Below, in pieces: positions 1 to 32,969 of a stretch of 32,969 nucleotides of DNA (positions are counted from its first letter, which is position 1; every line of letters starts with the position of its first letter). The notes beneath the pieces are model-generated. The model was not told the origin of the DNA. It was given only the letters and a program-made list of their open reading frames with translations, and made no database searches. Location of the stretch: the IMG/VR virus record IMGVR_UViG_3300006927_000036, positions 1 to 32,969 of that record. One strand, 5' to 3'. This DNA comes from a virus. The translations under genes and the position numbers were made by a program.

Positions 1-67
1 ACCTGATCTCTGGATCTCTGCCCAGGTTGCCACTAAAAATACAATGGTTGGTATTATTCTTGCTCAT
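1..67 (-). CDS. ssb: Single-stranded DNA-binding protein, N-terminus only (runs off the left edge)
   Basis: Only the first 22 codons are present. Read on the minus strand from the ATG at 67-65, the peptide is MSKNNTNHC followed by IFSGNLGRDPEIR. The GNLGRDPE signature is the opening strand of the OB fold in bacterial and phage SSB proteins, which usually begin MxxVILIGNLGRDPEVR. The start codon overlaps the stop of the upstream coiled-coil gene by ATGA, so it is the next gene of the leftward recombination operon. SSB would coat single strands made by the exonuclease and handed to the ERF protein. The signature is clear but the rest of the protein is outside the window. Confidence 0.85.
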   Translation of the reverse strand, partial: MSKNNTNHCIFSGNLGRDPEIR

Positions 68-756
68 GATCTCACCACTAATGATAGTTTCTTGTTAGCC
101 TCTACTCCGGGGTAGCTCAAGGTTTCTTTCATAGCCTTGGCCTGGGAATCGAGGAATGATTGGTTGGCTATTAGCGCGTTAATGGGGACAGTCCCCGCAG
201 CAACAGCTTGTACTAATGCCATGAGATCCGTGACTTCTGCTGTCCACTTCTCTCTCACAGACTGTCCTTCCGCCTTGACAGCCTCCGGAGCCTTTACGGC
301 AGACGTTACACTGCCTGCTTGACTCAGCAGGTTTTCGGCCTTCGACACGTCCCCCTTCTCGATGGCTTTTTCAGCCCTCTTCTCTAGTCGCTCCCTGGCC
401 TTGCGCTCCTTATCAACAGCTTCTGCTTCAGCCTGCTGGCGCTTGCGTTCTTGCTCCTGCGTGTACGCAATCATTGCGTCCTTCATCTGCTTCTCAGAGG
501 CTTCCCAGTCCTTCACTGTCGGCTTGAAATGGGCAATGATCTCGTTCTTCGCATCATTAAGCGGCTTTGTGAGGTCCTTCTCCAGGCGCTTGACCTTCTT
601 CAGGGAGGCCTTGATATTGACGCACTGCTCGTTGACGTATTGATAGTGGGTGTCATCCTCTATCTTTAGTAGGTCCGGCATGTTGTCGAAGATCTTGCTG
701 ATCGCGTCAGCTAGTTGGCTGAACTCTGCTGGGATCTCGGTATTAAACTCTGTCAT
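64..756 (-). CDS. Coiled-coil phage protein of the recombination operon
   Basis: A 230-residue protein of unknown biochemical role. Residues about 45-150 are strongly charged and helical (KKVKRLEKDLTKPLND, then a run rich in E, K, R, A and Q), which predicts a long coiled coil. No enzyme motif is visible. Proteins of this look commonly sit beside ERF or RecT and exonuclease genes in phages, which fits its place between the exonuclease side of the operon and ssb. Start is ATG at 756 behind AAGGAGAACG. The stop overlaps the ssb start by four bases. A nuclease-modulating or DNA-bridging role is inference only. Confidence 0.75.
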   Translation of the reverse strand: MTEFNTEIPAEFSQLADAISKIFDNMPDLLKIEDDTHYQYVNEQCVNIKASLKKVKRLEKDLTKPLNDAKNEIIAHFKPTVKDWEASEKQMKDAMIAYTQEQERKRQQAEAEAVDKERKARERLEKRAEKAIEKGDVSKAENLLSQAGSVTSAVKAPEAVKAEGQSVREKWTAEVTDLMALVQAVAAGTVPINALIANQSFLDSQAKAMKETLSYPGVEANKKLSLVVRS

Positions 757-771
757 TTACGTTCTCCTTGG

Positions 772-1593
772 TTAAGTAAGTACTGTATACGTCACTGCAG
801 CGCAGGCCGCGATGATGAACACCGCCGCCACACTGATAAAAATATCTTTCACGTTCCGCTTCTGCGGAGGGATGTCGTTCTCCTGTACCAGGGCCTGGGC
901 TTCCAGATCGGGGATTAAGTACACCCTCTCTTTGGAATGATTTAACTCCATCCCGATATGGTTATTGCGAACCAAGGCGGAGAGCGTATCAGTGATATAC
1001 GCATCTTCTGTCTTCAGCCCAGTCTTTAGTCTGCCGGTAACTGCTTTGTCTATATCCCTTCTCGGCACAAGCGCATGTTTTCCCTGGTCCCATATCGCGT
1101 CATAGACTATTGCTGGCCCACCATTCTTTCGGAGGCCACCGATAGGCTTGGCCTGGGTTATGTCCTCCACTGTTACGGGTGTTACGGGTTCTACCAGGGT
1201 TAGCTGGCGCTCTGTAATCGCGTTGAAATCCCACTTAGTTGTCTCCCCAGGGAATAACTTCACCCTCATCTCTTCCGCCCAGTCATCATTGTTCAGCTCC
1301 ACTTCACCGAAATTGTTGCGGTAAAGGTTCTCATTCAGAGCCGTCACCTTGTCATGGCAGGCCCTGCAGAGAGTGGCGATGGACTCAAGAGGGTATTCCA
1401 GGCCCTTGAACTCCGGCCTATGGTGGTAGTAAAACCTATGGTGACCGTCTATTACGATGTCTGCGGAATCCTCAATGTGATGTCCGCAAATTATGCAGGC
1501 CCACCTGTCCCTGATATGCGCGGCATGTTTGAGCAACTGCCATGACTCTGTGTTGTAGTAGTTAATAAACTTCTTCGGCTCTTTCACGATCAT
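772..1593 (-). CDS. HNH-type zinc protein with a C-terminal transmembrane tail
   Basis: 273 residues from the ATG at 1593, chosen because it overlaps the preceding stop as ATGA and follows GAGAGAGGAATCT; a GTG at 1611 would add six residues. The N-terminal part reads as an HNH/McrA-like fold: CIIC at 33-36, DGHH at 49-52 and CRACH at 76-80, the usual Cys4 zinc cage around a histidine pair. The middle (about 100-245) has a charged region possibly forming a winged helix and is not recognised. The last 25 residues hold a hydrophobic stretch (FISVAAVFIIAACAAVTYTV) with almost nothing after it, so it should be tail-anchored. HNH proteins are usually soluble, so the membrane segment is odd. The predicted nuclease activity is unproven. 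Confidence 0.75.
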   Translation of the reverse strand: MIVKEPKKFINYYNTESWQLLKHAAHIRDRWACIICGHHIEDSADIVIDGHHRFYYHHRPEFKGLEYPLESIATLCRACHDKVTALNENLYRNNFGEVELNNDDWAEEMRVKLFPGETTKWDFNAITERQLTLVEPVTPVTVEDITQAKPIGGLRKNGGPAIVYDAIWDQGKHALVPRRDIDKAVTGRLKTGLKTEDAYITDTLSALVRNNHIGMELNHSKERVYLIPDLEAQALVQENDIPPQKRNVKDIFISVAAVFIIAACAAVTYTVLT

Positions 1594-2177
1594 AGATTCC
1601 TCTCTCTCCACTTAGAAATGTTCAGGCAACTCAGGAAGGTAGACAGGTCTGTCTTGTCCGTGTGCTGCGCCAATATGTATGTGCCATCGTCCTTCAACTG
1701 GCAAATCCATCGCTGAGTAGCGGGATCTTCCTTGTTCGTTAGGTTGTACGCTTCGAGGTATGCTGCCAGTTGTGGCCCTGCCTGGGGCATGAGCTTCGCT
1801 GTCGTCTTTATGTCCAGTATAGCCTTGGGCTGCTTCTTACTCTTCGGGAACCGGCCTACCCTGTCAATGCAGCCTGCATACTGGTACAAGGTGTGATAAA
1901 CCCTGTTCTCCACCTGCTCGATCTCGAACTCGGTATCGGCCAGGAACTTTTCCCAGGCGGACAAATAAGGCTCTAGTTCGTCCGGATAGTCTCCGAGCAT
2001 ACCGTTGTCATAGTACTCAGTGATCAGGTGAACGGATGTGCCCCTGGCAGCAGCCTTGGCCATGATCCAGTCTGGGATGTCACCATAATCACTGAGCGGG
2101 TCAAGGGCCTGTGTCACTGACACTACCCTCTCCCCATTCCATGTATATACATGGTCTGCTTCTCTGAACTCAAGCAT
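1590..2177 (-). CDS. PD-(D/E)XK (RecB/Cas4-like) exonuclease
   Basis: 195 residues. Motifs in order: GTSVHLITEYY near residue 47, with the histidine and glutamates of the RecB-type motif I; GCIDRVGRF near residue 100, supplying the acidic D of motif II; AILDIKTTAK near residue 117, the D-x-K pair of motif III; and QLAAYLEAY near residue 135, the Q-x3-Y motif of RecB and lambda-exonuclease relatives. It should resect double-stranded ends and feed single strands to the ERF annealing protein encoded upstream in the same operon. The length matches the compact phage members. Its TGA overlaps the next ATG by four bases. The start at 2177 has only a weak purine-rich ribosome site. Confidence 0.85.
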   Translation of the reverse strand: MLEFREADHVYTWNGERVVSVTQALDPLSDYGDIPDWIMAKAAARGTSVHLITEYYDNGMLGDYPDELEPYLSAWEKFLADTEFEIEQVENRVYHTLYQYAGCIDRVGRFPKSKKQPKAILDIKTTAKLMPQAGPQLAAYLEAYNLTNKEDPATQRWICQLKDDGTYILAQHTDKTDLSTFLSCLNISKWRERNL

Positions 2178-2192
2178 CCTCTAATCTCTTGT

Positions 2193-2264
2193 CTACCGCG
2201 AAATCGACATTGATGTAAGACTCTTCTCTGTCCACAAAGCAGCTGGTTTCTTTCTGATTTTCAT
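2193..2264 (-). CDS. Possible 23-codon ORF coupled to the upstream gene
   Basis: An ATG at 2264 overlaps the stop of the 85-residue gene as ATGA and follows GGGAGAAAGGA, so it could be translated by coupling. The peptide (MKIRKKPAALWTEKSLTSMSISR) is basic and unremarkable. A second short frame, GTG at 2235 to a stop at 2170, reads YINVDFAVDKRLEDA at its end but has no ribosome site. At most one of them is real; this 83-base gap may simply be a spacer. Confidence 0.25.
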   Translation of the reverse strand: MKIRKKPAALWTEKSLTSMSISR

Positions 2265-2518
2265 TCCTTTCTCCCTATGAATTCACCATCTTCGTTATAC
2301 ATCCCTTTGGATTCCATCCAGGCATACCACCCTTGTTCCTTGGCTGACCAGAGGCAGCATCCGCCCCCATGCCAGTAGTAGTCGTCAGGCCCGTGGAATT
2401 CAACGGAACCCGAGAATTTGTAGCCCCAAGATTTCTTACGTTGTTCGGCGGTGGTCGCCTTGCGAACATCCGCCATCGTGTGGCCGTACAGATTCCTGCA
2501 AAAATCGTGTTCACTCAT
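2261..2518 (-). CDS. Small conserved-looking protein, function unknown
   Basis: 85 residues, not recognised. It is rich in W, Y, G and H (for example DDYYWHGGGCCLWSAKEQGW), which suggests a compact aromatic core. There are few cysteines and no clear metal site. ATG at 2518 lies behind GGAGGTAGCGTA, a strong ribosome-binding site. It lies four bases after the preceding gene and is part of the leftward recombination operon. A different frame over the same bases (2275-2514) lacks its own ribosome site and is a shadow. Confidence 0.7.
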   Translation of the reverse strand: MSEHDFCRNLYGHTMADVRKATTAEQRKKSWGYKFSGSVEFHGPDDYYWHGGGCCLWSAKEQGWYAWMESKGMYNEDGEFIGRKE

Positions 2519-2522
2519 TACG

Positions 2523-2861
2523 CTACCTCCGGTCCTTCGAAGACCGCCCCCTTAGTGGGACGCGCCATTGGTGACAATGCCTCCGCGCTTCAGGTGAACC
2601 GTGAAGCTCACTGGTTACTGCGGTGATAGTCCCTTTCTCCCACAGTCGCGCAAACATATACATGATAAGGATAGACCCGCTGTATTCCCCTACCTGTTTC
2701 TGGATAAGGCTTATAACGCGATCAATTTCGATATCTCCCCAGTCTCCCATCAATAATTCCCAGGCCACTACGCTGTGGCGCAGGAATCTTGCCTCGACCT
2801 CTTCGTTGAGTCGATCTCCTATCTCTTCCAGAACCTCGTCCCACCCCTTGTCTTCACCCAT
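2523..2861 (-). CDS. Hypothetical protein of the recombination operon
   Basis: 112 residues, not recognised. The N-terminal two thirds look helical and acidic (GWDEVLEEIGDRLNEEVEAR). A hydrophobic patch, SGSILIMYMFARLW, lies near residue 60. The last 25 residues are basic and low in structure (PEARRHCHQWRVPLRGR), possibly binding nucleic acid. It starts at ATG 2861, eight bases inside the end of the ERF gene, so it should be translated with it. No membrane or enzyme signature is convincing. Confidence 0.6.
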   Translation of the reverse strand: MGEDKGWDEVLEEIGDRLNEEVEARFLRHSVVAWELLMGDWGDIEIDRVISLIQKQVGEYSGSILIMYMFARLWEKGTITAVTSELHGSPEARRHCHQWRVPLRGRSSKDRR

Positions 2862-3687
2862 CAGTAGGATGCCCCTCTACCCACTCAATCAGCGTGTTGA
2901 TCTGCGGCCTGGGGATCTCGGCAATAGCTTTAACGCCGGCCTCCTTCGCTAGATCTGCCTCTACAACCCCGTGCTTACTGCACTTGGCTCTCAGCATCCT
3001 GACCTGACCCTCGGTGACCAACGCCCCAGCAGCAGGCTGTGAATCGCTAGGAGACGACTTACTTACAGTCTGCTTTTGTGCTGGGGGCTGATCGATTGGA
3101 GAAGAGGCTGACCCATCATCGTCCTCTCCGCCAAACGCTAGACCCAGGAGAGATCCGGTAGTGTATCGCTTGCCATACGCCCTGGACGAGCCGATAGCCT
3201 GGGTAGCATTCTTGCTCCCTGATGTGTCATGGGGAGCCTCGAATTCATCTGTCTCAACGTGGCCTCCCTTGTGACTCAGGATACCCGTGGTCTGTAGAAC
3301 ACCCCCCTCTAATTGCTTGTGCTTGAAGGTTAATCCGAAGCCATGCTTCTTCAAGATGGGGCGTATCGTCTCAATGACATCCTCAAAACGTGCGAAGGGG
3401 ATTTCCCAGGTGTTACCATTCTTCCCACTTTGCTTCATAACCCCCCGCTTGGGGATGGTGGGCAGAGAGTTCTGCATGGCCGGAAACGCCTTCCAGAAGG
3501 CCTTCTCGGACTCGTACTGCTCCATATCTCGCCGCATATTCAGCAGGAGCTGCATCTTCTCGGTGTCTGTGGCTGGGTTGGCACTGGCTTGTGCAATGAT
3601 CTGCATCGTAGCGTGAGTCGGGTTCTCGCTGACTTCTGCTACTGGGTGTTGGGTTATTTCGACGGGTAAAGTGTCTTGGTCTGACAT
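2854..3687 (-). CDS. erf: ERF-family single-strand annealing recombinase
   Basis: 277 residues. The core (about 55-195) matches the ERF superfamily pattern: FARFEDVIETIRPILKKHGFGLTF, then LSHKGGHVETDEF, then the SRAYGKRYTTGSLLGLAF strand-turn typical of P22 Erf relatives. Residues 195-225 form a flexible Ser/Pro/Gln linker and the C-terminus is a small helical domain (VRMLRAKCSKHGVVEADLAKEAGV), as in other two-domain ERF proteins. It anneals complementary single strands made by the exonuclease and protected by SSB, all in this operon. ATG at 3687 follows CAGGAGAACG. It is the first gene after the leftward promoter at 3722-3750. Confidence 0.88.
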   Translation of the reverse strand: MSDQDTLPVEITQHPVAEVSENPTHATMQIIAQASANPATDTEKMQLLLNMRRDMEQYESEKAFWKAFPAMQNSLPTIPKRGVMKQSGKNGNTWEIPFARFEDVIETIRPILKKHGFGLTFKHKQLEGGVLQTTGILSHKGGHVETDEFEAPHDTSGSKNATQAIGSSRAYGKRYTTGSLLGLAFGGEDDDGSASSPIDQPPAQKQTVSKSSPSDSQPAAGALVTEGQVRMLRAKCSKHGVVEADLAKEAGVKAIAEIPRPQINTLIEWVEGHPTDG

Positions 3688-3721
3688 TCGTTCTCCTGCT
3701 CAAAGTGAAAAGTAAAACCGA

Positions 3722-3750
3722 ATTATGCGCTTATGCCAGGGTAGAGGCAA
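3722..3750 (-). promoter_or_regulatory. Sigma70-like leftward promoter of the recombination operon
   Basis: On the minus strand, TTGCCT (3750-3745), exactly 17 bases, then CATAAT (3727-3722). Both boxes match the host consensus at four and five of six positions. It lies 35 bases upstream of the erf start and faces the whole operon. Confidence 0.65.
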
Positions 3751-3766
3751 GCACTTATTCTGAAGA

Positions 3767-3783
3767 ATATCTCATATAGATAT
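3767..3783. promoter_or_regulatory. Operator-like inverted repeat in the divergent promoter region
   Basis: ATATCT, five bases, then AGATAT, a perfect six-base inverted repeat in the 154-base gap between erf and the HTH gene. A related GATATC follows at about 3787. The position suits a binding site for the adjacent HTH protein, but that partner is inferred. Confidence 0.4.
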
Positions 3784-3841
3784 GTTGATATCCATGAAGG
3801 ATTGTGACAGGATTACCGCCATCAATTAGAAGAGGTATGTT

Positions 3842-4099
3842 ATGGAATTGAGGATAGAAACTCTCTACGAGGACACGATCCTTAGACTAAAGGAATGTCC
3901 TATCACCTACACCGCATTGTCCCAGGCCACTGGCATCACAACTCGCTGGTTTCACTACGTCATGTCGGCACAGATCAAAGATCCCTCGGTCAAGAAGTGT
4001 GTGACCCTGCACGTTGCCCTGGATAAAGCTGAGAGGGAACTGGCCGCGAAGGATAACAGAAGGAAGGACCTGCTGAAGCAGTTAAAAGAAATCGACTAG
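3842..4099 (+). CDS. Small helix-turn-helix protein, probable regulator
   Basis: 85 residues. Residues 22-60 read as a helix-turn-helix: TYTALSQATGITTRWFHYVM, with the A-x3-G-I turn spacing of Cro/XRE-type domains. The C-terminus (50-85) is a charged helix (KAERELAAKDNRRKDLLKQL) that could dimerise. It is the first rightward gene, divergent from erf across a region with an operator-like repeat, so a Cro-like role controlling the early operons is likely but inferred. ATG at 3842 follows AGAAGAGGTATGTT. The stop is 12 bases before the replication gene. Confidence 0.7.
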   Translation: MELRIETLYEDTILRLKECPITYTALSQATGITTRWFHYVMSAQIKDPSVKKCVTLHVALDKAERELAAKDNRRKDLLKQLKEID

Positions 4100-4111
4100 G
4101 AGAACGCAATA

Positions 4112-4813
4112 GTGACCACGGAATGCTTATGTGTGACGAGTTGGGATGTCTGGCAGACCTACCGAAAGGACAGAGGATCGCCTCCATGGATTAAGGTCCA
4201 TCGTAACCTGATGAGCAATCCAGAGTGGGCTATTTTGTCGGATGCAGAGAAAGGCCAGTTGGTATCGATCTGGTTACTCGCTGCCGACAAAGGTGGAACG
4301 ATTCCCTCCAGTCCTGCGCTTCTCAGGAAAATGTGCCTTCTTGACGATGCCCCTGATGTCAATAGATTCAAGGACTTAGGCTTCTTGGAAACCAAGCGGT
4401 TACCATGTGGTAACCATGTGGTAACCACTACAGGACAAAGTGACGCACCAGAGGTTGAGACAGAGGTAGAGACAGAGGTAGATATTACGCCTCCGGCTCA
4501 ACCTAAAAAACCTCCCGCCTCCAAGAAGAAAAAAGTCGATCCTGAGTTCGAGAAGATCTGGGAACTGAGGCCTGCAAGATTGGGGAGTAATCCAAAGAAC
4601 AGAGCGTTGTCAGCCTGGAAGGCCAGGATGGCCGAGAAGCATAACCCTGAAGAAATATCAGCCGGACTGGTTCGGTACAATTCTTTCCTGACGGCCAAGG
4701 GATCTGTCGGGACAGAGTTCGTTATGCAGATGAGTACATTCCTCGGGCCAGGGCTTCACTTCAAAGAGACCTGGGTTGAAGCGGGTGTTAGCACGGAGTA
4801 TCTAGACCTATGA
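4112..4813 (+). CDS. Phage replication-initiator-like protein (O/DnaT-like)
   Basis: 233 residues from GTG at 4112, behind AGGAGAACG. Residues 26-80 (WIKVHRNLMSNPEWAILSDAEKGQLVSIWLL) match the winged-helix N-terminus of many phage replication-organiser proteins. A low-complexity linker follows (VETEVETEV, then lysine-rich KKPPASKKKK). A C-terminal helical domain (about 140-225, FEKIWELRPARLGSNPKNRALSAW) resembles the helicase-loading part of such proteins. It lies directly before the primase-helicase, joined by an ATGA overlap, so it probably recognises the origin and loads that helicase. Repeats inside its own gene at 4398-4426 could be the origin, as in lambdoid O genes. The exact family is uncertain. 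Confidence 0.72.
   Translation: MTTECLCVTSWDVWQTYRKDRGSPPWIKVHRNLMSNPEWAILSDAEKGQLVSIWLLAADKGGTIPSSPALLRKMCLLDDAPDVNRFKDLGFLETKRLPCGNHVVTTTGQSDAPEVETEVETEVDITPPAQPKKPPASKKKKVDPEFEKIWELRPARLGSNPKNRALSAWKARMAEKHNPEEISAGLVRYNSFLTAKGSVGTEFVMQMSTFLGPGLHFKETWVEAGVSTEYLDL
4398..4426. repeat. Palindromic and tandem repeats inside the replication gene (possible origin iterons)
   Basis: GGTTACCA (4398-4405), TG, TGGTAACC (4408-4415), then ATG and a second TGGTAACC (4419-4426). The first two units are a perfect eight-base inverted repeat; the last two are an 11-base tandem repeat. They encode CGNHVVTT in the linker between the two protein domains, where sequence is least constrained. Confidence 0.5.
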
Positions 4814-6591
4814 AAGCAAAAGAGATCGCGCAAGGGTTGGCCATGAGGGCTGACGATGTAGCAAGGCACTTACTCCCAGGCGGGAAGATCGTCGGATCTG
4901 AGTATGAGGTAGGCGGTATTGACGCATCACCAGGGAAGTCATTGAAGGTCCACCTCTCTGGAACCAAGGCAGGAGTGTGGTCTGACTTCGCTTCAGACAT
5001 TGGCGGTGACCTGTTGGATCTGTGGGTGGCAGTGAATCACCTGTCCATGATCGATGCCATGGCCGAGGCCAAGCGATACCTGGGTGTGGTAGATCCAGTA
5101 GTCACCTCATTCAGCAAGCCACAGACTAGACCAGCGGTCCCAGATGTCAGTTATCCAACCGGATCAGTGATGGAGTGGCTCACTGTCGAGAGGGGGCTGA
5201 GTGTTGAATCCGTCATCGAGTATCAGGTGTCGGCCAACGGGAACGAGGTTGTCTTCCCCAGCCTAATCGATGAGGAGTTAGTTTTCTGCAAATTCCGCAG
5301 CATCCTCGACAAGAAGAAAATGCGAGTGCAATCAGGCAGTCAGGCGTGTCTGTTCGGCTGGCAAGCTATACCGAAAGGGGACAGGACAGTGATCATCTGC
5401 GAGGGTGAGATCGATGCCCTAAGTTGGTGGGACCTGGGGTTTCCTGCAATGAGCGTACCCAACGGAGCGCAGGGCCATAGCTGGGTTGAGTTCGAGTATG
5501 AACGACTTGAGAGGTTCGACAAAATCTATATCGCTTTCGACACTGACGGCCCAGGACGAGAGGGGGCGTTGGCCCTGGCAAACAGACTCGGCCTGGAGAG
5601 ATGCCTGCTGGTCGATACCGAGGAGTTCGAGGATGCCAATGACATCGTGATCTCTGGTCAGACTGCTGATGCGTATGTCAACGCAGCCAAGTCCATAGAT
5701 CCTGCAGAGCTGAGACAAGCCAGCTCGTATGTCGATGAAGTCATTGAGATGTTCCTCTTGGGAGAGGACGCTGGGCCTGGGTTCAATTCTCCCTGGTCTA
5801 AGCTGGATGGGAAGCTGCGCTTTCGTGAGGCCGAACTTTGCTTGCTCAATGGAATTAACGGACATGGGAAAAGCCAACTTTGTGGACAGCTTACTCTGTC
5901 GGCCATCACCCAGGACAAGAAGGTCTGCATCTTCAGCGGCGAGATGCCTCCTAAGCGATTGCTATACAGGCTAACGCGTCAGGCTACCGGTCTGAAGGAG
6001 CCAACTCCGCAACAGATCCGGACGGCTCACGACTGGTACATGGATCGGCTCTGGTTGTTCAACATCACAGGCGTGGCCAAGACTGAGCGCATGCTGGAGG
6101 TCTTTGAGTACACCCACCGCCGGTACGGGGTAGATGTGTTCGTGGTAGACAGCTTATTAAAATGCGGAATTGCTGATGATGATTACTCAGGTCAAAAAGC
6201 GTTTGTCGAGGCCCTGTGTGATTTCAAGAACCAGTTCGGAGTCACGATCTTTCTGGTAACCCACTCTCGGAAGGGTGACAACGAGTTCCAGCGGACAGGA
6301 AAGATGGATGTCCGTGGAGCTGGGGCCATCAGTGATCTCTGCGATACGCTGCTCACAATTTTCCGGAACAAAAAGAAGGAGGCCGAGAAGAGCCGCGCCC
6401 AGGCCATGCATGAAGACATGCCGCCGGATCTCAAGAACGCCCCTGACGCGATACTGTACTGTGACAAACAACGCAACGGGTCCTGGGAACTCCAGGCTAC
6501 CCTGTGGTGGCACGATGGAGCCAACCAGTACACCCAGAACGAGCTGCAGGAGGCTGAGATCTACAGCCAGATGAGGGTGGTAGGACAATGA
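4810..6591 (+). CDS. TOPRIM primase - RecA-like replicative helicase (T7 gp4 type)
   Basis: 593 residues. The N-terminal region (1-120) has the FASDIGGDLLDLW strand found before TOPRIM domains but no CxxC zinc-binding cluster, so it may not prime like full T7 gp4. The TOPRIM domain spans about 190-290: VIICEGEIDAL with the catalytic Glu near 198, DTDGPG at 244-249, and ANDIV near 277. A RecA-like helicase follows from about 335: Walker A GINGHGKS at 348-355, FSGEMPP, Walker B VDVFVVDSL, and later FLVTHSRK and CDKQRNG (arginine-finger region). It should unwind the fork on one strand. The start overlaps the initiator stop as ATGA. The C-terminus ends in VVGQ at an 18-base sequence repeated at 7457. 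Confidence 0.9.
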   Translation: MKAKEIAQGLAMRADDVARHLLPGGKIVGSEYEVGGIDASPGKSLKVHLSGTKAGVWSDFASDIGGDLLDLWVAVNHLSMIDAMAEAKRYLGVVDPVVTSFSKPQTRPAVPDVSYPTGSVMEWLTVERGLSVESVIEYQVSANGNEVVFPSLIDEELVFCKFRSILDKKKMRVQSGSQACLFGWQAIPKGDRTVIICEGEIDALSWWDLGFPAMSVPNGAQGHSWVEFEYERLERFDKIYIAFDTDGPGREGALALANRLGLERCLLVDTEEFEDANDIVISGQTADAYVNAAKSIDPAELRQASSYVDEVIEMFLLGEDAGPGFNSPWSKLDGKLRFREAELCLLNGINGHGKSQLCGQLTLSAITQDKKVCIFSGEMPPKRLLYRLTRQATGLKEPTPQQIRTAHDWYMDRLWLFNITGVAKTERMLEVFEYTHRRYGVDVFVVDSLLKCGIADDDYSGQKAFVEALCDFKNQFGVTIFLVTHSRKGDNEFQRTGKMDVRGAGAISDLCDTLLTIFRNKKKEAEKSRAQAMHEDMPPDLKNAPDAILYCDKQRNGSWELQATLWWHDGANQYTQNELQEAEIYSQMRVVGQ

Positions 6592-6593
6592 GC
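6576..6593 (+). repeat. 18-base direct repeat, left copy
   Basis: GGTGGTAGGACAATGAGC spans the end of the helicase gene and the start of the next gene, including the ATGA overlap. An identical copy lies at 7457-7474, at the far end of the following gene. Confidence 0.9.
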
Positions 6594-7472
6594 TTACATA
6601 GGCATATCAAGGCTTACAACGCGGTCCTTAAAGCCATCAAGAAAGGGGTCTTGAATACGTGGAAAAGGTCGCGGTCTCCTTCTGCGGCCAAGAGAGAAAA
6701 GGCTGTCATGCGAGGCATGAGAACCCTGGCGCACACTCTACCAAGGGCGGCAAGATATTATTTTGAAGGCGCTGATTATGACGGGGACTTTGATTCTCTC
6801 AAGAAATCTCTTGGCGAAGGATTTGATATATTCAAATTGCCCAATAAGGCGGTGGTATATATTTCAGAAGATAAGAATACATCAGCTCATCGCGAAGGGG
6901 TGAGTATTGTCGGTCCATCCGAGGTGACAATTATTGCCGAGCAGATTGGCACTGGACGGATATCTGTTGTCATATTTCTTAGCGGGTTGGATGCGGATGG
7001 AGAAGATGCGTGTAACCTCGCTGCGCCAAAAGCAATCCTGACTAGGAATGAAGACCCAAGGAGAATTGATGTGGCGCTTGAGTCTGGATATAAGCTTTCT
7101 AGGGATATGGAAAATTATGTGCTGACTTGGTTTTCATACATGCAATATCTGCTGCACAAGGATCGAGCGATTGAAGAGATCGAGCGGTTCTATGATCTGG
7201 ATTATCAGGGTCAGGAAGCTGATGGCGTGACCAATATCTTTAGGACCGTCCGTATCCATGCTGACAAGCCTCGCGTCCGGTATACCGGTGAGAGCCAAGC
7301 TACTGGCAGGAAGAACCGATACCATGGAGTCAGGGGTCACTACGTTCACTACGATCATGAGATCAAGTCTGGGCCAAATCAGGGCAAGACCAAAGTATTT
7401 AGGGCCGCGCACAATCGCGGGGATCCGAGCAAGGGGCGCGTTTACAAAGACTATGAGGTGGTAGGACAATGA
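6588..7472 (+). CDS. Hypothetical protein in a repeat-bracketed cassette
   Basis: 294 residues, not recognised. The first 70 residues are basic and helical (KAYNAVLKAIKKGVLNTWKRSRS). The middle (75-200) is a mixed alpha/beta domain (KAVVYISEDKN, EVTIIAEQIGTGRISVVIFLSG). The C-terminal 60 residues are basic and aromatic (KNRYHGVRGHYVHYDHEIKSG), suggesting nucleic-acid contact. No catalytic motif is visible. Bases about 6740-7150 look more AT-rich than flanking genes. The gene is bounded by two identical 18-base repeats that carry the stop-start junction, so it looks like an inserted cassette within a replication operon. Start ATG 6588 overlaps the helicase stop; ribosome site TAGGA. Confidence 0.75.
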   Translation: MSLHRHIKAYNAVLKAIKKGVLNTWKRSRSPSAAKREKAVMRGMRTLAHTLPRAARYYFEGADYDGDFDSLKKSLGEGFDIFKLPNKAVVYISEDKNTSAHREGVSIVGPSEVTIIAEQIGTGRISVVIFLSGLDADGEDACNLAAPKAILTRNEDPRRIDVALESGYKLSRDMENYVLTWFSYMQYLLHKDRAIEEIERFYDLDYQGQEADGVTNIFRTVRIHADKPRVRYTGESQATGRKNRYHGVRGHYVHYDHEIKSGPNQGKTKVFRAAHNRGDPSKGRVYKDYEVVGQ

Positions 7473-7474
7473 GC
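7457..7474 (+). repeat. 18-base direct repeat, right copy
   Basis: Identical to 6576-6593. It ends this gene with the same VVGQ-stop and begins the next with the same MS start. Confidence 0.9.
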
Positions 7475-7732
7475 AGACGATGCACGGTAATGGACCGGAT
7501 CAAGTTTAAGCAACTACAAGCAACCGACAACCAGAGCTGGACAATCGGAGCCATGGTGAGGGATGCCTGGGTGCTAGAACACTCTGAGCTTCCTGACAAA
7601 GAGCTTCGGGGCAAGACCAAAGGCCCTGGGTCTCACTGTTTCGCGGTATACCCAGAATCTTTTGTGCCTACCATTGACGCGATTATCGACAAGTTCCGGT
7701 TGATGAGCGCCAGCCAGAAGGATCTGTTTTGA
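7469..7732 (+). CDS. Small hypothetical protein before ninB
   Basis: 87 residues, not recognised. It reads as a compact mixed fold (MDRIKFKQLQATDNQSWTIG, then HCFAVYPESFVPTIDAIIDKF). There are no metal sites or membrane segments. It overlaps the previous gene by ATGA and the next by TTGA, so it is part of the coupled replication and recombination operon. Its position between replication genes and ninB is typical of small accessory genes in nin-like regions. An internal ATG at codon 8 is a possible alternative start. Confidence 0.65.
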   Translation: MSRRCTVMDRIKFKQLQATDNQSWTIGAMVRDAWVLEHSELPDKELRGKTKGPGSHCFAVYPESFVPTIDAIIDKFRLMSASQKDLF

Positions 7733-8211
7733 CAAGCCAGAAGATAATCCTGCAGCCTAAGCGATCCAAGGATGATGTCGATCAGGCCATCAGGTCCGTT
7801 GTGCTGATGATGAGGTCACTACCAGATCATGTCGGCTGGATGGTGGAGATCACCAAGCCCAGGAAGGAAGCCAGCAATCAACAGCGGAAAGCCCTCTGGG
7901 GTTGTGCTTATAAATTCCTCCATGACGAGACAGGGAACGATCAGGATGACCTGCATCAGATGTTTTGTGGCGAGTTCTTCGGCTGGGAAGAGTATACTGT
8001 CCTGGGCCAGCGGAAGAAGAAGGCCATCAGGACGACAACCAAGGACGAGGAGGGTCATTCAGATCCTATCTCGGTAGATAGATTCATCGAGTTCTATGAT
8101 TTTGTGCAGCGCCACACGGCCCAGACGATTGGGTTAGTGGTCCCAGATCCAGACCCAAACTGGAAGACACGCATGATGGAAGAAGCGGATGCCAAGAAAA
8201 AAAAAGTGTGA
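7729..8211 (+). CDS. ninB: NinB-like recombination mediator
   Basis: 160 residues. The region KPRKEASNQQRKALWGCAYKF and then DDLHQMFCGEFFGWE is characteristic of NinB (lambda Orf), a DNA-binding recombination mediator that acts with RecA-like or Red-type pathways. DRFIEFYDFVQRHTAQTIGLVVPDPDP closes the family pattern. The start is TTG at 7729, overlapping the preceding stop as TTGA; no nearer ATG keeps the N-terminal strand. The 3' end reads KKKKV through a run of nine A that is shared with the start of ninG in another frame. NinB and ninG side by side, as in lambda's nin region, supports both calls. Confidence 0.85.
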   Translation: MTSQKIILQPKRSKDDVDQAIRSVVLMMRSLPDHVGWMVEITKPRKEASNQQRKALWGCAYKFLHDETGNDQDDLHQMFCGEFFGWEEYTVLGQRKKKAIRTTTKDEEGHSDPISVDRFIEFYDFVQRHTAQTIGLVVPDPDPNWKTRMMEEADAKKKKV

Positions 8212-8749
8212 GGTGTGTGGTGAGGAGTTTGAGAAGAAGCGCATGGGCCAGAGATGCCATGTTGATTGCGCGTATGAGCTGGTCATTCAGGACCGTAAGA
8301 AGCAGAAGTCTAAGGATGCCCGAAAGGCCAAGGCAGAATTCAACCAGCGGCAGCGAAGCTGGTGGTTCGGGTCCAACAACAAAGGATCTACCGCCTACTG
8401 GTTCAACAAGTACATCCGAGAACGTGATAGCGTTTCCACCCAGGCGTGTATTAGCTGCGATACCTCGAATCCGTCGAATCAATTCCATGCTGGCCACTAC
8501 AGGTCGGTTGGGGCCGCACCAGAGTTGCGCTTCCACCCAGACAACTGTCACAGACAATGCAGCCAGTGCAACACAATCAAGAGCGGCAACCAGACCGAGT
8601 ACAGAATCCGCCTGATCAGGAAGATAGGCCTGGATGCTGTAGAGGATCTCGAGTCAGCTCATCCACCCAGGAAATGGACTATCGAAGAACTGGAGAAGGA
8701 GCGGGACTGCTGGAAGGCGAAGTACCATGAGCTATGTGATGTGACATAA
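8189..8749 (+). CDS. ninG: NinG/Rap-like Holliday-junction endonuclease
   Basis: 186 residues, close to the usual NinG length. An N-terminal zinc ribbon (CEVCGEEFEKKRMGQRCHVDC, residues 7-27) is followed by a basic coil (DRKKQKSKDARKAKAEFNQRQR) and then the NinG core: CISCDT, HAGHYRSVGAAPELRFHPDN, CHRQCSQCN. These are the cysteines and histidines of the recombination nuclease that cuts branched DNA. ATG at 8189 lies inside the end of ninB, 23 bases before its stop. It is the last gene of the rightward early operon; convergent terminators are expected after it. Confidence 0.9.
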   Translation: MPRKKKCEVCGEEFEKKRMGQRCHVDCAYELVIQDRKKQKSKDARKAKAEFNQRQRSWWFGSNNKGSTAYWFNKYIRERDSVSTQACISCDTSNPSNQFHAGHYRSVGAAPELRFHPDNCHRQCSQCNTIKSGNQTEYRIRLIRKIGLDAVEDLESAHPPRKWTIEELEKERDCWKAKYHELCDVT

Positions 8750-8859
8750 CATAGATCCTCGATAACCCTCGATTCATTCTGGCTGGGGGCCGCATAGAGC
8801 GGGGCTTTGGGCTTGTAATCCTTGAAAATCCCCGATTGCCGCGCCTATCACACACTCAT

Positions 8860-8901
8860 TTGTGTCACAACATTTGTTTTGTGTCACAAGGCTTGTCACA
8901 A
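8860..8901. repeat. TTGTG-T-CACAA palindromes, probable operator cluster
   Basis: TTGTGTCACAA at 8860-8870 and again at 8879-8889, then a shortened TTGTCACAA at 8893-8901. Each full copy is a five-base inverted repeat around one base. They lie in the non-coding gap after ninG and differ from the TGTGAGTTCACA array at 18146-18260 only in the centre of the same TGTGA/TCACA half-site idea. Confidence 0.55.
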
Positions 8902-8904
8902 ACT

Positions 8905-9013
8905 ACACTCTGCTAAGCAGACGGTATTGACAATCTGCGGTCCTATCACATCTGGAGCAGGAAAAGCGGAAAAGAAATAGGCCTTTTTGTTTCCGGATTA
9001 TTCTCCAGGCAAG
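8905..9013. other. Intergenic stretch between convergent operons
   Basis: Non-coding remainder of the 8750-9184 gap. It holds a small hairpin TCTGC-TAA-GCAGA (about 8909-8921), with a third TCTGC downstream, and a TTGACA at 8927-8932 with no acceptable -10 box. No gene with a ribosome site is seen. Confidence 0.4.
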
Positions 9014-9039
9014 AAAAAACCCGCGCATCTCACGATGGG
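9014..9039 (-). terminator. Candidate terminator of the leftward operon
   Basis: Minus-strand reading: CCCATC, loop GTGA, GATG, then CGCGGG and six T. The stem has a three-base bulge before its last GGG. The U-tract and position, downstream of the last leftward gene, favour intrinsic termination. Confidence 0.5.
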
Positions 9040-9159
9040 CAGGCTTCTCGTTAACCTCAGTGGGGCGGGGTACAACCATTTACCCTCACCTTGTCAACTA
9101 CGGATGTTTTTCATATGCAGCCCACCGTCCGCTGGGACTGTCTGGCCTACTCCCCGAAA

Positions 9160-9182
9160 GGACCCCTGCCAGCAGGGTTTCC
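9160..9182. terminator. Stable hairpin just after the last leftward gene
   Basis: CCCTG-CCAG-CAGGG forms a five-base stem, extended past one mismatch by GGA/TCC. It begins three bases after the stop of the 9185-9430 gene on the minus strand and is followed there by TTTC only, so it may protect the 3' end or help termination rather than act alone. Confidence 0.35.
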
Positions 9183-9184
9183 GA

Positions 9185-9430
9185 CTATGGCCCCTCCTCG
9201 TGGATACTGGTGAGGCATTTTTCTTCCAGGCCCTTCACGGCGCATCTGCTGAGAAGCTCGATCACATCAACCTCATTGATCATGACGGCCTCGACAACGA
9301 CAGACTCGTGATAGCCTGGGTATTCAAGCGTAGGTTTCTCGTATGGCTGGTAGTCGAACAGGATCGTGACTGGCAGATCATCGCCCAGGCTGCTCACCAA
9401 TTCTCTACTTGTACTAACTTTCATGTCCAT
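9185..9430 (-). CDS. Small conserved phage protein, function unknown
   Basis: 81 residues. The pattern LPVTILFDYQPYEKPTLEYPGYHESVVVEAVMINEVDVIELL (shown here only in part: FDYQPYEKP, EYPGYHES, INEVDV) resembles short proteins found in many phage genomes, with a beta-strand, a Y-P-G-Y turn and a strand. No activity is known. ATG at 9430 follows GAGGTACAGGAAT. It is the last gene of the leftward operon that starts at 15729. A longer opposite-strand frame over the same region (8987-9457) is a shadow. Confidence 0.6.
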   Translation of the reverse strand: MDMKVSTSRELVSSLGDDLPVTILFDYQPYEKPTLEYPGYHESVVVEAVMINEVDVIELLSRCAVKGLEEKCLTSIHEEGP

Positions 9431-9467
9431 ATTCCTGTACCTCTGGCCCTATTATGACACATATTTC

Positions 9468-9483
9468 GGTTTCACATGAAACC
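9468..9483 (-). other. Perfect hairpin between two small genes
   Basis: GGTTTC-ATGT-GAAACC on the minus strand, in the 62-base gap after the 84-residue gene. It is followed by GAAA like stem II of a hammerhead, but the CUGANGA strand is missing. It may stabilise the mRNA. Confidence 0.4.
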
Positions 9484-9492
9484 CTGTCTTCC

Positions 9493-9747
9493 CTAATCAA
9501 TATTGACGCGCAAGGGTAGAACCTCGGCGGTCTGGAATCCTTCCAGGGTGAACCCCAATTCTCTCAGGATGGCGTAGACCTTGGTCAGGCCGTTGCAGTT
9601 GGCCGCACTCCAAGTGCTGCACCATCTCTCGATGACCTCATCATTGATGACCGCCTGGATACACCAGTCCTGGCCGTCCGGCGTTGTGTGGGCGATAAAG
9701 GACCCAACCCCTGGCTGAGATCCGCTGATGCCTGTCTGTACGTTCAT
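9493..9747 (-). CDS. Small hypothetical protein
   Basis: 84 residues from the ATG at 9747, which overlaps the preceding stop as ATGA and follows GAGGAGAAGTC. An upstream in-frame start at 9789 would lie inside the neighbouring gene and has no ribosome site. The sequence (GVGSFIAHTTPDGQDWCIQAVINDEVIERW) looks like a small beta-rich fold with a helical C-terminus. Not recognised. It belongs to the three-gene tail of the leftward operon, downstream of the ribozyme at 9986-10043. Confidence 0.6.
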   Translation of the reverse strand: MNVQTGISGSQPGVGSFIAHTTPDGQDWCIQAVINDEVIERWCSTWSAANCNGLTKVYAILRELGFTLEGFQTAEVLPLRVNID

Positions 9748-9959
9748 GACTTCTCCTCGGGGTACTCGAGGTTCAGCAGCCACTCGCAAAGCGCGTAGCG
9801 GTCCTCGTCCGTTGCCGGAGTGAAGATGTAGCCGTGAGGCAGTTCGCCCAGGACCTTGATCCCAGGTTCCCCGCCAGTGATTACCAGGGACGATGTCCTG
9901 GCCTCATCCCCAGCATCTCCTGGGGCCGCTCCGGTGAGCGTGATGTAATGGTTTGCCAT
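9744..9959 (-). CDS. Small hypothetical protein
   Basis: 71 residues, not recognised. It begins MANHYITLTGAAPGD and ends in an acidic helix (DEDRYALCEWLLNLEYPEEKS). ATG at 9959 follows AACTAGGAGTTTTATT, a good ribosome site. It is the first gene downstream of the hammerhead element at 9986-10043. After cleavage its message would start at 9990, about 30 bases before the start codon, leaving the ribosome site intact. Confidence 0.6.
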   Translation of the reverse strand: MANHYITLTGAAPGDAGDEARTSSLVITGGEPGIKVLGELPHGYIFTPATDEDRYALCEWLLNLEYPEEKS

Positions 9960-9985
9960 AATAAAACTCCTAGTTAAGTTGGTTT

Positions 9986-10043
9986 GCCTATAACGCCCCG
10001 AAGGGCGTTTTCACTGGGGAACCGCCCCAGATCATCAGTAGGC
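9986..10043 (-). ncRNA. Hammerhead ribozyme, type I (element A), overlapping a stop codon
   Basis: Minus-strand fold, 5' to 3': stem I GCCUA (10043-10039); core CUGAUGA (10038-10032); U; stem II CUGGGG-CGGUU-CCCCAG; U; core GAA (10012-10010); stem III AACGCCC-UUCG-GGGCGUU (10009-9992), whose first pair is A15.1-U16.1; A17 at 9991; stem I' UAGGC (9990-9986). Predicted cleavage follows 9991. The upstream gene's TGA is the UGA inside CUGAUGA, so coding and catalytic sequence overlap. The odd point is a U.U pair where most hammerheads have G-C next to the core in stem II. Confidence 0.8.
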
Positions 10044-11504
10044 CTCGACTTCGATCACCTCCCCGAATCGGTCAGCTTCTCGTTGGAACCTGGGAGCTAC
10101 TGCAGTGGTCACCCAGATCACAGGATACTCTGGCTCTTCGACTGTCACATATCCGTACCCGTCAGTGAAGTAGATCAGCGCATCCGGCTGGATGTCCTCG
10201 GCTTCGCAGTACTCAAACACTGGATCGAATCGAGTGCCGCCGCCGCCGTGCAGTACCAGCTCCACCTCTTCACCGCGCTCGAATACATCGACATGCTGTA
10301 CAACCGCATCACAGTAAATCACAGTGGTCTGGCTTGGCTGGATCGTGTCTATTAACTCGTTAATATGACCGGCTATCGTCTCCAACTCATCCTGGCCCAG
10401 GCTGCAGCTAGTATCGATACTCAGTACCAGCTCCCCGTTGGGCTGCTGATCAGGCCCAGGTAGGATCAGGCCAGAGTGCAGGAACCTACGGTTAGGCCTA
10501 GCGAATGTGGAATCGTAAGAGATCATGTCAGAAAAATATTCCTGCAGGATCTCATTCCAGGGCAGTGGCTGCTCCAGCTTGTCTTCGAGAACACCGAGGA
10601 CGTTGCCAGCACCTTTGCCCATTGCCTTCTCGGCCTGATGGGCCTGGAAGACCTGGGCAGCGATTTCGCGCTCTTCAGTCTCGATCTCGGAAGGGGTCAG
10701 CGGCTCACCATCGTCATTGACGGCATCCCAGATCTCGCCAGGAGCAGAGCCTTCGCCTGGGGAACCGGCAGGAGCTTCGCCCTCGCCTTCACCTTCGGCC
10801 TCGCCTAATCCGTTGCCAGAATCATCGTCACCCTGGTCACCAGATCCGGCTGAATCACCGGCATCATCACCATCATCACCCTGGCCATCATCACCAGATC
10901 CAGACTCGGAATCACCCTGGTCATCACCCTGGTCACCCTCATCGCCGGCCTGGGACTCAGAACCCTCTTCAGAATCACCCTCATCCTCGCCCTGGTCATC
11001 CTGGGGAGCGTTCTCGCCTTCGGAGGTATCATCACCCTCTTCATCCGAATCGCTCTCCTGTGGCTCCTGAGAGTCATCTGAAGGATCTTCCTGGGGCCTG
11101 TTACCAAAGATGATCGTGTGGATCTTCTCGGCACTCAGGCCCTTGTATGCCTGATCCAGCAAAGCACCCTGGGGGAGCTGAAAAAGCTGGTAGGCATCGA
11201 TGATCAGGTTGGCCGCAAAATCACAGGAGACGTTCCATTCTTTGGGGTCTCTGGTTCCTCGGCGGGTATGGTGACACAGGATTACATGGCATACCTCATG
11301 GGCGAAAACTGTGAACAGCTCCACGATTGAGATGGCCAGGACAAAATCCACGTTGTAAAAAACGCAGGTCCCGTCTGTGGCCATTGTCTCAGTCAGTGTA
11401 GACTCTTCCAGGCGGAGACTCAGTGCCTTGTGGGCAAAGAACGGAGCGACTCGGATGAGCCGCTTCCTGGCCTGGGTTACCTTAGCAAGTGCTTCGGCGC
11501 TCAT
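10035..11504 (-). CDS. Metallopeptidase-like plus VWA domain protein (DUF2201 type)
   Basis: 489 residues in three parts. The N-terminus (1-135) has the zinc-peptidase motif HEVCH at 69-73, in FTVFAHEVCHVILCHHTRRG, then a helical region. A strongly acidic, repetitive linker (about 137-270, rich in D, E, G, S and Q) follows. The C-terminus (about 350-489) is a VWA-like domain with the metal-site motif DTSCS and later FTDGYGY. This is the arrangement of DUF2201 proteins, which pair with a MoxR-like AAA+ ATPase; that ATPase is encoded at 12467-13522. The pair probably acts as a chaperone-like or remodelling module on an unknown target. The start overlaps the upstream stop (TAATG). Its stop codon lies inside a hammerhead ribozyme. 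Confidence 0.82.
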   Translation of the reverse strand: MSAEALAKVTQARKRLIRVAPFFAHKALSLRLEESTLTETMATDGTCVFYNVDFVLAISIVELFTVFAHEVCHVILCHHTRRGTRDPKEWNVSCDFAANLIIDAYQLFQLPQGALLDQAYKGLSAEKIHTIIFGNRPQEDPSDDSQEPQESDSDEEGDDTSEGENAPQDDQGEDEGDSEEGSESQAGDEGDQGDDQGDSESGSGDDGQGDDGDDAGDSAGSGDQGDDDSGNGLGEAEGEGEGEAPAGSPGEGSAPGEIWDAVNDDGEPLTPSEIETEEREIAAQVFQAHQAEKAMGKGAGNVLGVLEDKLEQPLPWNEILQEYFSDMISYDSTFARPNRRFLHSGLILPGPDQQPNGELVLSIDTSCSLGQDELETIAGHINELIDTIQPSQTTVIYCDAVVQHVDVFERGEEVELVLHGGGGTRFDPVFEYCEAEDIQPDALIYFTDGYGYVTVEEPEYPVIWVTTAVAPRFQREADRFGEVIEVEAY

Positions 11505-12376
11505 TAGTACAGGCCCTCCAGGCTTGACGCGATGGTCTTGGCCTTTGCGATAGTATCCTTCCTGTAGGACTCATTGGTCTTGAGTGCTTCAGGCTTGAGG
11601 TCACCCAACTGGGCCACGATCTCATCAGTGGCCTGGGCCAGTGCAGGATCGCCGGTCACATTCAGAGCTGGGAGAATGTCTACCAGATCCGTCAGGTTGG
11701 TTACCAGGGTAGGAGCAAAATTCCCAGTAGCCTTGCCGGTCTTCGCATCTACCGTGTACCCACTGAGCTTCTCGATCAGCGCCCCGAGCTTGTCTGTCAG
11801 GCGCTTGTGGATTCGAGTGGTGCTTTCCTTGATTCCGGCAGTCACCTGATCATCAACACTGTTGACAATCTTATCGATCTTGGACTGGGGCAGATCCACT
11901 CGGATGTCACCGCTATCTGGCAGATGGCAGTATTTAACCTCAATGCCGTACTTGGCAATGATCTGGTCAGTAGTCGGGTAGTCCGCTGGATTGTGAGCGG
12001 TCCCGAGCAGGTCAGCAGAGTTTGCCACTGCAATCGGGTAGCTGGTCTTCAGGTCATGAAGCAGCGTATCCCAGTCAAGCACGGCCTGGGCCAGCTCATC
12101 TTCAAATCGATCCAGCAGCTCTACCGTGATCAACCGTTGGCCATGATCGCCCCAGGGGACGGTCAAATGATCCACGATGTTGTTTCGGATATGGCCCTGG
12201 AGGGTCTTGAGTTGCTTGACCTCCGCACAGTCCACCAGATCCTTAGTGACTCCAATGGTCCCTTTCTTGGCCTTGGTCTGCTTGTTGACCTTGGCAGTCA
12301 ATCGCTTGTCGAGCTTGCGATTTCTCCAGTAGTGGAGGGTGACGCTAACCAGCAACGCCTGTTCTTGAATCCTCAT
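11504..12376 (-). CDS. DUF3150-like protein of the AAA+/VWA module
   Basis: 290 residues, mostly helical. The opening SVTLHYWRNRKLDKRLTAKVNKQTKAKKGTIGVTKDL pattern (seen as LDKRLTAKV, KAKKGTIG) and the later alternation of amphipathic helices resemble DUF3150 proteins, which occur next to MoxR-type ATPases and VWA proteins in phages and plasmids. No enzyme motif is seen. ATG at 12376 follows CGGAGAACGACATT. Its stop overlaps the VWA start by one base, so the two are coupled, and both lie between ribozymes B and A on one cleaved RNA. It is probably an adaptor of the AAA+/VWA complex. The family match is moderate. Confidence 0.7.
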   Translation of the reverse strand: MRIQEQALLVSVTLHYWRNRKLDKRLTAKVNKQTKAKKGTIGVTKDLVDCAEVKQLKTLQGHIRNNIVDHLTVPWGDHGQRLITVELLDRFEDELAQAVLDWDTLLHDLKTSYPIAVANSADLLGTAHNPADYPTTDQIIAKYGIEVKYCHLPDSGDIRVDLPQSKIDKIVNSVDDQVTAGIKESTTRIHKRLTDKLGALIEKLSGYTVDAKTGKATGNFAPTLVTNLTDLVDILPALNVTGDPALAQATDEIVAQLGDLKPEALKTNESYRKDTIAKAKTIASSLEGLY

Positions 12377-12385
12377 AATGTCGTT

Positions 12386-12399
12386 CTCCGTATCAGTTT
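12386..12399 (-). promoter_or_regulatory. Conserved leader with ribosome site downstream of ribozyme B
   Basis: AAACTGATACGGAG. Near copies occur at 13533-13546 (AAACTGACTAGGAG) and 14690-14703 (AAACTGATTAGGAG). Each lies downstream of a ribozyme and just before a start codon. Confidence 0.6.
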
Positions 12400-12407
12400 A
12401 AGTGGTT

Positions 12408-12465
12408 ATCCTATAGCCCCTCTCGGGGCTTTCACTGGGTCACCATCCCAGATCGTCAGTAGGAC
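12408..12465 (-). ncRNA. Hammerhead ribozyme, type I (element B)
   Basis: Minus-strand fold: stem I GUCCUA (12465-12460); core CUGACGA (12459-12453); U; stem II CUGGG-AUGGUGA-CCCAG; U; core GAA (12433-12431); stem III AGCCCC-GAGA-GGGGCU (12430-12415), with A15.1-U16.1 first; A17 at 12414; stem I' UAGGAU (12413-12408, last pair G.U). Cleavage is predicted after 12414. Compared with element A, the variable core base is C rather than U, the fifth stem I pair is U-A rather than G-C, and stem III has a GAGA instead of a UUCG loop. It starts one base after the AAA+ stop codon. Confidence 0.8.
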
Positions 12466-12466
12466 G

Positions 12467-13522
12467 TTAGCCCACATAGCCCTCCTTGTTGGCGATCTTG
12501 TGATCGATGTAGGCCTGGGTCTCCTTCAACTCAGGGTCACGGGCAGTCGCTGTAAGCACTGTGAGCATGGTAAACTCTGAGCTGATGCGATCCAGAAACC
12601 GGATGACGGCCCCCAGGTTCTCCCTGGTAGCTTTCCTGGCAAACAAAGCGGCCAGGGCGTACTGGGTATCAGGAGCCGAAGGTATTGGCGCGTTATCAGG
12701 ATCTGACAGGATACCGGCAACATCTGGGAGGTTGCGGATGATCTTGATGAACCCGATAAGCTGGGCAGATATACCGAATCCCAGGCAACCCTGGAGGGCG
12801 GCATGTTCCAGATCTATCGGCAGGCCCAGCTTCAGGATATCGCTTGCAGCCTCATAGGAACGGGGGCTACCGAATCCGATGACCCCTTTTTCCTTGCCCA
12901 GGCCGTTGGGGTATTCATGGATCAGTTCGGGACAGAAACCCAGGAAAGCGATGACCTCGGCCAGGACCCCGTGAGGCGCGGCCCAGGCAGTCCAGACGAC
13001 AACATCACAGATGATGTTGAAGTGAGTGGCGAATCGATTGCTGACCGCCGTATTGAAGTTACTGGTCAGGCCAGCCTTGTCTTCGGGCCTGTTGCTGGCC
13101 GCTACGACAACCCAGCCCTCGGGCAGAACATAGTCACCCAGGCATCGATCATGGAGCAGTTGATACGCTCCGGCCAGGGTGGAAGGGGATGCCAGGAACA
13201 GCTCATCCAGAAACAGAATCCCCCTGGGGCCGTCTCGCTCGACGTTGGGGAGCCAGGATGGCGTATTCCAAGTGGTGATGCCGTTCTCGATTGATGGCAC
13301 ACCGCGCAGATCCACTGCGTCCATCTGGCTCAATCGGGCATCGATGAAGCCCCAGGGCTGACCCTGGATCTCTTCGAGTCGGGCTGGTACTGCAGCGATA
13401 CCGGCAGACTTACCAACGCCTGGAGGTCCCCAAAGCGTTACCGGCTTCGTATTGCCTGCAGCCCACCATGAAGTCAGAAACTCCGTGGCTTGGCCCAGGT
13501 TAATTTGTGGAAGGTTCATCAT
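12467..13522 (-). CDS. MoxR-like AAA+ ATPase
   Basis: 351 residues from the ATG at 13522, behind AGGAGAACG; an upstream in-frame ATG at 13567 lacks a ribosome site and would run into the leader. Walker A is GPPGVGKS at 32-39; Walker B is ILFLDE near 102-107; a sensor-1-like VVVAASNRPED follows. The helical C-terminal part (about 210-345) contains IGFGSPRSYEAASDIL, with the sensor-2-like arginine. This is the MoxR type, which works with VWA partners; a VWA protein is encoded two genes downstream. Ribozymes D and B flank the gene, so its message would be released as a single-gene RNA. The substrate is unknown. Confidence 0.88.
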   Translation of the reverse strand: MMNLPQINLGQATEFLTSWWAAGNTKPVTLWGPPGVGKSAGIAAVPARLEEIQGQPWGFIDARLSQMDAVDLRGVPSIENGITTWNTPSWLPNVERDGPRGILFLDELFLASPSTLAGAYQLLHDRCLGDYVLPEGWVVVAASNRPEDKAGLTSNFNTAVSNRFATHFNIICDVVVWTAWAAPHGVLAEVIAFLGFCPELIHEYPNGLGKEKGVIGFGSPRSYEAASDILKLGLPIDLEHAALQGCLGFGISAQLIGFIKIIRNLPDVAGILSDPDNAPIPSAPDTQYALAALFARKATRENLGAVIRFLDRISSEFTMLTVLTATARDPELKETQAYIDHKIANKEGYVG

Positions 13523-13566
13523 AATTGTCGTTCTCCTAGTCAGTTTCGGTTCGTATTGACGCATCA

Positions 13567-13595
13567 TCGCATAATTATACTGCGAAAGATACTTC
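13567..13595 (-). promoter_or_regulatory. Possible internal promoter upstream of the AAA+ gene
   Basis: Minus strand: GAAGTATCTTTCGC (13595-13582), AG, TATAAT (13579-13574), inside a CGCA/TGCG inverted repeat. A perfect -10 box is present but no -35 box is at the right distance. A near-identical GAAGGATCTTTCGC lies before the first gene of this operon (15789-15776). Confidence 0.4.
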
Positions 13596-13599
13596 TTTA

Positions 13600-13651
13600 G
13601 CTGTTTCGGCCTGGGGGCCTCATCAGGAGAGGTGCATCACCTCTCGACAGC
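13600..13651 (-). ncRNA. Hammerhead ribozyme, type III (element D)
   Basis: Minus-strand fold: stem III GCUGU (13651-13647); C17 at 13646; stem I GAGAGGUG-AUG-CACCUCUC (13645-13627); core CUGAUGA (13626-13620); stem II GGCC-CCCA-GGCC (13619-13608); core GAA (13607-13605); stem III' ACAGC (13604-13600), giving A15.1-U16.1. The cleavage triplet is GUC, with cleavage after 13646. Here stem III is the open end, so this is a circular permutation of elements A, B and C. Every core position matches the consensus, including G10.1-C11.1. Confidence 0.88.
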
Positions 13652-13665
13652 GGGGCCGAAGCCCC
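13652..13665 (-). other. UUCG-capped hairpin abutting ribozyme D
   Basis: GGGGC-UUCG-GCCCC on the minus strand, directly 5' of stem III of ribozyme D and six bases after the stop codon. After cleavage it would be the 3' end structure of the PAPS-2 message and could block 3' exonucleases. There is no U-tract, so it is not a simple terminator. Confidence 0.65.
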
Positions 13666-13671
13666 TGGGAC

Positions 13672-14682
13672 CTAGCAGGTCCTCGCATCTTGTGCGTTGC
13701 CGCCTGTGGCTTCCTTGGCCTCTCGCGGCTCGGTAGCCTTCCTGAGAAGCTCGGTGCGGTTGCCAATGAACTTGCCGTCACGATCCACGATCCCTTCGAT
13801 CCTGGCCCACTGGTTCCAGGCAAAGGATCTGCCCAGGCCAACGCAGGTATTCAGGCTGGGGTACTCATCGTAATCGCTGACCAGATCTTCCCAGGTGATC
13901 CAGTCAACATCGTCTGCGAATCGACTGTGGTGACCAGTCAATGCACCGCGCTCAAGCTGCAGGGCATTCAGGAACAGATGGGGGTGAGTGCCTGCTAACC
14001 AGAACAGCTCCCATTTTTGCGACGCTGGGCAGTAATAACATGCGGATTTCACAGGCACTGGCAGTCCCGCCTCAGTGATTGCTGCAACGCACTCAGCCCT
14101 GGCCCAGCCCACACTCTGCAGCGGATAGTTGAAAATGAAGTCATTGTCTTCACCCTTGAGTTTCTTGGATCGCCTGATGTCAGCACGGCCAGCATCGTAT
14201 CCAATGATCTTGATGATCTTGAGGCCGGTCTCCTGATACTCGGCCCAGAGAGGATGGACTGGGATCGGGTTGTGCGGAGCCTTGCAGCCCTTCAGAAAAT
14301 AGTCCTGGGGGATTTGCTTCCACTTGATGCTGCAGGATTTCTTGCCGAAGGCCAGGGAAGGCAGAGTCTCGTTATCGTGGCAGTTCCCAGTCAGGTCTTC
14401 ATAGCTGGTGGAAGGCAAGGTGACCTTGGCGCAGACAGTGATCTGGGGCCAGCCAATCGAGGCGTACCATTCGTTCAGAATATGCCGGTGTGCCAGTGTC
14501 TCAGGCTTCTCACCTCCTGTATCGGCAAAGGTGATGACATCAGGCCGGATGCCCTCACTGTGCAGCAGGACAGATACAGCGGTGGAATCGACTCCCAGGC
14601 CGTTGCACAGGTTGATCTTGTGGCCTTTGGCTACCAGGGCCTTGAGGTCTTGCAGTCTATCGGATGTAATCAGTTGCCTCAT
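13672..14682 (-). CDS. PAPS-reductase/PP-loop ATP pyrophosphatase-like protein 2
   Basis: 336 residues. The N-terminal Rossmann-like PP-loop reads CNGLGVDSTAV (26-36), a variant of SGGxDS; then FADTGGEKPET and SCSIKWKQIPQDYF with a conserved-looking Cys-Lys pair. CYYCPASQKW near 220 carries a CxxC and resembles DndC/CysH-like proteins, which activate substrates with ATP and may bind a metal cluster. Family members act in sulfate reduction, thionucleoside chemistry or DNA phosphorothioation, but no other dnd gene is present here. ATG at 14682 follows TAGGAGTACGAAA. It lies between ribozymes C and D, and its paralogue is immediately upstream. The real substrate is unknown. Confidence 0.82.
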   Translation of the reverse strand: MRQLITSDRLQDLKALVAKGHKINLCNGLGVDSTAVSVLLHSEGIRPDVITFADTGGEKPETLAHRHILNEWYASIGWPQITVCAKVTLPSTSYEDLTGNCHDNETLPSLAFGKKSCSIKWKQIPQDYFLKGCKAPHNPIPVHPLWAEYQETGLKIIKIIGYDAGRADIRRSKKLKGEDNDFIFNYPLQSVGWARAECVAAITEAGLPVPVKSACYYCPASQKWELFWLAGTHPHLFLNALQLERGALTGHHSRFADDVDWITWEDLVSDYDEYPSLNTCVGLGRSFAWNQWARIEGIVDRDGKFIGNRTELLRKATEPREAKEATGGNAQDARTC

Positions 14683-14689
14683 TTTCGTA

Positions 14690-14703
14690 CTCCTAATCAG
14701 TTT
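14690..14703 (-). promoter_or_regulatory. Conserved leader with ribosome site downstream of ribozyme C
   Basis: AAACTGATTAGGAG, matching the leaders at 12386 and 13533 at 12-13 of 14 positions. It supplies the ribosome-binding site of the PAPS-2 gene. Confidence 0.6.
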
Positions 14704-14712
14704 ATGTTAATT

Positions 14713-14767
14713 GTCTAAGACCCCCAGGTCTCGGGGGTTTCGGCCATTCAGGCCTCATCAGTCAGAC
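14713..14767 (-). ncRNA. Hammerhead ribozyme, type I (element C)
   Basis: Minus-strand fold: stem I GUCUGA (14767-14762); core CUGAUGA (14761-14755); stem II GGCC-UGAAU-GGCC (14754-14742); core GAA (14741-14739); stem III ACCCCC-GAGACCU-GGGGGU (14738-14720), with A15.1-U16.1; C17 at 14719; stem I' UUAGAC (14718-14713). The cleavage triplet is GUC and all core positions fit the consensus. Stem I has six pairs including one G.U. Its first base is the last base of the PAPS-1 stop codon. This is the most canonical of the four. Confidence 0.92.
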
Positions 14768-15729
14768 TATGCGGTCCAGTCACCAGCCTCATCGATATCC
14801 AGGGCTTCGCAGATGACTCGATCAGTGTACTGCCATTTCACCTCTTCCCTGGTGAATGCCCTGACCTCGGCCTCGGTGAAGAACTGGACCTGCTCAGTGT
14901 CCAGGCCTTCCCTGTGGGTTACCGTAACAGTGAACTGGCTGCTCCTGGCGATGATCGATTCCTTGGCGAATACTGAGTACCCAGTCTTCTCCTCCAGGGC
15001 AACGTACTTGGCGAACAGCTCGGGACGATACTTGCGGCCCCTGGCGATATCACCCTTAGATCCGAACACGCAGAACACGCAGCTCAGGCGGTCATTCCCT
15101 TCAGCGTAGGCCCAGAAAGGCTTCTCATCGTAATCAGCGATGCACTGGAACACCTCATCAGTTGACCAGTCGAAGATGGGATACCAGTCATAAACCGTGC
15201 GGCTGGCGATGGAGAGCCGGTCATTCTGCTGAAACGGGACCTTCTTGGCCCTGGCAGATGACTCTTCAGCCCTGATTCCACATACATTGACGGCGAGGGT
15301 CTTGCCCCTGGCCTTGAGGTCATTGCGGATGAACTTCTCAATCGGGCCGCGCTTCAGATCTGAAGTGCAGTATCGGGCTGCGCTGCTGGGCCAGGAGGGA
15401 GCTTCGGGCCTTGTGTCGAATCGCTTCTCAACAAGATTGAGCAGGGTCTTTTCAGATCCATCCTTGTAAATCGCACTTACTACATTGAGGGGATGGAGGA
15501 TGGTGTTTCGGATATGGTCCTTCACCCCAGTCCACTCGACTTCACCCAGGTCAGCGTGGACAACCACGATCTGGCTTGTAGGGATATGGAGGCCACTGGA
15601 TAGGTAGAGGTAGGTTGCCTGGGAATCTTTGCCCCCAGAATGAGAGACATAGAAAATGGCTCCCTGGTTGGCGAGGTCCCAAATCTGGGCTTCAATCTTA
15701 CGGTCTGTAATCTCTTGTAGCTTAGTCAT
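14767..15729 (-). CDS. PAPS-reductase/PP-loop ATP pyrophosphatase-like protein 1
   Basis: 320 residues from ATG 15729, behind AAGGAGAACGACAG; an in-frame start at 15798 would overlap the promoter. The PP-loop SGGKDS sits at 31-36 (VSHSGGKDSQATY), followed by VVVHADLGEVEW and CTSDLKRGPIEKFI, a CxxDLK pattern typical of CysH/PAPS-reductase relatives. RAEESSARAK and later CVFCVFGSK (a CxxC) complete the family picture. It is the first gene of the leftward operon and keeps a canonical PP-loop, unlike its neighbour. ATP-dependent activation of a sulfur-containing or nucleic-acid substrate is the family expectation; the substrate is unknown. Confidence 0.85.
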   Translation of the reverse strand: MTKLQEITDRKIEAQIWDLANQGAIFYVSHSGGKDSQATYLYLSSGLHIPTSQIVVVHADLGEVEWTGVKDHIRNTILHPLNVVSAIYKDGSEKTLLNLVEKRFDTRPEAPSWPSSAARYCTSDLKRGPIEKFIRNDLKARGKTLAVNVCGIRAEESSARAKKVPFQQNDRLSIASRTVYDWYPIFDWSTDEVFQCIADYDEKPFWAYAEGNDRLSCVFCVFGSKGDIARGRKYRPELFAKYVALEEKTGYSVFAKESIIARSSQFTVTVTHREGLDTEQVQFFTEAEVRAFTREEVKWQYTDRVICEALDIDEAGDWTA

Positions 15730-15769
15730 TCTGTCGTTCTCCTTGGCTTGCGTGTGTTCGGAATGCCGA

Positions 15770-15798
15770 ACATTAGCGAAAGATCCTTCGTATTGCAA
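15770..15798 (-). promoter_or_regulatory. Candidate leftward promoter of the PAPS/AAA+/VWA operon
   Basis: Minus strand: TTGCAA (15798-15793), 17 bases, TAATGT (15775-15770), about 40 bases upstream of the first start codon. The boxes are weak, but the spacer holds the shared element GAAGGATCTTTCGC. Confidence 0.4.
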
Positions 15799-15885
15799 CC
15801 CCCTATTTCCGAATTAGGCCCAGATAAGTAGTGAAAAGGTGACTGGGACCAGCTAAAATGCGGGTTGTAGAGGAGAAAATATATT

Positions 15886-16320
15886 TTGTCTGACACTGTA
15901 AAAATGACCAGATTTGCCCATTTTCCGGACCGTGTTCTGGGAAAGTGGCAATTTCAGGACCGGATCTGGTACTCAATCGAGCGGCCCTGGCTCGACAATA
16001 TGGCCAACGTCTCCTGTATCCCAGGTGCGTCATACTCCATGATTCGCGTAGACAGCCCTAGATTCGGGGCTGACAGCGCATACCAGGGCCAACTCTGGGA
16101 AGTGGCCGAGGTCCCAGGCCGGAGTGCGATCCTGATCCACATAGCGAACTGGGCCAAGGACCTGCAGGGCTGTATCGGCCTGGGGTCCAGCTTAATGGCG
16201 GATCTGGCCGGAGTAGGGCATTCGCGGACATCCATCACTGATTTCTACGCACTGACCAAAGACATTCAACACCTGACCCTGGACATCGCAACAGGCCCAC
16301 TACTAGAGGTCAAGCGGTGA
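15886..16320 (+). CDS. DUF5675-like protein, probably in the lysis module
   Basis: 144 residues. ERPWLDNMANVSCIPGASYSM, DSPRFGADSAYQGQLWEV and IHIANWAKDLQGCIGLGSSL follow the conserved pattern of DUF5675 (E-R-P-W, S-C-I-P-x-G-x-Y, H-x2-N-x4-D-x2-G-C-I-x-L-G). The conserved His and Cys suggest a cell-wall-active or cysteine-dependent enzyme, but that is not established. The start is TTG at 15886 behind AGAGGAGAAAATATAT; an ATG at 15904 has no ribosome site. It overlaps the holin-like gene by four bases, which favours a lysis role. Confidence 0.75.
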   Translation: MSDTVKMTRFAHFPDRVLGKWQFQDRIWYSIERPWLDNMANVSCIPGASYSMIRVDSPRFGADSAYQGQLWEVAEVPGRSAILIHIANWAKDLQGCIGLGSSLMADLAGVGHSRTSITDFYALTKDIQHLTLDIATGPLLEVKR

Positions 16321-16877
16321 AGTTCCTGAAACGGCTACTGCCCTTTGCCAGCCTAGCCCTGGGAGCAACTCCACTCGCACCGCTCATACCAGTTATCAAC
16401 GCCATTTTGCCGGATGGTCAAGACCTGACCCCAGCTAACACCGGCCAGCAGGCAATCGATCTCATATCCAGGCAGTCAACCGAGGTCCAGGCCAAGCTGG
16501 ATGCGGAGTTGGGGCTAGAACAGGAACACACCGAGCAGCTCCGGATCTTGGCTGAGATGGACGGGCCTGGGAGCAGCACGAGACCGATGATCGCCAGGGT
16601 CTGCATCTACACGATGTCATCAGTCACCCTAATCACTGTGAGTGCCATTTTTATTGCCCTGTGGACCGAAGGGCTTGAACATGCCAGCGGAGTTCTGCAG
16701 CTCGGCCTGGGTATCGCGTCAATGCTGTCAATATTCAGTGTGCCAGTGAACAAATATATTGGAGTGCGATCGTCCGAGAAGGCAATGAGAATGGCGGTTG
16801 CAGCCGGAGGCACACCAGATCAGATCCCAGGTTTTGGCGGGATCATCGCTTCTCTACTTGGAGGCCGAAAGCCATGA
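16317..16877 (+). CDS. 3-TM holin-like membrane protein
   Basis: 186 residues. A hydrophobic N-terminus (LLPFASLALGATPLAPLIPVI), a helical region (about 45-85), then two membrane segments in the C-terminal half (CIYTMSSVTLITVSAIFIALW and VLQLGLGIASMLSIFSVPV), with RPMIAR before them. This layout resembles the 3-TM holin family also found in gene-transfer agents. It sits between the DUF5675-like gene and the small terminase, overlapping both by four bases. It would permeabilise the inner membrane for lysis. The final GFGGIIASLLGGRKP is glycine rich. Confidence 0.72.
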   Translation: MKFLKRLLPFASLALGATPLAPLIPVINAILPDGQDLTPANTGQQAIDLISRQSTEVQAKLDAELGLEQEHTEQLRILAEMDGPGSSTRPMIARVCIYTMSSVTLITVSAIFIALWTEGLEHASGVLQLGLGIASMLSIFSVPVNKYIGVRSSEKAMRMAVAAGGTPDQIPGFGGIIASLLGGRKP

Positions 16878-17617
16878 CAACCAAGCAACCAGCCGGATTG
16901 AGTAAAGAGGCCCAGGCATACTGGCCCACTATCATCGATCTCCTTGAAGGCCAGGATATACTTGACTCTCCCCCAGTCCTACTGGCCTATTGCGAGAACT
17001 TTGCCCAATGGAAGTACAACCTCCAGAAAGTGGTGGAACTGGGTCCAGTAGTCCGAAACGGTACAAAGCTCTCAGAAAGCCCGTATCAGGCCGCTGCAGA
17101 CCGTTTACAGCGTCTTATGGCCGGAATGCTCACCAAACCCCAGGAAACCATTGAACCTCCTCCTGTAGACCTAGACTCTGATCAGGACCTTAACAAGTTC
17201 CAAAGAGCTTTCATCAGAGAGTGGGTCGTATCCAACAATGGCACACAAGCCGCTATTAAAGCAGGGTACAGCGAAAAGTCAGCAGCAAGCCAAGCCTCCG
17301 CACTGCTTAAGAACCCGAAGATAAAAAGACATATCTGGGCGTTGGAGCGTGAGATTTCCCGAGCAGCAGGCATAACGGTGGAGCTTGTCAGCACCGGATT
17401 GCTTGTAGAAGCCCGTGGAGAGGGGCCTGACACCAATTCGAGTGCCAGGACATCAGCGTGGCAGCTCCTGGCGAAGCTAGGCGGTCTCTTTAAAGAGGAC
17501 AATGCCCAGCAGGCCCATTCAGCAAGGGTTCTGGACAATATGGACCCAACGGCCCTCATGGCCCTCGAGCAGCAGCTTCAGGCTGAGAGCCAGGAACGGC
17601 GCGACTCTCAGCATTAA
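16874..17617 (+). CDS. Terminase small subunit with two family domains
   Basis: 247 residues. The N-terminal part (about 8-85: LSKEAQAYWPTIIDLLEG, YCENFAQWKYNLQKVVELG, SPYQAAADRLQRLMAG) reads like the P27 type of small terminase. The second part (about 104-200: FQRAFIREWVVSNNGTQAAI, GYSEKSAASQASALLKNPKI) reads like the Terminase_2/XtmA type with its helix-turn-helix. The two usually occur as separate proteins. It should recognise packaging sites and regulate the large subunit at 21429-23015. It overlaps the holin gene by ATGA. The large subunit is unusually far, 3.8 kb downstream. Confidence 0.82.
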   Translation: MTTKQPAGLSKEAQAYWPTIIDLLEGQDILDSPPVLLAYCENFAQWKYNLQKVVELGPVVRNGTKLSESPYQAAADRLQRLMAGMLTKPQETIEPPPVDLDSDQDLNKFQRAFIREWVVSNNGTQAAIKAGYSEKSAASQASALLKNPKIKRHIWALEREISRAAGITVELVSTGLLVEARGEGPDTNSSARTSAWQLLAKLGGLFKEDNAQQAHSARVLDNMDPTALMALEQQLQAESQERRDSQH

Positions 17618-18145
17618 TGACGGCTTCCCTCCTCTTCGAGGCCGTAGCAGTCCTTGACCCAGGTAACACTGGGTTGGGGCAACCTCCCCGTATTCATTGG
17701 CCTCCAGGGTAAGTAGGTGCTGGGGGATAGAGAGTGCGTGTAATAAACATTATGTTAAATAGGCAGCTAAGTCATTGATTCTATTGGGATCAACACCTGA
17801 CCCCAGGCTAGATCCACCAGATCCAAGGCCCCATTCACGGGGATGATAGTGGTGATTGACGGCTCATTGACGCATCAATAGGAGGTCTCGTGCATCACGA
17901 TAAAGGTTGCGGATCGGCTAGAGGCCACTATTTATGTGCAGGTGTGAAACTTTCTTTTCCCCTGGAGGCCGCATTCTATGGCTTTCGGACCCCCCCCGAC
18001 CCCCCTTTTACAGGCCGCGCCGCGCCTTGTTCAATTCTTATAGGATGCCCGTCTCAATTTTCACAAAATTTTCCAAGTAATTGTGTGATGTGCTTTACCC
18101 AGAGCTGCTGGGCTGTGTAGGGGATTGTGTTGAGCAGCATTGGTA
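17618..18145 (+). other. Mostly non-coding region after the small terminase gene
   Basis: About 530 bases without a well-supported gene. It holds two strong hairpins near 17658-17690 (ACCCAG/CTGGGT, then GGTTG/CAACC), an AT-rich stretch near 17745-17765, and C-runs of eight and six bases near 17990-18005. By position, next to the small terminase gene, it could contain the packaging site; nothing in it proves that. Confidence 0.5.
17890..18120 (+). CDS. Doubtful 76-codon ORF
   Basis: GTG at 17890 lies behind a good AGGAGG, eight bases upstream. The peptide, however, is rich in Pro, Cys and Phe (RTPPDPPFTGRAAP, NCVMCFTQSCWAV) and crosses the C-runs, unlike the neighbouring genes. It overlaps no other gene. 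Equally it may be a chance frame in a regulatory region. Confidence 0.25.
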   Translation: MHHDKGCGSARGHYLCAGVKLSFPLEAAFYGFRTPPDPPFTGRAAPCSILIGCPSQFSQNFPSNCVMCFTQSCWAV

Positions 18146-18260
18146 TGTGAGTTCACATATCCTGATGTGAGTTCACAAAAGGGGGTTGTGAGTTCACAAA
18201 TGGGTTGAATGTGAGTTCACAGGGGTATATTGTGGTTTGTGAGTTCACAGTGAGTTCACA
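18146..18260. repeat. Six-copy TGTGAGTTCACA palindrome array
   Basis: Copies start at 18146, 18166, 18187, 18210, 18238 and 18249; five are identical and the sixth has A for its first base and shares a base with the fifth. Each is TGTGA-GT-TCACA. The first steps are 20, 21 and 23 bases, close to two helical turns, so bound proteins would line up on one face. The array ends four bases before the next gene's start codon. Confidence 0.9.
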
Positions 18261-18263
18261 GAG

Positions 18264-18590
18264 ATGGGAGAGACAGGAGCGCCGAAGTGTTCGGTATGCG
18301 GTAGTAAGCATTGGAGTAGCGAGGCACATATTTGGCCGGATGAGAAGGTGAAGACTCCGGCTGTCAAAGTTAAGGTGACGAAGAAGGGGGTGGATGATAT
18401 GGCCCAGAAGGTGGTTGATAGTCTTGAAGCGTGTCTTGGGTGCGAGGAGCGCGATTTAAGGATTGCGGTATTGGAGAAGTCGCTGAGTGGGTCTGGTGGT
18501 GATTGTGCTGTATGCACTGCTCGTCGGGAGAAGCATGCTAATTACATGAAGCGGAAGAGGGCGGCTGAGAAGGGGAAGAGTGATGAGTGA
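18264..18590 (+). CDS. Small zinc-finger-like protein next to the repeat array
   Basis: 108 residues, not recognised as a family. It has three Cys pairs: CSVC near 9, CLGC near 70 and CAVC near 90, with His in between, and a basic tail (ARREKHANYMKRKRAAEKGK). That is consistent with a metal-stabilised DNA- or RNA-binding protein. The middle (TPAVKVKVTKKGVDDMAQKVVDSLE) is a helix-forming linker. The start at 18264 has only a weak site (CAGAG), immediately after the six-copy repeat, so it could bind and autoregulate those repeats; that link is inference. It overlaps the next small gene by eight bases. Confidence 0.7.
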   Translation: MGETGAPKCSVCGSKHWSSEAHIWPDEKVKTPAVKVKVTKKGVDDMAQKVVDSLEACLGCEERDLRIAVLEKSLSGSGGDCAVCTARREKHANYMKRKRAAEKGKSDE

Positions 18591-18672
18591 TATTATTGCG
18601 GAGTTGGTTTATGAAATATGCCGTGTTGAGGCGGAGTTGTCTGGCAGGCCCACACTAACGGAGGAGCTATGA
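18583..18672 (+). CDS. 29-residue coupled small gene
   Basis: Start ATG 18583 lies inside the end of the previous gene and its TGA overlaps the next ATG as ATGA. The peptide (MSDIIAELVYEICRVEAELS plus GRPTLTEEL) is an amphipathic acidic helix. Overlap at both ends with correct phasing is the evidence for translation. Function unknown. Confidence 0.6.
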   Translation: MSDIIAELVYEICRVEAELSGRPTLTEEL

Positions 18673-19295
18673 AGATACTACTTGAGGTTGTGTTGCAGTG
18701 GACGGTACTGGCATTGATCCGGATACCGCTGATGTTTTTGGGGTTGTTCGTAGTGCCGGTGGCGCTGTTGTTCAAGACGGAATCATCGCTCAAAGACCCG
18801 TTTACGGAGTACAACACCGGCAGATCTTGGTGGCTTGTCTCTCTACCTAGGTGGGCGTGGATCTGGGGAAATGATAGAGAGGGGGCCAAGGGAGACCGGC
18901 GGGGCTACTGGGATGCGAATGGGATTGTCTGGGGCGGATCTGACCAGTTCCTGAATCAATGGTGGTGGCTGGCTGTCCGGAACCCTGTGAACAACATGCG
19001 ATTTACCAGGGGGCTATCGGTCAATATGCGTGAAGCCAAGACCCGAGTTCTGGCTGGGCAGCAGTATGTCCATGATTCCAGAGGAGTTTACGGCTGGCAG
19101 TTCCTTCGGGCCGACGACCAGAGATTCCACTACTACAGCTACTACATTGTTAAGAAGATCGGGCGTAAGGCGGCGTTTGCTTTCCGGATCGGCCACAAGA
19201 TTGAAATGTGGCACAACACTCACGATTGGAGTACCGACATTCAAAAAGCATGGAAAGGGTTTACGATTAGCCTACGGATAGGGCCAGCGAAATGA
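18669..19295 (+). CDS. Membrane-anchored conserved phage protein, function unknown
   Basis: 208 residues. The first 38 form one or two membrane segments (VVLQWTVLALIRIPLMFLGLFVVPVALLF). The rest is an aromatic-rich domain: RSWWLVSLPRWAWIWGNDREG, QFLNQWWWLAVRNPVNN, and DDQRFHYYSYYIVKKIGRK. The W-N-D-R-x-G and W-W-W-L-A-x-R-N-P-x-N-N blocks are a pattern seen in hypothetical proteins from many phages. It probably faces the cytoplasm on the inner membrane. ATG at 18669 is preceded by GGAGGAGCT. It overlaps small genes on both sides as ATGA. Confidence 0.72.
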   Translation: MKILLEVVLQWTVLALIRIPLMFLGLFVVPVALLFKTESSLKDPFTEYNTGRSWWLVSLPRWAWIWGNDREGAKGDRRGYWDANGIVWGGSDQFLNQWWWLAVRNPVNNMRFTRGLSVNMREAKTRVLAGQQYVHDSRGVYGWQFLRADDQRFHYYSYYIVKKIGRKAAFAFRIGHKIEMWHNTHDWSTDIQKAWKGFTISLRIGPAK

Positions 19296-19378
19296 TTGAG
19301 ACAATAATGCTAGCGGTGGTGAGTTTCATTATCGGGTGTTGGGTGGGATATAACATAGGCCGTGACGCTGATGCCTGA
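19292..19378 (+). CDS. 28-residue single-pass membrane peptide
   Basis: ATG 19292 overlaps the previous stop as ATGA. The peptide has one hydrophobic span (TIMLAVVSFIIGCWVGYNIG) and a short acidic end. It is followed by another overlapping start at 19371. Too short for similarity; supported by coupling only. Confidence 0.5.
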   Translation: MIETIMLAVVSFIIGCWVGYNIGRDADA

Positions 19379-19457
19379 TTGGGCAAGGGAAGCAATGAGG
19401 GAAGGGCGATTCTTTAGTGTTGCGTTAGGCAGGATTGCTGAGTTGGAGGCTGAATGA
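19371..19457 (+). CDS. 28-residue coupled small gene
   Basis: ATG 19371 overlaps the end of the membrane peptide and its stop overlaps the next start as ATGA. The peptide (MPDWAREAMREGRFFSVALG plus RIAELEAE) is a soluble amphipathic helix. Function unknown; supported by gene-chain continuity. Confidence 0.5.
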   Translation: MPDWAREAMREGRFFSVALGRIAELEAE

Positions 19458-19609
19458 CAGCATACTGGTGGCTGCTGCTTGCTCTCGTTTTCGAGATAGG
19501 GCTATCGGCCATTGTTATTGCCATGGCCGTGAGGCAGCTAGTAGATGAGATACACGATATGTCTGTAGAGATCAGGCATTTACGCATCAGTATAGAGGAT
19601 TGGAAATGA
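19454..19609 (+). CDS. 51-residue membrane plus coiled-coil peptide
   Basis: Start ATG 19454 (ATGA overlap), stop overlapping the ParB-like gene's ATG. One N-terminal membrane span (YWWLLLALVFEIGLSAIVIA) is followed by a heptad-like helix (VDEIHDMSVEIRHLRISIED). The layout resembles small phage spanin- or holin-like subunits, but this cannot be fixed from sequence. Confidence 0.55.
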   Translation: MTAYWWLLLALVFEIGLSAIVIAMAVRQLVDEIHDMSVEIRHLRISIEDWK

Positions 19610-21015
19610 AGGAGTTGAGAACGCTGAAGGGGTCTGTGATCAAGAGGGCCGGAGATAATGTCGGCAAGGAGATCAGTGGGAAGTTGTACTTTCACCGGCA
19701 GTATTGGGAGGAGTACATCGATCCAGGGACTTGGGAGAGGATACTGTCGGCGGCTGATACTGAGGCCTTTCTGTTCGATTGCGTGATGGTGGATCTGAGG
19801 AGTGGCAAGGTTCGACTGGATGAGGCCCCAGACTTTGATACGGCCAGGGAGCCTACGGTGGGCAAGACCTTAACCTATATGCACGAGGGTGAGGTAAAGC
19901 TCGGGGCCAGTTGCGGGGTATGGCATCACAAGTGGCTCTGGGTAAAGGATGATTACGAGGGATTTGATGTCGAGGAGGCCTATAACTGGTCATTCCAGTG
20001 GCTCCAGACTCTGACTGAACCGGCCAAGGGTGGATCGATTAAAGCCTGGGAGACCCAGTTGATGAAGTTCGGCCTACCGCTCGAGCATCTCATTGACGAG
20101 CCAGTGAAGCCGGATCTCAGAGTGGTCAAGGATCATCCATCTCCATCAATGAACGTCCAGACATGGTCATCCGATAAGATCCACCCATATCACAGGAATC
20201 CCCGCGATAACGCATCAGCCATCCAGAAGGTGGCGGTATCCCTGAAAGAGTATGGCTGGCAGCAGCCGATTGTTGTGGATAGTGACGGTGTGATCATTGT
20301 AGGCCATACAAGGTATTTGGCTGCGTTATCCTTGGCTTGGCTGGAGATGCCGGTCATTGTGGCGGATAAGCTGACTCCGGCCCAGGTAAAGGCGTACCGG
20401 ATCGCGGATAACAAGGTTGGGGAAGCGGCTGAGTGGAATGACGAATTATTGCGGCTTGAGATCACGGACCTGGGGGATATGGACGTTACAGACCTGACCC
20501 AGACCGGATTTGCGGAAGACGAGATCCAGAAGCTCTTTGTGGTTGAAGAACCCCCTGAGAAGCGTGACGATGGGGAATATGGGGGTGCTACGGCACTTTC
20601 TAGGGGATCATCCCCCTTACGGTATTACCGGAACGAAGAACTCCTTCAAGGGGCCATATTGGACTATGGGTGCGGCAAGGAGGAGCATGAGTTTGAGAAG
20701 TACGACATGATCACTCATCCAGATCCGGAGGTGTTACTAATCCAGTATGACACGGTCATGTGCAACTATGTCCTCAATGTTCAACCAAGTGATCATTTAA
20801 TCGACCTGATACTCGTGAATATCTATCACCTGTTGAAGCCTGGGGGAACCGCGCTGATCGCCGTTGTGTCCGAAGCGGCCCTGAGTGGGACGGCTGCATG
20901 TGGCAATCGGGAGCATAAAACCCCGAAGCAGTGGCAGCAGATCCTAGCCCAGTTCTTCAATGTCACCCTGCTTCAAGGATCGTTCACAGGGTATTGTTGT
21001 AGGAGATACGATTAA
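19606..21015 (+). CDS. Three-part fusion: unknown domain, ParB-like domain, methyltransferase-like domain
   Basis: 469 residues from ATG 19606 (ATGA overlap; a TTG six bases earlier is less likely). Residues 1-170 form an unrecognised domain rich in W and acidic residues. Residues about 180-320 are ParB-like: KIHPYHRNPRDNASAIQKVA, WQQPIVVDSDGVIIVGHTRY and AYRIADNK. From about 345 a class I SAM fold is suggested by ILDYGCGKEEH (motif I) and LLKPGGTALIAVVSE. Most phage ParB-methyltransferase fusions carry an N6/N4 DNA methylase with DPPY or NPPY, which is absent here, so the target may not be adenine or cytosine in DNA. It overlaps no structural gene. Confidence 0.78.
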   Translation: MKELRTLKGSVIKRAGDNVGKEISGKLYFHRQYWEEYIDPGTWERILSAADTEAFLFDCVMVDLRSGKVRLDEAPDFDTAREPTVGKTLTYMHEGEVKLGASCGVWHHKWLWVKDDYEGFDVEEAYNWSFQWLQTLTEPAKGGSIKAWETQLMKFGLPLEHLIDEPVKPDLRVVKDHPSPSMNVQTWSSDKIHPYHRNPRDNASAIQKVAVSLKEYGWQQPIVVDSDGVIIVGHTRYLAALSLAWLEMPVIVADKLTPAQVKAYRIADNKVGEAAEWNDELLRLEITDLGDMDVTDLTQTGFAEDEIQKLFVVEEPPEKRDDGEYGGATALSRGSSPLRYYRNEELLQGAILDYGCGKEEHEFEKYDMITHPDPEVLLIQYDTVMCNYVLNVQPSDHLIDLILVNIYHLLKPGGTALIAVVSEAALSGTAACGNREHKTPKQWQQILAQFFNVTLLQGSFTGYCCRRYD

Positions 21016-21016
21016 A

Positions 21017-21034
21017 TTCGCGCTATACTGCGCG
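21017..21034 (+). promoter_or_regulatory. Possible promoter with palindrome before the 97-residue gene
   Basis: TTCGC-GC-TATACT, with CGCGC/GCGCG arms (21019-21023 and 21030-21034) around the -10-like box. The layout matches TTCGC-AG-TATAAT at 13587-13574 on the other strand. No -35 box is present and the start at 21036 has no ribosome site, so initiation here would give a leaderless RNA. Confidence 0.3.
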
Positions 21035-21035
21035 G

Positions 21036-21329
21036 ATGGCTGGAAATAAAGGCACCACACCTAAAGCGGTAGACCTCTCAAACGGGACAATAACGGTCTC
21101 CGAGAAGGCCGTGACGCTCAGTGGCGTGTTCATTAATGTTGTTCTCAGCGCCCATTCGGTAGCAATCAAGAACGGCACCGACACCCTATTCACCATTCCT
21201 GCGTCAGCAGCGGCTGGTAATTCATACGACTGCGACAACGCCGAATTCACTGACAATCTCATTGTCGTGCCGAATGCTTCTGGTACTGGCAATATCACCC
21301 TCACTTTCAAACCGATGGCGCAGGGCTGA
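21036..21329 (+). CDS. Small beta-rich protein, possibly structural
   Basis: 97 residues, almost entirely alternating beta-strands (TITVSEKAVTLSGVFINVVL, DTLFTIPASAAAGNSYDCD, GNITLTFKPM). It resembles small phage virion or decoration proteins placed near terminase genes but is not identified. ATG at 21036 lacks a clear ribosome site; AGGAG lies 33 bases upstream. Its stop overlaps the following ATG by one base. It is the first gene of the packaging and structural block. Confidence 0.6.
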   Translation: MAGNKGTTPKAVDLSNGTITVSEKAVTLSGVFINVVLSAHSVAIKNGTDTLFTIPASAAAGNSYDCDNAEFTDNLIVVPNASGTGNITLTFKPMAQG

Positions 21330-21436
21330 TGAGACCTATAGGGCGGAGTAAAGAAGCGGTCATTGTTGATTCCTCTGGGAATGAGATAGCGGCAGAGCTT
21401 GGTGCGGCCTGCAAAGTGACGGCGGTATATGAGTGA
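21329..21436 (+). CDS. 35-residue small gene before the large terminase
   Basis: ATG 21329 shares a base with the previous TGA and the gene ends eight bases inside the large terminase gene. The peptide begins MRPIGRSKEAVIVDSSGNEI and ends GAACKVTAVYE, a two-strand pattern. Double overlap supports translation. Function unknown. Confidence 0.6.
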   Translation: MRPIGRSKEAVIVDSSGNEIAAELGAACKVTAVYE

Positions 21437-23015
21437 AGCACAGCTAGATCTATCAAGTCTGGGGGATGAAGACCTCCATGCCATGTTGGAGCAGGTCAAG
21501 ATCCGCAACAACAAGCGCAAGCAGGAAGAATCCCTAGCAGAGTTTATCAGGGCAGCATGGTCTATATTAGAGCCTGGGACCGAGCTGAAGTGGAACTGGC
21601 ATCTCGATGTGCTATGCGCTTATCTTGAAGCGGTCAGGGCCGAGAAGATCCGGCGATTAATCATCAACATTCCCCCAGGCATGATGAAGAGCCTGATTGT
21701 CTCGGTGTTCTACCCTGCCTGGGTATGGACAAGGGACGCTCCGCATAGATTCTTGTGCGGCAGTAACGAGGGGACATTGGCCACCAGAGACGCATTGAAG
21801 ATGCGCCAGCTGATTGATTCCGAGTGGTATCAGGAGAACTGGGGAGATACGGTCTCGATATCCAAGGAGCAGGGCGAGAAAACCCTGTTCACCAACACAC
21901 AGCAGGGATTAAGGCTATCACAGGGTGTGACGGCCAAGGTTACTGGTAAACGTGGTGACACGGTAATATGGGATGACCCTCATGACGCGCAAGGAACCGA
22001 ATCCGATAGAGAGAGAGAAAATATTCTTGATCGCTGGGATAATGCTTGGTCTTCTCGCCTTAACTCTGCCAACGAATCTGCTGTAATTGTCATCATGCAG
22101 AGGTTGCATGCGAAGGACATCACCGGCCACCTGTTGGCCTACAAAGAACTGAAGTGGGTCAATCTCGTCATTCCCATGGAATACGATCCAGATATTATCT
22201 TCAATGCGGATCGGGACATCGATAGGCCTGATATTGTTGATCCGAGAACTTCCCCAGGTGAATTACTGTTCAGGGGGATGGTGGACGAGAAAGCCATCAC
22301 GGCCCAGAAGGAAGTCTGGGGTCCATACGTTACTGCAGGACAGTATCAGCAAAGACCTACTCCGAAGGGTGGTGGTGAGCTGCAGATGTCCTGGCTGAAC
22401 TATTACACTAAGATGCCGCGAAGAGGCAACAAGATAATCCTCGTAGATCCAGCAGGAGAGAGAAAGCCTGGGGTCAAAGGCCGGAGAGATAACACGGCCA
22501 TGGGGGTATTCTCCTACGCGCCGGATGGGAACTATTACTTGCTAGACGGGATCAGGGACCGTTTAAACCTTGTCGAGAGGACCAAGCAGCTCTTTGAATG
22601 GCATGAGCAGTATAGGCCCGTAGCGGTAGGATATGAGCAGTACGGCGCACAGACTGACATCGCTCATATTCAAACTCAGATGGAGCAGCTGGACTACCGG
22701 TTCAAGATCATAGAACTTGGCGGCAAGATGGTGAAAGAGGACAGAATCCGGCGATTAATCCCCTTGTTCGCGGCATCGAGGATCTGGTTACCCCAGACGA
22801 TGTTCAAAACAATGGTTGACGGATCGGCCCGTGATATCATAAAAGACATTATTGAAGAGGAGTACGGGAACTTTCCTCTAGCAGAGTTCGATGATTTTCT
22901 TGATATGATGAGTAGATTATGTGATGAGGACATAAAGACTGTAGCGCCAAAACGAGAGCCTCCCCCTCTCGTTGTTGTACCGAGGAGGATGACCGATGCG
23001 GGAGTCGGTTACTAA
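21429..23015 (+). CDS. terL: Terminase large subunit
   Basis: 528 residues. ATPase: motor motif PPGMMKS at 82-88 (a Walker A variant, as in many terminases), then Walker B VIWDDPHD near 179-186. The C-terminal nuclease (about 335-500) shows an RNase H-like IILVDPAG, VAVGYEQYGAQTDI, and FDDFLDMMSRL, giving the three acidic metal sites. It cuts and translocates DNA into the prohead through the portal encoded downstream. It pairs with the small subunit at 16874-17617. The start at 21429 overlaps the 35-residue gene. Confidence 0.93.
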   Translation: MSEAQLDLSSLGDEDLHAMLEQVKIRNNKRKQEESLAEFIRAAWSILEPGTELKWNWHLDVLCAYLEAVRAEKIRRLIINIPPGMMKSLIVSVFYPAWVWTRDAPHRFLCGSNEGTLATRDALKMRQLIDSEWYQENWGDTVSISKEQGEKTLFTNTQQGLRLSQGVTAKVTGKRGDTVIWDDPHDAQGTESDRERENILDRWDNAWSSRLNSANESAVIVIMQRLHAKDITGHLLAYKELKWVNLVIPMEYDPDIIFNADRDIDRPDIVDPRTSPGELLFRGMVDEKAITAQKEVWGPYVTAGQYQQRPTPKGGGELQMSWLNYYTKMPRRGNKIILVDPAGERKPGVKGRRDNTAMGVFSYAPDGNYYLLDGIRDRLNLVERTKQLFEWHEQYRPVAVGYEQYGAQTDIAHIQTQMEQLDYRFKIIELGGKMVKEDRIRRLIPLFAASRIWLPQTMFKTMVDGSARDIIKDIIEEEYGNFPLAEFDDFLDMMSRLCDEDIKTVAPKREPPPLVVVPRRMTDAGVGY

Positions 23016-23050
23016 ACAAAACTACAATTAGATTGCGTTAGGAGATAGTC

Positions 23051-23578
23051 ATGCCACAAAGAGTCCAGTTAACCAGGGCTGTTCGATTCGTCACAGATTC
23101 GATCACCAGACCAGCCACCACCACGCAATATGCCATTGGTGACGCATTATCAGAAGTTACCACCAACGATTTCTTCACCTTCCTGAACTGTCTCGATGAC
23201 AACACGAAGACGGGTACGATTGTGGAGGCAAGGCTCAATGTCAGCTCGTATGTCGCAACTGCCCCAGATATAGATCTAAGGTTGTTCCATACCGCGATCA
23301 CAGAGACTGCGGATAATGTGGCGTGGACCCCGACAGATGCCCACTTGCTCACAGAGATAGGGGCGATAAACTTCGCTACCGGTAGCTACCTCCCAGGCTC
23401 AAGAACGGGAGGCGCTGGTGGTAATCAGTCCCAGATAGTCACCGGTCTGAAACACCATGTCCCTGTAGTCAAGGGATCAGGCGTGTCGAGCATCTTCTGC
23501 CAAGCTGTCCTAGGGAATACTTACATCCCAGTGGCGAGTGAAATTTACACGGTAACGCTAACCATCGAACAGAACTAA
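23051..23578 (+). CDS. Probable virion structural protein (beta-rich)
   Basis: 175 residues of mostly beta-strand, with TRAVRFVTDSITRPATTTQY, KTGTIVEARLNVSS and IYTVTLTIEQN. No enzyme motif. ATG follows TTAGGAGATAGTC. Its place between terminase and portal and its composition suggest a head or tail decoration protein. Not identified. Confidence 0.6.
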   Translation: MPQRVQLTRAVRFVTDSITRPATTTQYAIGDALSEVTTNDFFTFLNCLDDNTKTGTIVEARLNVSSYVATAPDIDLRLFHTAITETADNVAWTPTDAHLLTEIGAINFATGSYLPGSRTGGAGGNQSQIVTGLKHHVPVVKGSGVSSIFCQAVLGNTYIPVASEIYTVTLTIEQN

Positions 23579-23597
23579 GCGCTGAAGGAGAGATGTT

Positions 23598-23894
23598 GTG
23601 CCAAACGGAGAAGAGATCAAGATTCCGAAGTGGTTAGCGCCCATGTTACTGGGGTTCTTTGTCGTACTGGTTGGCGGGTATATACAATCAGAGGCGGCGG
23701 AAGACACTAGAAATCAGATATGGAATCACGCGAAGTCTGATCATGCCCGTATGGCGGAGATGGAGAAGATTCAGCAACACCATGAGACCGAGATCGAGCT
23801 GCTTAAACAGGACAACAAGTACATCAAGCTGACCCTGAAATCCATCGCTAACGCTGTGGGCGCTCTAGAACCGGCGTTGCCAGACAATGATTAA
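23598..23894 (+). CDS. Single-pass membrane protein with coiled coil
   Basis: 98 residues from GTG at 23598, behind AAGGAGAGATGTT. A membrane span (APMLLGFFVVLVGGYIQS, about 14-31) is followed by a heptad-rich helix (KIQQHHETEIELLKQDNKYI). The layout resembles XhlA-type or inner-membrane spanin proteins. It overlaps the next, two-TM gene by eight bases. A lysis role is inferred. Confidence 0.55.
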   Translation: MPNGEEIKIPKWLAPMLLGFFVVLVGGYIQSEAAEDTRNQIWNHAKSDHARMAEMEKIQQHHETEIELLKQDNKYIKLTLKSIANAVGALEPALPDND

Positions 23895-24210
23895 GGCGCT
23901 CCTCCTACTGCTCGATGATATACCTCCGGCTGCGAAGCTGGAGTTCATTATAGGCATCGTCCTGTTATCTGGGGCGGTGGGAGCCGAGATGTGGGGCTTT
24001 GTTGTCCCTGCAAACCTGCACTATCTCTTCGGTGTGCTGGGAGGAGTGATGTTAATGTTCGCGTCTTATACCAACATCAAGCACAAGGACCGGATTCAGC
24101 AGGCCGAATCAGAGAGACAACGGGCGGATGTAGAGCTGCGTAAGGCTAGATTGGCGGCAGGAGGATCTCCGGACGACGACAAAACTATTATGAAGAGGTC
24201 AGACGAATGA
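23887..24210 (+). CDS. Two-TM holin-like protein
   Basis: 107 residues. Two membrane spans (LEFIIGIVLLSGAVGAEMWG and LHYLFGVLGGVMLMFASYTN) are followed by a charged helix (RIQQAESERQRADVELRKAR). The topology fits a small class II holin, but a 3-TM holin-like gene already exists at 16317. It overlaps the portal by four bases. Membrane location is clear; function is not. Confidence 0.5.
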   Translation: MIKALLLLLDDIPPAAKLEFIIGIVLLSGAVGAEMWGFVVPANLHYLFGVLGGVMLMFASYTNIKHKDRIQQAESERQRADVELRKARLAAGGSPDDDKTIMKRSDE

Positions 24211-26501
24211 CAGACTTACCACTGGCCACGCGGGAAGACGACGACCTTCACTATCAGGAGAACTATTCTGAGAAGGAACTTTCGGAAGAGGATCTCAAGA
24301 AGAACCTAGACAAGATCGGGCTAATGCTGGCCGAGAAGCGATCCAAGGCCATCCAACACAGAGAAGAGTCTGGGATGGAGAATATCTGGCGAGAGGACGA
24401 CGATCACTACGAAGGTATTGACTATACCAGCCGCGCCGACACTACCGAAACAAAGCCCTGGGGCCGAGCTGACGTAAGATCCGGAGAGACCCATGGATCA
24501 GACATCTTCTTCAACATCACTCGTCCCTATGTAGACGCATCAGATGCCAGGGTTGGGGACATGCTTTTGCCGACAGCGGACAGAAGCTGGACCCTAGCCC
24601 CTACTCCCATCCCAGAACTGGCCCAGATAGCAGAAGGCAAGATCCCCCAGAAGGTTAACAGTCAGATCGATAGCAGCTTCCAGCAGCAAGTAGATGACGG
24701 CGATATGGACATGGAAGGGGCCACTACAGCGGCTTTGAAGACCAGAACAGAGCTGGTAGATCAGGTTGCTGCCGAGATGCAGGAAGCTCGGGATAAGGCC
24801 AAGATGGCCGAGAAGCAGATAGCGGACTGGCATGTCGAATGTCAGTACATTACCGAGATGCGTTTAGTCATCCATGATGCGGCCAAGCTCGGCACTGGAG
24901 TATTGAAAGGCCCAGTCCCGCAGAGGAAGAGAAGTATTGCCTATGTAGACGGCGAGCTTCAAGTCAATGAAGAGACCGTGCCGGTATCGATCAGGGTTGA
25001 TCCATGGAACTGCTACCCAGATAGCGGCTGTGGGGAGAACATCCACAAGGGCAGCGACTTCTTTGAACGAGACTTTATTGGCGAGAAGCTGCTCCAGGAG
25101 ATGGCCAAAGGCGAGGATTACAACGAGAAAGAGGTTGGCGAGGCTATCCTTGAAGGCCCACACAGGGCTATCCAGAAGTTCGAGGACGCTGGCAGCGGTA
25201 GAGATAACAAGGTCGGCCTGGACGAGCAGCAGAAGATGGATCTGTTCGAGATCTGGCACTACTACGGCAGACTTTCAAAAGAGGATATGACTGGGATCGG
25301 CATGGATACGCCAGAAGATGCGCTGTCCTACGTCGATGTAGCAATAACAATGGTCAATAACAGGGTCATCAGGGCTATCAAGAACCCGCTCGACTCTGGA
25401 GAGATCCCTTACGACTTCATGGTATGGCAGAGAATGGCCGGAAGACCATGGGGAATAGGGGTATCACGGCAGATCCGCAACCCACAGAGGGTAGTGAACG
25501 GTGCTGCCAGGAATATGATGGACAACGCCGGTATGGCTGCTGGGCCTATGTGGATCTTTCTCCAGGGATTGGTCACACCGATTGACGGCAGACTGGAGAT
25601 TGCCCCGAGAAAGGGCTGGCAGGCTGGAGAAGACGCGGATCTCAATGATGTGGATAAGGCGTTCCGCTTTGTCCAGATGGACATGATGACCGATGATTTG
25701 AAGCTGATTATGGATATCGCCCTGAAGATGGCGGAAGACGTAACCGGTATGCCTTTAATCCTACAAGGCCAGCAGGGATCGGCCCCAGAGACGGTTGGCG
25801 GCATGCAGATATTGCACAATAACGCATCAACAGTGATGCGCCGTATAGCTCGATTGTTCGATGACATGATCACAGAACCCCACATCCGCCGGTACTACGA
25901 GTTCCTACTCATGTACGGCGAAGACGAGATGAAGGGTGATTTCGAGATCAAGGCCCACGGATCTGCCGGATTGCTGCAGAGAGATGCTGATAATCAATTC
26001 ATCCAGAGCATGGGCGAGTTGGTTCTCGAGCCGAAATTTGGCCTAGATCCACACAAGTGGATGGAGGAACACCTCAAGGGCCAGAAGTTTGACCCAGCCC
26101 GATTCCAGTACGATGATGAGGAATGGAAGAAGGTTGTCGAGCAGATGTCCCAGCCTGCACCTGATTCGTCTGTTGAAGTCGCGCAGATCAAGGCTGAAGG
26201 CGAGATGGGCAAAGAGCAGCTTAGGGCTGAACTGGCCCAAGCCAAGCTGGCACAAGAGCTTGAGCTGGCCAATAAAGAGATTGAGTTCAATTCCATCATG
26301 AAGCAGGTTGACGCTGAGTTGGGTGAGCTTGATCGCGAGGGCCATGAGGCGGAGGTCTTGCAGAAGATCAAGGCATCACTCACTGAGATGGTGATGAAGC
26401 TCACGACCCAGAAACAGCTTGCAGGCCAGTCCCCGCAAGTAACCACACCAGCTGTAGAGCCTATGGGCCGAGCAGCCCCAGGACAGGCATTTGTAGAATG
26501 A
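24207..26501 (+). CDS. Portal protein (P22-like, long form)
   Basis: 764 residues, a typical length for portals of short-tailed phages. The N-terminus has charged helices, then the wing/stem region: DIFFNITRPYVDASDARV, YITEMRLVIHDAAKLGTGVL, and PWGIGVSRQIRNPQRVVNG followed by NMMDNAGMAAGPMWIF, which is characteristic. The long C-terminal coiled coil (about 650-740: EQLRAELAQAKLAQELELAN) would form the barrel. Twelve copies make the DNA entry pore, bound by terminase. ATGA overlap at both ends. Confidence 0.88.
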   Translation: MTDLPLATREDDDLHYQENYSEKELSEEDLKKNLDKIGLMLAEKRSKAIQHREESGMENIWREDDDHYEGIDYTSRADTTETKPWGRADVRSGETHGSDIFFNITRPYVDASDARVGDMLLPTADRSWTLAPTPIPELAQIAEGKIPQKVNSQIDSSFQQQVDDGDMDMEGATTAALKTRTELVDQVAAEMQEARDKAKMAEKQIADWHVECQYITEMRLVIHDAAKLGTGVLKGPVPQRKRSIAYVDGELQVNEETVPVSIRVDPWNCYPDSGCGENIHKGSDFFERDFIGEKLLQEMAKGEDYNEKEVGEAILEGPHRAIQKFEDAGSGRDNKVGLDEQQKMDLFEIWHYYGRLSKEDMTGIGMDTPEDALSYVDVAITMVNNRVIRAIKNPLDSGEIPYDFMVWQRMAGRPWGIGVSRQIRNPQRVVNGAARNMMDNAGMAAGPMWIFLQGLVTPIDGRLEIAPRKGWQAGEDADLNDVDKAFRFVQMDMMTDDLKLIMDIALKMAEDVTGMPLILQGQQGSAPETVGGMQILHNNASTVMRRIARLFDDMITEPHIRRYYEFLLMYGEDEMKGDFEIKAHGSAGLLQRDADNQFIQSMGELVLEPKFGLDPHKWMEEHLKGQKFDPARFQYDDEEWKKVVEQMSQPAPDSSVEVAQIKAEGEMGKEQLRAELAQAKLAQELELANKEIEFNSIMKQVDAELGELDREGHEAEVLQKIKASLTEMVMKLTTQKQLAGQSPQVTTPAVEPMGRAAPGQAFVE

Positions 26502-26716
26502 TGGAGAGGAAAGCAAGAGTGAGGACGGACATGATGGTGGTCTACAGATCACTAGATCCGCAGGCCGAGGCTAAAGACTGGAGCCTAGTACACCCAGATG
26601 ATGTCCCAGCCATGCTCAAGGACGATCCAGAGACGATGGGCCGCATCACGACAGGCGAGACAGCGCAGCCACCTGGGGACGATTTCCACTACAGAGCGGA
26701 GATAACACGCCATTGA
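26498..26716 (+). CDS. Small hypothetical protein after the portal
   Basis: 72 residues, not recognised. A short strand-turn (TDMMVVYRSLDPQAEAKDWS) and an acidic helix (PDDVPAMLKDDPETMG). Starts with two Met, the first overlapping the portal stop. Coupled to the next gene by TTGA. Possibly a head-completion accessory. Confidence 0.55.
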   Translation: MMERKARVRTDMMVVYRSLDPQAEAKDWSLVHPDDVPAMLKDDPETMGRITTGETAQPPGDDFHYRAEITRH

Positions 26717-26988
26717 AGACCGAAAAGTTAGATGATGAGCTGCTCAGTTCGAGCATACTGGAGCTGGATGATGAAGAATATCGATCAGCGACATACAAGA
26801 AAATTACCGGCTACGCGGAAGAACGTGTTGCCAAACTGCGTGTTCAGGGCGATAATCCGAAATTAACGGATATAGAGAACGCCCAGCGAGTCGGGGCGAT
26901 CAACGAATGGAAGCGGTTTTTAAGGAAGGCCAATGAGGAACCATTGGTTATTCCTGAGTCTACACTGACCAGGGTTGAATACATTTAG
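26713..26988 (+). CDS. Small helical protein before the scaffold
   Basis: 91 residues from TTG at 26713 (TTGA overlap). Almost all helix (DDELLSSSILELDDEEYRSA, RVGAINEWKRFLRKANEE). Not recognised. Position between portal and scaffold suggests an assembly factor. A downstream ATG would remove the acidic first helix, so TTG is preferred. Confidence 0.5.
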   Translation: MKTEKLDDELLSSSILELDDEEYRSATYKKITGYAEERVAKLRVQGDNPKLTDIENAQRVGAINEWKRFLRKANEEPLVIPESTLTRVEYI

Positions 26989-26998
26989 AAGAGATAAC

Positions 26999-27892
26999 AT
27001 GCCGGAAGAGCAGGAAGAACAAGAGCTAGAAGAGGCCGCTGCAAATGCCGAGGCTGAAGAAGCGGCATTCCTTGAGGGACATGAGGAAGCATCAGCAGAC
27101 GAAACAAGGCCGACAATCTTAATTGAAGAGTCTGGCCAGGAAGAAGAAGAGCTAGATGAGTTAGACAAGGTATTCGCGGAAGATGGCGAAGCTGCAGCGG
27201 GTGAGGCCGACGATAAGTCCGATGAACCCCAGGCAGTGGATCAATCAGGGCAACGTATCAGAACCCTTGAGGGCCAGTACGGCGATATCAACGGCAAGCT
27301 CAACCAGCTGATCAAGAAGCTAGACTCCAGCCCGAAGGCTGAATCGGGGCAACCATCGTCTGCACAGGTGATGGAAGCAGCGACTGGTGGCGAGAAGTTT
27401 GACGAGTTTAAGGAAGAGTTCCCAGAGTGGGCAGATGTCCTTCAGGAACAGTTAGGGATGCAAGGCAACGCAATATTGGCTAAGATACCCAATGTTGACA
27501 AATTACAGCAGCAGGTTGCTGGCCTGAAAGGAGAGATGGCTGATCTCACCGAGCAGGGTAGACAGATGGCTGTATTGGATCTAAAGCACGATGGTTGGGA
27601 AGATACGGTAAAGACACCGGCCTTCCGCAAGTGGAGTGCGATACAATCGCCTGATATGCAGGCGCTGGCAGATAGCCCTAAAGCGCGGGATGCTGTCACC
27701 ATGCTAGATAAGTTCGAGGCTGATCGGACGGCAGCGCAAGAGAAAGCTGAAAAGCGGAAGGAAAGATCAAGACTGGCTAAGGAGAGGTTGGAAGGTTCTG
27801 TAGTTCCCATCACGAGTGGTGGCGGCAATGACAGACGGCCTGCAACTAAGTCAGAGGAAGATGCATTCGAGCAAGGCTATAAGGAAGGCTAG
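26999..27892 (+). CDS. Scaffolding protein
   Basis: 297 residues from ATG 26999, behind AGAAGAGATAAC; a TTG at 26975 would overlap the previous gene. Very acidic N-terminus (EEQEEQELEEAAANAEAEEA), a central coiled coil (INGKLNQLIKKLDSS, LQQQVAGLKGEMADLTEQG) and a basic C-terminus (AEKRKERSRLAKERLEG). This acidic-coil-basic layout directly upstream of the capsid gene is that of podovirus scaffold proteins; the basic end would contact the capsid. Confidence 0.8.
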   Translation: MPEEQEEQELEEAAANAEAEEAAFLEGHEEASADETRPTILIEESGQEEEELDELDKVFAEDGEAAAGEADDKSDEPQAVDQSGQRIRTLEGQYGDINGKLNQLIKKLDSSPKAESGQPSSAQVMEAATGGEKFDEFKEEFPEWADVLQEQLGMQGNAILAKIPNVDKLQQQVAGLKGEMADLTEQGRQMAVLDLKHDGWEDTVKTPAFRKWSAIQSPDMQALADSPKARDAVTMLDKFEADRTAAQEKAEKRKERSRLAKERLEGSVVPITSGGGNDRRPATKSEEDAFEQGYKEG

Positions 27893-27928
27893 AATGTTAC
27901 GGCGCGTGTAAACGCCCCGACAGATCGG

Positions 27929-28014
27929 AACGAATGACATAAGTGCCTTCGTTATAAAGAAGAGGAACGAGCTGCACCCCCACAAGGGAGGTGTATTTAT
28001 CTTTATAACGAGGA
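27929..28014 (+). promoter_or_regulatory. Structured leader of the major capsid gene
   Basis: CGTTATAAAGA (27950-27960) pairs perfectly with TCTTTATAACG (28000-28010). The stem extends outward (27949-28011, 27948-28012, 27947-28013) into the AGGA ribosome site at 28011-28014. Inside is a hairpin CACCCCC-ACAA-GGG-A-GGTG. An alternative stem, AACGAA (27929-27934) with TTCGTT (27948-27953), excludes the first. This could control capsid translation or be an RNase III site. Confidence 0.6.
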
Positions 28015-28020
28015 AATGTC

Positions 28021-29061
28021 ATGACGACACAGAATTACGACACAACAGCAGAACGGGTAGGCAAGCTAAAGGGTTCAATCCTCAAGCATGCAATCCCCCG
28101 AGAAGTACTGGGAATCACCGGTACACAACACAAGATGGGCAAGAACCAGTCGGAGACGGTAGTCTTCAGACGCTGGCTTCCGTATGGAGGCGCTACTACT
28201 AGCGCGGCCACCATCAACGCCTGGGTAGTAGATGAGAACGCGCATCTGACATCAGAGGGCGTAACACCTGATGCCGATACGATCACTCCCCAGGACATCA
28301 CGGTCACTCTGAATCAGTACAGCTGCCTGTACATGTATACGGATAAGACCGCAGACCTGTACGAGGACGATGTTCCGGCGGCTATGAAGAAGCAGACTGG
28401 CCAGAGAATGGGCTTAGTCCGTGAGAAGATCCGGTATGGCACGCTGAAGGGTGGAACGAATCTGTTCTACGCTGGCGGCACTACCAGGGGCACGGTTGAT
28501 GAGACAGTATCTCTTGGCTTGCTGAGAAAGATCTCCCGAAGCCTATTGAGCAACAGGGCAGATCTGATCACCCAGATCCTCACGCCGTCACCAAACTACA
28601 ACACCGCCTCTGTAGAAGCAGGGTTCTTGGTGTTCTGTCACACTGACTGTGAGAATGACATTCGTGAGTTGCCAGGGTTCATTGAGTGCGCTTCGTATGG
28701 TACTCGCAAGGTAATGCACGAGATGGAGCTTGGGGCCTGTGATCGATACAGGTTCATCATATCTCCTGAATTGTCAGAGATCGCAGACTCCGGAGCGGCT
28801 GTAGGCTCTACCGGACTTCTGTCTACCACTGGAACGAGCATCGACGTATACCCGATGATCGTGGTGGCTGAAGATGCCTGGGGAGACGTTGCTCTACGGG
28901 GCCTCAACTCCTTCAATGTGACTCACATCCCACACACCACCAAAGATAAGAATGACCCACACGGTCAGCGCGGCTATGTCGGCGCGATCTTCTGGTGCGC
29001 TCCATTTATCCAGAACGATGGATGGATGGCTGTAGCAGAGTGTGGAGTCACTTCTCTTTAA
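28021..29061 (+). CDS. Major capsid protein (N4-gp56 family)
   Basis: 346 residues. The opening TERVGKLKGSILKHAIPREV, then NQSETVVFRRWLPYGGATT and QDITVTLNQYSCLYMYTDKT match the N4-gp56-type capsid proteins, an HK97-fold branch. The E-loop, spine helix and A-domain strands (REKIRYGTLKGGTNLFYAGG) are in the usual order. ATG at 28021 follows CGAGGAAATGTC in a structured leader. A terminator follows. The scaffold is directly upstream. Confidence 0.9.
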   Translation: MTTQNYDTTAERVGKLKGSILKHAIPREVLGITGTQHKMGKNQSETVVFRRWLPYGGATTSAATINAWVVDENAHLTSEGVTPDADTITPQDITVTLNQYSCLYMYTDKTADLYEDDVPAAMKKQTGQRMGLVREKIRYGTLKGGTNLFYAGGTTRGTVDETVSLGLLRKISRSLLSNRADLITQILTPSPNYNTASVEAGFLVFCHTDCENDIRELPGFIECASYGTRKVMHEMELGACDRYRFIISPELSEIADSGAAVGSTGLLSTTGTSIDVYPMIVVAEDAWGDVALRGLNSFNVTHIPHTTKDKNDPHGQRGYVGAIFWCAPFIQNDGWMAVAECGVTSL

Positions 29062-29084
29062 TCAACGACTTAGAGTGACCCTAA

Positions 29085-29107
29085 GCCTCGCCCAGTGCGG
29101 GGCTTTT
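29085..29107 (+). terminator. Intrinsic terminator after the capsid gene
   Basis: GCCTCGC-CCAGT-GCGGGGC, extended by AA/TT to nine pairs, then TTTT. It is within a larger nested inverted repeat (TTAGAGT at 29070 with ACTCTAA at 29144). Confidence 0.75.
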
Positions 29108-29163
29108 GGGTGAAAGCTGCCCAAACAGGGTGACTACGGCCTAACTCTAAACAGGAGAAATTT

Positions 29164-29634
29164 ATGCCGCAAGCAAACGATATAAGAGGAGCCACAATGT
29201 GCTTCTCAAAAGCTGGCCTTACCGCCGGAACGACTTCCACGATCACCACGACTGTAGCAGTAGCAGGCGCTATTGCTGGCAAGATGGCTACGGCGTATGC
29301 CGTTCAGACCAACACTGCCCCAGGCACGACTGACTACAATGGCGATACCTTCACCACTATTGGTGATGACAAAGGTTGTGTCTTTGTGGCGAGTATCATC
29401 GCTGCTGGAACCATCGCGTTCCATCAAGGTGCGCTCCAGTCTCTGGATGCTGCTGGTGCATTCAAAATCGCGCCATCCTTCCCGTGGGTTGACCTTGAGA
29501 CGTATCTGCCATTTGGATACATCATCATCAAGAACAACTCCGGATCGGACTTCGATTTCGGGTCCACGACATGGAGTACTTACGAGACTATGGTGGATAT
29601 TTCCACCCTGCCATTACGTCCGCAGGAATCGTAA
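29164..29634 (+). CDS. Probable decoration or head protein
   Basis: 156 residues, beta-rich with Thr/Gly/Ala bias (TSTITTTVAVAGAIAGKMAT, CVFVASIIAAGTIAFHQGAL) and ending FGYIIIKNNSGSDFDFGSTT. Starts at ATG 29164 behind AACAGGAGAAATT. Position right after the capsid is typical of decoration proteins. No family is assigned. Confidence 0.62.
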   Translation: MPQANDIRGATMCFSKAGLTAGTTSTITTTVAVAGAIAGKMATAYAVQTNTAPGTTDYNGDTFTTIGDDKGCVFVASIIAAGTIAFHQGALQSLDAAGAFKIAPSFPWVDLETYLPFGYIIIKNNSGSDFDFGSTTWSTYETMVDISTLPLRPQES

Positions 29635-29654
29635 GCAAGAAGAACCCTTGAGTT

Positions 29655-29676
29655 GAGGGGGCTTCGGTCCCCTCTT
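29655..29676 (+). terminator. Hairpin with UUCG loop between head genes
   Basis: GAGGGGGC-TTCG-GTCCCCTC, eight pairs with one G.U, then TT only. Strong stem, weak U-tract; may terminate partly or stabilise the upstream message. Confidence 0.55.
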
Positions 29677-29709
29677 CCAAGAATCTCGCACTAACACAGG
29701 AAACTAACA

Positions 29710-30573
29710 ATGAGATTATGGGAAAAGGTACGGAACTTAAAGATTGCTAATACGCTTCGTCTGGGTAAGAACTCAGCGATCAAGACAGACAACGCTGATG
29801 GGACAGAGTCAACCATCGCCTTAACGACCCTAGAGTCAGACCAGAGGGAGACCAGACAGGAGACCCGCTTCGAGGTCTTCGATGACTTCCTTGATGCTGC
29901 TATTGACACCACGAACAACTGGATCGTGTTTGAGGGATCAGATGGTGACGCGACAGTCGGCGTGACGATCACCGCGCCAGAAGGTGCGATCAACATGGGA
30001 TCTGGCGGAACTGGTGGCGCAGATGACAAGTCTGTGCTGGGCCTTATCCTGCTGGCGAAAGGTTCACTGGTCAGTCTCGGCAAGACGATTGTTGAATATC
30101 GTGTGTCGTTTGACCAGATAACAGGTACTAGCTGGGGCTTTGGCCTTGGTGATGTGTTACCAAACTCCACAGAGGTTGCCAACTATAAGGTGAACTCTGG
30201 TACGGTTACTGATGACGCAGGGGTCACTAACGGTATCGCCATTATGTTCTCCACTGACGCGACAGCGACTACGTTGTTTCAGGCGGTATCCACGAATGCT
30301 GGCACTGTGGGCAATTCCGCCGCAGAGGAAACACTGGTTGTTGGGCCGACAGCAAACACCTATGACATATTGCGGATTGAGGTTGATGCGAATGGTGATG
30401 CTAGGTTCTACATCAACGGCGTATTGAGACTGACGCGGCTGACTGCGGTTGCAACGACCTCATTGCTGATCCCTTATGTCTGGGGCGATAGCGGCGATGA
30501 TGCTGATATTGCTACGGTTGTGACCACTGACTACATCAGGTTCTCAGGGGCGCGTCCGTCAAGTAATGCGTAG
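29710..30573 (+). CDS. Probable head fibre or decoration protein (lectin-like fold)
   Basis: 287 residues of beta-strand alternation. DILRIEVDANGDARFYINGV and later TTSLLIPYVWGDSGDDA resemble concanavalin-like jelly-roll domains in phage surface proteins. The N-terminus is short and helical (LWEKVRNLKIANTLRLG). It starts at ATG 29710 behind CACAGGAAACTAAC. A terminator follows. Surface role inferred from fold and location. Confidence 0.6.
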   Translation: MRLWEKVRNLKIANTLRLGKNSAIKTDNADGTESTIALTTLESDQRETRQETRFEVFDDFLDAAIDTTNNWIVFEGSDGDATVGVTITAPEGAINMGSGGTGGADDKSVLGLILLAKGSLVSLGKTIVEYRVSFDQITGTSWGFGLGDVLPNSTEVANYKVNSGTVTDDAGVTNGIAIMFSTDATATTLFQAVSTNAGTVGNSAAEETLVVGPTANTYDILRIEVDANGDARFYINGVLRLTRLTAVATTSLLIPYVWGDSGDDADIATVVTTDYIRFSGARPSSNA

Positions 30574-30578
30574 CCATT

Positions 30579-30599
30579 AGCCCCTTCGGGGGCTTTTTT
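30579..30599 (+). terminator. Intrinsic terminator
   Basis: AGCCCC-TTCG-GGGGCT then six T in all. Canonical stem, UUCG loop and U-tract after the lectin-like gene. Confidence 0.88.
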
Positions 30600-30623
30600 A
30601 AACGAAGGAGAGGAAGGTAGAAG

Positions 30624-31220
30624 ATGACTAAGTCTAAGAGTCCAACGACTTTCGAGCTTAACAAAACGCTCAATGACCATATCGAGAAGACCGATGCCAA
30701 CATGGCCGCGATTCTCGAGAAGTTAACGGGTATGGATGCAAAGGATCGGCCAGCTGTCATGACGAAGACGACAGAGGCCGAGGTTCCGAATCAGACAACC
30801 CTGATGACAATCGGTGGTACTGAGGATACTCCGGAGCTGATTACTGAAAACTTGCCGGACATTGACTCCCAGGCATTTGCTGACAAGGCGAAGCTGGAGG
30901 AGTTCAATCACGAGCCGGTGGTTATCAGGGTCCATGACACTGCTGAGAAGCAGGCTGATCGGGCCTTTATTGTCTCGGTCAATGGTCAGAAAGAGACCTT
31001 TATCCGTGGCCAGCTCAAGACAGTGGCGAGATATTTCGTTGAGGCGCTGACTCGGGCGAAGCCGGTTCATTATGAGAACCAGCCGTTCACTGACGGAGAT
31101 GGGGCCAGATCTGTGCGCTATGTTGCTCACAGGGGCCTGCGCTATCCGTTTGAGGTAGTCGAGGACCGTAACCCCAGAGGGAAGGCGTGGCTGGCCGAGT
31201 GTCTTGCAGCGCCGTCCTAA
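30624..31220 (+). CDS. Hypothetical protein between head and adaptor genes
   Basis: 198 residues. Residues 1-45 form a heptad-like helix (FELNKTLNDHIEKTDANMAA). The C-terminal part (about 85-190) is a mixed fold with VIRVHDTAEKQADRAFIVSV and RYVAHRGLRYPFEVVEDRNP. Not identified. ATG is behind AAGGAGAGGAAGG. Position suggests a virion or assembly protein. Confidence 0.6.
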   Translation: MTKSKSPTTFELNKTLNDHIEKTDANMAAILEKLTGMDAKDRPAVMTKTTEAEVPNQTTLMTIGGTEDTPELITENLPDIDSQAFADKAKLEEFNHEPVVIRVHDTAEKQADRAFIVSVNGQKETFIRGQLKTVARYFVEALTRAKPVHYENQPFTDGDGARSVRYVAHRGLRYPFEVVEDRNPRGKAWLAECLAAPS

Positions 31221-31233
31221 GTAAAGGAGATGC

Positions 31234-31968
31234 ATGACTTATTTGGAACTATGTCAGGCCTTATGTTTGGAGGCGGATCTCCCTGGCGGGGGCACGGTCC
31301 CTACGGCGGTAACCGGTCAGGCCGGCGAATTACAGCGGATGGTGACATGGATAACGAATGCTTATGTCGAGATCCAGAATAGGCACGGCTACGCTTGGAG
31401 ATGGTTAAGGAACGAGTTTGAGATAGCCACTGTCGCATCTACTTACAGGTACGCCTGGGATGATGCGGCTGTCACTGATATTACTGGTGGTAACGAAGGT
31501 GCAGGATCTGCTCTCACGACCTTTAACAGCTGGGATGTTAATGACCGCATAGATCCGCCCAAGATATATCTGACATCAGGCGGTGTTGGTACAGAGAACT
31601 GGATGATCTATGTGCCATGGGAATGGTTCCGGAACATCTACGAGATCGGTACTCAGTCTGACGGCTATCCCTCTCATGTCTCGGTGGACCCTCAGAACAA
31701 TCTAGTGATCGGCCCAGCGCCAGATGCTGTGTATACGATCACAGGTCTGTTCCAGGGCGGGGCGCAGGTATTAGCGGCGAATAGTGATACTCCGGTCTTG
31801 CCGGTCCAGTACCATCAGCTCATTGTCTATAAGGCTTTAGAGAAGTACGCCTATTTCGAGTCAGATCAAGCGACATTGAACAGAGCCAGGGTAGAAGGCT
31901 CTAGGCTAATGCGTCAGCTAGAGGGAGATCAGCTTCAGCCTATGCGGGTCAGAGGCCCGATGGCATGA
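31234..31968 (+). CDS. Head-tail adaptor / tail-stopper protein (gp4-like)
   Basis: 244 residues. ITNAYVEIQNRHGYAWRWLR near 50 and YHQLIVYKALEKYAYFESDQ near 190 form the pattern of P22 gp4-like adaptors, with a helical bundle and a beta insert. It attaches to the portal ring to extend the DNA channel. ATG is behind AAAGGAGATGC. Its TGA overlaps the next gene as ATGA. Confidence 0.78.
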   Translation: MTYLELCQALCLEADLPGGGTVPTAVTGQAGELQRMVTWITNAYVEIQNRHGYAWRWLRNEFEIATVASTYRYAWDDAAVTDITGGNEGAGSALTTFNSWDVNDRIDPPKIYLTSGGVGTENWMIYVPWEWFRNIYEIGTQSDGYPSHVSVDPQNNLVIGPAPDAVYTITGLFQGGAQVLAANSDTPVLPVQYHQLIVYKALEKYAYFESDQATLNRARVEGSRLMRQLEGDQLQPMRVRGPMA

Positions 31969-32969
31969 ATGCATTATTCAAACTCCCCCCACTGCCTGCC
32001 GTCCGAAGAGATTACCTTGATTTTGAGAAAGGTGTTGATGAGGTTACTCCGAAATGGAAGGCCAAGCCTGGGTCACTGCAGAGTGCCTCTAATTTCGAGA
32101 TAGGCCTAGACGGCGGCTATGTTGATATTGAGGGATATGAGCGGTTTGACGGCCAGACTGCCCCATCAGCGGCCACATACATACTTTTAGATGTAACAAT
32201 CACAGGTTCCTTCAATGGTGGAGACACGGTCACAGGAGCCGACACAGGCGCTACAGGCGTGATTGTGGCGGGAGGGGTGGTAACGAGTGGGGCGCAGGAC
32301 TATCTCATCCTGACGAAGACCACAGGCACATTCAGCAATGCTTCAGAGAACCTTACAGTCTCCGCTGTTATCCAGGGGAATACGGACGCTGTTGGCATCC
32401 CCAATGGCGCTTCGACGCAAAACCTACAGGCCCAGTACAAAAACCTAGCGGCGGATGTGTACAGGTCAGACATCACGGTGGTCCCTGGAACCGGAGACAT
32501 GCTCGGCGTGTGGGTGTTCAACGACATCGTATACGCATTCAGGAATGCTGTTGGCGGCGCTACTGCCGCGATATACAAATCAACTGCATCTGGCTGGGCT
32601 GCCGTTGCTCTGGGCAAAGAGCTATCTTTCACCTCCGGATCTACGGCGATTGCAGAATCAGATGTTATTACCGGTCTAACTGGAGGAGCTACTGCGACGA
32701 TCACCAGGGTAATGGTTGAATCAGGATCGTGGGCTGGTGGTGACGCGGCAGGGAGACTTATCTTTGCCAGTCAAACAGGAACATTCCAGTCAGAAGGGAT
32801 AGAGGTATCTGGTGGCGGGGATCTGGCTACTATCGCTGGAGACAGCTCGGCCATCACGTTAAGCCCTTCTGGAGACTATGAGTTTGTGAACTCCAACTTC
32901 GGTAGCGGGTATCGGATGTACGGGGTTGATGGGGTTAATAGAGGATTCGAGTTTGACGGCACGGTGTTC
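31965..32969 (+). CDS. Large beta-repeat tail protein, N-terminal 335 residues (runs off the right edge)
   Basis: An open frame from ATG 31965 (ATGA overlap) to the end of the window without a stop. It begins MNALFKLPPLPAVRRDYLDF, then SASNFEIGLDGGYVDIEGY. Two copies of a Gly/Thr-rich beta module appear (GSFNGGDTVTGADTGATGVI near 80 and GSTAIAESDVITGLTGGATA near 215). This looks like the large tail protein that follows adaptors in short-tailed phages. The missing C-terminus prevents a firmer call. Confidence 0.75.
   Translation, partial: MNALFKLPPLPAVRRDYLDFEKGVDEVTPKWKAKPGSLQSASNFEIGLDGGYVDIEGYERFDGQTAPSAATYILLDVTITGSFNGGDTVTGADTGATGVIVAGGVVTSGAQDYLILTKTTGTFSNASENLTVSAVIQGNTDAVGIPNGASTQNLQAQYKNLAADVYRSDITVVPGTGDMLGVWVFNDIVYAFRNAVGGATAAIYKSTASGWAAVALGKELSFTSGSTAIAESDVITGLTGGATATITRVMVESGSWAGGDAAGRLIFASQTGTFQSEGIEVSGGGDLATIAGDSSAITLSPSGDYEFVNSNFGSGYRMYGVDGVNRGFEFDGTVF

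What the first reader, a model, noticed from the sequence alone, without database searches (positions are those of the whole stretch)
9986..14767. Four hammerhead ribozymes at the intercistronic gaps of one phage operon
On the minus strand, four gaps of the 9185-15729 leftward operon each fold as a complete hammerhead: 14713-14767, 13600-13651, 12408-12465 and 9986-10043. All have CUGANGA, GAA, A15.1-U16.1 and H17. The order PAPS-1, C, PAPS-2, D, AAA+, B, DUF3150-VWA, A, small genes means that self-cleavage would cut one long RNA into five messages with different ends and decay rates. Hammerheads are known in phages, but a chain separating the genes of one operon is unusual. Basis: strands, pairs and core read directly; activity and purpose inferred.
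Basis: partly seen in the sequence, partly recalled or inferred. Interest (0 to 1): 0.95.

Follow-up and report, generated by a model that had tools for sequence, protein, structure and literature searches.

The report
Four self-cutting RNAs punctuate phage operon
Four small self-cutting RNAs (hammerhead ribozymes) sit exactly between the genes of one bacteriophage operon and probably chop its long messenger into five shorter ones; such clusters were already known in phages, but two of the four belong to a recurrent variant that the standard RNA library misses.

Summary
A hammerhead descriptor finds exactly four copies in the window, at the stated coordinates, all on the minus strand (1 chance hit in 100 shuffles). 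Three are type I and one is type III. Covariance models built only from other phages recover the three type I copies with E of 1e-15 to 1e-19; Rfam's type III model recovers the fourth with E=1e-5. All four minimum-energy folds are hammerheads. Self-cleavage itself is inferred.

The idea is not new. Perreault et al. 2011 (PMC3088659) described clusters of hammerheads flanking genes in prophages, proposed that they cut polycistronic RNA, and showed that a triple array cuts in E. coli. I also found chains of 3-5 in at least nine other phage contigs, so a chain is not unusual.

What seems new: (1) copies 3 and 4 belong to a recurrent sub-class with a U10.1·U11.1 mismatch coupled to A17 and often a covarying loop II/3'-tail pseudoknot; (2) type I copies sit between stop codon and Shine-Dalgarno in 33 of 44 cases (0.7% expected), and in 10 the stop codon is U4-G5-A6 of the catalytic core; (3) in this operon every cut leaves a 3' hairpin. 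Likely function: translation-sensitive punctuation of a polycistronic mRNA.

The parts
14713..14767 (-). Hammerhead 1, type I, G10.1-C11.1, C17; predicted cut between 14719 and 14718
   Evidence: (E=7.7e-16 with a model from other phages); last base of the upstream stop codon (14769-14767) is the first base of stem I
13600..13651 (-). Hammerhead 2, type III, G-C, C17; predicted cut between 13646 and 13645
   Evidence: (RF00008 E=1e-5)
13652..13665 (-). GGGGC-UUCG-GCCCC hairpin flush with stem III of hammerhead 2; becomes the 3' end of the upstream RNA after the cut
   Evidence: 5 G-C pairs; on its own 19% of shuffles do as well; flush hairpins recur in 5 of 9 type III copies
12408..12465 (-). 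Hammerhead 3, type I, U10.1.U11.1 mismatch, A17; predicted cut between 12414 and 12413
   Evidence: (E=1.3e-19); starts just after the stop codon of the AAA+ gene (12469-12467)
9986..10043 (-). Hammerhead 4, type I, U10.1.U11.1 mismatch, A17; predicted cut between 9991 and 9990; stop codon UGA of the VWA gene (10037-10035) is U4-G5-A6 of the catalytic core
   Evidence: (E=1e-15)
14767..15729 (-). PAPS-1: PAPS reductase-family protein, 320 aa
   Evidence: PF01507 E=5e-7; phrog_424
13672..14682 (-). PAPS-2: PAPS reductase-like protein, 336 aa; start 36 nt after cut 1
   Evidence: phrog_424 E=6.5e-13
12467..13522 (-). MoxR-type AAA+ ATPase, 351 aa; start 123 nt after cut 2
   Evidence: PF07728, phrog_1297 E=1e-67
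11504..12376 (-). protein of unknown family, 290 aa; start 37 nt after cut 3; overlaps the next gene by its stop/start
   Evidence: no family hit
10035..11504 (-). DUF2201 metallopeptidase-like and VWA-like protein, 489 aa
   Evidence: PF13203 E=3e-41, PF09967 E=2e-19
9744..9959 (-). small gene, 71 aa; start 31 nt after cut 4
9493..9744 (-). small gene, 83 aa
9185..9430 (-). small gene, 81 aa, last gene of the operon
9096..9178 (-). Proteo-phage-1-like RNA at the operon end
   Evidence: RF03044 34.6 bits, below gathering 42; homologue in relative L014 passes with 43.0

Best explanation
The four elements are hammerhead ribozymes that act in cis as intercistronic punctuation of one leftward phage operon. 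As the polymerase passes each gap, the RNA folds into the three-stem hammerhead and cuts itself after H17. The single transcript is split into five units: PAPS-1; PAPS-2 (14718-13646); AAA+ ATPase (13645-12414); the 290-aa protein plus VWA protein (12413-9991); and the small genes with the Proteo-phage-1 RNA (9990 onward). Each upstream unit ends in a stable hairpin with a 2',3'-cyclic phosphate: stem III in the type I copies, a separate GGGGC-UUCG-GCCCC hairpin before the type III cut. Each downstream unit starts with a 5' hydroxyl 31-37 nt (type I) or 123 nt (type III) before its start codon. Because the upstream stop codon touches stem I or lies inside the core in the type I copies, a terminating ribosome should cover the ribozyme, so cutting is probably slowed while the upstream gene is translated. 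Shown: structures, positions, conservation as a class and recurrence of the stop-ribozyme-SD order. Inferred: cleavage, coupling to translation, altered stability of the pieces.
For: Four complete hammerheads against 0.01 expected. Out-of-sample covariance models find three of them at E 1e-15 to 1e-19 and Rfam finds the fourth at 1e-5. Stem covariation in the U.U/A17 class: 12 of 15 pairs with changes on both sides, 97% of cells paired (the sequences had passed a pairing filter). Among 44 distinct type I copies in phage contigs 33 lie between a stop codon and an SD-preceded start, against 0.7% of random positions. No terminator-like site lies in any of the four gaps, so readthrough into them is expected. 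Tandem prophage hammerheads cleave in vitro and a triple array cleaves in E. coli (PMC3088659). The U10.1-U11.1 mismatch supports more activity than any other mispair (PMC3088659).
Against: No activity data for these RNAs and no RNA-seq. No independent copy of this operon exists in the collections: the only close match is the same virus (window 6470-19522 is 100% identical to IMGVR_UViG_3300010151_000015), and relative L014 (79% identical primase) has other genes there and no hammerhead. G10.1, usually a metal ligand near the cleavage site, is absent in copies 3 and 4, so these may be slow. The 3'-hairpin rule fails in 3 of 9 type III copies elsewhere.
Confidence: 0.8

Rival explanations
1. 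The ribozymes are active but make circular or spliced RNAs: 2',3'-cyclic phosphate and 5'-OH ends of neighbouring cuts are joined by an RtcB-type ligase, giving gene-length circles.
For: Two cuts flank each of PAPS-2, AAA+ and the 290-aa/VWA pair, giving the right ends; hammerhead-flanked RNAs circularise in plant retrozymes (general knowledge).
Against: Perreault et al. looked for spliced or circular products of clustered phage hammerheads and found none (PMC3088659). The SD and start lie directly after each cut, which fits linear mRNA.
Confidence: 0.07
2. Selfish or neutral modules: type I hammerhead plus SD cassettes that spread between phage intergenic gaps by recombination and persist without a benefit to the operon.
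For: Copies 3 and 4 share stem II; related phage L012 has the same module between other genes; L018 alternates two nearly identical copies.
Against: Core bases and stems are kept while loops and stem sequences change; position relative to stop and start codons is precise; three architectures occupy the same kind of site.
Confidence: 0.12
3. Mainly structural 3'-end or attenuator elements: the stable hairpins act as RNA-decay barriers and the catalytic core is slow or inactive in the cell.
For: Every gap has a G+C-rich hairpin; copies 3 and 4 have a non-standard 10.1/11.1 pair.
Against: The complete catalytic core and H17 are kept in all four and across 36 copies; a barrier hairpin would not need CUGANGA...GAA; the U.U mismatch is known to allow cleavage.
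Confidence: 0.08
4. Chance hammerhead-like folds in G+C-rich gaps.
For: The motif is short and hairpins are common in gaps.
Against: 1 hit in 100 shuffled windows against 4 observed, all on one strand and in gaps of one operon; out-of-sample model E-values of 1e-15 to 1e-19.
Confidence: 0.005

Closest known systems
Clustered hammerhead ribozymes of prophages (Perreault et al. 2011, PMC3088659; e.g. the Agrobacterium tumefaciens triple array around ardA)
   Same: Several hammerheads of mixed types on one strand flank single genes or short gene blocks in phage DNA; proposed to cut polycistronic RNA into gene-length pieces; tandem arrays cleave in vitro and one in E. coli.
   Different: Different genes (PAPS reductase-like, MoxR, VWA); four in one operon; two of the four carry the U10.1.U11.1/A17 combination; stop codon inside the core in one.
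Rfam RF00008 Hammerhead_3
   Same: 13600-13651 matches over the full model (40.9 bits, E=1e-5).
   Different: Below the curated 48.5-bit threshold; the three type I copies match no Rfam hammerhead model at E<=1.
Hammerheads with a U10.1-U11.1 mismatch (PMC3088659, Figure 5)
   Same: Same mismatch at the first pair of stem II, reported as a rare natural variant; the mismatch was earlier shown to be the best tolerated mispair there.
   Different: Here it is a recurrent class in many phages, in type I and type III, and goes with A17; I found no text describing that coupling (only this paper mentions U10.1).
Bacterial hammerhead, twister and related ribozymes enriched near one another and near Mu-like phage genes (PMC10085705 and references in it)
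   Same: Clustering of self-cleaving ribozymes in phage context.
   Different: No mechanism had been settled; the stop codon-ribozyme-SD order is quantified here.

Membership tests
Hammerhead ribozyme | Core C3 U4 G5 A6 N7 G8 A9 / G12 A13 A14 / A15.1-U16.1 / H17 | tested here: met
   All four copies
Hammerhead ribozyme | Three stems around the core | tested here: met
   Stems of 5-8, 4-6 and 5-7 bp; MFE fold is the hammerhead for all four
Hammerhead ribozyme | Paired 10.1-11.1 next to the core | tested here: inconclusive
   G-C in copies 1 and 2; U.U mismatch in 3 and 4, a known tolerated variant
Hammerhead ribozyme | Homology by covariance model | tested here: met
   RF00008 for copy 2 (E=1e-5, below gathering); models from other phages for 1, 3, 4
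Hammerhead ribozyme | Tertiary contact between stems I and II | tested here: inconclusive
   Copies 3 and 4: loop II UGGU/GGUU can pair with 3' tail ACCA/AACC; loop-tail match in the U.U class better than permuted tails, p=0.0006, n=22; not evident for copy 1
Hammerhead ribozyme | Self-cleavage after H17 giving 5'-OH and 2',3'-cyclic phosphate | not testable with these tools
   needs in vitro transcription
Clustered phage hammerheads (Perreault type) | Two or more hammerheads on one strand, close together, flanking genes or gene blocks in phage DNA | tested here: met
   Four in 4.8 kb of one operon in a virus record with terminase and portal genes
Clustered phage hammerheads (Perreault type) | Polycistronic RNA is cut in the cell | not testable with these tools
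   shown for the A. tumefaciens array in E. coli (PMC3088659), not here
Rfam RF00163 Hammerhead_1 (type I) | Score above the gathering cut-off | tested here: not met
   No RF00163 match in the window at E<=1; none in the 56-kb record of the same virus. The model also misses canonical type I copies in L018, so this reflects the model

The most novel reading that the evidence does not exclude
Phages carry a distinct hammerhead sub-class, U10.1.U11.1 with A17, in both type I and type III form and often with a loop II/3'-tail pseudoknot, in which the usual G10.1 metal ligand is lost and the cleavage-site base is changed with it. It is used as translation-sensitive punctuation: the upstream stop codon abuts or is built into the catalytic core, so the cut comes only after the last ribosome leaves.
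Probability: 0.35. Interest if true: 0.75.

Novelty: new variant of a known kind. Interest (0 to 1): 0.55.

Why it matters
What hammerhead ribozymes do in bacteria and phages is still listed as an open question (PMC6155905). This operon and its relatives give a specific, testable answer: ribozymes placed between stop codon and ribosome-binding site, with exact predicted ends. The coupling of U10.1·U11.1 to A17 is a natural experiment on a much-studied catalytic core and would let databases find many copies that Rfam now misses.

Tried and rejected
DNA similarity of the operon to deposited phages: none. The AAA+ protein and PAPS-2 searches in IMG/VR returned only the same virus, so orthologous gaps could not be compared. 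Phage records with related PAPS or primase proteins (L004-L006, L014, L015) have no hammerhead near those genes. blastn with single hammerheads against phages gave only chance-level matches. A U·U pattern search of bacterial genomes gave none and a wider one gave four loci that fail the descriptor. Weak promoter and terminator predictions are at shuffle level and were used only to note that no terminator-like site lies in the four gaps. A mixed alignment of both type I classes misaligned stem III and was not used for a model. The U·U/A17 coupling could be an artefact of my search pattern, so seeds that fixed both features were left out and a pattern free at both sites was run: U·U/A17 9 (window copy 3 included), U·U/C17 0, G-C/A17 2, G-C/C17 7, p=0.002. 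Copies share ancestry, so this p-value is optimistic.

Full report
OBSERVATION. The window is a phage (virus record G000, 32,969 bases) with terminase and portal/connector genes. The leftward operon 15729-9185 holds PAPS-1, PAPS-2, a MoxR-type AAA+ ATPase, a 290-aa protein of no known family, a DUF2201/VWA protein and three small genes, then a Proteo-phage-1-like RNA. The minimum-energy fold of each is the hammerhead.

INDEPENDENT CONFIRMATION. Rfam finds only the type III copy, below its curated threshold, and none of the type I copies. I therefore built two covariance models from type I hammerheads of other phages, without any window sequence (R1 from A5, the U·U class; R2 from A6, the canonical class). 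R1 ranks 12409-12464 (67.7 bits, E=1.3e-19) and 9986-10043 (55.8 bits, E=1e-15) first; R2 ranks 14713-14767 first (52.6 bits, E=7.7e-16). In the 56-kb record of the same virus no further copy appears, so the ribozymes are confined to this one operon.

ANATOMY. Copy 1 (type I) starts on the last base of the PAPS-1 stop codon. Copy 2 (type III) follows the PAPS-2 stop codon after a GGGGC-UUCG-GCCCC hairpin flush with stem III. Copy 3 (type I) starts one base after the AAA+ stop codon. In copy 4 (type I) the VWA stop codon UGA is U4-G5-A6 of the invariant core. After each type I cut 31-37 nt remain before the next start codon, with a Shine-Dalgarno sequence; after the type III cut 123 nt. The 290-aa gene and the VWA gene overlap at their stop and start codons and have no gap and no ribozyme. 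Every upstream RNA would end in a G+C-rich hairpin. No terminator-like site lies in the gaps.

COMPARISON. Pattern scans of IMG/VR brought in unrelated phage contigs that carry hammerheads. Chains are common there: five type I copies in 1.5 kb in L018, the last cut by the contig end; four in 5.4 kb in L071, three in L078 and in the L074/L075 contig; three in L073 plus a weaker fourth candidate in its source locus L058; four in L079, three in L081 and L090; four type III and one type I in L092; three in L097. Related phage L012 (primase 56% identical) carries a type I copy of the same sub-class between other genes, and a type II-like copy elsewhere on the same strand whose stem I loop GGCCU can pair with the tail AGGCC (read by eye; partial model match). 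L014, a nearer relative (primase 79%), has other genes in this place and none. So the module moves independently of the genes it separates. This sample was chosen for having hammerheads and says nothing about how common they are.

POSITION. Over 44 distinct type I copies, 36 have an upstream stop codon within -9 to +13 of the first stem I base and 40 have an SD-preceded start 20-60 nt after the cut; 33 have both, against 0.7% of random positions on the same strands. In 10 of the 44 the stop codon is U4-G5-A6 of the core. This argues for a function tied to cistron boundaries and predicts that a terminating ribosome masks the ribozyme (inference from the usual ribosome footprint).

SUB-CLASS. 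With a descriptor free at 10.1/11.1 and at 17, 36 distinct copies gave G-C/C17 nine times, U·U/A17 25 times, one U·U/U17 (L026, doubtful) and one G·U/A17; 20 shuffles of all loci gave three hits in total. Seeds had been chosen for both features; leaving them out, G-C went with C17 in 9 of 9 and U·U with A17 in 11 of 12. A final scan free at both sites gave U·U/A17 9 (window copy 3 included), U·U/C17 0, G-C/A17 2, G-C/C17 7 (Fisher p=0.002). Type III copies with U·U and A17 occur too (L071, L073, L074, L078, L092). In the pseudoknot-bearing members loop II and the 3' tail change together: GGUU/AACC, UGGU/ACCA, GGAU/AUCC, AGGU/ACCU, GGG/CCC (p=0.0006 against permuted tails, 22 copies that are not all independent). 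A further recurrent form has an extra U after A9 with a normal G-C pair and C17 (L081, L082, L090, L092, L094). G10.1 N7 is a known metal site near the scissile phosphate (general knowledge), so loss of G10.1 together with a change at 17 is worth a kinetic test.

WHAT IS KNOWN. Perreault et al. 2011 reported clustered hammerheads flanking genes or gene blocks in prophages, proposed processing of long phage transcripts, showed cleavage of three tandem arrangements in vitro and of one triple array in E. coli, found no circular or spliced products, and listed a natural U10.1-U11.1 mismatch (PMC3088659). Later work notes enrichment of self-cleaving ribozymes near each other and near Mu-like phage genes (PMC10085705). 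A 2017 review calls their prokaryotic role open (PMC6155905). The chain in this window is therefore a further and rather long case of a known arrangement. I found no text on the U·U/A17 coupling or on stop codons inside the core, but subscription papers and supplements were not searchable.

VERDICT. Real, well-formed hammerheads that most likely punctuate one polycistronic RNA. The arrangement is a new member of a known kind; the sub-class of copies 3 and 4 is a new variant of a known kind. Activity, coupling to translation and effect on gene expression remain untested.

Noticed in passing
window 9096-9178 (-): Proteo-phage-1-like RNA (RF03044, 34.6 bits, below gathering 42) right after the last small gene; the homologue in relative L014 (10531-10616) scores 43.0 and passes.
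   Followed up: partly
window 13672-15729 (-): Two different PAPS reductase-like genes in a row; PAPS-1 weakly resembles BrxP, SspD and DndC of DNA-modification defence systems, PAPS-2 weakly SspD.
   Followed up: partly
window 6470-19522: Identical to part of IMGVR_UViG_3300010151_000015 (56,285 bases), evidently the same virus in a longer assembly.
   Followed up: yes
L012 about 6260-6325 (-): Type II-like hammerhead with an extra U after A9 and a possible loop I/tail pseudoknot (GGCCU/AGGCC), missed by my descriptor and by Rfam.
   Followed up: partly
L081:15650-15706, L082:16630-16686, L090:5162-5219, L092:3974-4027, L094:833-887: Recurrent hammerhead form with an inserted U between A9 and a G-C first pair of stem II, with C17; possibly a step between the canonical and U.U/A17 forms.
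   Followed up: partly
L071:7034, L073:1063, L075:2687, L077:2425, L078:13794: In related AT-rich phages the type I cut is followed at once by a second hairpin with compensatory changes (GCUAGC/GCUAGC, GCUAAC/GUUAGC, GUCAG/CUGAC), so the downstream RNA would start with a 5' hairpin.
   Followed up: no
L071:1700 and L074:11249: 15-16 bp hairpins flush with the type III hammerhead, with nearly identical sequence (GGGUUGAAUAUUGACCAGUCAAUAUUUGACCC) although one hammerhead is G-C/C17 and the other U.U/A17.
   Followed up: no
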